From Hyphomicrobiaceae bacterium (GTDB lineage Bacteria > Pseudomonadota > Alphaproteobacteria > Rhizobiales > Hyphomicrobiaceae): a DNA stretch of 64,000 nucleotides. Numbering within the stretch: the first letter of the stretch is position 1; every line of letters starts with the position of its first letter. Location: NCBI GenBank assembly GCA_016793635.1, contig JAEUMD010000001.1, positions 222,375 to 286,374 of the forward strand, written 5' to 3'. Made by a program: the position numbers and the translations under genes. The notes below the pieces were generated by a model. The model searched no databases. It had not been told where the DNA came from and was given only the letters and a program-made list of their open reading frames with translations. Shown here piece after piece: positions 1-64,000 of this stretch.

Positions 1-692
1 TTGCCGGCGAAGCCCATCTCCAGGCGGCTCAACACCTCTCCGACACCGTAGGCTCCGACCATGACGACGAGAAACTCGATACCGTCCGCGAGCAGCGGCA
101 AGCCGAGCGTGAAGCGGTAGCTGCCGTAGATCGCATCCGTTCCAACCGAGGCGACAAGCAATCCGAGTGCGAGGCTGATGAACGCCTTGGCCAAACCACC
201 GCGTCCGAGTGCGATGACGCTGGCGAGGCCGAACACGACGATCGCGAAGTATTCGGGCGTCGAGAAACGCAGTGCGAAGTCGGCGACCGGCTTCGTCAAC
301 ACCACCATGATGAACCACGACAGGACGCCGCCCCCGAGCGCCGCCACGAGGGTCCATCCGAGTGCCTTCGACGGCTTGCCGGCGCGCGCCATGGCATAGC
401 CGTCCCACAGCAGCGGCACGTGGATCGGTTCACCCGGAATGCGAAACAGAATGGAGGTGAAGGCACCGCCGTATGTGCCGGAGACGTACATCGCGGTCAG
501 CAGCACGATGGAGCCGGTTACGTCCATCTTGTAAGTGAAGGGCAGCACCAGGATGACGCCCATCACGAGGGTGAGGCCCGGCAGGACGCCGACCAGCAAT
601 CCGACCAGGATGCCAATGACGATCATGGCGATGTTGGCCGGCTCGAAACAGCTGATGAAGCCCGAGCCGAGTTGGGCAAGGATATCGAGCAT
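1..692 (-). CDS. tctA: Tripartite tricarboxylate transporter large permease TctA (partial, N-terminal part)
   Basis: This is the large membrane permease of a TTT-family solute uptake system, working in the inner membrane with TctB and the periplasmic binding protein TctC. Read on the minus strand from the ATG at 692, it gives a hydrophobic protein beginning MLDILAQLGSGF. It contains the family's glycine-rich stretch GVLPGLTLVMGV near residue 37 and a second conserved stretch (GGAFTSILFRIPGEP) near residue 75. The reading frame runs off the left edge after about 230 codons; TctA proteins are usually about 500 residues, so the C-terminal half lies outside the window. It is the last gene of tctC-tctB-tctA, starting 38 bases after the tctB stop. 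The substrate cannot be told from the sequence. Confidence 0.9.
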   Translation of the reverse strand, partial: MLDILAQLGSGFISCFEPANIAMIVIGILVGLLVGVLPGLTLVMGVILVLPFTYKMDVTGSIVLLTAMYVSGTYGGAFTSILFRIPGEPIHVPLLWDGYAMARAGKPSKALGWTLVAALGGGVLSWFIMVVLTKPVADFALRFSTPEYFAIVVFGLASVIALGRGGLAKAFISLALGLLVASVGTDAIYGSYRFTLGLPLLADGIEFLVVMVGAYGVGEVLSRLEMGFAG

Positions 693-730
693 TGGCGCCC
701 GTGACCTTTCGGAGTTGTGCGATCAGCCGT

Positions 731-1282
731 TCACCAGAGCGACAGCAAATGGATGACGAATTGCGTCACCTGGTCGAAAGGGGGCGTGCCGCGCGGCAGC
801 GATACGTAGACGAGCTTCAGGAAGATGACCGCGAACACGAGCGTTCCGATCAGCGACCCGAGCCAGATCACCGTGTGGTTCCGGTAGCGGCCGAGATACA
901 TGAAGACGACGAGATAGATGAAGGTCGCCAGCAGGAACCCGAGCGTGTTGACGAACACCGCAAAGCCGAGCGTCAGCAGCACGCCGCCCGCGAGCAGGTG
1001 TGGCAGGCGAAACCCCGGATCCTCGTGCACGGCGGCGCCCTCGATCACCTCGCCGAGGCCAGCGACGGCGTCCTCGTCCTTTCGCGAGAGAAGAATGCGG
1101 GCGATCTCGACGAGAGACGCGATCGCCATGATGGTGATGGCGACGCGCGGCCATACGGTTGGCGGCAACTGTCCCGGCTGCGCCGAATAGGTGATGTTGT
1201 TGGTCAACCCCCACAACACCGCGGTGCAGCCGAGAACGACGGCGTAAGGCGCCGTTGCCTTGAGCTTTGCGAGCGTGCTCAC
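731..1282 (-). CDS. tctB: Tripartite tricarboxylate transporter small subunit TctB
   Basis: A protein of 183 residues with four predicted membrane segments (about residues 10-30, 45-62, 92-127 and 138-160). This is the size and topology of the small TctB subunit that partners TctA. Its start overlaps the tctC stop by four bases (ATGA), indicating translational coupling inside one operon. TctB families diverge strongly, so the call rests on topology, length and position between tctC and tctA. Confidence 0.88.
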   Translation of the reverse strand: MSTLAKLKATAPYAVVLGCTAVLWGLTNNITYSAQPGQLPPTVWPRVAITIMAIASLVEIARILLSRKDEDAVAGLGEVIEGAAVHEDPGFRLPHLLAGGVLLTLGFAVFVNTLGFLLATFIYLVVFMYLGRYRNHTVIWLGSLIGTLVFAVIFLKLVYVSLPRGTPPFDQVTQFVIHLLSLW

Positions 1283-2244
1283 TGCTTCCCCGCCAACGCT
1301 TTCATCTCGGCGAGCTGCGCGGCGAGGTAGTCGCCGGCCTTCGTGGCATCGATGAAGCTATTGGGATCGGCGTATTGATCCTTGAGGAAGGTCTTGAACT
1401 CGTCCGTCGCGGCGATCTTCGTCAGCACCTCGGACAGCTTGGCGACGCGGTCCGGCGGCGTACCGGCGCGCACCACGATGGAGCGGAACTGCGGCAGCGA
1501 GACATTGTAGCCGAGCTCCGTCGACGTCGGCACGTCGGGGAAATCGGGGTGGCGCGTCTTGCCGAAAATCATCAGCGGACGCATCTGCTTGTTCTTGAGG
1601 AACTGGCCGACGTCGCCCGCCTGCTCGTAAAGGGCATCGGCGTGACCGCCGAGGATTGACACGTAGCGCTCGGCCGGCTTGCCGAACGGCACCTGGACGA
1701 CCTTGACGCCCTTGCCGTCGAGACTCTTCAGCGAAAAGTCGTCGACGCTGCCGAAGCCCAGGGTCGCGACCTTGAGCGTGCCCGGCTTCTCCTTGGCTTC
1801 CTTCTCGAAGTCCGCCCAACTCTTGAAGCGGCTCTCGGTCGGAACGAACAGGAAGGAGGGGCCTTGAATCATCACCGCGACCGGCGTGATGTCGGTGAGG
1901 GACCAGCGAGGCGTATCGCCCGCGAGCAGCGCGTGGCTGTCGGCGATGTAGATTGCAATCGAATGGCCGTCCGCCGGCGAGGCGATGAGCTTGGCCATGC
2001 CGGTTGCGCCCGTGCCGCCCGGCACGTTGACAACAGGCATACCCTGGCCGAGCACCGGCTCGCCGAGCTTGCCGACGAGACGGGCGAGCTGGTCGGCGCC
2101 TCCGCCCGGTCCCCAGGGCACGACGAACTCGATGGCGCGCGAGGGATAAGCCTCTTGGGCAGAGGCTGCGACGCAGCCCGTCACGGCAAGGGCCGCTAAG
2201 GCGAGGGCCCGCGCAAACGCGCGGCGCGTGCTTGGCTTGGTCAC
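1279..2244 (-). CDS. tctC: TctC/Bug-family periplasmic solute-binding protein
   Basis: A 321-residue extracytoplasmic receptor that captures a small carboxylate and delivers it to TctAB. It has an N-terminal signal peptide (hydrophobic core about residues 9-28, cleavage after VAASAQ). The Bug-family signature follows, with YPSRAIEFVVPWGPGGGAD near residue 33 and GGTGATGMAKLIASPADGHS near residue 76. The length is typical. The start is GTG at 2244, chosen because a strong ribosome site (GGGAGGAAT) lies just upstream. It is the first gene of the operon and divergent from the IclR-type regulator, which probably controls it. Bug proteins bind many carboxylates, so the ligand is unknown. Confidence 0.93.
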   Translation of the reverse strand: MTKPSTRRAFARALALAALAVTGCVAASAQEAYPSRAIEFVVPWGPGGGADQLARLVGKLGEPVLGQGMPVVNVPGGTGATGMAKLIASPADGHSIAIYIADSHALLAGDTPRWSLTDITPVAVMIQGPSFLFVPTESRFKSWADFEKEAKEKPGTLKVATLGFGSVDDFSLKSLDGKGVKVVQVPFGKPAERYVSILGGHADALYEQAGDVGQFLKNKQMRPLMIFGKTRHPDFPDVPTSTELGYNVSLPQFRSIVVRAGTPPDRVAKLSEVLTKIAATDEFKTFLKDQYADPNSFIDATKAGDYLAAQLAEMKALAGKQ

Positions 2245-2551
2245 GACGTTATTCCTCCCAGGTCATGCGGCAGTCCATTCTGGCTGCCGCTTGTCTCTTA
2301 CCACCCCTTGTAGCTCTCGCGGCCACGTCACCAGGGCGGATGTGTTCGATGCAGGCGAGCCGGGTCCGGTTTTGGACGTCGCTCAATCCAGTTTGATAAA
2401 CGAGACACAGTGTCCTAGAGTTTAGTAGTGCTGCGAGCTTGTCAAGCCACCTTGCGCAAGGATGCTCGCGCCTTGCACATTGTCGGTGACGTTGAGGGCG
2501 GTGCCGAACCAGCCACCGGGTCGATGCCGGGTCAGATCAGGGAATTCGCAG
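2245..2551. promoter_or_regulatory. Divergent tct / IclR control region with an 11-bp palindrome
   Basis: About 300 bases separate the tctC start from the likely start of the IclR gene, and both promoters must lie here. A perfect odd palindrome, GACACAGTGTC, is at 2404-2414. IclR proteins bind short palindromes in such divergent regions, so this is a candidate operator. No clean -35/-10 pair stands out by eye. The assignment is inference from position and symmetry. Confidence 0.45.
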
Positions 2552-3448
2552 ATGCCGAAGGCCAGACGCACGCCGAAGGTTCAAAAACCAGAGGCCGTCG
2601 CGCCCATCGACCTCAACTTCGCGGACATGGAAGCGGGGGACCGGCTGTCGGCGCTGGAGAAGGCGCTGCTCGTGCTCGAGGCGATCGTCAACCGGCCAAC
2701 GCCGGTGGGGCTGCCCGATCTCACTGCCGAGCTGGGCCTGCCTCGCCAAACCATACATCGCGTGCTCCAGCAACTCTCGGAGACGGGGTTGCTCGTGCGC
2801 GATCCTTCGCGTGACCGTTATGCCGTGGGCGCACGTCTCAGCCGCCTCTCCCTCGCGGCACTGCTCACACGTAACCAGGGCGCGCCCGTGCGCAGCGTTC
2901 TCAAGGCGACCGTCGCGAAGGTGCAGGAGACGTGCAACATCGGCGTGCTGGACGGGCTCGAGTTCGTCTATCTCGACCGCATCGAGGCGGAGTGGTCGCT
3001 GCGCGTGCACTTGACGGCGGGCAGCCGCGTTCCAGCCTATTGCACGTCGGGCGGCAAGGTGCTGCTGGCCTGGCTCGATCGCGATCTCAGGGAGGCACTG
3101 ATCCGCTCGGCGGCGCTCCAGCCTTACACGGCCAAGACGATCGCGACACCGACGGCGCTCAGCGCCGAGCTCGATCGCATCAGAGAGGCCGGCTACGCGA
3201 TCAACGACGAGGAGTACACCATCGGCATCGTCGGTGCGGCCGTACCGGTTCTCGATGCGGCTGGGCGGGCGCTCGGCGCCGTCGCGCTGCATGGCCCTTC
3301 GCCGCGTCTGTCGCCCGAGCGGGCGCGGGGGCAAGTGCCGGCGCTACAGATGGCGGCGCGACAGCTTGCGGGCCTTTGGCGGTTCGGCTCTGCCCCCGCC
3401 GACGACATCGGCACACCACAGCGCCGCGGGCGCCCGGCTGGCGGCTGA
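2552..3448 (+). CDS. IclR-family transcriptional regulator
   Basis: A cytoplasmic one-component regulator. The N-terminal winged helix (about residues 25-85: SALEKALLVLEAIVNRP, then LGLPRQTIHRVLQQLSETG) precedes the IclR effector-binding domain. That domain shows the family motifs LRVHLTAGSRVPAYCTSGGKVLLA and, near the C terminus, GYAINDEEYTIGIVGAAVPV. The ORF opens at 2462, but I prefer the ATG at 2552 (MPKARRTPK), which leaves a normal length of about 298 residues. It is divergent from tctCBA and is the likely controller of uptake of that substrate. The effector is unknown. Confidence 0.9.
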   Translation: MPKARRTPKVQKPEAVAPIDLNFADMEAGDRLSALEKALLVLEAIVNRPTPVGLPDLTAELGLPRQTIHRVLQQLSETGLLVRDPSRDRYAVGARLSRLSLAALLTRNQGAPVRSVLKATVAKVQETCNIGVLDGLEFVYLDRIEAEWSLRVHLTAGSRVPAYCTSGGKVLLAWLDRDLREALIRSAALQPYTAKTIATPTALSAELDRIREAGYAINDEEYTIGIVGAAVPVLDAAGRALGAVALHGPSPRLSPERARGQVPALQMAARQLAGLWRFGSAPADDIGTPQRRGRPAGG

Positions 3449-3547
3449 ATGCTCCGCGCGGGATGATGACGACGTTGCGCCTCGTGCCTGGCTCATTTAA
3501 TCCACTGCGACACGCGGCGCTGACGGCGTTGCACAACGGTTCGGGCG

Positions 3548-3925
3548 ATGCGTGAAATTCTCATCAGGGCCGGTCACGTCGCCATCCGCGCGCGTCTCCT
3601 CGAGACCGCTACGGCGGACCGGATTTGGCAGGCCCTGCCGATCTACGCGCGGGCGCAGACCTGGGGCGACGAGGTCTATTTCGCAACCCCGGTTCACGCT
3701 CCCGTCGAGGCGGGCGCGCGCGAGGTCGTCAAGCGGGGCGAAATCGCCTACTGGCCGGATGGCGACGCGATCGCGATCGGGTTTGGTCCCACACCGATCT
3801 CGCGCGGCGGGGAGATTCGGCTTGCCAGCCCATGCAACATTTGGGCGATGGCGCTCGACGACGTGACCGCATTGGGCACGGTTCGGGTCGGCGATAGCAT
3901 CGCCGTGATCGAAGCCGATAGCTGA
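3548..3925 (+). CDS. Cyclophilin-like fold protein
   Basis: A 125-residue cytoplasmic protein beginning MREILIRAGHVAIRARLLET. It resembles the small cyclophilin-like family once called DUF369, with the pattern YARAQTWGDEVYFATPV, then GEIAYWPDGDAIAIGFGPTPIS, then NIWAMALDDVTALGTVRVGD. Members are beta-barrel proteins of unproven function and often lie beside catabolic or transport genes. It follows the IclR gene by about 100 bases on the same strand, so it may belong to the same regulon. There is no signal peptide. Confidence 0.75.
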   Translation: MREILIRAGHVAIRARLLETATADRIWQALPIYARAQTWGDEVYFATPVHAPVEAGAREVVKRGEIAYWPDGDAIAIGFGPTPISRGGEIRLASPCNIWAMALDDVTALGTVRVGDSIAVIEADS

Positions 3926-3956
3926 GACCGGTGCATTGACAGGGGGCGAGCAGCCA

Positions 3957-4772
3957 GTGACTTCATCCGCCGAACCGGTTGGCCTCCGCCTTCCCATTTC
4001 CTGCTTCATCATCGCCAAGAACGAGGCCGACCGGCTGCCGCGCGCGATACGCTCGGTTCGCGATCTCGTCGACGAAATCGTGGTGATCGACTCGGGCAGC
4101 ACCGATGGCACGCCAGAAATTGCTGCCGGTCTCGGCGCGCGCGCACTCTTCAATACCTGGCCAGGGTTCGGCCAGCAGAAGCGGTTCGGTGAGGAGCAGT
4201 GCCGTAACCGCTGGCTGCTCAACATCGACGCCGACGAGGAAGTGAGCCCGCGGCTCGCGACGGAGATCCGTGACCTGTTCGCGCGAGGCGAGCCGACCGA
4301 AGCGGCGTTCGGCATGTGGGCCAGCATCGTCTACCCGGGCGAGACGCGGCCGCGTCCCTTTGCGCGCGATCACTTCGTCTATCGTCTCTACGATTTCAAG
4401 CGCGTGCGTTTCGCGGATTCGACGCTCTTCGACAGCGTCGAACTCAAGGGGGCGCCGACGCGTAAGCTCGCGGGTGCTCTCTTCCACCACACCGTCCGGT
4501 CGATGGACGACCTGATCGCCAAGAGCAACGCGCGCGCAGCCTACAACGCGGCGAATGCGAAGAAGAAGTCGCGCGCGTTGTTGGCGTTGCGCACGGTGAC
4601 GGAGCTGCCGTACGCGTTCCTCAGATATTATTTCGCCCGCGCGCATGTTCTGGGAGGAATGAAGGGGTTCGAGTACGCCGTCATCATCTCGTTCTTCCGC
4701 TTTGTCCGGATCATGCGGATGCGGCAGGGGCGTACGGCCGATCCGGGTGCCGATCCGAATGCGATGAGCTGA
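3957..4772 (+). CDS. Glycosyltransferase family 2, lipopolysaccharide-core WaaE-like
   Basis: An inverting GT-A glycosyltransferase that probably adds a sugar to the LPS core at the inner face of the inner membrane. Conserved parts are SCFIIAKNEADRLPRAIRSV at the N terminus, VVIDSGSTDGTPEIA, the acceptor-type sequence FGQQKRFGEEQCRN, and the metal-binding WLLNIDADEEVSP (DxD). The length and C-terminal basic amphipathic segment match WaaE/KdtX-type enzymes. The ORF opens with TTG at 3936. GTG at 3957, ten bases after a GGGGG run, is a better start. UGA is its stop. Confidence 0.85.
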   Translation: MTSSAEPVGLRLPISCFIIAKNEADRLPRAIRSVRDLVDEIVVIDSGSTDGTPEIAAGLGARALFNTWPGFGQQKRFGEEQCRNRWLLNIDADEEVSPRLATEIRDLFARGEPTEAAFGMWASIVYPGETRPRPFARDHFVYRLYDFKRVRFADSTLFDSVELKGAPTRKLAGALFHHTVRSMDDLIAKSNARAAYNAANAKKKSRALLALRTVTELPYAFLRYYFARAHVLGGMKGFEYAVIISFFRFVRIMRMRQGRTADPGADPNAMS

Positions 4773-4917
4773 GCGTGGCGTGTAAGAGTTCTGCCGTGAC
4801 CGTGATCGGTCACTTCTGTTTCGGGATGTCCCACCCGAGGTATGATGGGGCAGTCTCGGCGGACCTCGGAGAGTGCTGTCGGCTGCGAGCGGACGCGAAG
4901 GAGCGAAGGAGCAAGGC

Positions 4918-5655
4918 ATGAGCGGGTCGTGCTCGTCGGACGGCTGCGGATGCGCGGGAAACCCGCGTTTCGATGGCATGGACACGCGCTACAAGCGGGT
5001 GTTGTGGCTGGTGATCGCCATCAACGCCGCGATGTTCTTCATCGAGATGGCGGCGGGCCAGTTCGCGGGGTCGCAGGCGCTGCAGGCCGACGCGCTCGAT
5101 TTTCTCGGTGACACGCTGACCTACGGAATGAGCCTCGCCGTCATAGGTTCGAGCCTCAAGACTCGCGCCACGGCTGCGCTCGCGAAAGGGGCGAGCCTGA
5201 CGCTCATGGGCCTATGGGTGTTCGGCGCCACCGCGTACCATGTCTTCGTGCTCGGCCTGCCGCGAGCCGAGGTGATGGGCGTGGTCGGCTTTCTCGCCCT
5301 TGCCGCCAACCTTGCGAGTGTCCTGCTACTGATGCGCTACAAGGATGGCGACGCCAACGTCCGCTCTGTGTGGCTCTGCTCGCGCAACGACGCCATCGGC
5401 AATGTGGCGGTGATGGGTGCGGCAGCGCTCGTGTGGACGACGGCCTCGCCCTGGCCGGATCTCGCCGTCGCGGCGGCGATGGCCGGGTTGTTCCTCAACT
5501 CGTCCTTCCTGATCCTGCGTCAGGGTATCGACGAATACCGTGCAGGTGAGCGCGAGGCCCACGCGGCGGCGCATTCCGGCGTGGAAGGACGAGAACAACA
5601 GCATGGGTCCAGCCACGATTGCGCTGGCCACGAGCATCATTGCCAACATCATTGA
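4918..5655 (+). CDS. Cation diffusion facilitator-type metal transporter
   Basis: A predicted metal/H+ antiporter (CDF family) of about 245 residues in the inner membrane. It has an N-terminal cysteine-rich motif (CSSDGCGCAGNPRFDGMD) followed by about six membrane segments. The second segment carries ALQADALDFLGDTLTYG, matching the HSxxDxxxD-like metal site of the family in variant form. The C terminus is rich in His and Cys (HSGVEGREQQHGSSHDCAG and a final HEHHCQHH), probably a metal-sensing tail. The cytoplasmic domain of classical CDFs is missing. The start at 4918 is preceded by GAAGGAGCAAGGC. Zn or Co export is inferred. Confidence 0.82.
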   Translation: MSGSCSSDGCGCAGNPRFDGMDTRYKRVLWLVIAINAAMFFIEMAAGQFAGSQALQADALDFLGDTLTYGMSLAVIGSSLKTRATAALAKGASLTLMGLWVFGATAYHVFVLGLPRAEVMGVVGFLALAANLASVLLLMRYKDGDANVRSVWLCSRNDAIGNVAVMGAAALVWTTASPWPDLAVAAAMAGLFLNSSFLILRQGIDEYRAGEREAHAAAHSGVEGREQQHGSSHDCAGHEHHCQHH

Positions 5656-5829
5656 AAGCATGAAAGCCTTCGGCGGTGCTCGTTCCGGTGCGCCAGCCTC
5701 ACCCGCATGCTGCCCCGCATGCTGCCCCGCATGCTGGAACGAATCTTCGCCGTGACTCGTTTCCTCACCCGAGCCGCCAGCATATGGCTCTCGGTATCCA
5801 GTCGCCGCGAGGGAACAGGAAGGCACGTC

Positions 5830-6219
5830 ATGAGACGAAGCACCATGATCCGCACCGTAACGCGGGTATCGATCGCGTTTCTTTGCACGAGCGCTCTTCC
5901 ACTCGTGGCATCCGCCGACGACAAGGGCCAGGTCGCGTTCAACACGCACTGCCGCAATTGCCATTCGATCGAGAAGGGTGAGAACCGTCTCGGCCCTTCG
6001 CTATTTGGCATCGTCGATGCCGAAGCCGGCGCGGTTGCGGGTTACGCCAACTATTCGGGCGCTTTGCAGGGCTTCCGCTGGGACGCGGCGACGCTGGACA
6101 AGTTCATCGCGGACCCAAAGTCTGTCAGCCTAAATACGACAATGGTGTTTCCACCCGTCGCGGATGCGGAGCAGCGGGCGGCAATCGTCGGCTATCTGAA
6201 GGCCAGCAGCGGCCAATGA
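5830..6219 (+). CDS. Class I c-type cytochrome, periplasmic
   Basis: A small periplasmic electron carrier of about 129 residues. A signal peptide (IRTVTRVSIAFLCTSALPL, cleavage after ASA) is followed by one haem-binding site, FNTHCRNCHSIEKGENRLGP, and a distal methionine in NTTMVFPPVADAEQRA. GPSLFGIVDAEAG and the Y-Y segment are typical of mitochondrial-type cytochrome c2/c550. The start at 5830 follows an AGGAAGG site; the open frame extends upstream through a small tandem repeat (GCATGCTGCCCC-like, about 5706-5740) that looks non-coding. Its redox partner is unknown. Confidence 0.9.
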   Translation: MRRSTMIRTVTRVSIAFLCTSALPLVASADDKGQVAFNTHCRNCHSIEKGENRLGPSLFGIVDAEAGAVAGYANYSGALQGFRWDAATLDKFIADPKSVSLNTTMVFPPVADAEQRAAIVGYLKASSGQ

Positions 6220-6303
6220 GGTGGTGATCCCGCGTCACGTCATGCGTAGTGGCAGTCGGATTCAGGGCTAGGGTAAGACACCTCCGGACGAAGGAGAGGT
6301 GTC

Positions 6304-6837
6304 ATGATCCCGCTCGCACTACCCGAAGTCTACAAGTTGATCGAACCCGGCCCAGTCGTCCTGCTCGCGACGAGGGCGAGAACCGGCCGAGCCAACGTCA
6401 TGACGATGTCGTGGCACATGATGACCGAGTTCGCGCCGCCGAGCGTCGCGTGCGTGGTGAGCTCGGCCAATCACAGCTTCAAGGCGTTGCGGTCGACGGG
6501 CGAATGCGTCATCGCCATACCGTCCGTCGCCATGGCGGAAACGGTTGTGGCGGTCGGCAATTGTTCGGGCCGGAGCGGTGACAAGCTCGCGATGCTCGGC
6601 CTCGCTACTGCCGAGGCGAGCCTTGTCAGGGCACCTCTCCTGCCTCAGTGTCTGGCTAACCTCGAATGCCGCGTGACCGACATGACGCTGGTCGAGCGAA
6701 TGAACCTCTTCGTTCTCGAGGTTGTCGCCGCCTGGATCGATCCGCGCCAGCGCAGGGCCAAGACGATCCATCACTGCGGTTACGGCGCATTCATCGTTGA
6801 CGGTCGGCGTATCTCGCTCCCCTCCGCCAAGGCTTGA
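6304..6837 (+). CDS. Flavin reductase-like, FMN-binding split-barrel protein
   Basis: A cytoplasmic protein of 177 residues with the pattern of the flavin-reductase domain: PVVLLATRARTGRANVMTMS, then PPSVACVVSSANHSFKALRS (FMN contact region), then FVLEVVAAWIDP near the C terminus. Family members reduce FMN/FAD with NAD(P)H or act as flavoproteins of unknown substrate. The start at 6304 follows GAAGGAGAGGTGTC. It is convergent with hlyD and separated from it by the terminator at 6871-6896. Confidence 0.85.
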   Translation: MIPLALPEVYKLIEPGPVVLLATRARTGRANVMTMSWHMMTEFAPPSVACVVSSANHSFKALRSTGECVIAIPSVAMAETVVAVGNCSGRSGDKLAMLGLATAEASLVRAPLLPQCLANLECRVTDMTLVERMNLFVLEVVAAWIDPRQRRAKTIHHCGYGAFIVDGRRISLPSAKA

Positions 6838-6870
6838 GAGCCGGGTATCACCCTCGCTCCCGCACCAGAG

Positions 6871-6896
6871 AAAAAGGGGGGCTGAAACCCGCCCCC
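6871..6896 (-). terminator. Rho-independent terminator after the type I secretion operon
   Basis: Read on the minus strand this is GGGGGC, an 8-base loop, GCCCCC, then CTTTTT. It lies about 40 bases beyond the hlyD stop, so it ends the minus-strand operon. Confidence 0.75.
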
Positions 6897-6937
6897 TCAT
6901 CGGTCGACCTGTCGGCGCGGCGCGCCTGAGGCGCGGG

Positions 6938-8260
6938 TCAGCGCTCGCGCATGGCCCGGCGCATCTGGTCGGAGAGCGGCTTCATCAGATATTCGAGTGC
7001 GGTGCGCTCCGACGTCTTGATGAGTGCTTCGGCCTGCATGCCGGCTTGCAGTTTCAGATCGCCGAGTGCCGCGACGGCTTTGGGATCGAGCGTGAGGCGC
7101 GCGCTGTAGTAGAGCGCGCCGGTCTGCTGGTCCTTGGTGACGTCGGGCGAGACGCGCGTGACGGAGGCGTCGATGTGCGGCGTCGTGCGGCGGTTGAAGG
7201 CGTTGAGGCGGATCTCCGAGCTCTGTCCGACGTAGACGAGGTCGATGTCCTGCGGATTGATACGTACTTCGAGTTCGAGCACTTCTTCTGTCGGGACAAT
7301 CAACATGATCGGCTCGGCCGCGGTGATGACGCCGCCGACGGTGTGCGCAGTCGACTGGTGCACCTGGCCGGAAACTGGCGCACGAATGTCGATCCGCTGC
7401 AGCATGTCCGTTGCCGCGGCCTTCTTCTCCTGCTGCTGGGCAAGCTCGCCCTGGACCTCGCGGAGTTCTCGCGTCGTCTCGGCCCGCAGCTCGTCGTCGA
7501 GGCTCGCAAGCTGCATTTCCGTCTCGACGATGCGACCCTCGGTCTGCGCGATGGAGGCCTGGATCTGTCCCTGCTGGCCGGTGAGATTGACCGCTTCGCG
7601 CTCCATCGCACTTAGGCGAGAGGTGGTGACGAGGCGGCTTTCGTCGAGCTTGCGTAGACCTGCGAGCTCCTTGTCGGTGATCTCTGCGAGCTTGCGTTTG
7701 GCCTCGAGATCGAACGAGAGGCTCTCCATCTCCTTCTTGAGCTGGAGGATGCGTTCGCCGAGACGCTGCTTGCGCAGAGCGTGCGATGTCTTGCGTGCCT
7801 CGTAGAGCGCGGTTTCCGTCGAGAGGATCTCGGCGACGACGGGATCGCGGCCGCGCTCGGTGAGCGATTTCGGGAACAGCAGCGGCGCATAGCCGGAACG
7901 TTCCGCGTTGAGCCGCGCGCCGCGCCCCTGCAACTCGTCGATCTTCTTGGTGATGCCGTGCAGGTTGGCGAGGATCACCGTCTCGTCGAGCCTCACGACG
8001 ACGTCACCAGCTTTGACGAAGGCGCCGTCGCGGGCGAGAATCTCGCCGACGACGCCACCGGTCGGATGCTGCACCTTGCGCAGGTTCTGTGTGACGACGA
8101 GCTGCCCGGTCGATACCACGGCGCCCGAGATCGGGAGTTGCGTCGCCCAGATACCTGCGAGGATCACGAATGCGGCGAAGATGGCCGCACCTTTGTAGGT
8201 GAGGTCGCGCAGGGCGCGGTCGAAGTCGATCGTGTGGTCGATGGCGTTGGTTGTGCTCAT
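6938..8260 (-). CDS. HlyD-family type I secretion membrane-fusion (adaptor) protein
   Basis: A 440-residue inner-membrane-anchored adaptor linking a type I ABC exporter to an outer-membrane TolC channel. It has one N-terminal membrane segment (about residues 32-52, GAAIFAAFVILAGIWA) and a lipoyl half-motif (LRKVQHPTGGVVGEILARDG). A long coiled coil (about residues 100-270) is followed by the second lipoyl/barrel part (RIDIRAPVSGQVHQSTAHT) and a beta-barrel domain. The family motif VVRLDETVILANLHGITKKI is present. It lies downstream of the exporter gene. No tolC gene is in the window, so a housekeeping TolC is probably used. Confidence 0.93.
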   Translation of the reverse strand: MSTTNAIDHTIDFDRALRDLTYKGAAIFAAFVILAGIWATQLPISGAVVSTGQLVVTQNLRKVQHPTGGVVGEILARDGAFVKAGDVVVRLDETVILANLHGITKKIDELQGRGARLNAERSGYAPLLFPKSLTERGRDPVVAEILSTETALYEARKTSHALRKQRLGERILQLKKEMESLSFDLEAKRKLAEITDKELAGLRKLDESRLVTTSRLSAMEREAVNLTGQQGQIQASIAQTEGRIVETEMQLASLDDELRAETTRELREVQGELAQQQEKKAAATDMLQRIDIRAPVSGQVHQSTAHTVGGVITAAEPIMLIVPTEEVLELEVRINPQDIDLVYVGQSSEIRLNAFNRRTTPHIDASVTRVSPDVTKDQQTGALYYSARLTLDPKAVAALGDLKLQAGMQAEALIKTSERTALEYLMKPLSDQMRRAMRER

Positions 8261-8298
8261 GGCAATCCTCGAGCGTTATCGGGGCGCAGGACGCGAGC

Positions 8299-10110
8299 TC
8301 AGCCGTGGGCGGCGGCGGGCAGGGCCTTTTGGCCCGAAGGCGGCTGAGCCGCGATCTCCGCGGGGCGCGGTGCCGGCGAACTCGTCGGTTTGACGAGCTT
8401 CGGCATGATCTGATCCTTGAGCCCGAATTCCTCGAGATGTCCGTCGTTCATGACGGCGACGTGATCGACGGAGGCGACGGTCGCGATGCGATGCGTGATG
8501 ACGACGACTATGCCGCCGCGCTTGCGCACCGACGCGATCGCGCCGTTGAGGGCGACGTCGCCGGCGCCATCGAGGTTCGAGTTCGGCTCGTCGAGAATGA
8601 CCAGGAAGGGATCACGGAACAGCGCGCGGGCAAGCGCGATGCGCTGGCGCTGGCCGCCCGAGAGTCGTACGCCGCCCTCGCCGATGCGCGTGTCGTAGCC
8701 GTTGGCGAGCCGCGCGATCACTTGATGCGCGCCCGCATTCACTGCTGCGGCCACGATCTCCTCCGATGTCGCATTCGGATCGAACCGCGAGATGTTCTCT
8801 GCAATTGTGCCTTCGAGCAGCTCGACATCCTGCGGAAGATAGCCGACGTGGCGACCGAGCTCGTCCTCGGGGAAGTGCTCTATTGCCGCTCCGTCGAGGC
8901 GGACGTTGCCGGCGACCGGTCGCCACGCACCAACCAGCGAGCGGGCGAGGGAGGATTTTCCCGCCGCCGAAGGACCGAAGATCGCCAGTGCCGAGCCGGC
9001 TGGCAATTGGAAGCTGACGCCCTTGACCACCGGCGCATCCATGCCCGGATAACCGATGACGAGCCCTTCGACGGTGAAGTTGCGCGTCGGGGCGGGGAGC
9101 GATGTGCGGCCGCGGCCGAGGTCGCCGACCTGTAGCATCTTGGTCAATCGCGCGTGGCTCTCACGAGCACCGACGAAGTTCTTCCAGCTTCCGATCGCGA
9201 TCTCGATGGGTGCCAGTGCGCGCGACATCATGATCGAGGCGGCGATGATGGAGCCTGCCGTGATCTCCTGGTGGATCGCGAGATAGCCGCCAAGACCGAG
9301 AATGGCGCTCTGGAGAACGAAACGCAGTGACTTTGCCCATGCACCGGTGGAGGCCATGCTGCCGCTAACGGAGACGTGACCTGCGAGTGCCTTCGCGTTC
9401 GCCTTCTCCCAACGCTGACGGAGTGCGCTGCGGAAGCCCATGGCAACGATCGCCTCGGCATTCCGGCGGCAGCCTTCGAGTAGGCTCAGCCGATCCTGCG
9501 AGACCTCGAGCGACTGCTTGGAGTGGCGTTGCGAGGCGCGCTCGGCAAAGACAGTGAGTGCGATGATCGCCAGTCCGCCGGCGAGCGCCAGGTTGCCGAG
9601 CCAGGGATGGAGGATGTAGCAGCCAGCGAGGAATACCGGCATGAACGGCATGTCGAGCATGGCCGTTGGCCCGAGGCTCGACAGGAAGGCGCGCACGCGC
9701 TCGACATCGCGTACTGGCTGGGAAGCCTTGGCGCTCGAGAAGCCGTTGAGGGCGAGCCCGCTCACGGCATCGAAGATAGCGGGACCGAGCATGCGCTCGT
9801 AAGACGCGCCGATGTTGACCAACATGCGCATGCGCACGGAGTCGAGCAGACCCTGCACGCCGTAAGCGAGGAGTGCGAGCGCGGAGAGCACGAGCAGGGT
9901 CGATACGCTGCGGCTCGCCAGCACGCGGTCGTAGACCTGCAGCATGTAGAGCGCGCCGGTCAGCATCAAGATGTTGATGAGTGCCGAGAAGAGGCCGATG
10001 CCGACGAACCAGCGCTGGATCGATTTGACGACTTCCGCGGGGGTCGGATGACTTGGAGTGTCCGAGGATGCGACGGTCACTGGGGGCTCCATGAGCACAT
10101 TGGCACACAT
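8299..10110 (-). CDS. Type I secretion system ABC transporter/permease (PrtD-like)
   Basis: A 603-residue half-transporter that energises export across both membranes with HlyD. An N-terminal six-helix ABC membrane domain (about residues 25-330) is followed by an ATPase domain: Walker A GPSAAGKSS near residue 385, Q-loop YLPQDVELLEGTIAENI, signature LSGGQRQRIALARA, Walker B FLVILDEPNSNLD, and the H-loop in VVITHRI. There is no C39 peptidase domain, which points to substrates with C-terminal uncleaved signals. The start is uncertain: ATG at 10110 or at 10092 (MEPPVTVASS). It is 120 bases from the SdrD-like gene, across a strong terminator that probably lowers its expression. Confidence 0.93.
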   Translation of the reverse strand: MCANVLMEPPVTVASSDTPSHPTPAEVVKSIQRWFVGIGLFSALINILMLTGALYMLQVYDRVLASRSVSTLLVLSALALLAYGVQGLLDSVRMRMLVNIGASYERMLGPAIFDAVSGLALNGFSSAKASQPVRDVERVRAFLSSLGPTAMLDMPFMPVFLAGCYILHPWLGNLALAGGLAIIALTVFAERASQRHSKQSLEVSQDRLSLLEGCRRNAEAIVAMGFRSALRQRWEKANAKALAGHVSVSGSMASTGAWAKSLRFVLQSAILGLGGYLAIHQEITAGSIIAASIMMSRALAPIEIAIGSWKNFVGARESHARLTKMLQVGDLGRGRTSLPAPTRNFTVEGLVIGYPGMDAPVVKGVSFQLPAGSALAIFGPSAAGKSSLARSLVGAWRPVAGNVRLDGAAIEHFPEDELGRHVGYLPQDVELLEGTIAENISRFDPNATSEEIVAAAVNAGAHQVIARLANGYDTRIGEGGVRLSGGQRQRIALARALFRDPFLVILDEPNSNLDGAGDVALNGAIASVRKRGGIVVVITHRIATVASVDHVAVMNDGHLEEFGLKDQIMPKLVKPTSSPAPRPAEIAAQPPSGQKALPAAAHG

Positions 10111-10174
10111 TCAAGGGTGCATTCGCGGACGTCCTCCGCTCCCCCGTGAACACTCAAGTGCCGTGCCAACCCCC

Positions 10175-10214
10175 GATAAAAAGAAAACACCGGCGCGGGA
10201 AGCCCGCGCCGGTG
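10175..10214 (-). terminator. Strong terminator between the secreted-protein gene and its exporter
   Basis: A 12-bp perfect stem (CACCGGCGCGGG / CCCGCGCCGGTG) with a 3-base loop is followed on the minus strand by TTTTCTTTTT. It sits just past the stop of the 539-residue protein, so that gene can be transcribed at a higher level than the exporter genes behind it. Confidence 0.85.
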
Positions 10215-10228
10215 CCAATCGTTGAGGA

Positions 10229-11848
10229 TCAGGCGACCATGTCTTCGCCGAAGTACTTGTTCCAAAGGATCTCGGCCTTGCTGCCGCCGTAGGGATCGTT
10301 GTGGCCGTCGTTCGGGCACGGGCAGGCAACCTTGACGGTCTCGAAATCGCCTTTCACGAGCGTCACGCCGCCCTTGGCTTCGCCGGTGACCTTAACGAAG
10401 TTGTCGATGTCGAGATCGCCCGTGCACTTCTTCGTGTAGCAGGTGAAGAAGCCGACCTTGGTCTTCTCGGTGACGATCTTCTGTGCCGCCTTGAGATCGG
10501 CCGAGGTCACCTTGTAGGAGTACTTGTAGGTCCAGGTCTCGCCGACATCGAGCACGCCGTCCTTGTCGTCGTCGCCGTAGAGCTTCATCGACTTGGTGTC
10601 GATCTGCGAGTTCTCGAGGTAGTCCTCAACCTTGACGTTGTAGATGTCGACGTCGCCGGTGTTCTTAAGGACGATTTCGTAGTTGATGCAGTCGCCGGCA
10701 CTGTCGACGACCCACTGGCCGCACGACTCGTCGTAGTAGCCGCCCTTGACGGAGCAGACCTTCTTGTCGACTTCCATGCTCGGGTTCGGCACTTTGTAAT
10801 TGCCGAAGTCGTTGCCCTCGCTGTCGCAATCGCCCGACTTGAGCACGGCGGCTTCGGAGGCATCGGTCTGCTTCCAGCCGTCCTGCAGGACCTCCTTGGT
10901 CGTGTAGGTGCCGGGCTTCAGGCCGGTGAACTCGTAATAGCCATTCGAGTCCGTGACGGCGGTGATCGCCTTGCCGTCCTTGTCGAGCACAGGCTTGCCA
11001 TCAGCGTCGCAGAGCTGGATGGTCCAGCCGCCGAGACCCTTCTCGCCCTCGCCCCACTTGCCGTCCTGGTTGCAGTCTTCGTACTTGTAGCCGGAAAGTT
11101 TGGCGTACTCCGTGTTGACGAAGTCGACCTGCACGGTGCCGTCGGCCTCGACCTTCACCGTCTTCTCGGTGACGTTCACGTTGTACCAGTTGTCCTGCAT
11201 GACCTCTTTGACGGTGTATTCGCCCGGCTCGAGGTTGGCGAACTCGTAATAGCCGGTGTCGTCAGTTGTCGTCGTCTCCGCGATTTTGACACCGTCTTTC
11301 CAGAGTTCGACGGTCCAGCCACCGGCTGCCTTCATGCCCGAGAGATCGCCGGGATTGTTCAATTGGCCGTCGCAATCCTCGTACTTGATGCCGACGATCT
11401 TGCCGGGCTTCACTTCCTCGTGCGGTTTGCAGAAGGTGGTGCTGATCTTCAGGCTGCCTTCGCGGTCTTCGCCGACGCTCTGGAGGCGGAAACCGATCTG
11501 GGCGTCCTCGAGGTCGTCGAACGTGATGCCATTGACCACGACGGTGGTGCTCGTGGTGTCGGCGTCGTTGCCGCCGGGCGTGCCGATCTGCTTGGCATAG
11601 TCGAAGCCGTCGAACTGCTCGCCGGTGCAGCTATCGGAGCCGTTCATGTTGGTGGCGTTTTCGTCGGCCTTCGTCAGCGGGCCGCCGTCATTGTCATAGT
11701 CGATGAAGAAGCCGTTCAGATCGCCGACGCCCGCGACCTTGTCGATTTTGAATTCGACACCGGTCGGGGTTTCGGTTGCGATGACTTTCACTTTCACGCC
11801 ATCGCATTCGACATAGAATTCGCAGGTTTCTGCTACTGGAGCCGTCAT
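10229..11848 (-). CDS. Cysteine-rich SdrD-B-domain protein, likely type I secretion substrate
   Basis: A 539-residue acidic protein without a Sec signal peptide. About residues 150-360 hold two SdrD-B (Cna-B-like, Ca-binding) repeats: KIVGIKYEDCDGQLNNPGD ending GYYEFANLEPGEYTVKE, and KLSGYKYEDCNQDGKWGEGE ending GYYEFTGLKPGTYTTKE. A DUF11-like beta-sandwich follows (INYEIVLKNTGDVDIYNVKV). The C terminus is PYGGSKAEILWNKYFGEDMVA, with no RTX nonapeptides. The location next to HlyD and the ABC exporter, and the missing signal peptide, suggest C-terminal-signal export. About 15 cysteines are unusual for such substrates. The start follows AGGAGGACGAGTA. Confidence 0.78.
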   Translation of the reverse strand: MTAPVAETCEFYVECDGVKVKVIATETPTGVEFKIDKVAGVGDLNGFFIDYDNDGGPLTKADENATNMNGSDSCTGEQFDGFDYAKQIGTPGGNDADTTSTTVVVNGITFDDLEDAQIGFRLQSVGEDREGSLKISTTFCKPHEEVKPGKIVGIKYEDCDGQLNNPGDLSGMKAAGGWTVELWKDGVKIAETTTTDDTGYYEFANLEPGEYTVKEVMQDNWYNVNVTEKTVKVEADGTVQVDFVNTEYAKLSGYKYEDCNQDGKWGEGEKGLGGWTIQLCDADGKPVLDKDGKAITAVTDSNGYYEFTGLKPGTYTTKEVLQDGWKQTDASEAAVLKSGDCDSEGNDFGNYKVPNPSMEVDKKVCSVKGGYYDESCGQWVVDSAGDCINYEIVLKNTGDVDIYNVKVEDYLENSQIDTKSMKLYGDDDKDGVLDVGETWTYKYSYKVTSADLKAAQKIVTEKTKVGFFTCYTKKCTGDLDIDNFVKVTGEAKGGVTLVKGDFETVKVACPCPNDGHNDPYGGSKAEILWNKYFGEDMVA

Positions 11849-12497
11849 TACTCGTCCTCCTACTCGCGATCTTCAACGATCGCTCACGCTCGATAGGTCT
11901 TTTCCGTTATGTTCGAATACGTCCAATTTCCGTGCGGATTTGCCGTCGAGAGCGCGAATTCGCGGTGCCAATCGGCCTCGTTCTCTTTCGTCTTCGACAA
12001 GCAATGCGGTTTCGCCTGCCTTCGGTTACCTCCCTGACATGTGAATGGCGCGGCGTAATCCATTCCGCACCACCGGTTGGCCACCAATTGCGGGCGTTGT
12101 CGCCCCGTATTTCATTCGACGCCCGGCCCCGGATTCATGGGCCGGGATATCGATGGGGCGCGGCATTTCGACCGGATTGCCCCAATTCGAGCGGTTCGCA
12201 AGGCCAGTGCCACGCAAGATCCGCCGTAATCGCGAATGGTTGGCCTTCATTGGCGTGATCGGCCGGATGTGACTTGCTCCAGTAAGAAAACTAGGGGCCG
12301 TCAAAGAGCTGGAAAGTAGCTTTCCGGAACCAGTAATTTCGGCTGAATCAGGCGGTTGCCGTTAGGTCTTGAGGGGGCCGGTTGGTCGAAATCCCGATCC
12401 ACGAAAAGTGTTATCACGAATTAAAAGGTCTAAACGAGGTGTTAGGCTGCAGGGTTAACTACCCCCGTTTTTAACTTTAATATCGACTTTCCGTCGT
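11849..12497. other. Intergenic region, no gene supported
   Basis: About 650 bases upstream of the SdrD-B protein gene and beyond the terminator of the outer-membrane protein. The open frames here (for example 12026-12304 minus) overlap each other, lack ribosome sites and show no domain pattern. The promoter of the SdrD-B gene must lie here. I see no convincing -35/-10 pair. Confidence 0.5.
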
Positions 12498-12529
12498 TTC
12501 AAAACGAAACGGCGCCCCGAAGGGCGCCG
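12498..12529 (-). terminator. Terminator after the outer-membrane beta-barrel gene
   Basis: An 8-bp stem (CGGCGCCC / GGGCGCCG) with a 4-base loop, followed on the minus strand by GTTTCGTTTTG. It lies about 30 bases past the stop of the 12560-13312 gene. Confidence 0.7.
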
Positions 12530-12559
12530 CCGTTATTTGTTCAAATCTGGCCGTTAGGC

Positions 12560-13312
12560 TTACTTCAGAGGAATGTGCTCTTCCTCACGCTGCAGCTTGA
12601 AGCTCACGCCGAGACGGGCGACGACGAAGTCGTCCTCCCACTTCACGCGCGCCGTGCAGTACGAGCAGTACGAGCCGAACGAGTAGTTGTGTGTCTCCTC
12701 GCCGAGATCGACGTAGAGAACTTCAGCCTTCAGGCCCCAGCGACCACGATCGAGCTGAATGCCGCCACCGATCGTCCAACCCCACTTGCGGTCATCGTCG
12801 GACTGGCTGAAGCCCGCTGCGGCCCAATTGAGCTCGTGCTCGACCTTGGCATAGGCGAGACCACCAGTGACATAGACGAGAACATTCTCGTGAGCGAGGC
12901 CGAGGCGGACGCGCGAGGTGCCATAGTAGTCATAGGACGACTCGAGAACCTGACCGGCGATGCCGAACGTCGAGTCGGCGTTGGTCCAGTTGATGTCGCT
13001 CTCGAAGCCGAAGTAGAGGCGGTCGCACTGCCAGCCATAGCCGTAGTAGCCGCCCACCGACCAGCCATCGCCATCGGTGCTGTAGCCAGCGTAAGGCGGG
13101 TACTGGTCTTCGAGGTCAAGATCGGTGCGCACCCAGCCCGTCTGCAGGCCGACATAGGCACCGGCGAAGGGACCACCGCTGCAACGGCGCTCGGGCTCGG
13201 CGACGGGCGCATCCTTCACGCTGCCCTTGTAGCCACCGTCAGCGAAGGCGGGTGCGGCGACAGAAAATGCTGCGGCCACGGCGGCCATCATCGATAGAGA
13301 AATACGGTTCAT
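12560..13312 (-). CDS. Omp25/31-like outer-membrane beta-barrel protein
   Basis: A 250-residue protein with a Sec signal peptide (MNRISLSMMAAVAAAFSVA, cut after FADGG). An 8-stranded barrel pattern follows, rich in alternating aromatic residues and Gly: FAGAYVGLQTGWVRTDL, GWSVGGYYGYGWQCD, VLVYVTGGLAYAKVEHELN and FVVARLGVSFKL at the C terminus. This matches the porin-like Omp25/31 surface proteins of Hyphomicrobiales. The start is preceded by GAGGACACACGC. It is monocistronic, with its own terminator. The four to five cysteines in a barrel of this type are mildly unusual. Confidence 0.88.
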   Translation of the reverse strand: MNRISLSMMAAVAAAFSVAAPAFADGGYKGSVKDAPVAEPERRCSGGPFAGAYVGLQTGWVRTDLDLEDQYPPYAGYSTDGDGWSVGGYYGYGWQCDRLYFGFESDINWTNADSTFGIAGQVLESSYDYYGTSRVRLGLAHENVLVYVTGGLAYAKVEHELNWAAAGFSQSDDDRKWGWTIGGGIQLDRGRWGLKAEVLYVDLGEETHNYSFGSYCSYCTARVKWEDDFVVARLGVSFKLQREEEHIPLK

Positions 13313-13639
13313 GCGTGTGTCCTCAACTTTGTGAAGCGCAGAGCTTCGGCACGAGCCTCCGAAGGTTTACGCTGCACAAAGGAGGACGCTCGCTGTCCTG
13401 AAAGTGTCTATTTCCCCTTCAGCGATGATCTGATTCGGCCGCCCCAGTCCATCGGCTGGTGGCCGTGTGACACGGGTTTGTCGGCGAGTGATGATCCTGC
13501 GCTACGGTTCGTGAAGCGCGAGCCCACACGATGGTTCGCAAGCGCGTGGCAGAGTTGGAGGCGCAACAACGTCTCCGCACCACGCGGGGTGTGGATAACC
13601 GAAGTCATCAACAGGAAACGAAGTGCGAGCGCTATGTCC
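13313..13639. other. Intergenic region between outer-membrane protein and mrp operon
   Basis: About 330 bases holding the outer-membrane protein promoter on one side and the end of the mrp operon on the other. No gene, RNA or clear terminator is seen. The open frames here have no ribosome site and no recognisable product. Confidence 0.5.
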
Positions 13640-13981
13640 TCACGCGGGAGGGGCGTCGCTCTTGCGCGCGCCGGCTTTGAGTGCGCCGGTCTTGAGTGCG
13701 CCGGTCTTGAGCGCGGCCTTGCTGAGCAGATGAGCGCTCACGGGGGCGGTGATGAACAGGAACAGCGAGATGGCGAGCTCCTTGAGGCTCACGCCGCCGC
13801 TCGCCACACTCGAATGGATGAGCGATGCCATGACGATGGCGCCGACGCCGAGGGTGGTGGCCTTGGTCGGACCGTGCAGGCGCGTGAAGAAGTCGGGCAG
13901 CCGTGCGAGCCCGATGGACCCGACGAGTGCGAATGCGGCACCGAGCAGGACCAGGAACGAGATGATGATTTCGCCGAGCAT
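13640..13981 (-). CDS. mrpG: Mrp/Mnh Na+/H+ antiporter subunit G
   Basis: A 113-residue inner-membrane subunit with three membrane segments. It carries the family signature GSIGLARLPDFFTRLHGPTKATTLG near residue 23, typical of MnhG/PhaG. It is the last gene of the operon, starting 9 bases after mrpF. The tail is extended by a basic repeat (ALKTGALKTGALKAGARK), encoded by short tandem repeats at about 13,670-13,720. Confidence 0.92.
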   Translation of the reverse strand: MLGEIIISFLVLLGAAFALVGSIGLARLPDFFTRLHGPTKATTLGVGAIVMASLIHSSVASGGVSLKELAISLFLFITAPVSAHLLSKAALKTGALKTGALKAGARKSDAPPA

Positions 13982-13990
13982 AGCGCGCCC

Positions 13991-14257
13991 TCACTCGATG
14001 ATGTCGCCGCCGAGCAGGAATTTGCACAGCGCCACGGTGCCGACGAAGCCCATCATGGCGATGAGGAGTGCGGCCTCGAAGTTGTAGGAGGTCGCGCCGA
14101 GCCCGATCAGCATGACGAGTGCGATGGTGTTGATGGAGAGCGTATCGAGCGCGAGAATGCGGTCGGGCGCGCTCGGCCCTTTGGCGAGACGCCAGAGATT
14201 GAGTGCCATCGCCATCGCGATCATCACGAGGGCGGCGGAAATGGCGATGCTCAGCAT
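13991..14257 (-). CDS. mrpF: Mrp/Mnh Na+/H+ antiporter subunit F
   Basis: An 88-residue membrane subunit starting MLSIAISAALVMIAMAMALN. The motif KGPSAPDRILALDTLSIN is the MnhF/PhaF signature, and there are three membrane helices. The start is the ATG at 14257, which overlaps the end of mrpE by 7 bases. The longer open frame in this register is a run-in from mrpE in another frame. Confidence 0.92.
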   Translation of the reverse strand: MLSIAISAALVMIAMAMALNLWRLAKGPSAPDRILALDTLSINTIALVMLIGLGATSYNFEAALLIAMMGFVGTVALCKFLLGGDIIE

Positions 14258-14748
14258 CCGAAGATCTCCTTCAGCGGCGCTTCGTAGCGGCTCTTGATGG
14301 TCGCGATCATTTCGTCCGCATCCCCGGCATCGAGGGCGTGGATGTTTAGCACCCGTTTCTCGCGATCGATGTCGATCGAGACCGTTCCCGGCGTTAGCGA
14401 GACGATGGCGCCGAGAACCGTGGCGACGAACGGGTCGTCGATGTCGAGGGGCACGTCGACGAATGCGGGCGCGAGGCGGTCCATCGGCCCGAGCACGAGG
14501 CGGGCCACGTGCACGTTGGCGACAACGATATCGGCGATGACGCGGGCCGTCAGCGCCAGCGCCGCGGCGGGGCGGGCAGGCCGTGGCCGTCCGGGCCAGA
14601 ATACGTTCGTGATCCAGGGAATGGCGACGCCGATGAGTGCGCCGAGCAGCAGGTTGCCGAGCGACGGGGACGGCGCTAGCACCATCCACAGCACGGTGAT
14701 GGCAGCGGTGACATAGGGTTGCGGCAGGAACCGCGCGACGTTCGTCAT
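14251..14748 (-). CDS. mrpE: Mrp/Mnh Na+/H+ antiporter subunit E
   Basis: A 165-residue membrane subunit with two N-terminal helices and a cytoplasmic domain holding the MnhE pattern FVATVLGAIVSLTPGTVSID and LNIHALDAGDADEMIATIKS. It overlaps mrpD by four bases and mrpF by seven, so translation is coupled through the operon. Confidence 0.92.
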   Translation of the reverse strand: MTNVARFLPQPYVTAAITVLWMVLAPSPSLGNLLLGALIGVAIPWITNVFWPGRPRPARPAAALALTARVIADIVVANVHVARLVLGPMDRLAPAFVDVPLDIDDPFVATVLGAIVSLTPGTVSIDIDREKRVLNIHALDAGDADEMIATIKSRYEAPLKEIFGC

Positions 14749-16280
14749 GGCCGGCGCTCCCGTTCGATGCGGGTTGCGGGCCCGATCACCGCTTCGACAT
14801 AGCGCGCAGGCGCGGTGAGTTGCTCTGCCGCCGCGCGCGCATAGGAGGCGATGGGTGACGCCACGACCGCCAGAAGCGGTGCGCCTGCCAGCATGAGCAC
14901 CAGCGCCGTGCGGATGCCCATGGGAATCGAAGGCGATGGCGCAGGCCCGGCAGCGTCACTCTTTTCCGGTTCCCAGAAGATCACGCTGGCGGCCCGCGCT
15001 AGGACGAGTGCAACGACGAGGCCCGAGATCAGGAGCGCGGCCCACGCGGCGACGGCGGTCGGCGTGTGTGCCAGAGACTGCATAACCATCAGCTTTGCGA
15101 GAAAGCCGGAGAGGGGTGGCGCTCCACTCACGGCGACGGCGAGCACGAGATAGACCGCGCCGAGGCCCATGAAAGTTGCGATCCGCGGCCCCGTCTCGAG
15201 CCGGTCGGCGAGCGCGCCGCGCTGGCGGGCGATGAGGTCTCCCATGAGGAAGAGAGCGGCGGTCACGAGCGTCGAGTGCGTCATGTAATAGAGAGCCGCC
15301 GCAAGCGCGGGCGGGCTGCCATCAGCGACGGCGAGCAGCAGCGTGCCGCTCGAGATCATGACGAGGTTGGCGACGACGATCGCGAAGCGCCGGGCGGCGA
15401 GGGCGCCGAGCGATCCGAGCGCGATTGTTCCGACGGCGAGCCAGGGGAGCCAGGGTTGCAGCAGGCCGGCGGTGAAGGGCGCCGTCGCGAGGCCGATCGT
15501 CGACAGTCGCAGCAGCGCGTAGATGCCGACCTTCGTCATGATGACGAAGAGAACCGAAACCGGAAGCGTCGCCGAGGTGTAGACGCCCGGCAGCCAGAAG
15601 CCGAGCGGAAGCAGAGCGGCCTTCAGCACGAACACGGCGACCATCAGCGCGAGCGCCGTTCGCACCAACGGTTGATCGGCCGCTGAAAGCTTCGTCAGAA
15701 CCAGCGACAGATCCGCCATGTTGAGCGTGCCAAGCGTGCCGTAGACGAGACCGAGCGAAACCAGGAACAACGCCGAGCCGGCGAGGTTCAAGATCACATA
15801 ACCGAGGCCCGCGCGCGTCCGCGCGAGGCCACCGCCGTGAACCAAAAGGGCGTAGGACGCGAGCAGCAGGATTTCGAAGAACACGAACAGGTTGAAAAGG
15901 TCACCCGTCAGGAATGCGCCGTTGAGGCCGGCGAGCTCCAGTTGCAAGAAGGCGTGGAAGTGGCGTCCCTGCCGGTCCGTCCCCGACATCGCCGATGACA
16001 GCACGGCGAGTCCGAGGATCGCCGTGACGGCGACCATCAGCGCGGAAAGGCGGTCGAGCATCAGCACGATGCCGAACGGCGCCGGCCAGTTTCCGAGCCG
16101 GTAGACATGAATGGTGCCGTCGTTCGCTGTTATCAACAGCATCGCCGCGACGATCAGAAGCGCGACGATGGAGGTGAGCGAGATCGCGCGCTTGGTCGCC
16201 GTGGACCGCCTGTGTGTGAGCAGCAGCACGGCGGCCGCGATGAAGGGCACCAGGATGGGCAGGATCGGCAGGTGGCTCAT
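14745..16280 (-). CDS. mrpD: Mrp/Mnh Na+/H+ antiporter subunit D (NuoN-like)
   Basis: A 511-residue polytopic subunit homologous to complex I NuoL/M/N, with about 14 helices. Conserved elements are FFEILLLASYALLVHGG, the lysine in VFVLKAALLPLGFWLPGVYTSA, and MTHSTLVTAALFLMGDLI. These are the proton-pathway Glu/Lys/His positions of the family. It forms the antiporter core with MrpA. Confidence 0.94.
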   Translation of the reverse strand: MSHLPILPILVPFIAAAVLLLTHRRSTATKRAISLTSIVALLIVAAMLLITANDGTIHVYRLGNWPAPFGIVLMLDRLSALMVAVTAILGLAVLSSAMSGTDRQGRHFHAFLQLELAGLNGAFLTGDLFNLFVFFEILLLASYALLVHGGGLARTRAGLGYVILNLAGSALFLVSLGLVYGTLGTLNMADLSLVLTKLSAADQPLVRTALALMVAVFVLKAALLPLGFWLPGVYTSATLPVSVLFVIMTKVGIYALLRLSTIGLATAPFTAGLLQPWLPWLAVGTIALGSLGALAARRFAIVVANLVMISSGTLLLAVADGSPPALAAALYYMTHSTLVTAALFLMGDLIARQRGALADRLETGPRIATFMGLGAVYLVLAVAVSGAPPLSGFLAKLMVMQSLAHTPTAVAAWAALLISGLVVALVLARAASVIFWEPEKSDAAGPAPSPSIPMGIRTALVLMLAGAPLLAVVASPIASYARAAAEQLTAPARYVEAVIGPATRIERERRP

Positions 16281-16606
16281 CGCGCGTCACCCGCGTCCAC
16301 ATGATCTGTGTCGCATTCGCCCTTGGCCTTGAGAGCGAGTGCGACGAGATACGCGGTCATGCCGAAGCCGATGACGATGGCGGTGAGCACCAGCGCCTGC
16401 GGCAAGGGATCGGCCGGCGTGTCGGCTCCCGGAACCGCGAGCGGCGGCGATTTTGCGCCGAGCCTGCCGCCGAGGAAGATCAGCACGTTCACGGCATAGG
16501 ACAGCAACGTCAGGCCGAGGACGACCGAGAAGGTCGTGGGACGCAGCAGCAGATAGAGTCCGGAGGCCGTGAGGACGCCGAGCGCGAGTGCGATGACGAG
16601 TTCCAT
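16277..16606 (-). CDS. mrpC: Mrp/Mnh Na+/H+ antiporter subunit C (NuoK-like)
   Basis: A 109-residue, three-helix membrane subunit homologous to complex I NuoK, with LGLTLLSYAVNVLIFLGGRL and DPLPQALVLTAIVIGFGMTA. The latter is the MnhC signature DPLPQALVLTAIVI. It lies one base after mrpA and overlaps mrpD by four bases. Confidence 0.94.
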   Translation of the reverse strand: MELVIALALGVLTASGLYLLLRPTTFSVVLGLTLLSYAVNVLIFLGGRLGAKSPPLAVPGADTPADPLPQALVLTAIVIGFGMTAYLVALALKAKGECDTDHVDAGDAR

Positions 16607-16607
16607 G

Positions 16608-19439
16608 TCAGCGCTCCTCTTGCACGGGAGCTGGGGTGGGGCCTGGCGTCGCGTTGATCTCGCGCCGACTTAACGCGCCGAGCTCCGACAACGCCAGCAG
16701 TACGCTCGCGACGACGACCATGAACACGCCGAGATCGAACGCCATGGCGGAGGCCAGCTCGAACTTGTCGATCATCGGCGGATGGACGTATCCGAACGTG
16801 CTCGTCAGGAAGGGATGACCGGTCAGCCAGCTCGCAAGGCCCGTCGCGGTGGCGATGGCGAGGCCCGCGCCGAGCACGCGGACGTAATCGATGCGCAGCC
16901 GGGCGGCCGCGAAATCGATGCCGCTCGCGAGGTATTGCAGCATCAGGGCGACGGCCGCGATCAGTCCCGCGATGAAGCCGCCACCCGGCAGATTGTGGCC
17001 CCTCAGGAAGATGTAGACGGATACCGCGAGTGCGAGCGGCAGAAGCAGACGCATCAACTGTGCGAGCATGATCGGGTGACGATCGGCCTCGCTGGTCGCG
17101 CTGGTGGCATGCGGCCTCAGCCGCACTCCATCGAGAAGTGCGTGCAACCCGAGGGCGGCCATGGCGAGCACCGCGATCTCGCCGAGCGTGTCGAACCCGC
17201 GGAAGTCGACGAGGATGACGTTGACGACGTTGGTGCCGCCGCCGCCGGGAAGTGACTGGGCGAGGTGGTAGCCGGAAATCGTCTCGAACGGGCGTGTCAG
17301 CATGGCGTAGGCGAGAACGGTCACGCCAACTCCGCCCGAGAGAGCGAGCGCGCCGTCCCGCAGCTTGCGGGCGGTGGAACTCGCTGGCGGCGTCTCTCCC
17401 GGCAGAAAGCGCAGCGTGAGCAGAAGCAGTACGATCGTCACCACCTCGACGGAGAGCTGCGTCAGTGCGAGATCGGGTGCCTGGAGGTGTATGAATGCGA
17501 GTGACGTGACGAGGCCGACGACGCTCAGAAACACGATCGCGACGAGCCGCTGGCGATGCCAGACGAGTGTACCGACGCAACCGAAAACGACCGCCGCGAA
17601 CGCCGCTAGCACCGCGGCATCGACGGGCGTTTGCGGCAGTGGGCCGCTCAAGGACTGAGCGGGAACGCCGCGCCACGCCCATACCGCGAGCGCGAGCACG
17701 AAAGTGACGAGCAGTGCGAGGTAGCGCTGGAGTGATCCATTGTCGACGAGACCGAGCAGCCATGTGGCGAAGCGCCCGGCATCGCGATAAACGCGCTCGA
17801 AGGCGACCGGGCTCGTGATCTTCGGCGAAAACCGCTCGTGCAGGGTGAACAGGTGCTGGCGGTTGACGTAGTGCGCGATACCCAGTGCAAAGGCGAGGAT
17901 GCTCATCACGAGCGGCAGATTGAACCCGTGCCACACCGCGAGCTTGAACTCAGGTACGCCCGCCGGCAGCAGTGCCCCCGCGGCAACCTTCAGCAGCGGG
18001 CCGACCGCGAACTGCGGCAGCAGTCCGACGAGCAGGACCAGGGCGACGAGAACCTCGACCGGCAATCGCATCCAGCGCGGCGGCTCGTGCGGTGACTTCG
18101 GCAGGTCGATCGGCTCGCCGTTGAAGAAGACATCATGGACGAAGCGGGCGGAGTAGGCGACGGACAGCATGCCCGCGATAGTTGCGAAGGCCGGCAGCAC
18201 CCACGATGCGTAGCCCTGGAAGGCCGGATGGGTGACGGTCTCGGTGAAGAACATCTCTTTCGACAGGAAGCCGTTGAGCAACGGCACGCCGGCCATCGAT
18301 CCCGCGGCGACGATGCCGAGCGTCGCGGTCCACGGCATGTACTTGAACATGCCGTTGATGCGCCGCATGTCGCGCGTTCCGCACTCGTGATCGATGATGC
18401 CGGCCGCCATGAACAGGGAGGCTTTGAAGATGGCGTGGTTGATGATGTGGAACACCGCAGCGACAGCGCTCATCGGGGTATTGAGGCCGAGCAGCAGCGT
18501 GATGAGGCCGAGGTGGCTGATCGTCGAGTAGGCGAGCAGGCCCTTGAAGTCGTGCTTCAGCAACGCGACGTAAGCGCCATATGCGAACGTCACGGCGCCG
18601 GTGGTGCCGACGAGCACGAGCCAGAGATCGGTGCCCGAAAGCGCGGGATAGAGGCGCGCGAGCAGGAAGACGCCGGCCTTCACCATCGTCGCGGAATGCA
18701 GATAGGCAGAGACTGGCGTCGGCGCGGCCATCGCGTTGGGCAGCCAGAAATGGAACGGGAACTGGCCCGACTTGGTGAAGGCGCCGAGAAGGATCATCAC
18801 CAGCATGACGGGATAGAGCGGGTGCGCGCGGATCGCGTCGCCCCGGGCGAGCACCTCGGTGAGCTCGAAGCTTCCGGCGATATTGCCGAGCAACAGAATG
18901 CCCGCGAGCAGCGCCAGACCGCCGCCGCCCGTGACCGCGAGCGCCATGCGCGCGGCGATCCGCGCATCCGTGTTCTCGTATTTGTAGGCGATGAGCAGGA
19001 ACGACGTGAGGCTCGTGATCTCCCAGAACACGAGCATCATGATCATGTTCTCAGCCAGAACCACGCCGAGCATGCCGCCGGCGAAGGCGAGCAGCTCGGC
19101 ATAAAATAGTCCGAGCCGGTCGTACTTCGGCAGGTAGTAGGCGGCGTAGAGAACGATCAGCAGGCCGATGCCGAGGATCAGCAGGGCGAACAGCAGGCCG
19201 AGCCCGTCGAGCCGTAAGGCGAGGTCGAGCCCCCATTCGGGCAGCCAGTTCGCGCGCACCACCGTCGGCTGGCCGGAGAAGGCGGCCGGAAGGAGAGGCG
19301 TGAGCGCCGCCAGTCCCGCAGCCATGACCGTCGCGGCCGACCAGGCGGCGGCTGAGCGAGATCTGCGGCCGGCGAGCACGACGGGGACGATGCCGAGGAA
19401 GGGCGCGGCGAGGACGAGCCAGAGGAGATTTGCAGTCAT
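16608..19439 (-). CDS. mrpA: Mrp/Mnh Na+/H+ antiporter fused subunits A+B
   Basis: A 943-residue protein combining MrpA (NuoL-like, helices 1-16, with FWEITSLTSFLLIAYKYEN, GQFPFHFWLPNAMAAPTPVSAYLHSATMVKAG and ISHLGLITLLLGL), an MrpA C-terminal extension, and a fused MnhB domain (LLPLALAVSVYIFLRGHNLPGGGFIAGLI near residue 790). This A-B fusion (PhaAB-type) is common in alphaproteobacteria. The complex exports Na+ (or K+) in exchange for protons and supports alkali tolerance. It is the first gene of the operon. Its upstream sequence has been replaced by a serine-recombinase element, so the native promoter may be lost. Confidence 0.95.
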   Translation of the reverse strand: MTANLLWLVLAAPFLGIVPVVLAGRRSRSAAAWSAATVMAAGLAALTPLLPAAFSGQPTVVRANWLPEWGLDLALRLDGLGLLFALLILGIGLLIVLYAAYYLPKYDRLGLFYAELLAFAGGMLGVVLAENMIMMLVFWEITSLTSFLLIAYKYENTDARIAARMALAVTGGGGLALLAGILLLGNIAGSFELTEVLARGDAIRAHPLYPVMLVMILLGAFTKSGQFPFHFWLPNAMAAPTPVSAYLHSATMVKAGVFLLARLYPALSGTDLWLVLVGTTGAVTFAYGAYVALLKHDFKGLLAYSTISHLGLITLLLGLNTPMSAVAAVFHIINHAIFKASLFMAAGIIDHECGTRDMRRINGMFKYMPWTATLGIVAAGSMAGVPLLNGFLSKEMFFTETVTHPAFQGYASWVLPAFATIAGMLSVAYSARFVHDVFFNGEPIDLPKSPHEPPRWMRLPVEVLVALVLLVGLLPQFAVGPLLKVAAGALLPAGVPEFKLAVWHGFNLPLVMSILAFALGIAHYVNRQHLFTLHERFSPKITSPVAFERVYRDAGRFATWLLGLVDNGSLQRYLALLVTFVLALAVWAWRGVPAQSLSGPLPQTPVDAAVLAAFAAVVFGCVGTLVWHRQRLVAIVFLSVVGLVTSLAFIHLQAPDLALTQLSVEVVTIVLLLLTLRFLPGETPPASSTARKLRDGALALSGGVGVTVLAYAMLTRPFETISGYHLAQSLPGGGGTNVVNVILVDFRGFDTLGEIAVLAMAALGLHALLDGVRLRPHATSATSEADRHPIMLAQLMRLLLPLALAVSVYIFLRGHNLPGGGFIAGLIAAVALMLQYLASGIDFAAARLRIDYVRVLGAGLAIATATGLASWLTGHPFLTSTFGYVHPPMIDKFELASAMAFDLGVFMVVVASVLLALSELGALSRREINATPGPTPAPVQEER

Positions 19440-21231
19440 GTCCCACAGATAGCGAATTCAGGGCTCCGATCAACCTCGCGCCCCTGCGCGTGACGTGCCC
19501 GCGGCCGCCGGTTGTGGGGGACCACACCGCGGCGCGCAACAACCCGCCCGCTGTCTGCCGATCTGAAAAAGTCTCAGGAGAAAATTGGTTGCGGGGGCGT
19601 GCAACCGCGTTCGTTATAGTTCGGGGCACGGAAGTTCCTGGCGTGTTCCGTGCGGCGGCGAATTCGAGGATCGACATCAGCTCGCCGCGTAGAGTCGCGT
19701 GCACCTCGGCACGCTTGGCGCCCGGAGTCAGCACGATATCGCCGATCAATGATCGGAGTGCCATGGCGGCTTCCTGGTTGGTCTGTGGATCGGCCAGCGC
19801 GTCGGTCAATCGCTCGACCTTGCGGCGGTAGACCTCCGCGACGTGGGGATTGACGTCCAGCAACTGGGGTTGGTCGACTGCCAAGCGGGCGACAATCTCG
19901 GCTTTCTGCTGCTCGAGCTCCGTCATCCGCGCCTTCATGGTTCGCTGGTACATGCCGTCCTCGATCGCAGCGATCATGCTCGCGATCGCGCGCTCGACCT
20001 TGGCGAGCGCCGGCCGGTCGGCGCTAGTCTGCGCGCGGCGCTCCCGGTTCTGGCGGTTCAGCTCCTGGTGGTAGGCGCGCACCGCCTCGGCAACGGCGCC
20101 GCCCGAGACCAGCTTCTCGGTGAGCCCCGTCAGTGCGCGCTGCTCGATTGCCGGACGCCGGATCGTTCTATTGTTATTGCAGGTGCCGCGGCGATGGTGG
20201 TTCAGGCAGCCATATCGATCCTGCAGAATGATGCCGTAGCGGCCCTGGCACGTGCCGCAGGTGAGCAGGCCGGACAGGAGAAAGGCCGGCCGGCGCGCCT
20301 CATTGAAGCGCTTGGCGCGCGCCTCTCTGACGCCAATTGTCGTCGCCGCGAATATCGTGGCCAGCTCCGCTTGTCGCGCGCGGACGGCCTGCCAGAGGTC
20401 GTCATCGACAATGCGCAGCTCCGGCACCTCAGTCGTGATCCGTTCGTCCTGAGGATTGGACCGGGACACGCGCTTGCCGGTGCTCGGGTCTTTCACGTAC
20501 CGGAGTCGGTTCCAGATCAGCCGGCCGATATAGAGTTCGTTGTTGAGAATGCCGGTGCCACGGCTGATATGCCCGCGGATCGTGGTGTCGCCCCATGTGC
20601 GACCGAACGGGCCGGGAATACCCTCGTCGTTCAAGGTGACGGCGATCCGGCGTGGTGAGGCTCCGGCGGCAAACTCGCTGTAGATCCGCCGCACGATCCG
20701 AGCCTCGTCGTCATTGATACGGCGCTCGCCAAAGATCGGCTCGCCCTCACCGTCCACACGCTTGACGACCGCGTAGCCGTAGCACAGGCCGCCGCCCGAC
20801 TTGCCCGCCTCGACCCGACCGCGAAGACCGCGTCGTGTCTTGTCGGCGAGGTCTTTCAGGAACAGCGCATTCATCGTCCCTTTCAGCCCGACATGCAGGT
20901 GGCCGATCTCGCCTTCGGACAGCGTGATGATTTTCACGCCGGCGAACGCCATCCGCTTGAACACGCCGGCGACGTCCTCTTGGTCGCGGCTGATCCGGTC
21001 GAGCGCCTCGGCGAGCACGACCTCGAACCGGCCGCGCAGGGCATCACCGAGCAGTGCCTGGATGCCGGACCGGATCAGCGAGGCGCCGGAGACCGCACGG
21101 TCCTGGTAGCTGTCCACGATGGTCCAGCTCTGTCGCTCGGCGTGCACGCGGCATAATCGCAGCTGATCCTCGATCGAGGCCTCGCGCTGGTTGTCGGAGG
21201 AGTAGCGGGCATAGAGTGCAACGCGGGTCAT
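19051..21231 (-). CDS. Large serine recombinase, C terminus reading into mrpA
   Basis: A site-specific DNA recombinase with an N-terminal catalytic domain (VALYARYSSDNQREASIEDQ, including the catalytic Ser, and later EALDRISRDQED), a recombinase domain (GPFGRTWGDTTIRGHISR) and a zinc ribbon (LLTCGTCQGRYG with a second Cys pair, CLNHHRRGTCNNN). A coiled coil follows (about residues 380-470). The start at 21231 (MTRVALYARY) follows GGAGAACGCC. After about residue 560 the frame continues without a stop through the insertion border and 389 bases into mrpA in another frame, so the last 150 or so residues are probably accidental. Confidence 0.88.
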   Translation of the reverse strand: MTRVALYARYSSDNQREASIEDQLRLCRVHAERQSWTIVDSYQDRAVSGASLIRSGIQALLGDALRGRFEVVLAEALDRISRDQEDVAGVFKRMAFAGVKIITLSEGEIGHLHVGLKGTMNALFLKDLADKTRRGLRGRVEAGKSGGGLCYGYAVVKRVDGEGEPIFGERRINDDEARIVRRIYSEFAAGASPRRIAVTLNDEGIPGPFGRTWGDTTIRGHISRGTGILNNELYIGRLIWNRLRYVKDPSTGKRVSRSNPQDERITTEVPELRIVDDDLWQAVRARQAELATIFAATTIGVREARAKRFNEARRPAFLLSGLLTCGTCQGRYGIILQDRYGCLNHHRRGTCNNNRTIRRPAIEQRALTGLTEKLVSGGAVAEAVRAYHQELNRQNRERRAQTSADRPALAKVERAIASMIAAIEDGMYQRTMKARMTELEQQKAEIVARLAVDQPQLLDVNPHVAEVYRRKVERLTDALADPQTNQEAAMALRSLIGDIVLTPGAKRAEVHATLRGELMSILEFAAARNTPGTSVPRTITNAVARPRNQFSPETFSDRQTAGGLLRAAVWSPTTGGRGHVTRRGARLIGALNSLSVGHDCKSPLARPRRALPRHRPRRARRPQISLSRRLVGRDGHGCGTGGAHASPSGRLLRPADGGARELAARMGARPRLTARRARPAVRPADPRHRPADRSLRRLLPAEVRPARTILCRAARLRRRHARRGSG
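19586..19598. repeat. 13-bp match to the tRNA-Met 3' end, possible attachment remnant
   Basis: TGGTTGCGGGGGC here is identical to the first 13 bases of the tRNA-Met half at 38790-38802, in the same orientation. The two copies bracket the island that begins with the serine recombinase. The match is short and also forms a small hairpin with the following GCAACC, so chance is possible. Confidence 0.35.
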
Positions 21232-21312
21232 GGCGTTCTCCTCTGGCGTGTCCGATCTATTGGTTGCCACATGATAGCGCAGCTTGGGCGATTTCGTGAC
21301 CGTAGAAGCAAT

Positions 21313-21507
21313 TCAACTCTCTTGAGTTTCGTTGTCATTGTCAGCCTGCAATTGGTGAAGTTGCTCGCGCGCGATCTGCCGGCCGATGGCTCGGGCGATC
21401 ACGAGGATTCGCGGATCGATGGCAGGTCTCGCATTGGCGCCATTGTCATTGGCCGCTGCCAGCGGAGCGGAAGCCGTATAGACGGCGTCGGTCTCGTCCT
21501 CGGTCAT
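21313..21507 (-). CDS. Small conserved protein next to the recombinase
   Basis: A 64-residue soluble protein, MTEDETDAVYTASAPLAAAN at the N terminus and DPRILVIARAIGRQIAREQL in the middle, ending with a QADNDNETQES tail. As I recall, short ORFs with AANDN and RILVIARAIGRQ patterns often accompany serine recombinases in alphaproteobacterial islands. It is about 80 bases upstream of the recombinase on the same strand and may be co-transcribed. The function is unknown. Confidence 0.6.
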   Translation of the reverse strand: MTEDETDAVYTASAPLAAANDNGANARPAIDPRILVIARAIGRQIAREQLHQLQADNDNETQES

Positions 21508-22491
21508 GTTCGCGTCCCGGGTGTTGCGGACGCTGATCAGCCAACGCGAGAAGCCGTTGGCAAAAAACTCGGATCATTTCGCGAAAGCCACTAAGACTTT
21601 TCTGGAAAGCCAATCGATGGCACTCGTTGAGACGGATGAGATGGATTGCGTCAAAATTCCCCGGATCTCAGTGAGCACACCGACAGGCAACTTCAAATGC
21701 AAACTGAGTTCAAGAACGTTCTGGGACGGTCCCTCGCCGAAGGGGCGAGGGCCGCGCTCTATCACGCGGCAAGTACGGGCCGCGTGACCGAGCCCCGCCT
21801 GGCCGGTGGCCGCGGGTCTCGGCCCTCCCGGGTGACGATCGCTCCGCCGGACTACGCGGTTGACGTGAACATCGGGTCAGTGACGCATCGCGTTACTCAG
21901 TAATGTAGTCTCCGTGCGCTGGTCGGCCGCGGACGGTGCAGATACTGAGCCTCTGGTATCGCGCCCGAGGTCGAGTGCCTCAACAGCGCGTCACGAGTCC
22001 GCTCGTCCCCCGCGACCCTCTTTGTACTCATCGGCTGCAAAGGGGCACAAAAGGAGGCGACAACGGATTACAGTCAGCGCCACGTGTTGCTCTCAGCCAT
22101 GTTCGGATTGGCAGACGTGCGGTCGGAGATTGCCGCTACTTCAGGTGATCTTCTTTCTTTCTTTCCCCACGACTGGATGAAAAGCTATCAGAAGGGTGTT
22201 GGGGTTGGTAAGGTGATCCGCCAGAGTGTTCTCGTGAGCCTCGAACTCGACTTCACTCAGGCGACCCAGGGCGAGGATCTTGGGCTTGATGGTGTCTTTC
22301 GAAAACGCACGGAGCGCGCGCCACGTGAACGGTAACGCCGTAGTGCTCGCCGCTGGTCCGTCGGACCCGGCTCAGGCGTCCGCGGTATTGGGTGGCATAA
22401 ACGTTGGTGTCAGAAAATAGATCGCTCGCGGAGCAATACATAAACACGGACCTATCTTCCAAAGAAATTTTTTACGCGAGTCATGGCGTCT
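21508..22491. other. About 1 kb with only degenerate open frames
   Basis: No gene is convincing here. On the minus strand at about 22150-22350 a frame reads IKPKILALGRLSEVEFEAHE and then VVGKERKKIT before a stop. It is interrupted upstream by a UGA at about 22,371, so it may be the remnant of a broken gene. Short open frames on the plus strand overlap it and carry no domain pattern. Confidence 0.4.
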
Positions 22492-24429
22492 TCAAATAGC
22501 CGAATGGCTCGCAGCACGGCGGGCGGCTCGCCCGTGTCGTAATTCAAGAACCGAAGAGCGGATTTCTTCGGCAAGACATCGTGCTGCAAAGGGGCGAGCA
22601 ACCGAGTCCGCCGCACATTTGTGAAGCAAGCGTGCGCAAGTGGCAACACGATTGGCCCCATAGTTCGCCGCCACACCTGCCAAGGCGTGACAGGCCGCGA
22701 CGAGCGCGGCCTCGGAGGTCGCCTTGTCGAGCGCGCGCAGCCCGTTCTCAAGCTCTATCACAAAGAGGTCGAGAAGTGCCTCACGGTTGCGCGCCGGTAA
22801 TCGAGCGAGAGTGGTTACGTCAATAACCGGTCTTTTGGAATCACGTCGAATGCGTCCACACGCGACCGCCAGATCCAATCTGGCAACAAGCGCTGAGGCA
22901 TCGGTTCCCTTTTCGAGCAGCAGATCGAATGCATCGACGACGTTGGCTTGGAGTTCGTCGCGACGAAAAGCAGTTAGTCCGAGAATCGGAGTTGCAAGCG
23001 AGCCGACTTCGTGTTGACGAATTTCAGCTGACACCTCATCACCCCGCATATCTCCCAGGAGGATGTCGAGAATAATGGCATCGAATCGAACAGCCCGCAC
23101 AGCCGTGATGGCCTCCTTGCCTGTAGTCGCAAACGTGATCGAGTAGCCGCGCGGCCCCAATTGAGCTTTCAAAAGCAGGCGATTGACGGCATTGTCTTCC
23201 GCAATAAGAATGTGTGAGTGCGCCGGTGAAACGGTCGGCAATGCAGTCATGGCGAGCTGCGCTTTCGGCGGCGCTTCCACGTCGGGCAGCACGACATCGA
23301 CCCAAAACGTGCTGCCTTTCCCAACCTCACTCGACACACCAGCGCGCCCCTGCATTTGTTCGGCGAGACGGCGCGTTATCGCAAGGCCAAGGCCTGTCCC
23401 TTTAAGCCGGGTGGACAGGTCGCCGCTGCATTGCTCGAAGGGCTTGAACAACTTTTCTCGTTCGCTCTCCGGAATTCCACCCCCTGTGTCGCTTACGGCA
23501 AAGCAACGTGTCCCGGCGTCGCGATCGGTCACGGTCAGGCGGATTTCTCCGCGCTCGGTGTGCTTGAGGCCGTTCGAGATGAAGTTATGCAAAATTTGAC
23601 ACAGCCTGAGGTCGTCTCCATGAACGAGTTCAGCGCGAGTGGCCGTTTTGTCGATCGTGAAGCGCAGGCCCTTTGCCTCGATCTGCGGGCGCCAGAAAGC
23701 GTCGATGGTCGTCAGAAGTTCAGACACGTCAAACTGGCGAGGCTCGATGGTGAACTTCCCGGCCTCCAACTTCGACAGATCAAGGATATCGCCGACGATG
23801 CTGATGAGCGATCCGGCACACTGCTGAGCCGATTTGAGGTAGGAGAGGCGCCTCACGCGATCTGGTTCTTGCTCGATCAACCTCAACAAGCCATCGACGC
23901 CATTGGCCGCAGTCCGTATCTCATGGGCGACCATAGCCACAAGGTCAGACTTGGCAACATTTGCGCGCTCGGCGTTGGTACGAGCCTCAATCATCGCCGC
24001 CTCGAAGGACGTGCGTTTGCTGATATCTCGAATCGAGACGACGAAGCACCGGATTTTGCCATCGTCGATCGCGTTTGCAGATACCTCGACGGGTAGAATC
24101 GGCTGAGCGTTTCGCGAGATGATCATTTCGCGGCGTTCGATCAGTTGGGTTAGCGACTTGTCGTCACCAGTTCGCAGCACGGCTGCGTCTATCGTTGTCC
24201 AGATTTCGGCAAGGCCGTCGAGATCGACGAGCCGTTTTCCATTCAGTTGAGCTGTGGGGTGTCGGATGAGCGCACAAAAGGCCGGATTGGCAACCCGGAT
24301 GGTACCCGCCCGATCGAGGATCGCCACCGCATCCGGCAAAGCGTTACCGAAAATTGCAAGTGTAGAGAGCCGCAGTGTCGGCTGAACGCCATCTGCGTCG
24401 CTACTCAGCGTTGGGTTGTGCCTACTCAT
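22492..24429 (-). CDS. Hybrid sensor histidine kinase (PAS-HisKA-HATPase-REC-Hpt)
   Basis: A 645-residue cytoplasmic kinase with no membrane segment. It has a PAS domain (about residues 25-135, ILDRAGTIRVANPAFCALI), a HisKA with an unusual H-box (VAMVAHEIRTAANGVDGLL, where SHEIRTPLN is usual), and a HATPase with HNFISNGLKHT, DTGGGIPESE and GTGLGLAI. A receiver domain (HILIAEDNAVNRLLL, phosphoacceptor in FDAIILDILLGDM) is followed by a C-terminal Hpt with AACHALAGVAANYGANRVA. It is a complete phosphorelay in one chain. The output partner is not next to it. Confidence 0.9.
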   Translation of the reverse strand: MSRHNPTLSSDADGVQPTLRLSTLAIFGNALPDAVAILDRAGTIRVANPAFCALIRHPTAQLNGKRLVDLDGLAEIWTTIDAAVLRTGDDKSLTQLIERREMIISRNAQPILPVEVSANAIDDGKIRCFVVSIRDISKRTSFEAAMIEARTNAERANVAKSDLVAMVAHEIRTAANGVDGLLRLIEQEPDRVRRLSYLKSAQQCAGSLISIVGDILDLSKLEAGKFTIEPRQFDVSELLTTIDAFWRPQIEAKGLRFTIDKTATRAELVHGDDLRLCQILHNFISNGLKHTERGEIRLTVTDRDAGTRCFAVSDTGGGIPESEREKLFKPFEQCSGDLSTRLKGTGLGLAITRRLAEQMQGRAGVSSEVGKGSTFWVDVVLPDVEAPPKAQLAMTALPTVSPAHSHILIAEDNAVNRLLLKAQLGPRGYSITFATTGKEAITAVRAVRFDAIILDILLGDMRGDEVSAEIRQHEVGSLATPILGLTAFRRDELQANVVDAFDLLLEKGTDASALVARLDLAVACGRIRRDSKRPVIDVTTLARLPARNREALLDLFVIELENGLRALDKATSEAALVAACHALAGVAANYGANRVATCARLLHKCAADSVARPFAARCLAEEIRSSVLELRHGRAARRAASHSAI

Positions 24430-24702
24430 CTACTAGAATCTCCGGATGACGGACTAGGGGAAGATTAGGCCGTCGGTATTACCGATTGATCTATGCGGTG
24501 GCGCGTTCAGGCGTGCGCACAATGGAAACTGTTATGCCCGACGCGATAATGCATCGCGCACTTGAGGAAGAATATTGGTAACTACCGTCGCCTGCGGAAC
24601 ATCTGTTAGTCCCCTGGAAAGGGGGCAAGCAATCGTGCTGTTAAGACGCGATTAACCCTGCGCGTCACACGGTGCCGCTCATACTGCGTTGGAGAATCGC
24701 CT

Positions 24703-25044
24703 ATGAGTTATCGTCTGTGTCTCGCATCCCTGTCAGCCGGCGTCGCGCTCATCGCCTCAGGCTGCAGCTCCTCCCGTCAGCGCACTGATCTCGGTGGCTC
24801 ACCGACGGTTCCCTCTCCCGCCTACCAGCAGCCGGTGGAGCGGAGCGATCAGCGTCCGCCCCAACCTATGGCACGCTCCGGTCATCCCTCAGTTGCGACG
24901 AGTAGTCGTCATACTGTGCAAGCCGGCGAGTCGCTCTATGGCATTTCCCGGCGCTACAACGTCCCGGTTGCTGCACTGATACAGGCCAATCGCCTACCCT
25001 CGATTGGGGTACACCAAGGACAAAGCCTGATCATTCCCCGCTGA
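24703..25044 (+). CDS. LysM-domain lipoprotein
   Basis: A 113-residue envelope lipoprotein. A signal peptide ends in a lipobox (IASGC, Cys about residue 21), a Pro/Ser-rich linker follows, and a single LysM peptidoglycan-binding module (HTVQAGESLYGISRRYNVPV to GQSLIIPR) fills the C terminus. It resembles the LysM part of NlpD-like proteins without the M23 peptidase. It is followed after 22 bases by the transglycosylase-like gene, so the two probably form an operon acting on the cell wall. The start follows GGAGAATCGCCT. Confidence 0.85.
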   Translation: MSYRLCLASLSAGVALIASGCSSSRQRTDLGGSPTVPSPAYQQPVERSDQRPPQPMARSGHPSVATSSRHTVQAGESLYGISRRYNVPVAALIQANRLPSIGVHQGQSLIIPR

Positions 25045-25066
25045 AGTACACCGTTGGAGGTGTGCG

Positions 25067-26272
25067 ATGACCGTCGTGCGCGTCGTATCAATCCTGGTTG
25101 TGAGCGCGCTGCTGTCGGTCGTGCCGCCGGCACCGGCCAAGAGCGACGAGATGCGCCGTCTGCTGTCGGCAGAGCAGCATCATCGCTACGAGCAGGTCAT
25201 AGCGCGCAGGCAAGTGCAGGCAAGCGTTCGCGTGCGCTACTGGTCCGAGGCGGAGCGGCTTCGCGCGGTACGTCAAGCGAAGCGTCGTTCTGGCCAGCCG
25301 GTCGGCGACGCCGATTTCATACGACAGCATCCTCCGCAATTGCCACCCATCGCGATGCCGGCCGATATCGCTGTGTCACTGCGTCGACCGGCTGTCGGGC
25401 CGCAGAGCGCCGTCCCGTCGATAGCGGATATTATGACCGCGGCGCGCGAGCATCACGGGTTTCAGCCGCGGCTTGTTTCCGAGGCCGATTTCAAGCGTCG
25501 CTATGCCGAGGCGGCCCTTGCAGCAGGCCTCGAGCCGTTGCATGTAATTCGGGTTTTTGCCCTGGAGACCGGCGGCATGGGCACGTTCGACATGCAGTCC
25601 GGAATCAATCATCAAACCGGACAGGGGCGCCCTGCATCGACGGCGATCGGCTATTCGCAGCTCCTGGCGGCTAACACCATCGGCGAGCTGGCCAAGCACG
25701 GCGAGACGTTCATCCGGACCCTGGAGCGCAGTGCCAGCCAAACTCCAAGCCTAAAACGCGAGTTGGCACACCGCATCCAGGCGCTGCGCTCGATGAGCGA
25801 TACTGCACGCAGTGTCCCCAACAGCTGGAAGAATCACGTAGCACTTGCCGGAACGGCGCCTGGTCTCGGCATTCATGCCCTCAATCTCGATGGTGAGATT
25901 GGCCCGATGCTGCAGATCGGCAAGTTGCGCGAACTTCTCTTCACCGCGCGTCGCGAGCTTGGCCGCGACCAGATCACCGGAGCCGAACTCGAAATCATGA
26001 ATCTCGCCGGTCCTCGCAACGGACTCGACATGATCCAGGAGCCTGGACGCCGTATGCCGACAGCGAACTTCTTCACATCAGGTGGTTATGCGCGTAATCC
26101 GATCGTGCATGCCAAGAGCGGTAGCGAGCTTCTGATGACGCTCGGCCAGCGCATGGATGTTTACATGTCGAAGAGCGGCACGCAGGAATTCATCGCGGCG
26201 TTCGAATCGCTTACGCGCATTGGCACCACGCGGCCGAATCCCGCGCGCGCTTCACTTGGCATGTCACGGTGA
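25067..26272 (+). CDS. Periplasmic transglycosylase-like protein
   Basis: A 401-residue protein with a Sec signal peptide (VVRVVSILVVSALLSVVPP, cleavage near AKS). About residues 150-210 resemble a lytic transglycosylase fold: VIRVFALETGGMGTFDMQSG, whose Glu would be catalytic, followed by TAIGYSQLLAANTIGELAK. The rest is helical and unassigned. The function as a muramidase is inference from the E...GYSQ pattern and from the adjacent LysM lipoprotein. The start follows GGAGGTGTGCG. Confidence 0.65.
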   Translation: MTVVRVVSILVVSALLSVVPPAPAKSDEMRRLLSAEQHHRYEQVIARRQVQASVRVRYWSEAERLRAVRQAKRRSGQPVGDADFIRQHPPQLPPIAMPADIAVSLRRPAVGPQSAVPSIADIMTAAREHHGFQPRLVSEADFKRRYAEAALAAGLEPLHVIRVFALETGGMGTFDMQSGINHQTGQGRPASTAIGYSQLLAANTIGELAKHGETFIRTLERSASQTPSLKRELAHRIQALRSMSDTARSVPNSWKNHVALAGTAPGLGIHALNLDGEIGPMLQIGKLRELLFTARRELGRDQITGAELEIMNLAGPRNGLDMIQEPGRRMPTANFFTSGGYARNPIVHAKSGSELLMTLGQRMDVYMSKSGTQEFIAAFESLTRIGTTRPNPARASLGMSR

Positions 26273-26419
26273 GCGAGAGGGCTAGTGCACGCGAAGGGAT
26301 CGGTAGAGAGCATGATGGCGTGCGCTTGGTCCCGTGTCCTGCGTGTTCTCGTGCAGGGGGGGCTGAGCGCCCCCGCCGCCGATGTGGTGGATCTGCGAAG
26401 CTGGACAAAGGAAACGAAC

Positions 26420-26451
26420 GCGCCCAACCAGACGGGGAGCTGGCTGGGCGC
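26420..26451 (-). terminator. Hairpin, likely terminator of the ParA-bactofilin operon
   Basis: Arms GCGCCCAACCAG and CTGGCTGGGCGC pair over 12 bases with one G-T wobble and an 8-base loop. The minus strand then reads GTTCGTTTCCTTTG, a weak T-rich tail. It lies between the convergent transglycosylase-like gene and the small ORF that ends the operon. Confidence 0.5.
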
Positions 26452-26507
26452 GACATTCGGGGTGCGGCCGGGGAAGCGCGCAGGTTCCCGAACGAGACCG
26501 GCGATCG

Positions 26508-26735
26508 TTACCCGTTCAGGAACACGACCAGCTCGGCATTGCGGTCGGCCTGGGCGACCTTGCTGGTCACTGCACCATCAAGGATGACGGGCTCGTTCAG
26601 CGTGTAGACCGAGCTGACGACCTTCTGCAGGAAAGCTGCCCTCAAGACACCAGAAGCTGGCGCGCGTTGGGCTGGGCACCGATGCGAGCTTGGCGTGGCA
26701 AGAGGCGAAGCACCGCTCACCTCGATATTTCTCAT
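26508..26735 (-). CDS. Small unknown protein coupled to ParA
   Basis: A 75-residue ORF whose ATG overlaps the parA stop as ATGA, the usual sign of translational coupling; this is the main reason to accept it. The sequence begins MRNIEVSGASPLATPSSHRC, and its C-terminal half (LQKVVSSVYTLNEPVILDG to AELVVFLNG) looks like a compact beta-rich module. No family is recognised. Confidence 0.5.
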   Translation of the reverse strand: MRNIEVSGASPLATPSSHRCPAQRAPASGVLRAAFLQKVVSSVYTLNEPVILDGAVTSKVAQADRNAELVVFLNG

Positions 26736-27556
26736 GCACTGAGCCTGGTGAGGATCTCAGCGGTGACACTCCTGATCGCTGCGCCAGCTTCACCCGGATA
26801 CTTGTTCTGGAAGCTTCTGCCCTCAGCGACAAACAGTGCGGCTTTCTGGATATGCGGAATGCTCGGCACCGCGGACTTGAAGCATCGCAGCTCGGAATTG
26901 CCGTTCAGCAATTCATGCATCAACTCGTCGGTCTGAGACCGGACCTGTTTCATATTGATGACAACTCCCAGATGAGCTGCAAACCCGAGTCTCTCGTCGC
27001 GCTGCCTGAACCGCTTGAGATACTCCATCCCACTGACGGCGAGAATATCGGGCTTGATGGGGACGAGATGCCATTGGCACTCGCGCAACCAACATTCCGT
27101 AACGACCGAAATCCCTGGCGCGCAATCGACAAGTACAACATCGACGCATTGCTTCGCTTCTTCGAGAAAAAGTCGGACCTGTAGTCGCAGCTGCGCTGCC
27201 CTGTGCGCTTCCGAAACTGCTCGTTCCGTCAACGTCAGGTCCATATCGCCAGGCATGAGAAACAGGCTGGAGGCGTCGTCCACATCACTGACTTTATCTA
27301 CAATGTAAGAGCGCCAATCGACAGTGTGATCCCCGAGGACAGACTGCTTGAGCCATGCCGTAATCGAGCGGTTCTCGTCCCTCAGCGCGTTCAGTCGTTT
27401 GACGCTCATCAGCATGAGGCTGAGACTCATCTGACCATCCGCATCAATCAGCAGCACGGTCTTGCCGTGATATGCCGAGAGCGTCTCCGCAATCGCCATG
27501 GTCAAAGTCGATTTGCCGACCCCACCTTTGGCATTCATGATGGCAATGGAGACCAT
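26732..27556 (-). CDS. ParA/MinD-family ATPase
   Basis: A 274-residue deviant-Walker ATPase: Walker A AKGGVGKSTLTMAIAETLS at residue 9, Walker A' LLIDADGQMSLSL, and Walker B VDVVLVDCAPGISVVTE. The switch region around WHLVPIKPDILAVSGMEYLK is typical. There is no ParB next to it. Instead it lies in an operon with a bactofilin (upstream, about 48 bases away), so it more likely positions a protein assembly than segregates DNA. UGA is its stop. Confidence 0.88.
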   Translation of the reverse strand: MVSIAIMNAKGGVGKSTLTMAIAETLSAYHGKTVLLIDADGQMSLSLMLMSVKRLNALRDENRSITAWLKQSVLGDHTVDWRSYIVDKVSDVDDASSLFLMPGDMDLTLTERAVSEAHRAAQLRLQVRLFLEEAKQCVDVVLVDCAPGISVVTECWLRECQWHLVPIKPDILAVSGMEYLKRFRQRDERLGFAAHLGVVINMKQVRSQTDELMHELLNGNSELRCFKSAVPSIPHIQKAALFVAEGRSFQNKYPGEAGAAIRSVTAEILTRLSA

Positions 27557-27604
27557 GTTTTCCGTCCTTGGCTCGTTCCAGCGCTCGACAGCCGCGTCGG
27601 TTAG

Positions 27605-28051
27605 CTATTCACGTCTCTCGTCATGAGTCCTGGGCTCGGGTAATGCGGCACTGTCCTGCAACCGCCGCGATCGGCCCTCAAAACGTGCCCCTTCGTTGAG
27701 AGTGAGTTGACCGTAGTGCATCTCGGCATCGATCTGAGCTGTCCGGCCGACTATCAGATCTCTTGCATGAAGCGCACCGGCTACGCGCCCATGGACTTCT
27801 ATGCGCTTGGCGACCACCACCCCTTCGACGTGAGCGGACTCACCGATCACAATTTCAGTACCGAACAGATCACCCCGTACTCGACCCTCGAGCAGCAACT
27901 TGTCGCTAGCGATGATCTGGATTTGATCCCCCTCGATCCTCAGCGTCGATCCGATAACGGATATTTTCGATGTTGCATGTTGCGCTGGCGGCGCAACACC
28001 CCGGCGATCAGCCGTAGCCGTGAGCGGGGGTAGATTCGGTGGATTGGACAT
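27605..28051 (-). CDS. Bactofilin (polymer-forming cytoskeletal protein)
   Basis: A 148-residue protein with a short disordered N terminus and a central beta-helix of bactofilin repeats (about residues 28-130): LLLEGRVRGDLFGTEIVIGE, HVEGVVVAKRIEVHGRVAGA and LHARDLIVGRTAQIDAEM. Bactofilins form nucleotide-free filaments that localise cell-wall enzymes and, in Myxococcus, ParABC. Its position just upstream of a ParA-family gene supports a localisation role. Confidence 0.88.
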   Translation of the reverse strand: MSNPPNLPPLTATADRRGVAPPAQHATSKISVIGSTLRIEGDQIQIIASDKLLLEGRVRGDLFGTEIVIGESAHVEGVVVAKRIEVHGRVAGALHARDLIVGRTAQIDAEMHYGQLTLNEGARFEGRSRRLQDSAALPEPRTHDERRE

Positions 28052-28100
28052 GGGGCTGCCTGTGGTTCTAGGCGTTGCGCATTCAAGTTAGCCGATAGCT

Positions 28101-28700
28101 TCAGAAGCCGAGCCAGCCGCGTGCGTTCGGATGGACGAGCAGCCAGTAGAGCGTCGTGAGAAGACCAGCTGCTCCGATTATCACCAGTGGCTCAGTCAGC
28201 AGGCGGCGTGGCGCAAACGAGGTCACGGTATTCGATTTGGCGATGATCTCGACTCGTATGCCTTCGAGGCGCTCCTGAAAGCCCTGCAGGGTGACGTGCT
28301 CGAATATCGGAAGCAACAAGCTCCAGGAGCGCCGTGCGAACACGGCTGCCGATCTGCTTAGTCGGGGCGTGGCTGTCCAGAAGACGACGCGGGCGCTGTC
28401 ACCGCGATCGAGGAGATCGACCCGAACGAAGATCGTGTACTCTGCCGGAAAGTATGCCGCAGCCCGTTGACGGATCGTTTCGCCGATCGACCATTCGATC
28501 GCCGCTGCGTCGCTCTGAAACACGGCTTGCAGCAGTTCCGACGCGGATGCGATTTGCGAATTTAGTGGCCGGACATGTGCAATCAAGACGATCTGCAATA
28601 CCCGCGAGGAGCCGCTCAGATGCCAGCGCGAGTTAGCCCCCAGCTGCTTTAACGTTTGTGCCATCTCACGTGTCGATGGTTCATCTGCCTGCTGCGACAT
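28101..28700 (-). CDS. Unknown protein with a C-terminal membrane anchor
   Basis: A 199-residue protein of unknown family. Most of it is soluble (residues 1-160). A C-terminal hydrophobic segment (PLVIIGAAGLLTTLYWLLVH) is followed by NARGWLGF, so it would be tail-anchored with its bulk in the cytoplasm. It is the first gene of the operon with bactofilin and ParA and may be the membrane partner of the bactofilin filament. That role is inference. Confidence 0.65.
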   Translation of the reverse strand: MSQQADEPSTREMAQTLKQLGANSRWHLSGSSRVLQIVLIAHVRPLNSQIASASELLQAVFQSDAAAIEWSIGETIRQRAAAYFPAEYTIFVRVDLLDRGDSARVVFWTATPRLSRSAAVFARRSWSLLLPIFEHVTLQGFQERLEGIRVEIIAKSNTVTSFAPRRLLTEPLVIIGAAGLLTTLYWLLVHPNARGWLGF

Positions 28701-29052
28701 CAGTAGCCCACACCTTTACGCCCACAGCCGAGGAACATCGCCGAGTCTGCCCAAGCCGCCGCCGCGGCACCGATACCCGCTAGCTCGATCGACCTCGGTC
28801 GAGACGCCTACGCCCTATCCCGTCGCAGTGAACGAGACTGGGCGAGAAATGAAGGGTCGGCGCTGACTGCGGACAACTCTCTCCCAGCAACCACCCAAGT
28901 GAGAGGCGGCCGCGTAGTTGTCAATTGCGAGCGCACCCCTCGACTGGAATAACAGTTATTGTGTGGAGTCGATTGTGCGTGATCATCCTTCAGCTACTCA
29001 AGCGGTGGGTCTTGCCTGTGAGTTACAGTTGTAGGAGTAGGAGTACAGCGAT
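28701..29052. other. Intergenic region between divergent genes
   Basis: About 350 bases between the tail-anchored protein (minus) and the 152-residue protein (plus). It should hold both promoters. No RNA gene or repeat is seen. Confidence 0.5.
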
Positions 29053-29511
29053 ATGATTGGCCACGATACACAGTCAATCGGCTCTGTTACCAATTCGGCG
29101 CAAGGTCTGGACGCAGAAGCGCCTAATTCACGAAGTCATCTGGTGCTTTGTGCAGTTTTCCAGGATCTCGCGCGCGATTGGTTGCAACTGTGGTGCGTCG
29201 AGCGCGGCGAAGGTCTCAATGACGAGGAAAGCAAGCGCTTCGCTCGACTTCAGTTGCGACTCTCAGTCATCGCGCAAATCGTTTTCGAGACGCCGCCCAG
29301 TGATCGCCGCGTGTTAGAAGCGGTGCTCGACTCGGTCGCATTCTTCGACGCAAGCCAGCCTTGGATTGTCGAGGGACGTTTTGACATGCCATTTGAACAG
29401 TCAAAATACACGACTGCATTGACAATGCTGGCCTCCTTGCTCGTTCATGAGATCAAGTCCGATCCCTGGTCGGCGTTTGCTTCGCGGCATCCTTCGACGC
29501 TGGTCAATTGA
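29053..29511 (+). CDS. Unknown helical protein, 152 residues
   Basis: A soluble protein without a signal or membrane segment: HLVLCAVFQDLARDWLQLWC, EESKRFARLQLRLSVIAQIV and KYTTALTMLASLLVHEIKSD are amphipathic helices. No family is recognised. The upstream spacing (GTAGGAGTAGGAGTACAGCG then ATATG) gives a good ribosome site. It lies between two bactofilin genes. Confidence 0.6.
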   Translation: MIGHDTQSIGSVTNSAQGLDAEAPNSRSHLVLCAVFQDLARDWLQLWCVERGEGLNDEESKRFARLQLRLSVIAQIVFETPPSDRRVLEAVLDSVAFFDASQPWIVEGRFDMPFEQSKYTTALTMLASLLVHEIKSDPWSAFASRHPSTLVN

Positions 29512-29599
29512 ACGGTTCACCAGTCAACTTTACTGAACTGAAGCTGTTGGCCGGTTTCCGGCGGCGTGGGACCGAGAACATACTCGCGAAGCGACTCTC

Positions 29600-30031
29600 T
29601 CAGACTTCCTCGAACTGCCGGCCAATTCGCAGTGGATCGGCATGGCGGCGATACTGGCCTTCGAACAGGGCGCCTTCCTCGACGATTAGCTCACGGCACA
29701 TGATGGTGCCCGCCACATCGCAACCTGGTCGCAATACCAACAGGTCGGCGAACAAGTCGCCGTCGGCGACACACCCCTCAACGACAATGTGCTCGGCTTC
29801 GAACCTGCCGGTGACTTCCGCCGTCTTAGCGATGAAAATTACCGGCCCCTGCACCCGGCCGTGGAACGCGGCGAGCACGTGTACGGGAACCTTTGAGACG
29901 ATGTTGCCTGTTATCTCAGTCCCGGCCCCCAGCACTAGCGGCGCATCGTTTGCTGGTACGGGCAAAGCCACCTCGGAAACCATCGAGCGGCGGCCAGTGT
30001 TTGCTCGGTACGCCTGCAACAACGTCTTCAT
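29600..30031 (-). CDS. Second bactofilin-like protein
   Basis: A 143-residue protein with bactofilin repeats: LVLGAGTEITGNIVSKVPVH, VLAAFHGRVQGPVIFIAKTA, VTGRFEAEHIVVEGCVADGD and LLVLRPGCDVAGTIMCRELI. The frame is open to 30127, but MKTLLQAYRANTG at 30031 is the better start. It is convergent with the 152-residue gene and separated from the first bactofilin by about 1.5 kb. Two bactofilins in one locus suggest co-polymers or two filament pools. Confidence 0.82.
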   Translation of the reverse strand: MKTLLQAYRANTGRRSMVSEVALPVPANDAPLVLGAGTEITGNIVSKVPVHVLAAFHGRVQGPVIFIAKTAEVTGRFEAEHIVVEGCVADGDLFADLLVLRPGCDVAGTIMCRELIVEEGALFEGQYRRHADPLRIGRQFEEV

Positions 30032-30176
30032 GACTCGACCTCGACAACGCCAGCTTTGGACAATCTGTGGATAACTGCTGTCGGCTCGACGATGCGCCAA
30101 ATTAGCGCAGCTGCGCAACGGATACATTTCTAACTACGCGCTCAGAGCGCGATGGCACGCCGTTCCGCTGCGCCGA

Positions 30177-30470
30177 ATGCGGCCACCAGAGGTGCTTCCC
30201 GTCGAACGTCCCAGACCCACCGGATCATCGGTGGGCGCTCAGGCCCCGCTTTCCTGGACGAGGACCCGCAGCAGCAGCCATGTGTGCACTCGCTGGCTCG
30301 GCGAGCTCCAGCTAGACGAGGCACTGGGCCGACGCAGGCACCAGAAGCTGGTGCGCATTTGGCATGGCGGTTTGGTGTGCGGCGTTGAAGCCGGCCGCCG
30401 CATACTGGGCGTCACCAGCTATGGGTGTGCGGAGCATTTCTGGGCAAAAGAGTTTTGCTCGACCGCGTGA
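30177..30470 (+). pseudogene. Possible decayed ORF with a zinc-ribbon-like start
   Basis: One frame (from about 30149) reads RDGTPFRCAECGHQRCFPSN, a zinc-ribbon-like start, and then stops. Another frame of 97 residues continues with QLDEALGRRRHQKLVRIWHG and GVTSYGCAEHFWAKEFC. This looks like a short gene broken by a frameshift. No family is recognised, and the call is weak. Confidence 0.25.
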
Positions 30471-30530
30471 AATCCATCGGGTGGGGATCTGATATCGATC
30501 TCGACCGGGACGCGGTGTACGAGAGTGTGA

Positions 30531-31160
30531 GTGATGCGTAAGATGGTGCGAGTGATGCGTGCCTTGGGGGTAGCCAGTCTACTCTTGGCTTCTCCTACTT
30601 TCGGTCAGGGCTTGGTGAAGTCAGCAAATCATCCCGGCCCATGGTCGGTTTCCGTCCTTGGTGGGTTGGAGCACACCGACGGCCGGATGGATGCGGCATT
30701 CGAAGTCATGTCGAATCCGAGCGTTCGCGCGGACAAATTCGTCGGCGCTGCCCTGTCCTATCAGGTCGCCCGCTTTTGGCGCGACTTCACCGCCGATCTC
30801 GAGTTTGGTGCGGGCAGACGGTTCGCCGGGTCGGGCGTAAGCGAAGGCTGGGCTGCCGTCTATTTCCGCTATCGGGGTTTGGTGTTGTACGACACTCTAA
30901 TCGTCTCGCCTGGGGTGAGCACCGGCATCAACTACGTCGATCAGTTCCCGGTTTCGGAAGTCTATGCGCCCAATGAGAAAGGGCGTCCTAAATCGAAGCT
31001 GCTCCACTACTTCTCGCCGGAAATCGGGTTCGCTCTGCAGCAAGCACCGGAGCACGAGTTGTTCGTAAGGCTGCATCACAGATCCGGGGTATTTGGCGTG
31101 ATGGGTGGCGTACACGGCGGGGCAGATGTCGTGGCGATCGGCTACCGCCTTAGGTTCTAA
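30531..31160 (+). CDS. PagL-like outer-membrane lipid A deacylase candidate
   Basis: A 209-residue protein with a signal peptide (RALGVASLLLASPTFGQ) and an amphipathic beta-barrel ending in VAIGYRLRF, a proper C-terminal Phe for outer-membrane insertion. The stretch LFVRLHHRSGVFGVMGGVHG matches the H-x-S active-site strand of PagL-type acyloxyacyl hydrolases. Starts at 30531 (GTG), 30534, 30543 and 30555 are all possible. Removal of a 3-O acyl chain from lipid A is inferred from this motif. Confidence 0.65.
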   Translation: MMRKMVRVMRALGVASLLLASPTFGQGLVKSANHPGPWSVSVLGGLEHTDGRMDAAFEVMSNPSVRADKFVGAALSYQVARFWRDFTADLEFGAGRRFAGSGVSEGWAAVYFRYRGLVLYDTLIVSPGVSTGINYVDQFPVSEVYAPNEKGRPKSKLLHYFSPEIGFALQQAPEHELFVRLHHRSGVFGVMGGVHGGADVVAIGYRLRF

Positions 31161-31867
31161 ATTGATGCCGGCAATGACAGCTGCGATGCGCGTGCCTTTC
31201 CGCTAGACATCATTGTCGAGCATGATCAGCAGCCCACGGCTGCGGCGCGGGTAAGCAAGGCCTGCTCGGTGCCGAAGCCTGACCAGACCAGCACACATAC
31301 CTACACGTTTAGCACAGGGCACCGGGAGTTTAGCTGAGCCGAACCAGCAGCGGTTGCGCCGGAACTACCTAGCGGCGCAGACCAGCAGCCAGAGCGTTCC
31401 CGCTGATCGCCCAGACCTCGCTCAAGCCTAGCACGGTGCTCGGCCGGTCAAGGATGAACCCTGCGGGCGACCGCCGAAGGGGCGGTCGTCCTTGACTCGG
31501 CCTTGCGCGCCGTGCTGGCGGGAACCGCACGGCCGGGTCGGGAAAAGCAATCCCGGCCGATCAAGAAAATGGGGCTTCGCCAGACTCGCTGAACGGTCTC
31601 GGCTTGCCGGATACGGTCTGAGTTCGTGGAGAGGAACCAGGCGAAGGTTTACTTCACACCCTATGCACCTGCGGTGCGTACGCCCGTGCCGGGCGCGATG
31701 ACTAACGCCATGAGCTGGCGCGAAAAAAAACAGATAATGCTGTAAACAGAGGCGTATACGTGGCGGCGTCATACTCACTTGAATGCAGAGCTGCATCAGC
31801 GGCTTGCGCGCAGAGTCTATCGTACACAGCACGCGTATTCGCTTCCGATCGCTTCAACGACGACCAT
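31161..31867. other. Intergenic region with nested inverted repeats and a small ORF
   Basis: A 700-base gap downstream of the relaxase. At 31447-31496 an outer pair (GTCAAGGA / TCCTTGAC) encloses an inner pair (GACCGCC / GGCGGTC), giving a structured element. A short plus-strand frame from GTG at 31626 to TAA at 31743 encodes 39 residues (with KVYFTPYAPAVRTPVPGAM) and could be a real small protein or a gene remnant. Confidence 0.4.
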
Positions 31868-32980
31868 TCAATCACGATCGCACGCGTGCTGGCGCTGCTT
31901 CAGATCGACAGCGAGGCCGGGCATTTCTGCGCGCTGGTCCATGACGCGCGTCGCGCTTGCTAACTTGGCAGCGGCGCGATCGACACGAGCGACAGGTTGC
32001 GATCTTGGTGCGGATCGGATCGCCGGGTGTGATGATTGGCGGTCGAGTCTTCGGCGGTCGATCTGTGCCGGTCGAGGCTCGGGGGACCGGGCGACAGTCT
32101 CGCGTCGGAATTCGAAGCCGCGGGCTCGCGCCTCTGCCCGCCACGTCTCGAAGAGCGCATCGCGATGGACATCACGCTTCGCACGGCGCGTGCGGAGCGC
32201 TGCCAACTGCATGCCTTTGGCCGACGTGTACCCGTGCGTCTCGGCAGCCGCCTCGATCGCCTGACGGCGCTTGGAGAACCCGCGTTCGATCTCGCGTGGA
32301 ATGGCGCGCATGCGAAAGCTGTCACCCGACCGCTCGATGGCATGGCCCTCGCGCTCCAGCTCGGCGGCCATCGCCTGGCGATAGACGGCGCCCGCCTGCT
32401 TCTGCGCCTTGTAAAGCTCGCGGCTGACGATGGCGCCCCAGGTGCCGTCCTTGCGCGGCGCCAGGTTCAGCACGAACACGTGGCTGTGCAGCTGCGGATC
32501 GAGAACGCGGCTGGTGTGGTGATCGAACCGCGCCATCAGCAGCCCCGCGGTCTGCTCGCGGATGACCCCGCCCTTGCCCCGGCGTGCCCAGGCGGCCGTC
32601 TGCTCCAGATATGTTGTTGCCGCGACGACTGCGACGCGATGGGCCCGCTCTATGGCCGGCCGGTCGCTTGGCTCCGACAGCGCCCACTGCACCGACACCG
32701 ATTTCGGCGCGCTGAACGTCACGTCCCAGCCCGCGGCATGATTTTGGTTCTTGCCGCCCATGGCTGCCAGACGCTCACCGGTCTTCGGATCGATGCCGCG
32801 CAGCGCGGCATCGAACTCACTTCGCGTCACCGGCCCCGACAGCGACAGCCGCGCCGCCCCCTCCCCCGCCCACCCGCCCGGCGGCTCGCCGTCGCGCATG
32901 TAATACTCGTCCTGGCCGAGATGCTCGTAATAACCGAGCGCGGACTCGACCCCACCACGCGCCGAGATCGAGGCGACCAT
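31868..32980 (-). CDS. MOBF (TrwC/TraA-like) conjugative relaxase, relaxase domain only
   Basis: A DNA strand transferase that would nick oriT. The N-terminal relaxase domain is clear: ALGYYEHLGQDEYYMRDGE, GWDVTFSAPKSVSVQWALSE, and the metal-binding three-His motif in RFDHHTSRVLDPQLHSHVFV. The tyrosine near the N terminus (ALGYYEHL) is the candidate nucleophile. At 370 residues it lacks the RecD-like helicase of TrwC (about 900 or more residues), and its last 80 residues are basic and low in pattern. It is either a truncated gene or a stand-alone relaxase. It follows the coupling-protein gene by 6 bases. Confidence 0.88.
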   Translation of the reverse strand: MVASISARGGVESALGYYEHLGQDEYYMRDGEPPGGWAGEGAARLSLSGPVTRSEFDAALRGIDPKTGERLAAMGGKNQNHAAGWDVTFSAPKSVSVQWALSEPSDRPAIERAHRVAVVAATTYLEQTAAWARRGKGGVIREQTAGLLMARFDHHTSRVLDPQLHSHVFVLNLAPRKDGTWGAIVSRELYKAQKQAGAVYRQAMAAELEREGHAIERSGDSFRMRAIPREIERGFSKRRQAIEAAAETHGYTSAKGMQLAALRTRRAKRDVHRDALFETWRAEARARGFEFRRETVARSPEPRPAQIDRRRLDRQSSHPAIRSAPRSQPVARVDRAAAKLASATRVMDQRAEMPGLAVDLKQRQHACDRD

Positions 32981-32986
32981 GGCCGC

Positions 32987-34777
32987 TCACTCCCCGATCT
33001 CGCGAATGCGCCTTGCCGCGATCTTCGACAACGGCGTCACGACGTGGAGCTTTGTTGGCTTGTCTGTGTGCGTCGCAGTCGCTGCCGATGCGACGGACCA
33101 GAGTGCCGGAACATGGCCGGGCCGCCTTTGCGATAAGGTCACGTAAGGTACGGTCAGCTCAAGCACGTCGTCGCCCAGGCCCAGAAGCAGCAACGCAATT
33201 CCGTCGCGACGAGGGCCGAGCCGTGTCGCGATCTCGGATGCGGTCACGACACGCCGGATCTCACGGCGGCGCGTCATCGTCACGCTCGACTTGCCGCCGA
33301 CCACCGTTTCGCTGCGCTCGACGCGCTCGATCTCCTGGTCGCCGATGAGCGCGCTCGCCTCCTCGGCGCCGCGCCCGGCATTGATCCGCGTGATGATCTT
33401 GGTTCCGATCATGCCGACCCAGGCGTCGGCGCGCTCGTGGCCGTAGGTGGCGCGCAGCTGCGCGATGTCCTGTGCGCCGATCACCGTGATCACGCCCTTC
33501 GAGCGGCCGAGATCGAGGAACGTCGAGAAGTGTTCTAGCCGCGGTAGCTGCGGGAACTCGTCCGCGAAAATCCAGATGCGTCGCTCGCGGCTCTCGGCCA
33601 GCGACGGGCTGCCGACGGCCGACGCTAGCAGCGCGAGCATGCCGCCGATCCACGCACTCGAAAGCTCGGGATAGCGCCCGTCATGCTGCAGGATCACCGG
33701 CCGGAATGGCGCTGGCTTCTTCAGCCAGTCCGAGATCGAGAAGCCGCCATTAGCGCTCGCGCGCCAGGCGTCGGCCAGCGTCGCGACCACATGCATGTGC
33801 GCCTGGAATGTCGAGAGCACGCTTTGCGTGGTCCGGCTGTCCGGGTTTTCGAGCAGACGCACGGCATCGACATGGTGCGATCGGGCCAGACCGAGCAGCG
33901 TTTCCGCGTCGGACGTTGCGATGGCATGCAAGTCGGACCACGACCACCGCTCGCCGCGCGTCGCCTGCAGCGCCGCCACGCACACGACGAGAATGTCGCG
34001 CGCCGCGTCCGACCACATTGGATCATCGCTCTTCGGGATCAGCCGCGCTGCCAGCTCGCGCGCGTCCTGTTTGGTGCGGCAGTCGCGCGCCACGTCCCAC
34101 ACCAGCGAGCGGTAGTCTTGCGGCGCGAGCAGCAGCGGCTCGCCCGGCAGGCCGGCGGTCATGTCGCCTTTGACGTCGAGCACCAGCACGCCGTCGCCGC
34201 GCGCGATCGCCGCCAGAATCAGATGCAGCATAGTCTGCGTCTTGCCGGCACCGACGCTGCCCCAGATCAGCCAGTGCCGGGATTCGCGGTCGCGGCTGAC
34301 AGCCAGGCCAGGCAGCAGCTCCAGCCCCGCGCCGGATTGCCGGTACTCGGCGCGTGATGAGCGGAGAAAGGCACGGTGTGCCTCGTCGCCGGTCAGCAGG
34401 CGCCGGCCGCGCAGCACGCGTGCGCTGGCTCGATCGCTGTGCAATGCAAAGGCGAATCCGAGCAACGACACGAGCACCAGGGCGCATGACGCAACCAGCG
34501 TCCAATATCGCCAGGTGAAGCCGGCGAGCGAGCCCGTGCGCGCGAACGAGGCGGCACACGCGTTCCACAGTCGCGTGCTGGTAGCATCGCCCAGGCTGGA
34601 AAACGCGCGTGCACCGATGCAGTCGCGGATGTCTCCCGGCGCGTAGGCCACCGCACGCCCCTCCAGCGCAGTGCCGGCCGGCGGATACCAGTCGATGGCG
34701 ACCCGGTCGATGAGCGCGACCGCACTCATGGCCGCAAGCAGCAGACCCAGCGTGATCACCTTTGTGCGAAGCGTCAC
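32987..34777 (-). CDS. Type IV coupling protein (TraD/TrwB/VirD4-like)
   Basis: A 596-residue inner-membrane ATPase that links the relaxosome to a type IV secretion channel. It has two N-terminal membrane segments (about residues 8-26 and 92-112), Walker A WGSVGAGKTQTMLHLILAAI, and Walker B RRIWIFADEFPQLPRLEHF. FSTFLDLGRSKGVITVIGAQDIAQLR is typical of TrwB/TraD. It overlaps the accessory gene by four bases. No mating-pair genes (virB/trb) are in the window, so the element is probably mobilisable by another conjugation system. Confidence 0.9.
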   Translation of the reverse strand: MTLRTKVITLGLLLAAMSAVALIDRVAIDWYPPAGTALEGRAVAYAPGDIRDCIGARAFSSLGDATSTRLWNACAASFARTGSLAGFTWRYWTLVASCALVLVSLLGFAFALHSDRASARVLRGRRLLTGDEAHRAFLRSSRAEYRQSGAGLELLPGLAVSRDRESRHWLIWGSVGAGKTQTMLHLILAAIARGDGVLVLDVKGDMTAGLPGEPLLLAPQDYRSLVWDVARDCRTKQDARELAARLIPKSDDPMWSDAARDILVVCVAALQATRGERWSWSDLHAIATSDAETLLGLARSHHVDAVRLLENPDSRTTQSVLSTFQAHMHVVATLADAWRASANGGFSISDWLKKPAPFRPVILQHDGRYPELSSAWIGGMLALLASAVGSPSLAESRERRIWIFADEFPQLPRLEHFSTFLDLGRSKGVITVIGAQDIAQLRATYGHERADAWVGMIGTKIITRINAGRGAEEASALIGDQEIERVERSETVVGGKSSVTMTRRREIRRVVTASEIATRLGPRRDGIALLLLGLGDDVLELTVPYVTLSQRRPGHVPALWSVASAATATHTDKPTKLHVVTPLSKIAARRIREIGE

Positions 34778-35115
34778 GACGCGCTCTCCCCCGCGGACAG
34801 CGCCGTGAGCAGCGCGTCGAACTTGACGCAGAGCTCGGTGACGACAGCCTCGGTGCGATCGGCAGTGACAGCGATCTCGCGCGCAGAGCCTTCGAGCACT
34901 GCGAACCGGCGCTCGATCTGCATCAGGCGCTCGGCCATGGCCCGGTTGTCGCCACCGGCCAGCGCCGTCACGATCAACTCGCGCGCGACCGCCGTGACCG
35001 TGCCGGAGACGACGTGGGCGCGCGCCTGCAGCTGCTCGATGTCACGGGCAGCGAGCCGCAGCGTGAAGGGGCGCGTCGCTTCAGAAGCGGCGCCGTTGGT
35101 CGCCGGCTTGGACAT
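34774..35115 (-). CDS. Mobilisation accessory protein (MobC/TraM-like position)
   Basis: A 113-residue protein whose first half resembles a ribbon-helix-helix region (PFTLRLAARDIEQLQARAHV) followed by a coiled coil. It is first in the accessory-coupling-relaxase operon. In such operons this position usually holds an oriT-binding accessory factor. Family membership is not certain. Confidence 0.6.
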   Translation of the reverse strand: MSKPATNGAASEATRPFTLRLAARDIEQLQARAHVVSGTVTAVARELIVTALAGGDNRAMAERLMQIERRFAVLEGSAREIAVTADRTEAVVTELCVKFDALLTALSAGESAS

Positions 35116-35702
35116 GGGTGCTCTCCTGCAGGCGATGGCGGTCCATCAGCCAAGCAGGAGGGGCAAAGGCGAAACAGGGGCAAAGATTTCGCGAAAACGG
35201 CCTGGTGGCAGGCGCTACGGTGATGCGAAACGAAGAGCCTGCTCAGAGGGTTAGGTCGGCTGTGGCCTCGGCGGCGCACTCGACGACTTGTTGCACGACG
35301 TTGACCGCCCTACCAGATCAGTAAGCTAGCCTACGAACGCTTCCGCTCGTCGGTGACAAGGAGACGAACGGTGACTTCCTGCTCCGGGCCACAAGCGACG
35401 TGAGCATTGATGTCAAAGACGGGCTTGCACCTGGGCAGCTTCGGGATAGGATAGCTGACTGTCGCAGTTTGCCAAAATCGGAGCCGGAGCGTCATAATCG
35501 GTAAGTAGATCTTGGTTGTCTAGAAGACGTCAGGATTCGGTAGGCTCGACATTGCGAGACACGCAAGGAACGCGGCAGCAGTTGACTGAATCACGGGCAG
35601 AACGACTTCGCACGTGTTTTTCAATGTTTTATATCGCTTTGCTTAAGTCGACTGCTGCGAGAATAAGGTTACGATGAAGACCGTCCGAGGTCGAGGTGTG
35701 TC
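35116..35702. other. Intergenic region, candidate oriT
   Basis: About 590 bases between the divergent mobilisation operon and the TIR gene. Origins of transfer usually lie upstream of such operons. One imperfect inverted repeat (ACGAACG-CTTC-CGCTCGT, about 35,332-35,349) is visible. I do not recognise a nic site. The second half is more AT-rich than the left part, fitting a promoter for the TIR gene. Confidence 0.4.
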
Positions 35703-36722
35703 TTGTCAGATCTATTCATCTCATACGCGAGCAAGGATCGCGCCTTGGCAGAGGCGGTTGCCAACGGTCTGAAAGCGCGCGGATACCGGGTGTGGTGGGA
35801 CGCAGAGCTGGTGGGCTCGGACGACTACTATGAGGTCATCCTGCAGGCGCTGCAGGACGCCAAAGCGGCGATTGTCATTTGGACGAAGACGTCGGTGAAA
35901 TCCCGATTTGTGCGCGACGAGGCGAGTTTTGCGCTGAATTTAGAAAAGTTGGTTGCGACCAAAGAACCGTTGCTCAATCCGCGTGACATACCATTTGGAT
36001 TCCAAGGTCAGCATACTGATGATGTGACCAGCCTTGACCATATCCTGCGGGCGATCGGCAAGCTCGGCGTCAAGCCGGTAGCGGCATCTGTATCGGTGGA
36101 TTGGGAGAAGCCGACTGCAGGTATCGACGACATCGTCGCGTTTCTTGGCACCAACCCAACCGTGTCGCAGCGGCAAGCCGCAATTGCCCGCCTTAAGCAG
36201 GTGGTAGTCGGCCCAGAGAGCACAAAGGGCGGCAGTGGTGTAGTGCGTACATTAACCATGAGCAACTGGCAGGCATTCCTGTCTGGGCTGACATTCCGAG
36301 CGCCAAGATTCCAGCTATCGACAGCGGGAACGTGGACATCGATCGGAGCCTCGATCGCCTACGTGATCATATTCGTAGTATCGACCTATTATTTACATGA
36401 AATTATTGATCCGAATACTAGAGATAACTATGTGCTAATTCTTTTTTCGGGAGGAGTTTGGGGTCTGCTAGCGCTCATAGGCTGGCAACGCGTAGTCGCC
36501 TTCGCAACGCAAAGAAATTTCCTAGCAGCACGTATAATGCTATTTTCATTTACGTCCCTTGCTGCGCTCGCTACTGCTTCAATCGCTGTCTTTTCTACGG
36601 TGACTGCGGGGCTGGTTGTGTTCGGTTCTGAAGGCCATTTATATATGGCTATGGCAGTACTGGGAATCAGCTTTTTGGCGTTCTTGCTTCTCGGTCTAAC
36701 GAGGCTTCGAGCGATGCGATGA
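35703..36722 (+). CDS. Membrane-bound TIR-domain protein, probable defence effector
   Basis: A 339-residue protein with an N-terminal TIR domain (residues 1-130): LFISYASKDRALAEAVANGL, YRVWWDAELVGSDDYYEVIL and AKAAIVIWTKTSVKSRFVRD. The Glu in YYEVILQAL is at the position of the NAD-hydrolase glutamate. A linker is followed by four hydrophobic segments (about residues 215-235, 245-262, 275-300 and 308-330). Bacterial TIR proteins deplete NAD in anti-phage responses; the membrane part suggests membrane localisation or sensing. The start is TTG at 35703 with CGAGG upstream. The 3' half has lower GC than its neighbours, a sign of transfer. Confidence 0.8.
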   Translation: MSDLFISYASKDRALAEAVANGLKARGYRVWWDAELVGSDDYYEVILQALQDAKAAIVIWTKTSVKSRFVRDEASFALNLEKLVATKEPLLNPRDIPFGFQGQHTDDVTSLDHILRAIGKLGVKPVAASVSVDWEKPTAGIDDIVAFLGTNPTVSQRQAAIARLKQVVVGPESTKGGSGVVRTLTMSNWQAFLSGLTFRAPRFQLSTAGTWTSIGASIAYVIIFVVSTYYLHEIIDPNTRDNYVLILFSGGVWGLLALIGWQRVVAFATQRNFLAARIMLFSFTSLAALATASIAVFSTVTAGLVVFGSEGHLYMAMAVLGISFLAFLLLGLTRLRAMR

Positions 36723-37064
36723 AGCCCACCGGGTCCGGGCAAATTTCGTTCATCTCCCATCCCACCGCGACCCTCCGCGATCCTTCTAGTCAGGGGGCAA
36801 GCTAGAAACTCAACGCAGGTGATGCGGCTATGGAAGCAAGTGTGTCCCTTCGCGTCGTCGCTGACTTCGGTAGCTATTCTCAGGACCGGACACCGCCGAG
36901 TTAAGAGGCCGCCAGCCGGAAACGTCTGCAGTGGGTCAGATTCGCTCGTCCCGCGTGTCCCCGGCACACATCGTTCGGGAGGTATAGCTGACGTCCAGCA
37001 CCTGGTCGAGAGGCGGGCGTGACGCAGAATGGATTGGCGATCTCCACGCGGGAAGGCCCGGTGA

Positions 37065-37460
37065 TCACGCCGCCGCGACAATGTCGGTGTGGACGAAGTC
37101 GTTGCCCTTGAACAGCAACGGCGCGCCAAGGCTCTTGGCCAACGCATAGGAGCAGCAGTCCCCGAGGTTGAGCCGGGCTGCCGGGTTGAGGCCCTTGCCG
37201 TAGCGCTCGAACGCGTCGAGTGCCAGCGCCAGATGTCCCGAATCGAACGGGACAACCTCGATCTCGGCTTGCTCGATGATGGCCTGCATCGCGGCGAGGC
37301 CTGCTGCACCGCGCCTGCCGCGCGCCACCATCCCGGCTTCGAGAAGGGTGACCGTCGAGACGAGCCGCCGGTCGGCATTGGCAATGATCGAGTTGAATCG
37401 CTGACGCTCCGGCTCGTCCTCGAACACGGCTATCAGCGCCGAAGCATCGACGACAATCAC
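37065..37460 (-). CDS. vapC: VapC-like PIN-domain toxin
   Basis: A 131-residue PIN ribonuclease with all the expected acidic positions: IVVDASALIAVFEDEPE (Asp5), STVTLLEAGMV (Glu), and LGDCCSYALAKSLGAPLLFKGNDF (Asp, Asp). It overlaps the antitoxin gene by four bases. The likely action is cleavage of tRNA or other RNA when the antitoxin is degraded. The pair may stabilise the island. Confidence 0.92.
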   Translation of the reverse strand: MIVVDASALIAVFEDEPERQRFNSIIANADRRLVSTVTLLEAGMVARGRRGAAGLAAMQAIIEQAEIEVVPFDSGHLALALDAFERYGKGLNPAARLNLGDCCSYALAKSLGAPLLFKGNDFVHTDIVAAA

Positions 37461-37729
37461 CTGGGCACTCCGAACTCGTCGTAGCCGATGATCTCGTCAG
37501 CGCTGCGGTTGTCCAGGACTGGCAGAGCGGAGACACGCGCGACGATCTCGCTGAGGCTGCGCTCGATCTCCGCGGGCGTGCGTCGGCCGGCCCCAACCGG
37601 CACACCCGCTGCGCGGGCGCGCTCCTCGATCGCTTCCTTGACGACGTCGTCGAGGTTCTTGCCAGTCTTGGTGGCGAGCAGGCGAGCCAGACGCTCGACC
37701 TCGCTGGACAGCTGTATGGTCATCATCAA
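37457..37729 (-). CDS. vapB: VapB-like antitoxin
   Basis: A 90-residue antitoxin with an N-terminal DNA-binding part (IQLSSEVERLARLLATKTGK) of the type seen in Rv0623-like VapB proteins, and a C-terminal segment (DNRSADEIIGYDEFGVP) that would block the toxin. It lies first in the operon and probably represses it. Confidence 0.85.
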   Translation of the reverse strand: MMMTIQLSSEVERLARLLATKTGKNLDDVVKEAIEERARAAGVPVGAGRRTPAEIERSLSEIVARVSALPVLDNRSADEIIGYDEFGVPR

Positions 37730-37820
37730 CTCCCGGTGTCGGGAGTTATTCTAGCACAAATGGCCATTTGCGCTGCACTCCAGGGTGGGCTCACCCCGGT
37801 ACGGTGCCCGAGCCGAGCGG

Positions 37821-38747
37821 CTATCCCGACCCGCCGCCCAGAATCCCCACCATGCTCCGCTGGATCGTCGCGACCGACGGCAACTCGGCCTCGGAGAACT
37901 CGCGGCGGGCGAGCTGCCACGCCTCGTAGGCCAGCCGCTTCTTCTGCCAGTCTGGGTTGGCGTCACGCAGCTCGCGCACGAGCTGAACGATGCGTGGCCA
38001 CGCCGGCTTGTGGGGGCGGCCGGGTGGGCGTGTCGAGATATCCTCACCGACGACCGGCACGATGGACCCCGATCCGCTCGTCTGAGGCTTGTCCATGAGG
38101 AACGCCGGCAGGTCCTCGCCCTGCGCCTCGAACCATCCCGAGAGCTTGACCTTCGGCACGACAAGCGCCTCGAACTCGAGCCGGCCGCGGTCGGGGAATT
38201 CACGGAACGGGATGGCCGCCAGCATGCGCGGCGCCTCCTCGGGCTCGGCGCTGCGCCCACGCGGCTCGATCAGCTGCGACCACTGCTCAGCGCGGCCCGG
38301 CAACGCGTTGCTGGTGTACAGCACGCTCACGATCGTCTCGCGGCCGACGCCATAGAAGCGCTTGGGCCGAGGCTCGAGTTCGGCCTGCGCCCGCGTCAGC
38401 TCGAACGGGGGGATTACGATCTCCATGTGCAACCAGTTGACCGGGTTATCCCGATCCGGCGTGAAGATGTGCGGCGGCTCGAGCTCGCCGGCAAACACGG
38501 CGCGCTTGAAGCGGTCCATAATGTCCTCGTATGCGCGCTGCTCGTTCTCCTCGGCCATGAGCATCGCGATATGGCCGAAGCGCATGAAGCCGTCGTCGAG
38601 GGGTGAAATGCTGTCGGTTATGGCCATGGCCAACTCGCCGAATTCGTTGATCCTAGGATGCTTGATGGGGCTCGCTCGCTGCGCGCCCAGCGGCGAGACG
38701 AAATCGGAGAATTTTGAGCGAACAAAGGCAGATCGAGGGCGAAACAT
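37821..38747 (-). CDS. Unknown island protein, 308 residues
   Basis: No family is recognised. The C-terminal 100 residues are basic and helical (RPPGRPHKPAWPRIVQLVRE then KKRLAYEAWQLARREFSEAE), which suggests DNA or RNA binding. The N-terminal half has a mixed alpha/beta look (NWLHMEIVIPPFELTRAQAE). The frame is open to 38747, but MAITDSISPLDDG at 38627 is an alternative start. It ends the island just before the tRNA attachment fragment. Confidence 0.55.
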   Translation of the reverse strand: MFRPRSAFVRSKFSDFVSPLGAQRASPIKHPRINEFGELAMAITDSISPLDDGFMRFGHIAMLMAEENEQRAYEDIMDRFKRAVFAGELEPPHIFTPDRDNPVNWLHMEIVIPPFELTRAQAELEPRPKRFYGVGRETIVSVLYTSNALPGRAEQWSQLIEPRGRSAEPEEAPRMLAAIPFREFPDRGRLEFEALVVPKVKLSGWFEAQGEDLPAFLMDKPQTSGSGSIVPVVGEDISTRPPGRPHKPAWPRIVQLVRELRDANPDWQKKRLAYEAWQLARREFSEAELPSVATIQRSMVGILGGGSG

Positions 38748-38789
38748 GGCGCCTCTCAGATCGGAATTGTCAGCGAGTTATGACAAAAG

Positions 38790-38834
38790 TGGTTGCGGGG
38801 GCAGGATTTGAACCTACGACCTTCAGGTTATGAG
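38790..38834 (-). repeat. 3' half of a tRNA-Met gene: integrase attachment site
   Basis: On the minus strand this reads as the 3' half of an elongator tRNA-Met: anticodon loop CTCATAA, anticodon-stem side, T-arm (GTTCAAATCC-like) and acceptor GCAACCA. Upstream, where the 5' half should be, the sequence is unrelated (AAGTTTACAC), so this is not an intact tRNA. Such fragments are left by P4-type integrases, and the integrase gene starts 240 bases away. By its polarity the element should extend to the right, with the intact tRNA at its other end; none is found up to 64,000. Confidence 0.8.
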
Positions 38835-39074
38835 AAGTTTACACAAGAACAAATAGAGAAACCATGAGATTCGGTGAGAGCCGTCAAGATCGATAAAAAC
38901 TATACATAACAGATGTTTGATAGGGCTTTATAGTTTCAGGACGTAGCAGGAAATTTCACCCTAGCGCGGGCTTTTTCTTACCCCTCGCTTACCCCAGAGC
39001 TTGGTGCTAACCTGTTTAGCGTATTGGATTTTACCTGACAGTCCATGTCGGGTGTTCTTCGAAGGTGCTCACCA

Positions 39075-40379
39075 ATGGCACTCGAACTTCTGACTGACAA
39101 GCGCGTGAAGCATGCCAAACCCACGCCAGGGGAGGCCCGCCTCGAGCTTCGTGATCTCGAAACACGGGGGCTCGAACTGCGCGTCACGAAGGGCGGCGCG
39201 AAGACCTGGGCGCTGCTCTACACGCGCAAGAGCGACGGCACCGTTCGCCGCGTCACCATCGGCCCCTATCCGCAAGTTGGCCTCGCCGAAGCCCGCCAGC
39301 GTGCCATGGCCCTCAAAATCCAGGTCGAGGACGGCAATGACCCGGCAGCCAAGCTGAAGGAGATCAAGTCCGCTCCGACGTTCAAGGAGATGAGCGAGGA
39401 CTGGATCAAGATCCACGGTCCCAACAAAACAGCGCGCTCGCTCGCCGACAACGTTTCAATGTTGAGGCGTCACGTCTGGCCGGTGATCGGCGCCATGAAG
39501 GCTCACGCCGTCACTAAGCGTGACATCCTCTTCCTTCTCGATGCCGTTGCTTTGAAACCGGACGGCCGTCTCGGCAAGAAAAAAGCCGCTAAGACTAAGT
39601 CCAAGGATGTTCCTATCCTCGACGTTGCGCGAAATCTCTCGCACCGGCCGGCGCGCGTGTATGAACTCGTCCGCTCGATATACCGCTGGGGTTTGAGCCG
39701 CGATATCCTTTCACTCGATCCCACCTTCGGCATGAAGCCGCCACTCAAGAAGGAGCGGCCACGGGAGCGTGCACTCACAGTCGACGAAATCAAACAGCTC
39801 TGGAGGAAACTCGATGAGACGCCGCTAACGGAAGGCGTAAGGCTCACACTCAAGATTGCCCTGGTCACTGCGCAGCGCATTGGCGAAGTGTCCAACATCG
39901 CCAAGTCGGAACTGAGCCTCGACGGTGCTGCGCCGATATGGATGATCCCTGGAGCGCGTAGCAAGAACCGCGAGTCTCACCGCGTGCCGCTATCGCCGCT
40001 TGCCGTCTCCCTCATCAGAGAGGCCGAGAAACTTTCAGGCGATAGCCTGTATCTTTTCCCTTCGCCCAACGACGATGTGTCCATCGGGTCTGGTGCAGCG
40101 ACCAAAGGCTTGCAACGCGCGCGGCCCTACATCGGCCTCGCCGATTTCCGCGTGCACGACCTGCGCCGCACGGCCGCCACTGGTATGGCTGAGCTCGGCA
40201 TCAACCCGCACACGATTTCGCTCGTGCTCAACCACATCTCTGCCCAGAAGGGCACGATCACCAGCGCCGTCTACGTCAAGTACAGCTATGACCGGGAGAA
40301 GCGCGAGGCGCTGGAGGCATGGGGGCGCCGATTGCAAGAGATCCTTGCGCCAGCAACCAGCGCTATAGCAGCCGAATAG
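39075..40379 (+). CDS. int: P4-type tyrosine integrase (DUF4102 family)
   Basis: A site-specific recombinase of about 434 residues. The N-terminal DUF4102 domain (LTDKRVKHAKPTPGEARLEL, LGLEVRVT-like sequence, TVRRVTIGPYPQVGLAEARQ) is followed by a core-binding SAM-like domain. The catalytic domain shows the conserved Arg in ALVTAQRIGEV, KNRESHRVPLSPLA, the H-x-x-R box in FRVHDLRRTAATGMAELGIN, and the Tyr in VYVKYSYDREKREALEAWG. The frame opens at 39045; ATG at 39075 fits better. It acts at the tRNA-Met half at 38790-38834. Confidence 0.93.
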   Translation: MALELLTDKRVKHAKPTPGEARLELRDLETRGLELRVTKGGAKTWALLYTRKSDGTVRRVTIGPYPQVGLAEARQRAMALKIQVEDGNDPAAKLKEIKSAPTFKEMSEDWIKIHGPNKTARSLADNVSMLRRHVWPVIGAMKAHAVTKRDILFLLDAVALKPDGRLGKKKAAKTKSKDVPILDVARNLSHRPARVYELVRSIYRWGLSRDILSLDPTFGMKPPLKKERPRERALTVDEIKQLWRKLDETPLTEGVRLTLKIALVTAQRIGEVSNIAKSELSLDGAAPIWMIPGARSKNRESHRVPLSPLAVSLIREAEKLSGDSLYLFPSPNDDVSIGSGAATKGLQRARPYIGLADFRVHDLRRTAATGMAELGINPHTISLVLNHISAQKGTITSAVYVKYSYDREKREALEAWGRRLQEILAPATSAIAAE

Positions 40380-40973
40380 CAGCGTCCGTCAGCCTTTCTT
40401 GGGTGTCATGAGACGCTATGAGTCAACAAAAGTTGACGGAAATTAACCCTTTCGCTCGCTTAATGCGGTATTGTCCGCCCACCTCATTAGAAGCGCTGAC
40501 CCGATGGAGGTCGCTGTTGCTTACGCTCGCCACCGTCCAAATGCCGATCGATGTGACCGATATCCCGATGGCGACGGTAGGCGTTAGCTGTTCTCCGTGG
40601 CTCCCGTGCCCGCCGAAGCTCCCGAAGCCCATGCAGATGGGCTGGCCACGGGAAGCGTACATTCGGCTCGATTGATCTGACCTCGGCCGACCCCTCGCCT
40701 TTCTGAACCAGCCCGATATCGAGGACGCAGCGCGTTCCCGATAGGCGCGCGCTCGTTCACTTCACCAATCCCTAGTTGGATGCCGCGTACCTCACCCCCG
40801 CTCGTGAGCGATGGCTATTGCTTGGATACGTCAACCCTGAACGAGGAGACCGCCATGATCCACGCGCATTTTATCGCTGCCCACCCCCACGCCGCGCAAC
40901 ATCACCCCCGATTCATTGGGCCCGACACCATCATCGCTGTGCGTTTCCATCCACCTTGCTCTGGGGGAAGACC
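40380..40973. other. Intergenic region after the integrase
   Basis: About 590 bases with overlapping short open frames but no ribosome site or recognisable product. The promoter for the AlpA-like gene at 40974 is expected here. I see nothing else. Confidence 0.5.
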
Positions 40974-41297
40974 ATGACAACGGACATCATCGATACCAAA
41001 ACTTCCAATAAGAGGAATACAGCCCAATCCCCCCTCGCAGCCCCTGTGCAGAGTGCCTCGTCGCCAACGTCGTCCCCGCCCTCGCCGCCACGAAAGCCTC
41101 GCAAACTCATTTGCCTCAAAGAGGTTGCTTACCGCCTCAGCATCTCGCGTGCCACTGTCTACCGTCTCAAAGACCGGTCTCTTGCCGGCAAGGGCACATT
41201 TCCATTGCCTGTAGAGATCGGACCCGGCCGCATCGGCTGGCACGAGCACGAGATCGATGCCTGGCTCGATGCCCTGCCACGCATCAAGGGGGCTTAG
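40974..41297 (+). CDS. AlpA-like MerR/excisionase-type regulator
   Basis: A 107-residue protein with a Ser/Pro-rich N terminus and a C-terminal AlpA helix-turn-helix (LICLKEVAYRLSISRATVYR, then FPLPVEIGPGRIGWHEHEID). AlpA proteins control integrase/excision in P4-like islands. The start at 40974 follows GGGGGAAGACC. It is downstream of the integrase in the same orientation. Confidence 0.85.
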   Translation: MTTDIIDTKTSNKRNTAQSPLAAPVQSASSPTSSPPSPPRKPRKLICLKEVAYRLSISRATVYRLKDRSLAGKGTFPLPVEIGPGRIGWHEHEIDAWLDALPRIKGA

Positions 41298-41466
41298 TTC
41301 GAAACATGGCCAGAAGTGACGGCGTAAGGGCAGGGGAGGGCCGACCTTCTCTGCCCATTTTCATATGAGACGCCATGAGACGCTTCCAAAGTTCGCTCGC
41401 CGCCCGATTCTTGCTCTGCTACTCGCAAGCAAGCCCGGACGAGGGCCGACAATTTGGAGAATATCG

Positions 41467-41691
41467 ATGACCGCCACCACGTGGCTGACAATCGACGACG
41501 TGAAGGACCGCACCACGCTGCCGCACGGCGAGATCATGGGCCTTGTTGCAAGCGGCGATTTTCCGTCACCCGTCGAGCAACCCGACGGCACACACGCATG
41601 GCGCGAGAGCGATATCGATGAGTGGATCGAGGCGAGGCCGAGAGTCGAGGATATAGTTTCAGCACGCAACACGCGAAAGCACAGAAGCTGA
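41467..41691 (+). CDS. Second AlpA-like DNA-binding protein
   Basis: A 74-residue protein with the same layout: TWLTIDDVKDRTTLPHGEIM, then FPSPVEQPDGTHAWRESDID, then EWIEARPRV. The recognition helix is less canonical than in its neighbour. The start at 41467 follows GGAGAATATCG. It may be the excisionase partner of the first AlpA protein. Confidence 0.75.
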   Translation: MTATTWLTIDDVKDRTTLPHGEIMGLVASGDFPSPVEQPDGTHAWRESDIDEWIEARPRVEDIVSARNTRKHRS

Positions 41692-41742
41692 GATTGCCGC
41701 CGCGGCATCGATTATTCTTTTTTCATTCGCCGGTTGCGCACT

Positions 41743-42270
41743 TCACTCGAAGAAGTAACCTATCAATCGATAGCGCATTGCCGACGTGCTGACCTTGAAC
41801 TTCCGCGACAATGCAGTCAGTCGCTCCTCGTCGTCCACGTCGAGCGGCGTCGTCAGCTCTCCTTCAAGCAATGCCTCCGGCATCAGCAGCTCTGCCGCGA
41901 ATGCGTTTGCCTCGATTTCCATCAGGTCAACCCCTGTCGACGAGGCCTGATCCCGCCGCAGCATTGGATACGTTTTGTCAACGTGCACGACGCCTTCGAG
42001 CCGGTCCCGGTGCAGCACCAGGTGACCGACCTCGTGACCGATCGTGAACCTCTGCCGATGCGGGTGATGCAGCGCGTTGACCCCGATGACCGGAACCCCC
42101 GCCTTGATGAAGATCATACCCGACAGCTGCTCGTCGAGCGGGCGAACCTCAAGCGAAGCACCAAGCGCCCTCGCGATGCGCTCCACCCCGACTGGCGCCG
42201 ACCGCACAGAGTGCTCAGCTAGAATCCGTTGTGCCTCCTGTTTGGCGTTGCGCTTACGAGTCTTCGTCAT
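41743..42270 (-). CDS. ImmA/IrrE-family metallopeptidase
   Basis: A 175-residue cytoplasmic zinc protease with the HExxH motif in FTIGHEVGHLVLHRDRLEGV and the downstream Glu in EIEANAFAAELLMPEALLEG. In mobile elements these proteases cleave the cognate XRE repressor; here that repressor gene overlaps by four bases upstream. The pair is likely the control switch of the island. Confidence 0.9.
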   Translation of the reverse strand: MTKTRKRNAKQEAQRILAEHSVRSAPVGVERIARALGASLEVRPLDEQLSGMIFIKAGVPVIGVNALHHPHRQRFTIGHEVGHLVLHRDRLEGVVHVDKTYPMLRRDQASSTGVDLMEIEANAFAAELLMPEALLEGELTTPLDVDDEERLTALSRKFKVSTSAMRYRLIGYFFE

Positions 42271-42653
42271 GTTCCGCCTGCCTTCCTCCCCTTCGCCGGT
42301 TGAGCGTGACTGACTAAGCTTTCGATCTCCGCCCGCTGCCGCGCTGTCATCCCCTCCGCATCAGTGCCACTCCCTGGCGCACTCCCGACACCCACATGAA
42401 CCCGGACATGCTCCGCTGACGGCTCGGACGACGGCACCAAAGGCAACAGCTGACCCACGTTCTCGAGCCGCAAAGCCTCGGCCAGGGCGTAGGCTTGATG
42501 TACCAACATCTTCTGCCGCCCGACCTCGATGTTCGCGATCGATCCTCGCGACAACCCGACCACCTTGGCCAGCTCCGCCTGCGTCATCCCCAGCAGCTTG
42601 CGCCGCCGAGCCACCGCCTCTCCCAACAATCTGTAGATGTCGTCGGCCTGCAT
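42267..42653 (-). CDS. XRE-family repressor paired with ImmA
   Basis: A 128-residue protein with an HTH in LLGMTQAELAKVVGLSRGSI followed by ANIEVGRQKMLVHQAYALAE, and a flexible C-terminal tail. The frame is open to 42833, but MQADDIYRLLGE at 42653 is the natural start. A TTGACA box and a repeated TTTGTAATG-type sequence lie upstream (about 42,670-42,700), a probable auto-regulated promoter. Confidence 0.85.
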   Translation of the reverse strand: MQADDIYRLLGEAVARRRKLLGMTQAELAKVVGLSRGSIANIEVGRQKMLVHQAYALAEALRLENVGQLLPLVPSSEPSAEHVRVHVGVGSAPGSGTDAEGMTARQRAEIESLVSHAQPAKGRKAGGT

Positions 42654-42819
42654 GGTGCTTGTGTGTCTGACCCGCTCACTTTTGTCAACATTACAAACAT
42701 TTGCGTGTATTGCTGACGCGATGATGTTTGCTATTGACTCATTATCCGCCTCCACGCATGCTCTGATCTGCGAGTCGTTCAGCGTTCCACCTAAGGTCCC
42801 TCTCCAATCGGAGCAATCA

Positions 42820-43044
42820 ATGACTAACCGCAATCAACACGTCGTACCTCACCGCGACCGCTGGGCAGTCCGCCCCGAAGGTGGATCGCGAGCCTCCTCC
42901 ACTCACGACACCCAGCGTGAGGCCATCGACCGGGGCCGGCAGGTCGCCCAGAACCAGGGCACCGAACTCCTCGTCCACGGCCGTGACGGCCGCATCCGCG
43001 CCCGCGATTCGCACGGCAAAGACCCCAATCCGCCGCGTGGCTAA
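42820..43044 (+). CDS. DUF2188-type small protein
   Basis: A 74-residue protein with the DUF2188 pattern: HVVPHRDRWAVRPEGGSRAS, THDTQREAIDRGRQVAQNQG and TELLVHGRDGRIRARDSHG. It folds as a small antiparallel-sheet domain of unknown role, common in islands and plasmids. The start follows CGGAGCAATCA. It lies 18 bases before the HNH gene, so the two are co-transcribed. Confidence 0.85.
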   Translation: MTNRNQHVVPHRDRWAVRPEGGSRASSTHDTQREAIDRGRQVAQNQGTELLVHGRDGRIRARDSHGKDPNPPRG

Positions 43045-43062
43045 TAGAGGGAAGACCACACC

Positions 43063-43389
43063 ATGTTCACCTATCCGACCCTTGCCGACCGTGTCTGGGC
43101 CAAGGCCCGCTACGTCGGTCTCCAGGCCGAAGCGTCCGGATTCCGGCATGACGCCTGCGGAGCCTGGATTCATCGCCACAGCTACGGCAACCGCGACAGC
43201 CCCTATGGGTGGGAGATCGATCACATCTCGCCGGAGTCCAATGGTGGCTCCGACGCCCTATCCAACCTTCGCCCGCTGCACTGGCGCAACAACGTCGCCA
43301 AGTCCGACGGCAGGCTCGCCTGTGCGGTCACGAGTGCTGGCGCTCAGAACGTTTCGCCAACCCTGCTCAGTGGCTTGTTCTTGCGATAG
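43063..43389 (+). CDS. HNH endonuclease
   Basis: A 108-residue nuclease. The core is YGWEIDHISPESNGGSDALS followed by NLRPLHWRNNVAKSDGRL, giving the D-H ... N ... H/N metal site of the HNH family. The N-terminal part (ADRVWAKARYVGLQAEASGF) has the one-domain layout common in mobile elements. It may be a homing or restriction nuclease. UGA is not its stop (TAG). Confidence 0.85.
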   Translation: MFTYPTLADRVWAKARYVGLQAEASGFRHDACGAWIHRHSYGNRDSPYGWEIDHISPESNGGSDALSNLRPLHWRNNVAKSDGRLACAVTSAGAQNVSPTLLSGLFLR

Positions 43390-43631
43390 AAGTACACTCC
43401 CGCTCAGAGCGTCCCTTGCCGGGGCTCGCTCCGAGCGCCATCAGCATGCTCTTCGACCGCCGCGATTCGAGGCTCGTCGAACTCCTCATCGGCCGCGCTT
43501 CTCCTTGCGCACAAACAGGGTCACATCGTTGTGCCACACCGCTTTTCAGGCTACGCACTCTACCTGTGCGGCATGCGAATCGAGCCGATGTCTCCAACTG
43601 ACTTACCGACCACTTTCTCGGGGCGGAATCC

Positions 43632-44693
43632 ATGGCAACCGATCCACCGGCACAACCGTCAGATCAACAAAAGTCCGTTGGCATAATTCCGCTCCACTTC
43701 GATGTTCCCACTCACATACTCCCGCTCAACACATTTATCGAAACGGCGGCACGGACCAAAGACATCGTCGAAGCCTTCAATCGCTCCCTCTTCGACGGCA
43801 GACTCGTCTATGAGATTTATGTCCTTACTCCCGAAGACGGCTCGTTCAAGAGCAAGCTCGCCGTCTACGTGATTTCCGGAGCAACAGCTGTCGCAGTATT
43901 TGCCGAGAGCGACATGGGTAAGGCGTTCGTCGAGGGTCTAACCAACCATCCACCGGATCACTACTTTCGCGAAGCAGGGAAGTACATCCGCAAGACCGTC
44001 ATCGACCTTGCATCCCAGCCTGTCGAGCAGCCTCATCCCACCGTCGCGGATCCCGACCATGACGCCGCGAAGCGTGACGGAAGCACCGCCATTTTGGTGG
44101 AAACCACCAAATCATTTCTGCAGAAGGATCGCAGCGAGCTGCGCAAGATCGGCGTCGATGAACGCAAATTCCGTGACGCCTACGAGGCGCGCAACGAGTT
44201 CTACATTGCCTGTTCTCAGAACCGGCAGATACAGGCACTCGGTTTCGAGGAAGAGCCCGTCTTTCCCATCAAACGCGCGGATTTTGCCCGCCTACAGGTC
44301 GCCCTCGGCCCCAAGGAGGACGTACCCCAAATCGACAACTGGATCGTCGAAATTGTTACGCTTAGCGTCACGTCACCCAACTGGGACCGTGAGGATCGCA
44401 ACAGAACCTGGAAGGGCAAGGATGCAAACAAGAAGGAACGGAACTTCTCAATCGAGGATGAGTACTTCTGGACTCTGGTCCGCGACCGCCAGATCAACCC
44501 ATCCATCATCGACACCATGAAGATGCAGTGGGCCTTCGTCACCGACAAGCGCCGCACGCCGCGAGTCTTGAAGGTCCTCGAGTACAACGCTCAGGTCCTC
44601 GGCGAGCCCCTTGATGAGAACGCCCTAAAGACCCTGCTCGGCCTGTACACCGCCGCCGCCAATGCGAATCCAGGGCTCTTCGACCGTCGTTGA
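43632..44693 (+). CDS. Unknown protein beside the restriction locus, 353 residues
   Basis: A soluble protein without a recognised family. The N-terminal half contains KLAVYVISGATAVAVFAESDMG, a possible hydrophobic hairpin, and a region of mixed charge. The C-terminal half (DNWIVEIVTLSVTSPNWDRE, RNFSIEDEYFWTLVRDRQIN and TMKMQWAFVTDKRRT) looks like a small beta-barrel domain found in stand-alone island proteins. Its place between HNH and the methylase suggests a defence role, which is inference. Confidence 0.6.
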   Translation: MATDPPAQPSDQQKSVGIIPLHFDVPTHILPLNTFIETAARTKDIVEAFNRSLFDGRLVYEIYVLTPEDGSFKSKLAVYVISGATAVAVFAESDMGKAFVEGLTNHPPDHYFREAGKYIRKTVIDLASQPVEQPHPTVADPDHDAAKRDGSTAILVETTKSFLQKDRSELRKIGVDERKFRDAYEARNEFYIACSQNRQIQALGFEEEPVFPIKRADFARLQVALGPKEDVPQIDNWIVEIVTLSVTSPNWDREDRNRTWKGKDANKKERNFSIEDEYFWTLVRDRQINPSIIDTMKMQWAFVTDKRRTPRVLKVLEYNAQVLGEPLDENALKTLLGLYTAAANANPGLFDRR

Positions 44694-44838
44694 TTTAAGA
44701 GTTATCCACAGGCGTGCTGCCCGTCCGATCCCAGCCCGTCTCACCTCCTGCAATTCCACGCCCTGTTAATGCAGGCCGCTAGCGCCACGCCGTCGGTCTC
44801 GGGCATAGTCGCCACCACAACATCTGGGGGTCTGATTC

Positions 44839-47800
44839 GTGCTGGCCGGCAATCTCTTCACGCGCGACTACCTGCTCGAGGCCATCGCCCGCACCGAGCC
44901 GTGGAAGTCGCTGACAGACAAGGACTTCCTGGCGCTTAAGCAGCGCCTGTCGACGCTTGCCCAGAGCTTTGCCAAGCACGCCAAGCCGAACGAGGCCGTC
45001 ACCGAGAAGGACTTCATCTATCCGGTCATGGAGGTCCTCGGCTGGTCCGACATCCTCGTGCAGCCCAACATGTCGACCAAGGGCCGCAAGCAGGTGCCCG
45101 ACGCCCTGCTCCTCGCCGACGCGGAGGCCAAGTCCAAGGCAGTCTCCGAGGGCAAGGACTGGAAGGGTTTCAAGCACGGACTCGCAATACTCGAAGCCAA
45201 GCGGTGGGAGCGCTCACTCGACACCGGCACCAGAGGCGAGGAGGGCGCACCGGACGCCCAGATGCTCCAGTACCTCAGTCGCGTCGATATCCAGACCGAC
45301 GGCAAGGTCCGGCTCGGCATCCTGACCAACGGCGTGAAGTGGCGCCTCTACTTCCAGGGTGCCCTATCCGTCGCCGAGGACTTCTTCGAGATAGACCTCG
45401 CTAAGGCGCTCGACTTGCCCGGACACGACCTCGATATCTTCGATACCGCCGACAAGCGGATGACGCGCGACCACTGTCTGCGCCTGTTCATCCTCATGTT
45501 TTCGCGCGCCGCCTTCCTCCCCTCAGAGGGCCACCTCACCTTCCACGAACAATCGCGTGAGACCGGCAAGGTCTGGGAAGAGCAGGTCACCAAGGACCTG
45601 TCGCACCTCGTTTTCGACGAGCTGTTCCCGCGTCTCGTCACGGCCATCGCCGCCAACGACAAGAAGCAACCAGCCAACATCGGCAAGGACTACCTCGACC
45701 AAGTGCGCCAGAGCGCCCTCGTATTGCTCTATCGCTTGCTCTTCGTCGTCTACGCGGAGGACCGCGACCTCCTGCCGGACAACCGGCAGCCTTATAAGGA
45801 CTTCTCGCTGACGACGATGCGGCTCGAGATCGCCAAGCGCAAAGCGGATGGCAAGGCCGAGTCCTCGACACATGCGAGTTTCTGGCCGCGCCTCACGGCG
45901 ATCTTCAAAGCCATTTCTGAAGGCGACAACGACTTTGGCATCCCGCCCTACAACGGCGGCCTCTTCGCCAAGGAGACGGCGCCGCTGCTTGCCGAAATCC
46001 AGCTCCCCGATGCCATCGTCACCGATCTCGTCTACGGACTCTCACACCGCATCGAGGATGGCGAGCCGCGCTACATCAACTACCGCGACCTCTCGGTGCA
46101 GCAATTGGGCTCGGTCTACGAGCGCACCCTCGAATACGGACTGAGGCTCATCGATGGGAAGGTCGTCATCGATCCCGACGATGCCGCACGCCATGAATCG
46201 GGGAGCTACTACACCCCTGATAGCCTCGTGATGTTGATCATCGAGAAGGCCGTCGGTCCATTCGTCGCCGCTGCCCTCGACACCTTCCACAAGCAAGCTG
46301 CTCTGCTGAGCAAGGACAAGCGTGTGGTCAACTTGCGACTGGGAGAGCTCCGCCGCATCGACCCCGCGCGTACCATCCTGTCCCTCAAGATCTGCGACCC
46401 CGCCATGGGGTCCGGGCACTTCCTCGTCAGTCTCGTGGACTGGCTCGCCGACAAGGTGCTCTCTGCCATGTCGGAGGCCCAAAACGCCGTCGAGTGGGGC
46501 GACTACGAGTCCCCGCTCGCGCACGAGATCACCAAAATCCGCGACGACATCATCGACCACGCTCATAAGAACAACTGGCCCTACGTCGCCGAGCACTTGC
46601 AGGACCGGCACATCGTTCGCCGCATGGTGCTGAAGCGCTGCGTCTATGGCGTCGACAAGAATCCGCTCGCCGTCGAGCTCGCCAAGGTCGCGCTCTGGCT
46701 GCACACCTTTACCGTCGGAGCGCCACTCTCCTTCCTCGATCATCATTTGCGCTGCGGCGATTCCCTGTTCGGTGCCTGGGTCCGTCCGGCCATGGATCGG
46801 CTCGTCGAATGGGGCAGCCCACTCCTGATGAATGCTCCGTTGCAGCGTGCCTTTGGTGCCGCCGCCGGCATGCAGACCATCGAGAAGCTCACCGACGCCG
46901 ATATCGCCGAAGTCTACCAGTCCAAGAACCTGTTCGACGGCATCGAGAGTATGACCTCCGAGCTGACCGGGCTCCTCACTCTCGTTCACGCCACCGAATG
47001 GCAAGAGCCGAAATCAAAGCTCGATATCGCCACGGTCCAAGCATGGACCAAGGGAGCATTTGGCGACCCCGTCAAGCTCGCTGCTGGTGCGCTCAAGGTC
47101 ACAATTCCACCGGCTCCAATCGAGACCGAGATGGAGCGCAAGAAGCGCGAACTTTCACCGAAGAAAAAGGTCTTGTTCAACGAGCACGAGACCGCGACCA
47201 CGCTTTCCAAGTGGCTGCCCGACACCAAGTCCCGCATCGAGAGCGAGCGCTTCCTGCACTGGCAGGTGGCGTTCCCTGGCATCTGGCACACCTGGGAAAG
47301 TGCCGAGCTGCACGGCGGCTTCGACGCCGTCATCGGTAATCCGCCCTATGTCCGACACGAGCTGATCAAGCCCATCAAGCCCGGCCTCAAGCGTGCCTAC
47401 CCCGACACCTACGACGGCTCGGCCGACCTCTACGTCTACTTCTACGACCAGGGCCTCAAGCTGTTGAAGCCTGGCGGTCGCCTCTCCTACGTCGTCACCA
47501 ACAAGTGGATGCGGGCTGGATATGCCGAGGGCCTACGCGATCTCTTCGCCAGTAAGGCGTGGATCGAGTTCGTCGCCGATTTCGGCCACGCCAAGAAGTT
47601 CTTCCCCGATGCGGACGTGTTCCCTTCGGTGCTGGTCGTGCGCAAGCCCGATGGGGGGACGCAGCCAGCCAATACGAGCGTATGCGTCATCCCGCGCGAC
47701 GACGTGCCTGAGAAAGCGCTCGATGAGGCGGTGGCGAAGGCAACGTATCCGCTGCCGCTGGCGCATTTCACGAAAGAGAGCTGGACCCTTGAACCGCCGG

Positions 47801-48936
47801 ATGTCGTGGCGCTGCTTGAGAAGATCAGGCGAGCCGGCGTCCCACTGACGGAGGCCGCTGGAGTCAAGCCCTACCGGGGTGTCCTGACAGGATTCAACGA
47901 GGCATTCCTCGTTGACACTCCGACGAAAGACGCGCTCATACGTGAACATTCAAGAGCCGCTACGATTATCAAGCCCTTCGTTCGAGGCCAGGATGTCAGT
48001 CGCTGGCGTCCAAATTGGCAAGGCTTATGGATGATCTTTACCCGTCGCGGCATCGACATTGATGCCTATCCCAGCGTCAAACGCCACCTTTCAAGATTTC
48101 GCGAACAGCTTGAGCCCAAACCTACTGACTGGCAACCAGCTACTGCCGGTGGGAAATGGTCTGGCCGCAAGGAAGGTACCTACGCTTGGTACGAGATTCA
48201 GGATGCCATCGACTATTGGCAGGAATTCAGCAAGCCGAAAATCATCTATCAGGAGATTCAATTTCACCCTGCCTATGCCTATGACGAAAAGGGGCTCTTC
48301 AGCAACAACAAGACCTTCATTCTCACCACCGACGAGCCTTCACTACTGACCATTCTCAATTCACCACTCATGTGGTGGTTCAACTGGCGTTTTCTTCCGC
48401 ATATGAAGGATGAAGCCCTTTCCCCGATGGGCTTCAAGATGGAGCATCTTCCTATCGCAACATTCAGTATCAAGTCTAAAAATGAAGCCGCTAGGCTTGC
48501 AAAGACCCTTATTGAGCACACAAACGAGCAGCAAGCTGCCGCGGTTCAAGTCCTGGATTGGCTCCATCATTCCTTCGGTATCGAGATCCCGAAGAGTCGC
48601 ATCTCGACCATAACTGCGCTCGATGCTGACGGTCTAATCGATGTGGTCATCGGCTCGGTCCCCAAGAAGCGCAAACTCACAGCCGCCGAGATCGCCGAGC
48701 TTAAGCGCGAGCACGCCGCTACCATTGAGCCCGCAAGGCAGGCGCGCGCGGAAATCTTCGCGCTTGAGCGCAAGCTGTCCGATCTCGTCAACGAGGCCTA
48801 TGGGCTGACGCCCGAAGAAGTGCAGCTCATGTGGCGCACGGCGCCGCCGCGCATGCCCTTCACACCTGCTGGACTTGTCGCCGACGCAGCTCCTGACAGC
48901 GATGATAATGGCTCCGACGAGGATGCCGATGCCTGA
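44839..48936 (+). CDS. Eco57I-like restriction endonuclease/adenine methylase fusion
   Basis: A 1,365-residue protein. The N terminus has a PD-(D/E)xK-type nuclease look (FIYPVMEVLGWSDILVQPNM, VPDALLLAD and LAILEAKRWERS, residues 60-130). The N6-adenine methylase follows: motif I LKICDPAMGSGHFLVSLVDW near residue 517, KNPLAVELAKVALWLH, and motif IV FDAVIGNPPYVRHELIKP near residue 830. A target-recognition region (residues 1000-1250) and a coiled-coil end complete it. It likely modifies and cuts DNA as a type IIG or related system. The start is GTG at 44839. UGA is its stop. Confidence 0.88.
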   Translation: MLAGNLFTRDYLLEAIARTEPWKSLTDKDFLALKQRLSTLAQSFAKHAKPNEAVTEKDFIYPVMEVLGWSDILVQPNMSTKGRKQVPDALLLADAEAKSKAVSEGKDWKGFKHGLAILEAKRWERSLDTGTRGEEGAPDAQMLQYLSRVDIQTDGKVRLGILTNGVKWRLYFQGALSVAEDFFEIDLAKALDLPGHDLDIFDTADKRMTRDHCLRLFILMFSRAAFLPSEGHLTFHEQSRETGKVWEEQVTKDLSHLVFDELFPRLVTAIAANDKKQPANIGKDYLDQVRQSALVLLYRLLFVVYAEDRDLLPDNRQPYKDFSLTTMRLEIAKRKADGKAESSTHASFWPRLTAIFKAISEGDNDFGIPPYNGGLFAKETAPLLAEIQLPDAIVTDLVYGLSHRIEDGEPRYINYRDLSVQQLGSVYERTLEYGLRLIDGKVVIDPDDAARHESGSYYTPDSLVMLIIEKAVGPFVAAALDTFHKQAALLSKDKRVVNLRLGELRRIDPARTILSLKICDPAMGSGHFLVSLVDWLADKVLSAMSEAQNAVEWGDYESPLAHEITKIRDDIIDHAHKNNWPYVAEHLQDRHIVRRMVLKRCVYGVDKNPLAVELAKVALWLHTFTVGAPLSFLDHHLRCGDSLFGAWVRPAMDRLVEWGSPLLMNAPLQRAFGAAAGMQTIEKLTDADIAEVYQSKNLFDGIESMTSELTGLLTLVHATEWQEPKSKLDIATVQAWTKGAFGDPVKLAAGALKVTIPPAPIETEMERKKRELSPKKKVLFNEHETATTLSKWLPDTKSRIESERFLHWQVAFPGIWHTWESAELHGGFDAVIGNPPYVRHELIKPIKPGLKRAYPDTYDGSADLYVYFYDQGLKLLKPGGRLSYVVTNKWMRAGYAEGLRDLFASKAWIEFVADFGHAKKFFPDADVFPSVLVVRKPDGGTQPANTSVCVIPRDDVPEKALDEAVAKATYPLPLAHFTKESWTLEPPDVVALLEKIRRAGVPLTEAAGVKPYRGVLTGFNEAFLVDTPTKDALIREHSRAATIIKPFVRGQDVSRWRPNWQGLWMIFTRRGIDIDAYPSVKRHLSRFREQLEPKPTDWQPATAGGKWSGRKEGTYAWYEIQDAIDYWQEFSKPKIIYQEIQFHPAYAYDEKGLFSNNKTFILTTDEPSLLTILNSPLMWWFNWRFLPHMKDEALSPMGFKMEHLPIATFSIKSKNEAARLAKTLIEHTNEQQAAAVQVLDWLHHSFGIEIPKSRISTITALDADGLIDVVIGSVPKKRKLTAAEIAELKREHAATIEPARQARAEIFALERKLSDLVNEAYGLTPEEVQLMWRTAPPRMPFTPAGLVADAAPDSDDNGSDEDADA

Positions 48937-49864
48937 CATTCCCAACTATCAGACCCTCATGTTGCCCGTCCTTCGACATGCCGCCGAGGGCGAGGTCACC
49001 ATTCCCGCCATCATCCCCAAGCTCGCGACCGAGTTCCAACTGACACCCGAGCAACTCACCGAGCGGATTCCCAGCGGCGGCTTCCCCGTGCTCAATAATC
49101 GCGCGCACTGGGCTAAGACCTACATGGTCAAGGCGGGCCTCGTCGAGCAAGTACGGCGGGGCGTCTTCAAGGCAACTGATCGCGGTCGGCAGCTCCTGGT
49201 CACGAAGCCGTCACGAGTCGACAATCGTACTCTCTCGCAGTTCGCCGAGTTCCGTGCCTTTACCGGGCGACATGCATCACCGACGACGGAAGCCTCCGAG
49301 GCGATTCTCGATGCCGTCGAGGAGACCAAGACACCGGCAGAGCGAATCGATGCCGCCATTCGCGAGATCGAGGCGGAAATCGAGGACGAGCTGATCGACC
49401 GCATCTTCGCTATCCCCAATCAAACCCAGCGTGCCGCCTTCTTTGAGGAGCTGGTCGTGCAGCTGCTCACGGCCATGGGATACGGCAAGGGGCTCGACGG
49501 TGCAGCGCGCCGCATCGGTGGGAGCGGGGATGGCGGTGTCGACGGCGTCATCCACCTGGACGCACTCGGTATTGACCGGGTGTACATCCAGGCCAAGTGC
49601 TACGAACCTCAATCCTCTGTGCCCGAACGCGAAGTTCGCGACTTCTCTGGAAGCCTCGACTCAAAGAAGACGACACGCGGAGTGTTCATCACCACTGCAA
49701 AGTTCTCAGGTCCATGCAGGACCTATATCGAGAGCATTCACAAGCCCATCATTCTTATCGATGGCCGCGAGCTCGCTCGCCTGATGCTGCGCTACAACGT
49801 CGGTGTCCGCGAAGACCGCGCCGTCGTCATCAAGCGCATCGACGAGGACTTCTTCGAGGCTTGA
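48929..49864 (+). CDS. mrr: Mrr-like restriction endonuclease
   Basis: A 311-residue nuclease. The N-terminal winged-helix Mrr_N domain (PNYQTLMLPVLRHAAEGEVT, then WAKTYMVKAGLVEQVRRGVF) is followed by the catalytic PD-(D/E)xK domain: GSGDGGVDGVIHLDALGIDR (Asp) and VYIQAKCYEPQSSVPEREV (Q-A-K). The methylase stop overlaps its start by eight bases (ATG at 48929), so they are one operon. It may be the cutting partner of the methylase or a methyl-dependent type IV nuclease. It ends with UGA at 49862-49864, the last gene in the window using UGA as stop with any certainty. Confidence 0.88.
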   Translation: MPDIPNYQTLMLPVLRHAAEGEVTIPAIIPKLATEFQLTPEQLTERIPSGGFPVLNNRAHWAKTYMVKAGLVEQVRRGVFKATDRGRQLLVTKPSRVDNRTLSQFAEFRAFTGRHASPTTEASEAILDAVEETKTPAERIDAAIREIEAEIEDELIDRIFAIPNQTQRAAFFEELVVQLLTAMGYGKGLDGAARRIGGSGDGGVDGVIHLDALGIDRVYIQAKCYEPQSSVPEREVRDFSGSLDSKKTTRGVFITTAKFSGPCRTYIESIHKPIILIDGRELARLMLRYNVGVREDRAVVIKRIDEDFFEA

Positions 49865-49974
49865 GATCGGAGCAAACGGCGCCGGTCAGAGCCGCTCTCA
49901 CATTCTCTTCTCTTTCATTTGCATTCGCCGCCGCTATGCATAGAATGTCAGTGTTATCCTATAACTATTGCATC
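49865..49974. other. Junction between standard-code and UGA=Gly DNA
   Basis: The 110 bases between the mrr stop and the first recoded gene contain no repeat, tRNA or insertion-sequence end that I can see. A TATAAC box at 49960-49965 lies 9 bases before the ATG of the recoded ParA gene and would suit a leaderless promoter. Either an assembly join or a true insertion end lies here. Confidence 0.6.
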
Positions 49975-50583
49975 ATGACCGTGTTTTTCTACTCGATCAA
50001 ATGAGGGCAGGGTAAGACGACGCACGCTGTCGGCTACGCCAAGCATTGCGGCGGCGTGCTCATCACCAATGACCTCGATAATGGCACCGCCGACATCTAT
50101 GAGGCGGCTCTGCCATGAGGACGCATCGCTACGCTCCAGCCATGACAAGCGCTGAAGACCGTTGCCACCCGCTTCAAAGGCAAGCCGCTGGTCTTCGACT
50201 TTTGAGGCTTCGTTGAAAGCCGTGTGATTGAAGCCGCGCAGATGGCCAATATCTGCGCCGTACCGCTCTCCTACCAATCGACCGCCGACCTCATGCCTGC
50301 CGTGAAGACCGTAACTGCACTGCAGCCGCACTGCGCGAGAATCATCATCCTCATCAACAACACGTCTCCTGAGCACGTCGCCGACCTGGAGCACATTCTC
50401 CGCCAGCGCTTTCCCAAGGTCGCAGTCTTCGTGGTCAACCACTCCCGCTACATCTCACGTATCGCCGACGACGGTCTGACGGTCTTCGAAATTGCCGAAC
50501 TCGGCGGGCTGGAGCGTCATCAGCTCCGACACATCCTGCCGCAGATTGAGACGCTTTACGGCTACCTCGACCTACACAGCTAG
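49975..50583 (+). CDS. parA: ParA-like partition ATPase, UGA read as glycine
   Basis: A 202-residue protein only when UGA is a sense codon (in-frame UGA at 50002, 50116, 50143 and 50203; true stop UAG at 50581). The first UGA is the first Gly of the deviant Walker A: SIK[G]GQGKTTHAVGYAKH. Others give ALP[G]GRIATLQP[G]QALK and the Walker B-like LVFDF[G]GFVES. Later parts (CAVPLSYQSTADLMPAVKTV) match small plasmid ParA proteins. Trp or Cys in Walker A would destroy the site, so Gly is the only sensible reading. It starts the cluster ParA - small protein - Rep - iterons. Confidence 0.9.
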
Positions 50584-50612
50584 GCAGCACCTATTCCTTA
50601 ACCGAATACCTT

Positions 50613-50891
50613 ATGAAAAAAGACATCCTGGCGAAGGCCGTTCGCCTCGCCGACAAGACCAAAGCAAGACCAGAAAAAGTCGTGATCGCCAAGCCGGCGT
50701 CTCACCTCTTCGTCAAGAAGCCTGCCGCGCAAGTGCTCAGCGAAAGGCTCTACACGCGCCTGACCAAGGCCGAGAAGAAGCGCCTCATGGCGACCATCGG
50801 CGAGATGTTCCCAATCTCGGAGTTGCTTCGCGACCTCGTTATCCAATACCTCGATAAAAAAGACGCCGAAAATGGACGCAAGAAAATCTAA
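50613..50891 (+). CDS. Small basic protein between ParA and Rep
   Basis: A 92-residue protein, very basic at its N terminus (MKKDILAKAVRLADKTKARP) with a helical C-terminal half (LTKAEKKRLMATIGEMFPIS, ELLRDLVIQYLDKK) that looks like a helix-turn-helix. By position it could be the ParB-like centromere-binding partner of the ParA, or a copy-number regulator. It contains no UGA; its stop is UAA. The leader has the TTAAC-N10-ATG motif of this segment and no Shine-Dalgarno. It overlaps rep by 20 bases. Confidence 0.7.
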   Translation: MKKDILAKAVRLADKTKARPEKVVIAKPASHLFVKKPAAQVLSERLYTRLTKAEKKRLMATIGEMFPISELLRDLVIQYLDKKDAENGRKKI

Positions 50892-52044
50892 GTCCGAGGG
50901 TCTCGTCCCGGCAAGTCAGCAGCCCGCTCAGCTCGAACTTTTCCGCCTCGTCTCCGACGACGCCTACACCAACGCTTTCGACTTTTACGAGTCTATTCCG
51001 CGCTTCATGATCGCACGCTGAAACGCATCGACCGTGAAATGGAACCCGGACGGAACCGCCGCGCCGCTCAAGCGCGAGTTCACCTACCAGTCGAAGCGCT
51101 ACAAGCTCACCCTTGCTCCCGCCTATGTCGACCAGCCGAACGGCGACCTCCGCGCCGAGTTTCCGTGAGTGAAGGAGGAGGTGCTCGAATGGGTGCTGAT
51201 GAAGCTCGCCATCGACAAGGGATATTTTACCGATGGCGGCGACGGGCGACCGACATCGGACTCTTTCGTTCTCTTCACCTCGATCCATCGCATCGCCGAA
51301 GAGCTCAAGAAGCGTTGAACCAACCGCGACAAGGCGAAGGCCTACTCCTACGACCAGATCCGCGAAGGGCTCCAGGTGCTCGCCAAGACCAAGATCCATC
51401 TGAGAAGCGAGACCGACGACGACGACCTCGTCTTCTCGCCGATCGCCGACCTCGGCTATTTCAACGACAAGAAGTCCCGCGACGCCGCCAAAGCGACCGT
51501 CTACATCCGCTTCAACACTCTCATCTCCCAGGCAATTCTTTCGAGATCCTGGAGACAAATAAATTACGAGCGCGTCATGGGCGCAGACCTCTACCTCGTG
51601 CGCTGGCTCACCAAGATGCTCAGTCTCCGCTTCGTCTACGCCGCGCCGTCCAAAACCTACAACATCAAGCTCTCGACCATCATCGAGAACTCCGGCGTCA
51701 CCCTCTACGACCGCTTGTCCGACAATTTGAAGCTCGTCGAGCACGCATTATCGGAGATGACCGACATCGTGGCCCGCTACACGATCGAAAAGCAGATCGT
51801 GCGCAACGAACTCCAAGGCAAGGGCCGCATTCTTGCCGACGCCAAGATCGTCATCCGGCCAACGACGGCGTTCACCATCGAGCAAATGAAGACCAACGTG
51901 CACGAGAACCGCCTCGACAACGCTCGCATTGCAGAGGATTGAGACGTGATAACCGAGCCGAGACGCGAGGACTTCGCCAGCTTGTCCGACTACGAGAAAG
52001 CGAAAGCTGCGTTCCAGAGCAGCCGAACCATCGAGGAGCTATAA
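50872..52044 (+). CDS. rep: Plasmid replication initiator (RepB/Rep_3-like), UGA read as glycine
   Basis: A 390-residue initiator. In-frame UGA at 51019, 51166, 51316 and 51940 are read as Gly (IAR[G]NAST, FP[G]VKEEVLEW, KKR[G]TNRDKAKA, AED[G]DVITEP); the stop is UAA at 52042. The central part, with SRSWRQINYERVMGADLYLV followed by RWLTKMLSLRFVYAAPSKTY, resembles the winged-helix initiator family that binds iterons. It is immediately upstream of eight iterons. Start ATG 50872 overlaps the preceding gene, which suggests translational coupling. Confidence 0.82.
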
Positions 52045-52056
52045 CCCCACCTTGAG

Positions 52057-52087
52057 AGTGCCACGACGCATGTCAGGGCACTTTTTT
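52057..52087 (+). terminator. Rho-independent terminator after rep
   Basis: AGTGCC and GGCACT pair with a 14-base loop, followed by six T. It starts 12 bases past the rep stop. Confidence 0.75.
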
Positions 52088-52148
52088 CGTCCCTCAGAGG
52101 CTGGTCCGTCGCCCGATATGGAATGTTAAAAACTCCCCTGAAGAGCAC

Positions 52149-52482
52149 TACGTTTTGGTTCCCCGACACTCGCCGTTTTTCCTACGTTTTGGTTCCCCGA
52201 CACCTGAGATGGGCTTCCTAACCGTTGACATTTTTCGGTGTTGCACGTCTGCCAACTACGTTTTGGTTCCCCGACACCATCGAAAATCTACGTTTTGGTT
52301 CCCCGACACCATCCGCATCCACCCTTTTGTTGAGTTTTTGACATCGAAACCTACGTTTTGATTCCCCGACACCGTTGTCTTCCTACCCTCACCGACGTTT
52401 TGGTTCCCCCATACTCTGCAGTTTACCTACGTTTTGGTTCCCCGACACTCGCCGGTTTTACTACGTTTTGATTCCCCGACAC
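52149..52482 (+). repeat. oriV: Eight 21-bp iterons, candidate plasmid replication origin
   Basis: Direct repeats of TACGTTTTGGTTCCCCGACAC begin at 52149, 52183, 52257, 52289, 52352, 52394, 52428 and 52462. Copies 5 and 8 have GATTCC for GGTTCC; copy 6 is degenerate (GACGTTTTGGTTCCCCCATAC). Spacings are 32-34 bases or about twice that (63, 74) with one of 42, so most copies sit on one face of the helix. AT-rich spacers such as TTGAGTTTTTGACATCG would suit an opening region. Position directly after rep is classic for theta-replicating iteron plasmids. Confidence 0.92.
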
Positions 52483-52846
52483 CCCCACGCGCGTGGCTTG
52501 CCGCCCGACGCATCACGTTCAACACCCTCTTTCTCACCCGCTTCTTTAGCCTTTACTCTTTTTCTTAGTCTGGTGCCGCACCTGAATGTCAAAAAGGTCG
52601 AGGAACCAATGAAGACACTTGCGTATGAAAAAGAAAACAGCCCGCCTGCGGTGGTGATGGCGAGTATTGCGCGGTGTCTCGAATATAAAGTGGTGGCCCG
52701 CGGAATCGAGGCGGACTGTTTTCTTTGGAAAGAGGCGCGGCAAGGCCGTGCCCCAGGAATTGGCGCAGAATTATTTGACAATCCCAGAATATCATTAGGA
52801 TTGGAATTGCAGCGGGGTATTCACTCGAACCAAATGAGGTGCTGCA
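52483..52846. other. Region after the iterons, one doubtful ORF
   Basis: About 360 bases. A frame from ATG 52609 reads MKTLAYEKENSPPAVVMASI and ARCLEYKVVARGIEADCFLW, continuing past the start of the next gene to a UAA at 52951. The overlap of over 100 bases and absence of a family make it doubtful. Repeated AAAGGTCG/AAAGAGGC stretches are not structured. Confidence 0.35.
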
Positions 52847-53050
52847 ATGGCCAAGGAAACCCCAAAAGCCAAACCCGACTACCACGTCCTCTTAGTCGAG
52901 GAACGGGAGGGGAAAGACCCCTACTGGTGGAAAATCGGCGCCGCTTGGGCTAATAAAGACGGAAAAGGATACAACGTCGAGTTCATGACGCCGAACGGCA
53001 AAGCCCGTTTCGTGTTGCGTGAGCCTTCCGAGGATTCCAAATCGTCTTGA
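52847..53050 (+). CDS. Small conserved protein, apparent UGA stop
   Basis: A 67-residue protein: YHVLLVEEREGKDPYWWKIG, AAWANKDGKGYNVEFMTPNG and KARFVLREPSEDSKSS. The W-I-G ... KDGKG-N pattern occurs in small proteins carried by proteobacterial conjugative elements. Unlike its neighbours it has a Shine-Dalgarno (GAGGTGCTGCA). Its natural end is UGA at 53048-53050; if UGA is Gly the frame continues 25 codons to UAA at 53123, through the hairpin GCCACCTCC/GGAGGTGGC. It may be a recent import from a standard-code host. Confidence 0.7.
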   Translation: MAKETPKAKPDYHVLLVEEREGKDPYWWKIGAAWANKDGKGYNVEFMTPNGKARFVLREPSEDSKSS

Positions 53051-53129
53051 CCCCAGGTGGAATTCCTCATTCCACTCGCCACCTCCCCTCCAAAAGGAGG
53101 TGGCATCCCTATTACTAATTAAATAACAT

Positions 53130-53450
53130 ATGAACCAATTACCCAAGGCAACCAACAAAGCTCTGAACCTCATTGATGCGGTCGAAAAACTTGCCGATCG
53201 TTGTCCACAAGACGGAATGGTCCTCGACGACTACAGAACGGAGGTGACAACCAAGCTTGCAGCCCTTATGACGCAACTTCCGAAAGACCTGGGAGCGACC
53301 GAGGGCGGCCACGACCGCTTCGAGCTCGAACACATGGTCGAGACTGCGGCAAGTCTTCCCTCGAACGCGGAACTGCGTGCGGCACTCGAAGACATTGTCG
53401 GCACAATCGATTGTCTGGTCTTCTTGCCGAAGTCAAAAGTGTTACACTAG
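53130..53450 (+). CDS. Unknown protein, 106 residues
   Basis: A soluble helical protein (TNKALNLIDAVEKLADRCPQ, FELEHMVETAASLPSNAELR). No family is recognised. No UGA; the stop is UAG. The leader CTAATTAAATAACAT-ATG carries the motif of this segment. It is followed after 3 bases by the next gene. Confidence 0.65.
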   Translation: MNQLPKATNKALNLIDAVEKLADRCPQDGMVLDDYRTEVTTKLAALMTQLPKDLGATEGGHDRFELEHMVETAASLPSNAELRAALEDIVGTIDCLVFLPKSKVLH

Positions 53451-53453
53451 GGC

Positions 53454-53801
53454 ATGAGCAAGTTTGCTCCAGAGCGCATCGAACAGAATCTCGTCGCGCA
53501 GACCGAGGCGCTCCTGTGCCGGATCGAAGCGCGTGCCAGCAGGCTTTCGGACATCCAAGATGCTAGCGCCTTGATGATGCTCGTCGGTCAGGTGCTCGAC
53601 AATGTCTCGGCGCTCACCGGAGAAACCAAGCACGATCGCGAGAGGTATCGCATCTGCAGCGTCGAGGCCGACTACCTTTTTTCCGGCCCGCTGGCCCTCT
53701 CACACAAAAACCGCGTGGCTATTCAAAACCATATGCACGATTTTGCGGCAAGCATCCGCTCAACGCTCAATCCGCCTAAAGATGACGACATCCCCTTTTA
53801 A
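53454..53801 (+). CDS. Unknown protein, 115 residues
   Basis: A soluble helical protein (FAPERIEQNLVAQTEALLCR, MLVGQVLDNVSALTGETKHD). No family is recognised. The stop is UAA and there is no UGA. It forms an operon with the preceding gene and ends at the bidirectional terminator at 53811-53848. Confidence 0.65.
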   Translation: MSKFAPERIEQNLVAQTEALLCRIEARASRLSDIQDASALMMLVGQVLDNVSALTGETKHDRERYRICSVEADYLFSGPLALSHKNRVAIQNHMHDFAASIRSTLNPPKDDDIPF

Positions 53802-53810
53802 TTATCACGC

Positions 53811-53848
53811 AAAAAAGTAGCCCACCCGATCAGGTCGGCTACTTTTTA
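53811..53848. terminator. Bidirectional terminator between convergent genes
   Basis: AAAAAAGTAGCC and GGCTACTTTTT flank a 14-base loop, so a hairpin with a U-run is made on both strands. It separates the plus-strand pair from the minus-strand H-NS-like gene, whose stop codon (UAG, 53839-53841) lies inside the right arm. Confidence 0.85.
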
Positions 53849-54159
53849 TTGATCAGGAATTTGGTGAGCGGCGCGCCATCGTCGAGCTTTGACTGCAGCC
53901 AGCCAGGAACGCGGCCCTTGCCCGACCAGGTGTGAGACGGATGAGCCGGATCGGCATACTTCGCCGGCAATGGCTGAGGTTTCGGCTTCACTTTGGTGCC
54001 AAGTACCTCGAGGGCCGAGAAGCCTTCATCCTTGAGCCGCGTCTCGAACTCGTTTCTGAGCTCGAGCCGGCGCTTTTCGCGCGTCTCCTCACGCACACTC
54101 TGAGCCTTGGCAATCAAAGCATCGAGTTCCGAAACCGTCATGCGCTTCAAATCGGACAT
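53839..54159 (-). CDS. hns: H-NS-family DNA-binding protein
   Basis: A 106-residue nucleoid protein. The N-terminal helices (LKRMTVSELDALIAKAQSVR, REKRRLELRNEFETRL) are an oligomerisation coiled coil. The C-terminal DNA-binding domain is typical of H-NS: YADPAHPSHTWSGKGRVPGW, then LQSKLDDGAPLTKFLI. Plasmid H-NS proteins silence AT-rich incoming genes; the AT-rich operon at 55.4-59.9 kb lies 1.2 kb away. The stop is UAG and there are no UGA codons. H-NS is a proteobacterial family, so its presence points to gene flow between the segment's past hosts. Confidence 0.88.
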   Translation of the reverse strand: MSDLKRMTVSELDALIAKAQSVREETREKRRLELRNEFETRLKDEGFSALEVLGTKVKPKPQPLPAKYADPAHPSHTWSGKGRVPGWLQSKLDDGAPLTKFLINKK

Positions 54160-54253
54160 GGCTCTTCAAGCCCTCTTTGTTGGTTGATGGCCATTTTTAT
54201 CGCGTGCCTGCATGGCAGGGAAACAGCCCATCTGCTCCAATGCGTCTCAGCGG

Positions 54254-55201
54254 CTATGAATCGTTTGAAGGTGCTGCGGATTGCTGATGGCCGAGGGCCA
54301 CCCACCATTCATTGAAATCCTTGAAGCCTTCATACAGCGGCGATCGATCCACGGCGTTGCGATGACCAAGCTCACGCTGCAGCCAGCGTGTAACGGTGCG
54401 GCCAGCTTCGTCGCGGTCGAGATAAAGCACGATGCGGCCGAAGCCATGAGTGTTGATGGCATGGAAGGCGCGCGCCTTGAGCGATAGCGAATGCAGAATG
54501 ATGACCGCGCAGTCGGGCTCGGTCAGCTCGCGCATCGCGAGCCAGCTCAAGAAGTCATACGGCCCCTCGAACACCGCCACGGTGCCCTTGTCGGCGAAGT
54601 TGATTGTGCTGATGTCCTTGCCCTTGCCGACGAACCCCTTGAACACCGGACTTCTGGCGTCAACTCCTTCGCCGCAGGTAAAGCCGAGCGCGAAATACGT
54701 CTTGGGCTTGCCGGGTGCCCTGAAGCGAATTTCTTTCAGCCATTGGCTCGCAAGTGGCTTTGATATGCAACGCGCAAAGAGATACTGCCACAGCGCCGGA
54801 TGCACGATTGGACCGCTGTCGACGATACTGAAGCTGCGGTCTTGTTCGTTTTCTTTTTCATCCGCAGGGGCCCCGCGATTTTCGAGCAGACTGCGGGTCG
54901 CCGCTGGCACAGTTCCGGCAAAGCCAGACTCCAGGATGGCGAGCGCCTCCTTGACCGACACGCGGCACATCTCGACCACGAGGTCGATAACGTTGCCGCC
55001 GCGCGCGACACCGTGGTCGAACCACAAGTTCTTGACCGTATCGACTTTGAACGACGGCGTCTTGTCGCCTTCGCGGATCGGACTCGAGTACCACAGCTCA
55101 CGACCGTTGCGAGTTATCTTCGCGGGCTTGATGCTGTGGCGCTCCAGATAGAGCGGAATCGGAACCTGACGGGCTTGGTCGGCACGCATGAAAGCTGGCA
55201 T
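54254..55201 (-). CDS. Toprim-domain DNA primase-like protein
   Basis: A 315-residue protein. An N-terminal CHC2-like part (WYSSPIREGDKTPSFKVDTV, KNLWFDHGVARGGNVIDLVV) is followed by a Toprim catalytic domain (KGTVAVFEGPYDFLSWLAMR, with Glu, and FGRIVLYLDRDEAGRTVTRW, with DxD). Zinc-binding cysteines of the classical CHC2 are missing. It would prime plasmid replication. The frame opens at 55219; the ATG at 55201 (MPAFMRADQ) is preferred. The stop is UAG. Confidence 0.85.
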   Translation of the reverse strand: MPAFMRADQARQVPIPLYLERHSIKPAKITRNGRELWYSSPIREGDKTPSFKVDTVKNLWFDHGVARGGNVIDLVVEMCRVSVKEALAILESGFAGTVPAATRSLLENRGAPADEKENEQDRSFSIVDSGPIVHPALWQYLFARCISKPLASQWLKEIRFRAPGKPKTYFALGFTCGEGVDARSPVFKGFVGKGKDISTINFADKGTVAVFEGPYDFLSWLAMRELTEPDCAVIILHSLSLKARAFHAINTHGFGRIVLYLDRDEAGRTVTRWLQRELGHRNAVDRSPLYEGFKDFNEWWVALGHQQSAAPSNDS

Positions 55202-55212
55202 TAGGAAATACG

Positions 55213-55229
55213 CCTCCATTGTATGGAGG
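55213..55229. promoter_or_regulatory. 17-bp palindrome upstream of the primase gene
   Basis: CCTCCAT-TGT-ATGGAGG is a perfect 7-bp inverted repeat 12 bases before the primase start. It would be an operator, or pair the ribosome site GGAGG in the leader. Function is inferred from position only. Confidence 0.5.
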
Positions 55230-55270
55230 AAGCCGCGTTCTCCAAATCTATCTGCTGAAGACGGGAGAGG

Positions 55271-55349
55271 GACTCGCCTGCTTACCGATTGTACGCCAAC
55301 CCGCAGCCCGTCAAGAACCGCGGTCTCTCAGGGCGTCTCACGCCGCGCT
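55271..55349 (+). repeat. 79-bp direct repeat, left copy
   Basis: This copy matches 60055-60133 at 69 of 79 positions without gaps, with a 38-bp perfect core at 55287-55324 (starting GATTGTACGCCAACCCGCAG). The two copies bracket the two-gene AT-rich operon exactly. Neither copy contains an obvious transposase gene. Confidence 0.9.
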
Positions 55350-55407
55350 CAAGATGAAAGGCCATATTTCAAAAGCTCTTGCCTGTAGCGGCTCGGCTTG
55401 ATCGAAA

Positions 55408-56046
55408 CTAGAGGGACGGTCCGCCGTCTAACTCTCTGCATGGGTGTGAAATGGTTCCAATGAAGGTGTTGAAGTTAAAGTCGGTGCAGCTATCAGGTCA
55501 TCAAAAGCAGATGGGATCGTAAGGTAAATCATACTTTGGGTACGCAAAATATCATTGTGGGTACTTGGCAATATATTTTTTTGATTCCAAGCGAAAACCA
55601 AAAATAAATCACACGCCATTTCCAGGATATCCCTTGAATCAGCTGGTGCCAGACAAATAATAACAGTTTAGTTTCGGTCTAATATTGGCGTTGAAATTCC
55701 TGTTGAATGAATTTAATCCAGCAATCTCGTATTCCCATTTTTGTTTTCAACCCAAAATCTTCTTTACGATTTCCAGTTGCTGGAAATTGTATTCATCTAT
55801 TGCGATGTTTTCCTCCTCGGTTCTGCTGTTCGGCTCTCTTTCTGTATTGGGGTAGAACTTTACACTAGCTTCATACGCCTTCACCCACTGTTCCATGTGT
55901 ATAGCTGCTTCGTTTGCGGCAATCTCTTGAGCTTTGTTACGAACTCCTTCTTGCCGTGTTCCTATTGATTTCAATGTTCACAAGACAACTACTATGATAG
56001 CAATCAAGCCGAATAGCAAGCGGTGCCACAGTTTCAGTTTTTTCAT
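55408..56046 (-). CDS. Membrane-anchored unknown protein, UGA read as glycine
   Basis: A 212-residue protein that exists only with UGA as sense: about seven in-frame UGA codons (for example IIVVVL[G]TLKSIG, KILG[G]KQKWEYE and PICF[G][G]PDSC), stop UAG at 55408. One N-terminal membrane segment (LWHRLLFGLIAIIVVVL) is followed by a short coiled coil and an aromatic-rich extracellular part (FAYPKYDLPYDPICF) with cysteines, suggesting a disulphide-bonded surface protein. It starts 4 bases after the giant gene, so the pair is an operon and it may help the giant protein's export or display. No family is recognised. Confidence 0.75.
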
Positions 56047-56050
56047 AGAG

Positions 56051-59000
56051 TTATTTTTTCTTAGATTGTATATTTCAGAAGTTCTTGCCGGTTGCAATTC
56101 ATCCATTTGACAGTGCAACGCTATATGTGAGGCTCATAGGGCTAGTTCCTTCCCAGTTCTGATGAGGATTCTCCATCACCTTGTACGTTCACGCGGCGAG
56201 AGAATTGAACTCGTAGTATCACTGGTTGTTTGTGACTTGAAACGGTTCACTACTGTGTTGCAGCTCTCAGTCGCTGTTCTGGTCGATGAAGATGGTCCAT
56301 CCAGCCATTACGTTTTCTCATGCGTCCTTGAGTCCATTCTTGTTCGCATCTGCATACACGTATCCGCTTATTTTTCCACTGTATGTCTCTGGCGCGTCGG
56401 TGAGCGAAAAGGTCTTTGTCTTCACCCCTTCTATGTTTCCAAACTTGTCTACCGAATAGAAGGTCAGCGTATAGGGTCACAGTCAATTAACGACGATAGG
56501 CGCCGTGTAGGGAGTGAAAGTTGGTGTGTAGTTATTGAGGGTGTAGTAGGTTCTGTACACGCCAGTTCCGTTGGTGTTGTCGGTGGCGCTCAACGTGATG
56601 GTCGCTGTTTCTACGTACGAATTCGCTTGGTTGGGGTTCACCGTTCAAGCAAGCGTCGCTACCGTAGTAGGAGCAACGATGTCCTCGAGCACCGATGAAA
56701 AATTGGAGATGGTCTCGTAGCTGCCGTTGTTGTCAGTATCGACTCCATAGCTCACGGCGTCGCTCGCGTTTTGCGCGACCTTTGCCCAATCTATCATGTA
56801 CTGTTGTGGTTGAGGAGCAGCACCGACCGCATGGATATACACTGTCCCAGTCCCGTCATTGTGGAAATTATCGACGAGAAGATTGTAGTTTCCAGTCTTT
56901 GATGCGTCGAAATCTATGCTCACCGAAGTGCCGGTCGTTGTGAACGTGTCGACTTGGCCGGAACTTGTTTGTACGCTCTCTAATGTCGTAAAATAGTCTC
57001 ATCCAGAAATCATCAGATCGTACTTCTCATCTGTAGTCCCACCGACATGCACTGTGAGGTCTTGCTTTTGTGGCAAGTACAGATGCCTCCAAGAACTCTC
57101 TCAAGATAGTCCATCTATAGTGGCACTGAGGGGCCTTGTAACTTGTACTCATGGAACCTGCTCAAAGATGTCGCCACCCTTAAAACCAGAGATTCTTCAA
57201 AGGCTGTCCGTTACGTACATATCAGATGAGCCAGACAGAGCGTATGCAGCATCGGTGTTGTTTAGTCCTACGGTCGGAGTGGGCTTTTGGTTTCACGCAT
57301 ATATGTCGTCAACATCAACAAGTGCAAACGTGTCGAAAGAAGTCCAGTGGTTAGCTGCATACAATGGCATGAGAACACCACCTGTTTGTGTAATCTCGAT
57401 ATACTGTTGATATGCAGGAAACTCCTGTCATCTATTTGGAAACTGGATATTGTTATCCCAAATATATATTCGATTACTCTCTATCTTATACGGCACCACT
57501 GCATGCCCGGCTGCTTCTAATTCGTTGGTGACAATTGGATCTCAAGTGTTTGTGTGAATGACCTTCTTTGCCTTTCACCAGAATTGCAAGATATAGGTCT
57601 TGTCAGGGTTCTGTTCCAAGATGTTTCGTATAGCTACAATACTCCCTGTTTGAACTATTGGGGTACGAGTGGTTCCGAATTGTGATAACTGGAACGCCAG
57701 AAGCGATTTCATCTTGACGTCATCATATACCGTCCAACGCGATCAATCGTTGTTGCTTGGGATTGCGGTTACCCCATCCCATATATGGTGGGATCCCATG
57801 AGTGAACTCAATCAATTATAATACGAATCGATGAAGTTAGGGTGCTTGAATTCCATTGCCGCTGATGCCGCCATACCATAACAAGCTCAATTACTGAGGG
57901 CTTCCGTTTGGTTTAATCCGAGTGCTTTAAATGCATCATTGAGCTTCGTTTGATTTGCAAATCATAGTGCATTGTTCGCAAAAGAGGTATCAAAGGCATT
58001 GTAGAAGATGTCCCATTTGTTTCAATCGGTATAGTTTCGGTGGTAATATGGAAATGTCGCATTGAATGATGAGGTTGTTCCACCATTCAGTATCGACCCC
58101 GTCAATCCTGCGTTGTTGAAACGGTACCCGTACGGATATGGTTCAAATCCATTGAAGATGCTGAAGTTTGTCTCGTTCGGAGAAAACTCAATGGCACTAT
58201 CAGCGCCAGCCGTTTTCACCTTCCAGTGGTAGTCTCCCGCAGGTAACTCACCTATCGGTATCAAGACTTTCCCTGTTCCTGTTGTAAACGTATCGGTCAC
58301 AGCCGTTGCGACAAGTCCGCCTGTTCCATAGACCTCGAATGAAAGCGCTATTGGGGTTTGATTTGAGGCATCTATGATTGCGCTCAGCGTCACGCCTGAC
58401 CCAGCCTGATAGTAGCCAATCTTGGTTCCCGCAGGAACAATCTCTGTGCTCAGAAGCGGACTCTGTATTGACTGCGTGAGATTCGTCGGAGTCGGAAGGG
58501 ACGAAGCGATGCATGGCTCCATATTGATGCAGTGCGTCGCACTTGCGGCCGACTCTAGAGTCCCGTTCTCTCCTACAACATGCCACGTTGCACCGGTTTG
58601 CGAGGTTAGAAGCGCTTGAGGGAGCTGATACTGAGATGTTTGCCCGAGTGCTGGGAGCTGCCCTGAGAGGTAAACTCGGTACTGCGAGTATCCTACTATG
58701 GGGTACACGATGTAGGTTGGGACCGCGCTATAGAGCCCGTTGAGCGAATTGAAATCGCCACTGAGTTTCAGATAGGTCAGATACGGAGTGACGGTTCCGG
58801 TGTTCAACACGTTTCCATGGACGGTCAGTCACAATCGATACCAGCCATCACCGGTGGCGTCCGAAACGCCCAACGTTCATTGGTTCGTCAGGTCTCAGTT
58901 GATCGTCAGCGCGTAAGGATAGTATATCGAATCGCCGGTGAGTGTTGCACCAGAGAGGACAGTGAGGTTCCCGTTCAGCTCAGAGGCGTAGTTGGACAGT

Positions 59001-59944
59001 CAAACAACCGTGTCGCCGTCAACGTACACGTTGTTTATGGTGTTGGTTCACGCAATGCGTCATGAGACGTAGACGTTTTTTGCGCTGAATACATGATCAA
59101 TCGTGGTCGCGTGTATCGTCTCGAAGTTGGTGACTATTTGTTGAAGAGAACGTGCCGTCACCTCTGCTCATGTTCCAGAGGGGTCTGCGATGATGAATCC
59201 GGGCGTGTCGGAGTTATAGCTTCCGATGACATCTCAGAGAGAAAGCGTTTTCGTCGTATCGAGATGCATGGTGTGCCCATCAAGATTGGTTCGCCACCCA
59301 CTGACGAAGTCGGACAGCACCGTGATGTCCGACTGAAAAAAAAGGGTTCCATGACAGTTCGGAGTTCACTGGAGCATTCTCTGCGTTTGTCCACCAGACA
59401 GAATGAGCAACGACGTCGCATCACAGGTTGCGCTTTGACTATTCTGAACGCCTCAGTTCACTCGGATGGTTGTCGGAGATGCGGCACTTCCATAGGAACC
59501 GTTGTTCGTGAAGTCGCCCAAAACGCTCACATTCTGGATGTGCGCAGCAAGCGTTCAGTTGTTTGTGAGGTTCCCCTCGACTCTGAGATTGAGCCCTTGA
59601 AAGTAGGGCGCGATGTATTCGGCTTGCCCGATCATTCCGTCGTTTTCCAGATCTCAGGTCGTTGTAATGAGGAAGCTTGCTGACTCGGTATTGATATCCT
59701 TTGCCAAGTGTCAGGAGCTTGTCACGGAGAGGCCAGTGAGGGTGATGTTCGATGCCACGGAAACGAGAGAGTTGATCTCTACGGTATCGCTTGCAGACGG
59801 AATCACGCCTTCAACCCATGTTCCCGTACTCGTCCAAAGTCACCCGCTCACGGTCGAGTGAATGGTCGGGCTCAGAGCAAAGGTCGGAACGACGAAAAAT
59901 GAACAGAAAGCCATGACTGCCAAACGGGATCGTATGTGCTTCAT
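56051..59944 (-). CDS. Giant secreted surface protein with cysteine-peptidase-like and SdrD-B domains, UGA read as glycine
   Basis: A 1,297-residue protein with about 36 in-frame UGA codons and no UAA or UAG before 56051. A signal peptide (MKHIRSRLAVMAFCSFFVVP, cleavage near TFA) is followed by a beta-helix-like region (residues 25-400) rich in N-G-T/D turns (LTNN[G]TLAAHIQN, IN[G]DLTNQ[G]TLG). At 641-850 there is a papain-like pattern: SN[G]ACYGMAASAAMEF (Cys about 688), then EAAGHAVVPYKIES (His about 814), then RIYIWDNN (Asp about 830). Ig-like parts and a final SdrD-B repeat (GYVYADANKNGLKDA[G]EN, NNQ[G]YYEFNSLAA[G]TYKV) end it. AT-richer than its surroundings, likely acquired. The peptidase role is inference. 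Confidence 0.85.
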
Positions 59945-60054
59945 AGGAAGGTGTTAGAAAATAGTATTATATTTATATTCGCTTCCCCAAATTAGTCAAA
60001 AAAACAGCGTGCTATGCCTCTTGCAAGGAGCCCTTGAGTGATTGTTTGGGTGGG

Positions 60055-60133
60055 GGCTCGCCTGCATCTTGATTGTACGCCAACCCGCAGCCCGTCAAGA
60101 ACCGCGGTTTTTCGAGGCGTCTCACGTCGCGCT
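60055..60133 (+). repeat. 79-bp direct repeat, right copy
   Basis: Same orientation as 55271-55349; the perfect core lies at 60071-60108. It sits just upstream of the giant gene's start. A shorter match (GATTGTACGCC) recurs at about 61,565, which may be a third, decayed copy. Confidence 0.9.
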
Positions 60134-60253
60134 GACGCGCCCGGCATCAGGCACATCCGAACGGTTCTGGACTGGCAGCTTAACCGGTTGGCGTTTGCCA
60201 GGAGTGCAGGCAGCACCCGCTGACCGGCATTTTACACTCTAACTTTTCGACAT

Positions 60254-60769
60254 ATGCCGAACTGGAATTACAACAGCGTGGAGATCCACGCACCCATCGA
60301 AGCCGTCATGGAGCGGCTCGTACCGACGAAGGAGAAGACCTTCGCGTTCAACATGCACAAGCTCTTCCCCGAGAATATCCCGGCCGACGATCCGACCGGC
60401 AACAAGACCTGGAACTACGACTGGTTCGTCGACAACACCGGCTCCAAATGGGCGCCCGAAGTTATGGTGAGTGAGGGCGACGATGATCTGACGTTTTTGA
60501 ACTACGACAGTGCCTGGACGCCAAACAACGGCACGCTAGAACGTCTCCACGAGATGACCGGCTGGACCATCTGTAACGACTACCGCGAGGAGGGCATGCA
60601 ATTCGCCGGCAGGTTTACCTGCGATGGCAGAAACTGTCGCGACGAGGAACTCGAATATCTGACGATCTGCGAAATCTGCGAGGAGGAAAAGCCGGAGGAC
60701 GAGTACGACGAGGAACTCGACGGACTCATCTGCAACGAATGCCGCGCCAAGGCCAAGCTTATTTCCTAA
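60254..60769 (+). CDS. Api92-like protein with C-terminal zinc ribbon (copy 1)
   Basis: A 171-residue cytoplasmic protein starting MPNWNYNSVEIHAPIEAVME, the start typical of the Api92-like ferredoxin-fold family found on phages and plasmids. The C terminus holds two CxxC pairs (LTICEICEEEKPED and LICNECRAKAK), a likely zinc ribbon. There is no UGA; the stop is UAA. The leader is TCTAACTTTTCGACAT-ATG with no Shine-Dalgarno. It is followed by a paralogue 12 bases on. Confidence 0.8.
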   Translation: MPNWNYNSVEIHAPIEAVMERLVPTKEKTFAFNMHKLFPENIPADDPTGNKTWNYDWFVDNTGSKWAPEVMVSEGDDDLTFLNYDSAWTPNNGTLERLHEMTGWTICNDYREEGMQFAGRFTCDGRNCRDEELEYLTICEICEEEKPEDEYDEELDGLICNECRAKAKLIS

Positions 60770-60781
60770 CCCAACACGACC

Positions 60782-61300
60782 ATGACCAACTGGACCCAAA
60801 ACCACGTCGATATCGACGCGCCGCTTACCGAGGTCAAGAAGTGGCTCGTACAGCCAAGTGACGGAAGACGGATGTTCAACATGCACATGCTCTTCCCTGA
60901 CTGCCACCCGAACAGCGATCCGGCCTGGGAGAACGTCTCTGACGAAGAAGGTTTCATGTGCCGCACAGGCTCGACCGTTCTGCCGGACCTCGACTTCGAC
61001 GACGTAGGCACCCGATATACGACCTTGCACTACGAGACGGCACGGGCGCCCAATACTCTGCTGTTACGGGAGCTGCACAAACTGACCGGACGGCACATCG
61101 ACTGCTTCTACGAAGACCCTTGCGGGGACTTCGAGGGAACCTTCGTCTGCAAGGACGGAAACCTCCGCAACGAAGAGTGGCGTTATCAGCCTCACTGTGA
61201 CCTTTGTGGTCAGAAGAGACCTCAGAGCGCGTACCGAAACTGGGTGAACGACTGCGTTTGCCGAGACTGCGAACGCGCGTCAGCGCATTCGAGTTGATAG
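60782..61300 (+). CDS. Api92-like protein with C-terminal zinc ribbon (copy 2)
   Basis: A 172-residue paralogue of the preceding gene: MTNWTQNHVDIDAPLTEVKK at the start and CDLCGQKRPQ ... CVCRDCERA at the end. It is terminated by UGA UAG (61295-61300); if UGA is Gly the protein ends HSSG. The pair probably arose by tandem duplication. It ends just before a strong terminator. Confidence 0.8.
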
Positions 61301-61320
61301 TTTTCCTTGGGCATCATCAC

Positions 61321-61351
61321 GAGCCGGACCATCAGGTCTGGCTCTTTTTTT
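61321..61351 (+). terminator. Strong terminator after the Api92 pair
   Basis: GAGCCGGACC and GGTCTGGCTC pair over 10 bases with one G-T wobble and a 4-base loop, followed by seven T. It lies 20 bases after the second Api92 stop. Confidence 0.9.
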
Positions 61352-61761
61352 GTGCTTGCCCGCTGTGGGTCACGAGTCCGCTTGGCACGAACCTGCGCCG
61401 CTCGGACGCCTTCGCTCGCCGCTCGTCCCGCTCCCTCACGTCCGCGGTGCCGAGACGATCTCGCTTCTCCGCTTGGTGCCGTTCGATGACCGCCCTTGCG
61501 GCCCTAAATCCGGGTCGCCCGCTGTCGCAACCGCTAACACGTTAGACTGATCAATCCTTCCAGGCGATTGTACGCCCGGACACCTGATGCCGAACCTGAT
61601 GCATCCCGAAAGTAAAGCACCGCGCCAACTAGCGGCGCACGCTGACGCTCTCATCACGATACCACAGGCGAACGGATGCTTGACTGTCGGGCTAACCGGG
61701 CGTGACTGGAGGGAAGGCTTTGACCAACAGAGCCAATTTTATCTTCTAACTTTTCTTACCT
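61352..61761. other. Intergenic region, no gene supported
   Basis: About 410 bases. The short open frames (for example 61436-61657 minus) have no leader motif and no domain pattern. At its right end TTGACC and TTCTAAC, 18-19 bases apart, look like the -35/-10 boxes of a leaderless promoter for the gene at 61762. Confidence 0.5.
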
Positions 61762-61923
61762 ATGCCCACACAAGAGCAAGTCCTCAGGATGGCAACGTCA
61801 TTTGCGAATGCCTACATCGAGGAGCACGGCTATGAAGGCCTCGGAGAGCGGGGCTTCGACGAGCTGGTCGATAGCTTCAGCGTCATCGTCGAGGCGAACC
61901 ACGAGCAGCTCTGCTTCGAGTAG
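61762..61923 (+). CDS. Small unknown protein, 53 residues
   Basis: Reads MPTQEQVLRMATSFANAYIE and ends NHEQLCFE with UAG. It is acidic and helical. It is accepted because of the leader TTCTAACTTTTCTTACCT-ATG, shared with its neighbours, and because the same architecture (short acidic helical protein) repeats in the two following genes. No family is recognised. Confidence 0.6.
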   Translation: MPTQEQVLRMATSFANAYIEEHGYEGLGERGFDELVDSFSVIVEANHEQLCFE

Positions 61924-62015
61924 CCACGACCGACCCGAGCTCCACTGCCATCAGGGGCTCGGCATCGGTGGTTCAGGGTTCAGATGGCAACTACTTATTT
62001 TCTAATTTCTTACCT

Positions 62016-62345
62016 ATGAAGAATATGACCACGCTCAGGCACATCGCCGGGCTGTATCTCGATATCTACAGCACACCACGCGACCTCGAACGACCGCTCA
62101 CACCGGAGCAGGTCAAGGATGCCGGTGTTTTCTTCCTTGATTTACTTGCGGCCCACGAAGCTGAGGCTCTCATCGAGCAAGAGCGCGACGCACGTGCAAC
62201 GCTCGTTGCGGAACCAGACTACCGCGACCTGGTCAATCAGTTCATCGAGAAATTCGAGCGAGACGAGGGTATCACCGAACTCTCGGAAGACCAGATGCGG
62301 GACGCTGGCGACCTCTTCCTCTCGCTTGCCGCCGAGCATCTTTAG
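62016..62345 (+). CDS. Small acidic helical protein, 109 residues
   Basis: Reads MKNMTTLRHIAGLYLDIYST, then LTPEQVKDAGVFFLDLLAAH, then LSEDQMRDAGDLFLSLAAEH. The pattern LTPEQ(V)xDAGxxFLxLLA occurs twice, so it contains an internal duplication. The leader is TTCTAATTTCTTACCT-ATG. The stop is UAG. It is related to the next gene by the H/F-R-x-A/C-LYLDxY start. Confidence 0.65.
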   Translation: MKNMTTLRHIAGLYLDIYSTPRDLERPLTPEQVKDAGVFFLDLLAAHEAEALIEQERDARATLVAEPDYRDLVNQFIEKFERDEGITELSEDQMRDAGDLFLSLAAEHL

Positions 62346-62362
62346 TTTCTAACCAACGACTT

Positions 62363-62653
62363 ATGAACCACGAATTCAGCTTCAGGCGCTTCGCCTGCCT
62401 TTACCTCGACGCCTACTGCGCCGACCACGTGCAACGCCAGGTCTTGAGTGAAACGCAAGTCACCCAAGCCCGGGCTCTCTTCCATGAGTTCCTTGCAGCG
62501 CTGGACGCCCCGGTCCTCGTGACCGGCGAGACCGTGTCGAAGAACACGCGACACGTGCTGTGCGCCGCTCGCAACCTCAGGTGCTTCGTCGGACAGTTCG
62601 CCCGAGATTTCCTGGGATACAGCGACATCCGTAAGCGCCGCTCATCGAAGTAG
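62363..62653 (+). CDS. Small helical protein, 96 residues, related to the previous one
   Basis: Reads MNHEFSFRRFACLYLDAYCA, then LSETQVTQARALFHEFLAAL and RCFVGQFARDFLGYSDIRKR. The first half aligns with the previous protein (GLYLDIYST / CLYLDAYCA; PEQVKDAGVFFLDLLAA / ETQVTQARALFHEFLAA). The leader TTCTAACCAACGACTT-ATG again lacks a Shine-Dalgarno. The stop is UAG. Confidence 0.65.
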   Translation: MNHEFSFRRFACLYLDAYCADHVQRQVLSETQVTQARALFHEFLAALDAPVLVTGETVSKNTRHVLCAARNLRCFVGQFARDFLGYSDIRKRRSSK

Positions 62654-62668
62654 CATCGGCAGCACCTC

Positions 62669-62690
62669 AGGCACCACTCGGTGCCTTTTT
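62669..62690 (+). terminator. Rho-independent terminator upstream of the methylase gene
   Basis: AGGCACC and GGTGCCT pair with a 4-base loop, followed by TTTTT. It ends the row of small genes and separates them from the methylase. Confidence 0.85.
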
Positions 62691-62711
62691 AATTACCTAA
62701 ACCATTTACCT

Positions 62712-63653
62712 ATGAAACCAACATACAAACTCGTTCAAACGGCCCAGGTAGCAACATGTAAAACTTCGGCTCAGACCGCTCAAATACTTGCACCGCTGAT
62801 GGCGGCAGCCGCTCAGACCATGAGGCTCGGCGATAGAAAACCGGTAATCTCGGTAAGGCCGTCAACGACCACGAAGCGCCCGACAGGACCGATACACAGA
62901 ATTGTCCACGGCGAATGCCTGGAGATGATGGCCAAGATACCCGACCACTCCATCGACTTCGTCTGCGCCGACTTCCCGTACAACATATCGGGAAAGGGCG
63001 GGCTCACCATGAGCTGAAGCCAGCTCATCAAGGCCGACTTCGGAGACTGGGACAAGTTTCCTTCAGAAGAGGCCTATCTCGACTTCGTGTTCAAGGTCTG
63101 CACCGAGTACCGCCGCATCCTCAAACCGTATGCCAGCATGGTGCTGTTCTTCGGATACCGCCACGCCGGATGGATTGCCCACGAGCTGCAAAGACGCGGG
63201 CTCTTCACGTTCAGAATGCCGCTCATCTGGGTCAAGGATAACCCACAGCCGAGCTACAAGAAGACCAGCTTCAGAAGCGGCTATGAAATGGGGCTCTGGC
63301 TCATCAACGACGGGGCGCAGTACGCCCAGCCGAAGACGTTCAACTTCCTGACACAGGCCCGCATGTGCAACGTCATGAGCTACCTCATCGGCCGCGACGG
63401 CTATAAGCGCACGCAGCATCCGACCGAGAAGCCTGAGTTGTTGACGCGCAGGCTCGTCGAAATCTTCACCGACGAAGGCGACGTCGTACTCGATAACTTC
63501 GCTGGTGGCGGAACCACAGGCGTGGCCGCATTCAAGGCCTGACGCAACGCCATCTCCATCGAGCGCGAGGCGAAATACATCGCCATGATCGAGAAGCGCC
63601 AGAAGGCGGTCGAAGCGCGCTTACGAGACCAGAGTAACAGAGAAAGGGCTTAG
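62712..63653 (+). CDS. Solitary DNA adenine methyltransferase, UGA read as glycine
   Basis: A 313-residue beta-class N6-adenine methylase. Motif IV is DFVCADFPYNISGKGGLTMS, followed by [G]SQLIKADFGDWDKFP. Motif I lies near the C terminus: GDVVLDNFAGGGTTGVAAFK, then A[G]RNAISIEREAKYIAM. The UGA at 63540 falls on the invariant Gly of the G-R-x-x-I-x-I-E motif; the other is at 63015. The stop UAG is at 63651 inside its terminator hairpin. No partner nuclease is adjacent, so it is probably a protective or regulatory methylase of the plasmid. Confidence 0.9.
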
Positions 63654-63661
63654 CCCTTTTT
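63643..63661 (+). terminator. Terminator overlapping the methylase stop
   Basis: AAAGGGC and GCCCTTT form a 7-bp stem around a 3-base loop, followed by further T. The stop codon UAG is part of the loop and arm. Confidence 0.75.
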
Positions 63662-64000
63662 CGTGATTGCAGGTCGAGAGGCCAGCGTCTTTTTCTTTTT
63701 CACCCGCACACGTCCAGAGTGTCCATGAGCGCGTTTGAAAGCGGTTGAATTGCCGTGAAACGTGATGACGCGAGTTGAGCCGATAACGTCAAGCCAAATG
63801 CGCTAACTCGCTTTGACAGCAGGAACGCGGTCAATAGAGTGACAGCAAGACCGTTCGAAGTGCGTGGTTGCAAGATAGCGTTTTCGGGGCGAATGCCGCG
63901 AAAGTATTCGGGCCGAAAGTCCCGAAACATTTCACCCCGAAACAGTCAGAACTGTTTGGGCCGAAAACGCATCTTGCCAAGGCCAGCCCTGGACCCGTCC
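63662..64000. other. Region rich in inverted TTCGGGGC/GCCCCGAA elements
   Basis: About 340 bases with no supported gene. GCGTTTTCGG at 63878-63887 is inverted at 63961-63970 (CCGAAAACGC). Between them lie further TTCGGG/CCCGAA elements, and AACAGT/ACTGTT at 63941-63956. It could be a second replication or recombination site, or a complex terminator. Confidence 0.4.

Follow-up and report, generated by a model that had tools for sequence, protein, structure and literature searches.

Glycine-encoding UGA codons in part of a putative integrative plasmid-like element within a standard-code Hyphomicrobiaceae contig

The right-hand side of the window (the whole 64,000-nt stretch of a Hyphomicrobiaceae bacterium contig that we analyzed) is taken up by an element that starts at about 38.8 kb rather than at 49.9 kb, and that breaks off where the contig stops, at 64,000. 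The recoded segment is the inner half of this integrative element, whose left edge is marked by a tRNA-Met fragment (38,790) followed by a tyrosine integrase gene (39,045). The first 260 kb of the contig lie outside the element, and the 38.8 kb of them that fall within the window read in the standard code. The features of the element are:

38790..38832, minus strand: 3′ half of a tRNA-Met gene, putatively of the initiator type; left att site and host/element boundary (from sequence)
39045..40379, plus strand: tyrosine integrase, 444 aa, 28 GGN, 0 TGA, stop TAG (Pfam Arm-DNA-bind_3 9e-19, Phage_integrase 1e-17)
41743..42270, minus strand: IrrE/ImmA-type metallopeptidase (CapP-like), stop TGA (Pfam Peptidase_M78 2e-22; PADLOC capP 7e-34)
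43632..44693, plus strand: 353-aa protein without Pfam or PADLOC match, stop TGA
44839..48936, plus strand: Eco57I-like restriction-modification enzyme, 78 GGN, 0 sense TGA, stop TGA (Pfam Eco57I 2e-36; PADLOC DrmMI 3e-91, type IIG 1.5e-66)
48875..49864, plus strand: Mrr-type restriction enzyme, 23 GGN, 0 sense TGA, stop TGA (Pfam Mrr_cat 3e-31; PADLOC mREase_IV 1e-74)
49975..50583, plus strand: ParA-like partition ATPase, 4 in-frame TGA, stop TAG (PHROG ParA 1e-4; plasmid records)
50613..50891, plus strand: small protein between parA and rep, 0 TGA (ORF list)
50872..52044, plus strand: RepB-like replication initiator, 4 in-frame TGA, stop TAA (PLSDB matches)
52148..52486, plus strand: 8 iterons of 26 nt (CTACGTTTTGGTTCCCCGACACC...), presumed origin (from sequence)
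52847..53122, plus strand: doubtful 91-aa ORF, 1 in-frame TGA at codon 68 (ORF list)
53839..54159, minus strand: H-NS-like protein, 0 TGA (Pfam Histone_HNS 9e-13)
54254..55219, minus strand: CHC2/Toprim primase, 24 GGN, 0 TGA (Pfam Toprim_2 and Zn_ribbon_DnaG, matched on a longer frame)
55408..56046, minus strand: 212-aa protein, 7 in-frame TGA (homologues adjoin SdrD homologues in Gracilibacteria)
56051..59944, minus strand: 1297-aa protein with SdrD_B domain, putatively exported, 36 in-frame TGA (Pfam; Gracilibacteria-class relative)
60254..60769, plus strand: Api92-like gene, 0 TGA (DUF1281_C 5e-5)
60782..61300, plus strand: gene with TGA as last codon before TAG; no Pfam match, resembles 60254..60769 by eye
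61968..62345 and 62363..62653, plus strand: two small ORFs, 0 TGA (ORF list)
62712..63653, plus strand: CcrM-like DNA methyltransferase, 2 in-frame TGA, stop TAG (Pfam N6_N4_Mtase 3e-37; CcrM 6pbd 1e-35)

The initial annotation had reported about 53 in-frame TGA codons in five genes on both strands between 49,975 and 63,653, and our count returned 53 at the same positions, divided among ParA (4), Rep (4), the gene at 55408–56046 (7), SdrD_B (36) and the methylase (2); the two small ORFs at 52847–53122 (codon 68 of 92) and 60782–61300 (last codon before TAG) could add one each, doubtfully. That TAA and TAG are the real stops also held up. The 15 ORFs delimited with table 25 all end in TAA or TAG, but TGA cannot be an end there, so the fair count is that of the eight segment ORFs without any TGA, all of which (8/8) end in TAA or TAG under either code. 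Within positions 1–38,700, TGA is the stop of 17 of the 22 ORFs of at least 200 aa, and at that rate the chance of eight of eight ORFs lacking a TGA stop is 7e-6. The SdrD_B frame (56051–59944) runs for 1297 codons without TAA or TAG, against a median of 174 and a maximum of 434 in 1000 base-shuffles. The motifs from which glycine had first been proposed were found as described: UGA supplies G10 of ParA in the Walker A motif SIK[G]GQGKTT and G287 of the translated stretch in the methylase motif A[G]RNAISIE, the SdrD-B signature NNQ[G]YYEFNSLAA[G]TYKV is correct as named, and its comparison motif, GYYEFTGLKPGTYTT, is present in the standard-code ORF at 10229–11848 (minus strand).

Five further genomes of this order carried relatives of the recoded Rep, and the module is common to genomes of four of its families. 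Gly paired with TGA as it did with GGN, both among these relatives and against Gracilibacteria-class proteins, and Trp was rejected. Within the element family, 50 of 101 TGA-versus-residue pairs were Gly (0.50), compared with a GGN rate of 0.50 (n = 287) and rates of 0.00–0.09 for seven other residues, in a count that set aside G090 contigs C4 (a near copy of C14) and C16, G052, and the parA genes of C13 and G209. Log-likelihood ratios over the within-family pairs were 115.5 for Gly and 26.5 for Ser, while Trp (−284.5) and Cys (−27.0) were rejected. Against code-25 proteins of the Gracilibacteria class, SdrD TGA sites faced Gly in 95 of 160 cases (0.59; GGN 0.57, others 0.038), using both strands and thus matches from 10/10 loci where a one-strand version drew on 4/10, and pilin TGA sites did so in 43 of 79 (0.54; GGN 0.55, others 0.027). 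A BLOSUM62 test against distant standard-code homologues (25–30% identity) scored Ser first, Ala second and Gly third; its code-25 half excluded TGA partners, which biased it against Gly, and we replaced it with the pair-count comparisons. These alignments confirm glycine as the meaning of UGA in the genes at 49,975–63,653.

The relatives sit at tRNA 3′ ends in standard-code contigs, where tyrosine integrases inserted them. In G209, the element is bounded by perfect 51-bp repeats, one of them within an intact tRNA-Arg(CCT) gene and both on one contig, as expected of an integrative element at a tRNA; the window contains the left edge of an insertion of this kind, with only the left tRNA half on its contig. 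G045 has tRNA-Leu, integrase, AlpA, recoded parA and rep, and on the 389-kb contig C4 of G090, as in the window, a tRNA 3′ half adjoins the integrase. A gene of the window's flank, sought in 17 genomes, was present in three including the window genome itself (G000). In G001, of the same genus, identity is 99.7% up to 38,807 and divergence sets in inside the tRNA, where the G001 contig also stops. Contig C2 of the window genome begins at an intact tRNA-Met whose T stem does not match that of the window fragment, and it is only suggestive as the counterpart of that fragment. An Rfam scan of 34–64 kb gave no match. Transfer genes were found in G209 (T4SS-DNA_transf 8e-53, Relaxase 3e-7, MobC 1e-5), and there only; the window proteins scanned, from an element cut by the contig end, included neither relaxase nor coupling protein.

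Two marks of a code-25 organism had been proposed for the source genome, a tRNA-Gly(UCA) and the absence of prfB. Neither was borne out: all 46 tRNA matches lacked a UCA anticodon, and the genome encodes both RF1 and RF2. By these marks the window genome is not that of a code-25 organism. The further suggestion of a plasmid from, or adapted to, a code-25 cell survives in its link to Gracilibacteria, carried by relatives of the surface-gene pair, but a simple plasmid of such a cell is not supported: the DNA belongs to an integrative element on a standard-code contig.

Across the elements, the use of TGA divides by gene class. TGA made up 110 of 410 Gly codons in rep (37/129), parA (16/51) and surface genes (57/230), and 0 of 726 in integrase, primase, transfer, restriction and other cargo genes, although cargo genes were chosen as table-11 ORFs and owe their zero partly to that choice. 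By class, the zeros were 0/129 for integrase (5 genes), 0/70 for primase (3 genes) and 0/27 for a fourth primase, 0/50 for transfer and 0/457 for other cargo; the fifth parA (G209) had 2/16 and the methylase 2/22. Free of ORF-choice bias is the number of genes with TGA, which was 0/5 for integrase, 0/4 for primase, 0/3 for AlpA, 7/7 for rep and 5/5 for intact parA. The relaxase gene and the restriction genes, those of the window element among them, terminate in TGA.

Window Rep matched 1297 PLSDB records, at 24.8–30.0% identity among the 20 matches listed, several of which are annotated as replication protein or RepB family, and had no match in Pfam, NCBIfam or PDB sequences. ParA matched 20 plasmid records (best 32.5% identity) and nothing in Pfam. 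The RepB-like initiator with adjacent iterons probably forms an iteron plasmid replicon. We also considered a recoded phage or prophage and rejected it: no tRNA was found in the window, and the PHROGs matches of five window genes were limited to families of ParA, methylase/helicase and primase and to some without an assigned function, with no phage structural genes. Viral contigs yielded one weak ParA relative and two distant methylase relatives and none of Rep or SdrD, and phages gave no SdrD or ParA match.

The SdrD_B protein is 41% identical over query positions 487–1295 to a Gracilibacteria-class protein (1.9e-172) whose gene has 63 TGA; this is the best match among the 25 of 288 Gracilibacteria-class genomes with one. 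Among the 10 best Gracilibacteria-class loci, 9 have a homologue of the 55408 gene next to that of SdrD. The proposed link to Gracilibacteria holds: the pair has close relatives, adjacent there too, in code-25 genomes. By homology, the surface genes of the window element are of Gracilibacteria type. The Rep profile, in turn, matched 0/288 Gracilibacteria-class genomes, and Rep 0/23 in a separate search.

The elements are integrated and their genes are split between two codes, and we infer that they alternate between two kinds of cell. We lean slightly toward this account, of an integrative plasmid-like element with genes for both codes. In a standard-code host there would be no autonomous replication, because UGA would terminate Rep and ParA, and the element would be inherited as an integrated island expressing its integrase, restriction/defence and mobilization genes. 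Its DNA would pass into an attached or neighbouring UGA=Gly cell, of the Gracilibacteria or Absconditabacteria type, in which full-length Rep and ParA would be made, the iteron origin would fire, and the adhesin and pilin genes would be expressed. The genetic code itself would thus be the switch between integrated and episomal states. The wider reading seems to us evenly poised between right and wrong: a family of elements with the code as life-cycle switch, integrated and silent where UGA is a stop, replicating and surface-modifying where it is Gly, with genes flowing across codes and one gene class for each. Against alternation stand Rep at 0/288, host-like GC3 in rep, the broken copies, dN/dS for one pair only, and relaxase and coupling protein in G209 only. 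The code-25 phase is unseen, and poor binning of plasmids is an excuse for this and not evidence.

Conditional suppression, in which a tRNA-Gly(UCA) supplied by a phage, a different plasmid or a locus missing from the sequence would at times let the host read UGA as Gly and UGA would lock replication until such a helper arrives, is in our view unlikely, if the strongest of the rivals. In its favor, GC3 of rep and parA matches the standard-code host in all three cases measured (for rep, 0.81 vs 0.76, 0.57 vs 0.57 and 0.36–0.40 vs 0.31); GC3 that follows the host implies a long stay in that mutational setting, which a host suppressor would explain too. A single pair of elements, both from the same genome, was similar enough for a dN/dS test; the ratio was 0.06 for rep and 0.07 for parA (integrase 0.12, AlpA 0.23), which points to constraint on both as code-25 proteins and is as expected if they are used in the standard-code host. 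Bacteria with the standard code are also described as carrying recoded prophages (PMC10746230). What tells against it is the lack of UCA among the tRNA matches of G000 and in the whole G209 element, whose sole tRNA is tRNA-Arg, and the outcome of a UCA-tRNA pattern search in six carrier genomes: 21 of 43 matches, put through ARAGORN, comprised two tRNA-Glu and no UCA tRNA, where 3/3 Gracilibacteria controls showed one. The apparent UCA tRNA of G000 was a pattern match inside a tRNA that ARAGORN called tRNA-Glu(UUC), in G052 likewise. Gracilibacteria-type surface genes would also have no obvious use in a standard-code host.

We think it improbable that the elements are a dead end, DNA of code-25 bacteria that sometimes enters standard-code cells, integrates and decays unread. 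The surface genes do stem from the Gracilibacteria side, and there are broken copies (the C13 parA of G090 is split over two frames, its C16 is a divergent fragment, and G052 has one TAG and lies in two pieces), yet rep and parA combine host GC3 with no internal TAA or TAG in the 11 genes tabulated, which were picked as open frames, and the low dN/dS and the TGA stops of the restriction genes and relaxase speak against decay. Comparably little probability attaches to a code-25 lineage of proteobacterial GC, as yet unsampled, whose plasmids were joined to standard-code contigs by co-assembly or binning: in the window, G045 and G090 C4 the contig does end in the recoded part, and a large code screen met contamination by code-25 contigs elsewhere (PMC8629427), but the joins fall at tRNA 3′ ends beside integrases in several genomes, with both repeats on one contig in G209, the module occurs in genomes from four families of the order, and GC was 0.21–0.42 in 25 sampled code-25 loci, with 0.21–0.53 given in print (PMC8629427), against 0.58 in window rep.

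If the elements do alternate between codes, encounters of ultrasmall code-25 bacteria with their possible hosts would be naturally recorded in them, and their insertion sites would help to predict host pairs. A differing genetic code is usually viewed as hindering horizontal gene transfer; the elements straddle this barrier, with genes for both codes and Gracilibacteria-type genes inside proteobacterial chromosomes, and would give discussions of code-based biocontainment a natural example. Standard-code annotation, or screens that take local in-frame stops as contamination, may overlook or drop such DNA.

Among known systems, integrative mobilizable elements at tRNA genes carry a tyrosine integrase and a relaxase, and share with the present elements the tRNA 3′-end repeats, the integrase at the edge and, in G209, the mobilization genes; here, however, the replication and partition genes are unreadable in the resident host. 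Plasmid unnamed2 of the standard-code alphaproteobacterium Sulfitobacter sp. S223 (NZ_CP083562.1) resembles the window primase (42% identity) and ParA (23%), the G209 coupling protein (37%) and relaxase (33%), and the gene order primase, rep, parA, restriction genes, but it is circular, uses TGA as the stop of 5 of 20 CDS listed, has an annotated rep without match to window Rep at 1e-3, and showed no reported SdrD match. The recoded phages and prophages that PMC10746230 describes from standard-code hosts are likewise mobile DNA with a reassigned stop in a standard-code genome; those phages often bring their own suppressor tRNA, whereas none was found for these elements, in which UGA is Gly, the replication module is of plasmid type and TGA is confined to some gene classes. 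Code-11-compatible phages of Gracilibacteria and Absconditabacteria are also mobile DNA, proposed to work in code-25 and standard-code cells alike by avoiding TGA (PMC10746230); whereas those phages avoid in-frame TGA, our elements need UGA as Gly in part of their genes and avoid sense TGA in another part.

The window (G000:C11:222375-286374) occupies the rightmost part of a contig of 286,374 bp in the source genome, G000 (3.82 Mb, 26 contigs; completeness 95.0%, contamination 3.5%), which is probably a metagenome-assembled genome. When its 16S was compared with plasmid records, the ten top-ranked matches were all alphaproteobacterial, at 82–84% identity, while eight records had lower-ranked matches of higher identity; G000 is therefore probably an alphaproteobacterium or closely related to one. 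Translation with table 25 confirmed that 53 in-frame TGAs are spread over five genes between 49,975 and 63,653, as the initial annotation had claimed; two further small ORFs, both doubtful, each carry a single in-frame TGA. The features concerned are as follows.

38,790-38,832: 3′ half of tRNA-Met
from 39,045: integrase
49,975-50,583: parA, recoded
50,872-52,044: rep, recoded
55,408-56,046 (-): "55408" gene, recoded
56,051-59,944 (-): SdrD_B protein, recoded
62,712-63,653: CcrM-like methylase, recoded

Among the 15 ORFs bounded with table 25, eight are free of sense TGA, and all eight terminate with TAA or TAG; for comparison, TGA is the stop in 17 of the 22 ORFs of ≥200 aa at window positions 1-38,700. 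The longest TAA/TAG-free stretch spans 1297 codons, against a maximum of 434 in 1000 shuffles. An 81-bp direct repeat (55269-55349 and 60053-60133, 88% identical), with no third copy elsewhere in the G000 genome, lies on either side of the SdrD/55408 pair and may mark the manner of its insertion.

The assignment of UGA to Gly was borne out, since TGA sites match Gly at a GGN-like rate both in relatives and in Gracilibacteria-class proteins. Family alignments of relatives 46–78% identical gave 101 ordered pairs with TGA on one side, and Gly was the partner in 50 of them, compared with a rate of 0.50 for GGN (n = 287) and 0.00–0.09 for the seven other tabulated residues; the log-likelihood ratios were 115.5 (Gly), 26.5 (Ser), 20.5 (Ala) and -284.5 (Trp). 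Against Gracilibacteria-class proteins translated with code 25, we found Gly at 95/160 TGA sites of the SdrD protein (GGN sites, 0.57) and at 43/79 of a pilin-like protein from G209, another genome searched (GGN sites, 0.55), while the 55408 gene gave Gly at 12/35 TGA sites, 8/43 GGN sites and a rate of 0.034 for other residues. Distant standard-code homologues (25–30% identity) taken alone were not decisive, ranking Ser first, Ala second and Gly third.

The G000 host itself treats UGA as a stop. RF1 and RF2 are both present above NCBI cut-offs, with RF-1 domain hits besides, and anticodon UCA is absent from all 46 tRNA hits typed with ARAGORN in this 95% complete genome; the tRNA-Gly(UCA) and missing RF2 sought in the source assembly thus did not materialize. 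An apparent UCA tRNA from a pattern search was rejected by ARAGORN typing; the pattern gave 43 hits in six carrier genomes, and the 21 checked included two tRNA-Glu and no UCA tRNA. All three Gracilibacteria controls yielded a tRNA with anticodon TCA, labelled SeC by ARAGORN.

Gly codons were counted in genes chosen by family, save for other cargo, which was chosen among table-11 ORFs. TGA accounted for 37/129 in rep (seven genes), 16/51 in parA (four genes; a fifth, from G209, had 2/16) and 57/230 in surface genes (three genes), and for none in integrase (0/129, five genes), primase (0/70, three genes; a fourth, from G209, 0/27), AlpA (0/14, three genes), transfer genes (0/50, three genes), H-NS (0/6, one gene) or other cargo (0/457, ten genes). 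It is the stop codon of the window's restriction genes and of the G209 relaxase. The methylase, with TGA at 2/22 Gly codons, is intermediate between the two gene classes; it may have been acquired recently, or may serve in both kinds of cell. TGA-free cargo at one G090 locus (L083, C13, 661-8906) comprises a MORN-repeat protein, a WD40-repeat protein with a weak caspase-like match and a trypsin-family protein.

A Rep search of 60 relatives gave five matches beyond the window's own copy, three of them with TGA, and a search of 397 genomes of the order gave seven, G000 itself counted. Relatives with in-frame TGA occur in G019, G045, G052, G090 and G209, genomes that together with the window's own represent four families of the order; the two matches lacking TGA throughout (G024 and G297) are only 28–31% identical. 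G090 (99% complete, 30 contigs) has four matches, including a short divergent fragment on C16. The complete G209 element sits between perfect 51-bp repeats (91-141 and 26,654-26,704), the first falling within an intact tRNA-Arg(CCT) and the second adjoined by the integrase. In G045, 20 kb of standard-code-open genes (TGA stop in 1/14 ORFs ≥200 aa) lead to tRNA-Leu, integrase, AlpA, recoded parA, recoded rep and the contig end. From its left end, the 389-kb C4 of G090 carries recoded rep and parA, cargo, AlpA, integrase, a tRNA 3′ half that reads as a probable tRNA-Lys, and host genes (TGA stop in 8/21). G001, of the window's genus, is 99.7% identical to the window as far as 38,807 and diverges beyond; together with the tRNA-Met half and adjoining integrase, this places the element from ~38.8 kb to beyond the contig end. 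The recoded DNA, initially annotated as a plasmid from or adapted to a UGA=Gly cell, is thus part of an integrative element, while its code and its Gracilibacteria link stand. Just outside the element is a possible defence gene encoding a TIR-domain protein (35703-36722, +; Pfam TIR_2, 1e-17). In G052 (L075, C114, 1-1106), a broken recoded rep fragment meets what look by eye like a transposase start and then murE/murF-like genes, perhaps an IS-mediated or assembly join.

Code-25 genomes were found via an EF-Tu/IF2 motif in which TGA encodes Gly, which gave 25 loci with GC of 0.21–0.42. By title, 13 of the loci are Gracilibacteria and 4 belong to the Patescibacteria group, while the other 8 are from bacteria listed as uncultured or unnamed; the class of one locus supplied 288 genomes. 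Of these genomes, 25 encode relatives of the SdrD protein, the best 41% identical across query 487-1295 (1.9e-172; 63 TGAs in the subject), and nine of the ten best loci (GC 0.22–0.32) have a 55408 homologue downstream of the SdrD homologue, in window-like order. The G209 pilin-like protein matches in 230/288; the ten best matches are 40–49% identical over roughly the first 240–290 residues, and many weaker ones depend on the pilin N-terminus. Rep was found in 0/288. A standard-code protein in the host part of the window (10229-11848, -) has SdrD_B-like repeats (GYYEFTGLKPGTYTT).

The recoded genes appear to be used somewhere. A single pair, the C4 and C14 elements of G090, was close enough for dN/dS to be calculated; under code 25 the values were 0.06 (rep) and 0.07 (parA), lower than for integrase (0.12) and AlpA (0.23). 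Counting against use, the rep copies of G052 and G090 C16 are degraded or partial, and at least one further G090 copy looks broken, since the C13 parA (L083, 11605-12211) is split over two reading frames. The GC3 of rep follows that of ORFs of the standard-code host, at 0.81 against 0.76 for the window, 0.57 against 0.57 for G045 and 0.36–0.40 against 0.31 for G090.

The best model is an element that shuttles between a standard-code host, where it would be integrated with replication silent, and a UGA=Gly cell, where it would be episomal. Mobilization would be launched from the standard-code side; G209 carries a VirD4-like coupling protein, a relaxase and MobC. We favour less a suppressor-driven switch within the standard-code host, which accounts equally well for the GC3 match but leaves the Gracilibacteria genes unexplained and requires a tRNA that is missing among the hits typed. 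Chimeric assembly of recoded and standard-code DNA is disfavoured by the recurrence of the arrangement and the position of the repeats at tRNA genes.

Among the PMC full-text matches listed, with most subscription papers outside their scope, we recognised no description of comparable recoded elements, whether plasmid or integrative. A genetic-code screen (PMC8629427), in which Gracilibacteria and Absconditabacteria had GC of 0.21–0.53, left out mobile-element families and counted local signals as contamination. The class JAEDAM01 is covered in PMC13092985, and Patescibacteria T4SS in PMC12102498. Phages between code-25 and standard-code bacteria are described in PMC10746230.

Follow-up and report, generated by a model that had tools for sequence, protein, structure and literature searches.

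The question raised by the end of this contig is whether its last 14 kb are written in another genetic code than the DNA before them and, if so, to what kind of element they belong and in what kind of cell it lived. The window, that is the whole stretch of 64,000 nucleotides analysed here, ends with the last base of the standard-code contig C11 (286374 bases), and the segment under study (49975-64000) forms its tail. We consider it probable that this segment is part of an iteron-type plasmid from a cell that reads UGA as Gly (genetic code 25), and that it was joined to a standard-code contig by the assembly. This cell was most likely a patescibacterium akin to the Absconditabacteria/Gracilibacteria, its GC content being close to the upper limit for these groups.

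Genetic code of the segment

Between 49975 and 63653 there are 16 genes, listed here with the repeats and the two borders of the segment:

49865..49974, no strand: junction interval, from the UGA stop (49862-49864) of a standard-code endonuclease ORF, labelled Mrr-like by eye, to the first recoded ParA codon
49975..50583, plus: ParA-type partition ATPase, 202 aa, 4 UGA (codons 10, 48, 57, 77)
50613..50891, plus: small ORF between ParA and Rep, 92 aa, no Pfam or NCBIfam match
50872..52044, plus: putative Rep initiator, 390 aa, 4 UGA (codons 50, 99, 149, 357)
52148..52486, plus: eight iteron-like repeats adjoining rep, CTACGTTTTGGTTCCCCGACAC, at start-to-start distances of 34, 74, 32, 63, 42, 34 and 34
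52847..53122, plus: ORF, 91 aa, UGA at codon 68
53130..53450, plus: ORF, 106 aa, no UGA, no family match
53454..53801, plus: ORF, 115 aa, no UGA, no family match
53839..54159, minus: H-NS-like nucleoid protein, 106 aa, no UGA (PF00816, E 9.5e-13)
54254..55189, minus: DnaG-like CHC2 and Toprim primase, 311 aa, no UGA (PF13155, PF01807)
55269..55349, plus: 81-bp direct repeat, copy 1 (88% to copy 2), one flank of the AT-rich cargo
55408..56046, minus: 212-aa protein with hydrophobic N-terminus, 7 UGA, no family match
56051..59944, minus: 1297-aa putative surface protein, 36 UGA, with signal-like N-terminus, OmpL47-type domain (1110-1180) and SdrD_B (1191-1266)
60053..60133, plus: 81-bp direct repeat, copy 2
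60254..60769, plus: Api92-like protein 1, 171 aa, no UGA (PF18406, E 5e-5)
60782..61300, plus: Api92-like protein 2, 172 aa, ends UGA-UAG, tandem paralogue of protein 1 (34%)
61762..61923, plus: ORF, 53 aa
62016..62345, plus: ORF, 109 aa, paralogue of the next ORF (33%)
62363..62653, plus: ORF, 96 aa
62712..63653, plus: predicted adenine-specific DNA methylase, CcrM type, 313 aa, 2 UGA (PF01555, E 1.8e-37)
64000..64000, no strand: last base of both the window and contig C11

These genes comprise 3836 codons, with 55 in-frame UGA and no inner UAA or UAG, and every one of the 16 stops at UAA or UAG, as had been proposed. The initial annotation's figure of about 53 UGA codons over five genes on both strands turned out to be exact (36 + 7 + 4 + 4 + 2, in the 1297-aa, 212-aa, ParA, Rep and methylase genes), and two further genes have one each. 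In the gene of 1297 codons, 43 UAA and UAG codons and 20 UGA would be expected from base composition, against 0 and 36 found. Nine genes have no inner UGA, their stop being identical under both codes, and none of the nine ends in UGA, versus 10 of the 11 long ORFs examined in the adjoining 49.9 kb, which use the standard code. As open frames that read through UGA are frequent by chance in this GC-rich window, the case for recoding rests on homology.

Considering the 31 UGA sites with aligned homologues together, the best-fitting residue is Gly, with a mean BLOSUM62 score of 2.03 as compared to 2.27 at true Gly codons; it is the top residue at 15 of the 31. The sum over sites was used for this test because several UGA sites are not conserved as Gly (X48 and X57 of ParA; X50 and X357 of Rep). 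The individual sites claimed at the outset fared differently. UGA does supply the first Gly of the ParA Walker A motif KGGQGKTT (codon 10; X10 is G in 4/4 aligned homologues, and X77 in 3/4), and in the SdrD_B signature X1242 is G in 11/11 homologues and X1252 in 9/11. The methylase has its UGA at the position indicated (X276), but the Gly there is not invariant: of the 80 viral relatives, 53 have N there, 16 have G, 10 have K and 1 has R. Its second UGA (X101) is mostly E in relatives. These data confirm that UGA is read as Gly in the segment and that UAA and UAG are its stops.

A plasmid-like backbone with probable surface-protein cargo

The segment resembles the backbone of an iteron plasmid: ParA, a small ORF, Rep, eight iterons, a Toprim primase, Api92-like genes and an adenine methylase. 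Three features of such plasmids are present: a plasmid-family Rep, a direct-repeat array beside rep and a partition gene. A tblastn search with Rep returned 1297 plasmid records, all below 60% identity (25-30% in the 15 matches listed); no Pfam family scored above cut-off for Rep and a PDB search with its profile was empty. The ParA has relatives in 18 plasmid records and a PDB profile match to ParA/ParF, and its match to NCBIfam ParA_partition is weak (19 bits, cut-off 180). The distant relatives of this backbone sit mainly on proteobacterial plasmids.

Several known systems come near to the segment. The plasmid unnamed2 of Sulfitobacter sp. S223 (NZ_CP083562.1, 25.7 kb) and pOA238_118 of Octadecabacter arcticus share with the segment a ParA (23-24%) and the Toprim primase (42-43%; 41.9% for the Sulfitobacter protein), and the Sulfitobacter plasmid also has an Api92-like relative (41-47%; 46.6% over 73% for protein 1), so that ParA, primase and Api92-like genes occur together. 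However, both plasmids use the standard code and differ in gene order, and the Rep and methylase genes of the Sulfitobacter plasmid are its own, without a match to those of the segment at E 0.01. The Rep plasmids of Methylomagnum, Nitrosospira, Acidithiobacillus and Desulfosarcina have a Rep 28-31% identical to ours, and those of Nitrosospira and Acidithiobacillus also the order ParA-small ORF-Rep, but all four use the standard code and, by eye, Shine-Dalgarno-type leaders. The phage RSA-ATP1 of Strigamonas methylophilicida (PMC13059738) is likewise a mobile element in which UGA has become a Gly codon, but it is a tailed phage with a tRNA-Gly(UCA); the window has no such tRNA, and a search of 10 of the 16 segment proteins against PHROGs found no phage structural gene, so that a phage was rejected on the 14 kb seen. 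The CPR-linked groundwater plasmids of PMC12023590 include 17/664 assigned to Patescibacteria; its text has neither "Gracilibacteria" nor "genetic code", and therefore describes no recoded plasmid. Our literature search found phages with an altered code as well as plasmids of CPR bacteria, but none of the plasmids had a UGA = Gly code.

Viral contigs contain 259 relatives of the methylase, a common family (best 30% identical; 147 bits against NF050803, under its cut-off of 830), and none of Rep, ParA, the primase, the Api92-like protein or the 1297-aa protein. When they were scanned for UGA within a P-loop, 4 matches came up; all of these lie in short frames and were judged to be chance. Searches with the iteron pattern and against Rfam gave no match. 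In the 91-aa ORF, codon 68 (UGA) may once have been the stop and is perhaps now read through.

The middle of the 1297-aa protein looks, by eye, like a Cys/His/Asn peptidase. The protein has partial matches in 48/379 Patescibacteria genomes versus 6/298 genomes of the bin's phylum (Fisher p 9e-8), most of the former being limited to the C-terminal part with SdrD_B, a domain that is common. As noted in the initial annotation, that domain is shared with a standard-code protein at 10.2-11.8 kb of the window; apart from that protein, a search of the bin with the 1297-aa protein returned no other place.

With respect to function, Rep would bind the eight iterons to start replication, the primase would prime synthesis, and ParA with the small ORF would partition the plasmid copies. 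The H-NS-like protein and the methylase may act on the plasmid DNA, and the 212-aa and 1297-aa proteins, lying between the 81-bp direct repeats, would be cargo, probably destined for the cell surface.

Start signals

A YCTAA-type motif precedes 11/16 of the segment starts versus 0/16 neighbouring genes, odds that are too favourable, since the regular expression was written after the leaders had been seen and some choice by eye went into the set of 16 starts. Shine-Dalgarno sites precede 2/16 segment genes versus 9/16 compared genes of the window. The motif, which is permissive, also occurs before 5/20 annotated genes of the Sulfitobacter plasmid (p 0.017 against the 11/16), its ParA, Rep, primase and Api92-like genes not being among the five. 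A mechanical test on all 55 ORFs called in the segment, most of which are not genes, found the motif in a fraction of 0.07; in the few Patescibacteria loci tried, where starts were again called mechanically, the fraction was 0 among 12 starts and 0.11 among 9. Expression of the segment in the bin's organism was rejected, as stops, starts and composition all differ.

Which cell

Since the standard code would end ParA after 9 residues and Rep after 49, the plasmid would be confined to cells that read UGA as Gly; the UGA at ParA codon 10 and that at Rep codon 50 tie it to such a cell. The Absconditabacteria and Gracilibacteria (class JAEDAM01) are characterized by a tRNA-Gly with anticodon UCA and by loss of release factor 2 (prfB), and the Absconditabacteria alone read CGA and CGG as Trp. 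While the code and the plasmid content proposed in the initial annotation stand, the host group it chose is only a likely one: the cargo protein is enriched in Patescibacteria, and the Rep profile matches 0/379 Patescibacteria genomes, and 2 genomes of the bin's own phylum besides the window's own copy. A tRNA-Gly(UCA), which had been put forward as a check, was found neither in the window nor in the bin, the latter being searched with a single narrow pattern. The bin, which holds four RF-1-family genes, is probably not the segment's cell, and a lack of prfB in the source assembly is therefore no test of that cell. A stricter UCA-tRNA pattern gave 0/286 Patescibacteria, a weak zero because it misses the UCA tRNA of the genome G001 itself. 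A looser one gave at least 117 stretches in genome contigs, mostly from Mycoplasma-type records among the matches listed, and ARAGORN was run on 24 of the 80 loci kept. In a RecA search for recoded Patescibacteria, a single genome among the matches listed (G035) had an inner UGA, once, and by eye not at a Gly-like place. Thus no UGA = Gly genome was found by tRNA pattern or, among the matches listed, by RecA.

Because the backbone is like those of proteobacterial plasmids, Proteobacteria are the probable source of the plasmid, recoding having followed its uptake. Going further, we tentatively propose that an iteron plasmid of Proteobacteria moved into a cell with UGA = Gly, had its own Rep and ParA recoded so that it could not return, and adopted the cell's start signal, which in place of a Shine-Dalgarno site would be a YCTAA-type box some 12-20 bases upstream of the start codon; in a bolder form, the cell would belong to a lineage for which this reading of UGA has yet to be described.

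A related alternative, in our view unlikely, is that an undescribed lineage outside the Absconditabacteria/Gracilibacteria, perhaps even outside the Patescibacteria, reassigned UGA to Gly independently at a fairly high GC. The proteobacterial kind of the backbone, H-NS and Rep and the lack of Rep among the Patescibacteria genomes favour it, but the cargo protein points to Patescibacteria, and plasmid backbones cross phyla. The GC of the segment, 0.537, also speaks for such a lineage; as the initial annotation remarked, it is rich for the known groups, lying just above the range of 0.21-0.53 given for their genomes in PMC8629427, although this does not exclude them, and a plasmid may differ from the chromosome. 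According to the same source, the Codetta screen of 250,000 genomes lists UGA = Gly only for Absconditabacteria and Gracilibacteria.

The segment and its contig

An iteron plasmid is a separate, usually circular molecule. The contig end does not overlap the start of the segment, which gives no sign of circularity. The tetranucleotide correlation of the segment with the rest of the window is 0.764; 22 of 24 readable contig starts lie at 0.91-0.98, and the remaining two, the small contigs C20 and C24 (0.78 and 0.84), did not appear recoded in a code-25 reading. The 16S of the bin's organism has at best 83% identity to the full-length matches listed from plasmid records. Both the contig end and the standard-code bin around the segment are invisible to a reader of the sequence alone.

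Ranking below an undescribed lineage, and similarly doubtful, is a true insertion, in which a plasmid of a UGA = Gly cell recombined into a chromosome of standard code, leaving those of its genes that contain UGA without function. Both parts do lie on one contig, and contact is plausible, the hosts of UGA = Gly epibionts often being Proteobacteria (PMC13059738). However, the contig ends inside the segment, which shares 0 18-mers with the rest of the window and has no flanking repeat at the junction; no frame is decayed, judging from the lack of inner UAA and UAG; and family searches, each covering some of the 16 ORFs, found no integrase. A join made by the assembly is the most likely explanation.

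That UGA stands for a residue other than Gly (Trp, Cys, Ser), or that a standard-code host suppresses it, is highly improbable: Ser and Asn do come second and third at the UGA sites (0.61 and 0.33), in part as at true Gly codons (0.17 and 0.21), but Gly is ahead by a margin of 1.4 per site, neither Trp nor Cys is one of the six best residues, and the start signals and composition are unlike those of the bin's genes. Least credible of all are chance open frames or pseudogenes, which despite the frequency of readthrough frames are refuted by alignments of four genes, in which homology continues residue by residue through the UGA sites.

Implications

Such elements can hide in genome bins of ordinary code, fragmented by standard annotation. 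For bacteria with UGA = Gly, the segment would be a naturally occurring vector backbone, and its leader motif, if also present in their chromosomes, would be a clue to how gene expression starts there. An altered code should act as a firewall against incoming genes; a backbone of proteobacterial type whose Rep and ParA genes need the altered code suggests that this wall can be crossed, and that it then closes behind the element.

Genetic code of the segment

The segment at 49975-63653 is a real plasmid-like segment in which UGA encodes glycine. Its sixteen genes (3836 codons) contain 55 UGA and 228 GGN codons with no inner UAA or UAG; the initial annotation had counted 53 UGA in five named genes, a figure that proved exact on recount. 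Read with the standard code, ParA would be 9 residues long and Rep 49. In the nine genes without inner UGA, where the stop codon is code-independent, UGA is never the stop (0/9). The residue was examined by tblastn against collected relatives with X at every UGA, which gave 31 sites with aligned residues. Over these sites glycine, the residue originally proposed, scored best (mean BLOSUM62 2.03; Ser 0.61, Asn 0.33, Ala 0.06), the comparison value at 89 true Gly codons in these proteins being 2.27, and at 15 of the 31 no other residue fitted as well. The weakest gene in this test is the methylase: among 80 viral relatives, mostly E and N stand at its two UGA sites. Two UGA codons look, from their surroundings, like one-time stops that are now read through: the Api92-like 2 gene terminates UGA-UAG, and the 52847 ORF has its sole UGA at codon 68, followed by a tail with a hairpin.

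Gene content and plasmid relatives

The ParA - small ORF - Rep order matches that of Nitrosospira multiformis plasmid 1 and Acidithiobacillus pACF1. ParA matched 18 plasmid records and Rep 1297, every one of the latter below 60% identity (25-30% among the 15 matches listed); eight iteron-like repeats lie downstream of rep. The other features are:

after the iterons in gene order, H-NS-like protein
55269-55349 and 60053-60133, 81-bp direct repeats, 88% alike
55408-56046 (-), 212-aa gene, between the repeats
56051-59944 (-), 1297-aa surface-protein gene, between the repeats
next after the H-NS-like protein in gene order, CHC2/Toprim primase, 42% identity to the primase of a Sulfitobacter plasmid
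two tandem Api92-like proteins, the first related to a protein of the same Sulfitobacter plasmid
60782-61300, Api92-like 2, tandem paralogue of Api92-like 1 (34%)
62016-62653, ORFs 62016 and 62363, a second tandem paralogue pair (33%)
last in gene order, CcrM-type methylase

Since relatives of the ParA, the primase and the Api92-like protein all occur on that one Sulfitobacter plasmid, the backbone is mosaic, built from known parts of proteobacterial plasmids. GC is lowest (0.41 and 0.49) and UGA most abundant in the 212-aa and 1297-aa genes; with the repeats around them, it is as if this cargo had come in as a cassette. The UGA:GGN ratio of these two genes is 43:105 versus 12:123 in the other fourteen (p 2e-5), which would fit either an increase of UGA use with falling GC or a later arrival of the backbone; the counts do not separate the two.

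Start signals

A Shine-Dalgarno pairing of -4.5 kcal/mol or better with the anti-Shine-Dalgarno sequence precedes 2/16 segment genes versus 9/16 genes elsewhere in the window (two of the starts were set one base off in this comparison). A motif, [CT]CT[TA]0-2AA, lies 8-24 bases upstream of the start in 11 of the sixteen, in none further upstream and in 0/16 neighbouring genes, the maximum in 2000 random draws being 3/16. It also precedes UGA-free genes (small ORF, primase, Api92-like 1 and three small ORFs) and is absent upstream of the corresponding Sulfitobacter plasmid genes. Neither H-NS nor the 52847 ORF, the two genes whose leaders are Shine-Dalgarno-like, has it. The motif may act as a promoter for leaderless messages or represent a new type of initiation signal; it is a lead only, because motif and starts were picked after inspection of the leaders and the few Patescibacteria loci tried did not show it.

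Origin and probable host

The window ends where its contig does (C11, 286374 bases; window 222375-286374), so the segment makes up the final 14 kb of that contig. As far as 49864 the window uses the standard code, with UGA stops in 10 of the 11 long ORFs examined and UAG in one; the final such ORF stops at 49862-49864, and recoded ParA starts at 49975. The bin (3.82 Mb, 26 contigs, 95% complete, 3.46% contaminated) has four RF-1-family genes. The segment is very probably foreign to it. Contig C25, which carries the bin's 16S gene, has UAG stops in 7/9 ORFs of its initial 12 kb, unlike most other contigs, and is perhaps foreign too.

In Patescibacterium RA.bin82 (G001), a tRNA whose body is Trp-like (AGGGG...; L081 2597-2671) carries the anticodon UCA, and both RF-1-family matches have one inner UGA; UGA is perhaps Trp in this phylum. 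A similar tRNA occurs in a Ca. Paceibacterota locus (L013). On a contig of an Elusimicrobia MAG whose genes there are standard-code, a tRNA-Gly-like gene (L038 275-346, -) has UCA as its anticodon and two acceptor mismatches as judged by eye. In another Patescibacterium (G035), the RecA frame is intact but for one inner UGA (L126 6467-7438), its other genes being apparently standard-code.

At E 1e-6 the 1297-aa protein has matches in 48/379 Patescibacteria genomes versus 6/298 of the bin's phylum, the bin itself not counted (p 9e-8); most fall on the C-terminal third and one on the N-terminus, and the Patescibacteria matches listed have no inner stops. A Rep profile had no match in the same 379 genomes, and no Absconditabacteria or Gracilibacteria genome was recognised among those compared; the profile works, since it recovers the copy in the window, 4 UGA included, as well as two further genomes of the bin's phylum. 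In the literature searched, which left out preprints and most subscription journals, no plasmid of this code was found; what is described there is 17 CPR-linked plasmids (PMC12023590), a recoded phage that brings its own tRNA-Gly(UCA) (PMC13059738), and UGA as glycine in Absconditabacteria and Gracilibacteria, with GC of 0.21-0.53 (PMC8629427). Segment GC is 0.537. These two groups are the likely, if not proved, hosts.
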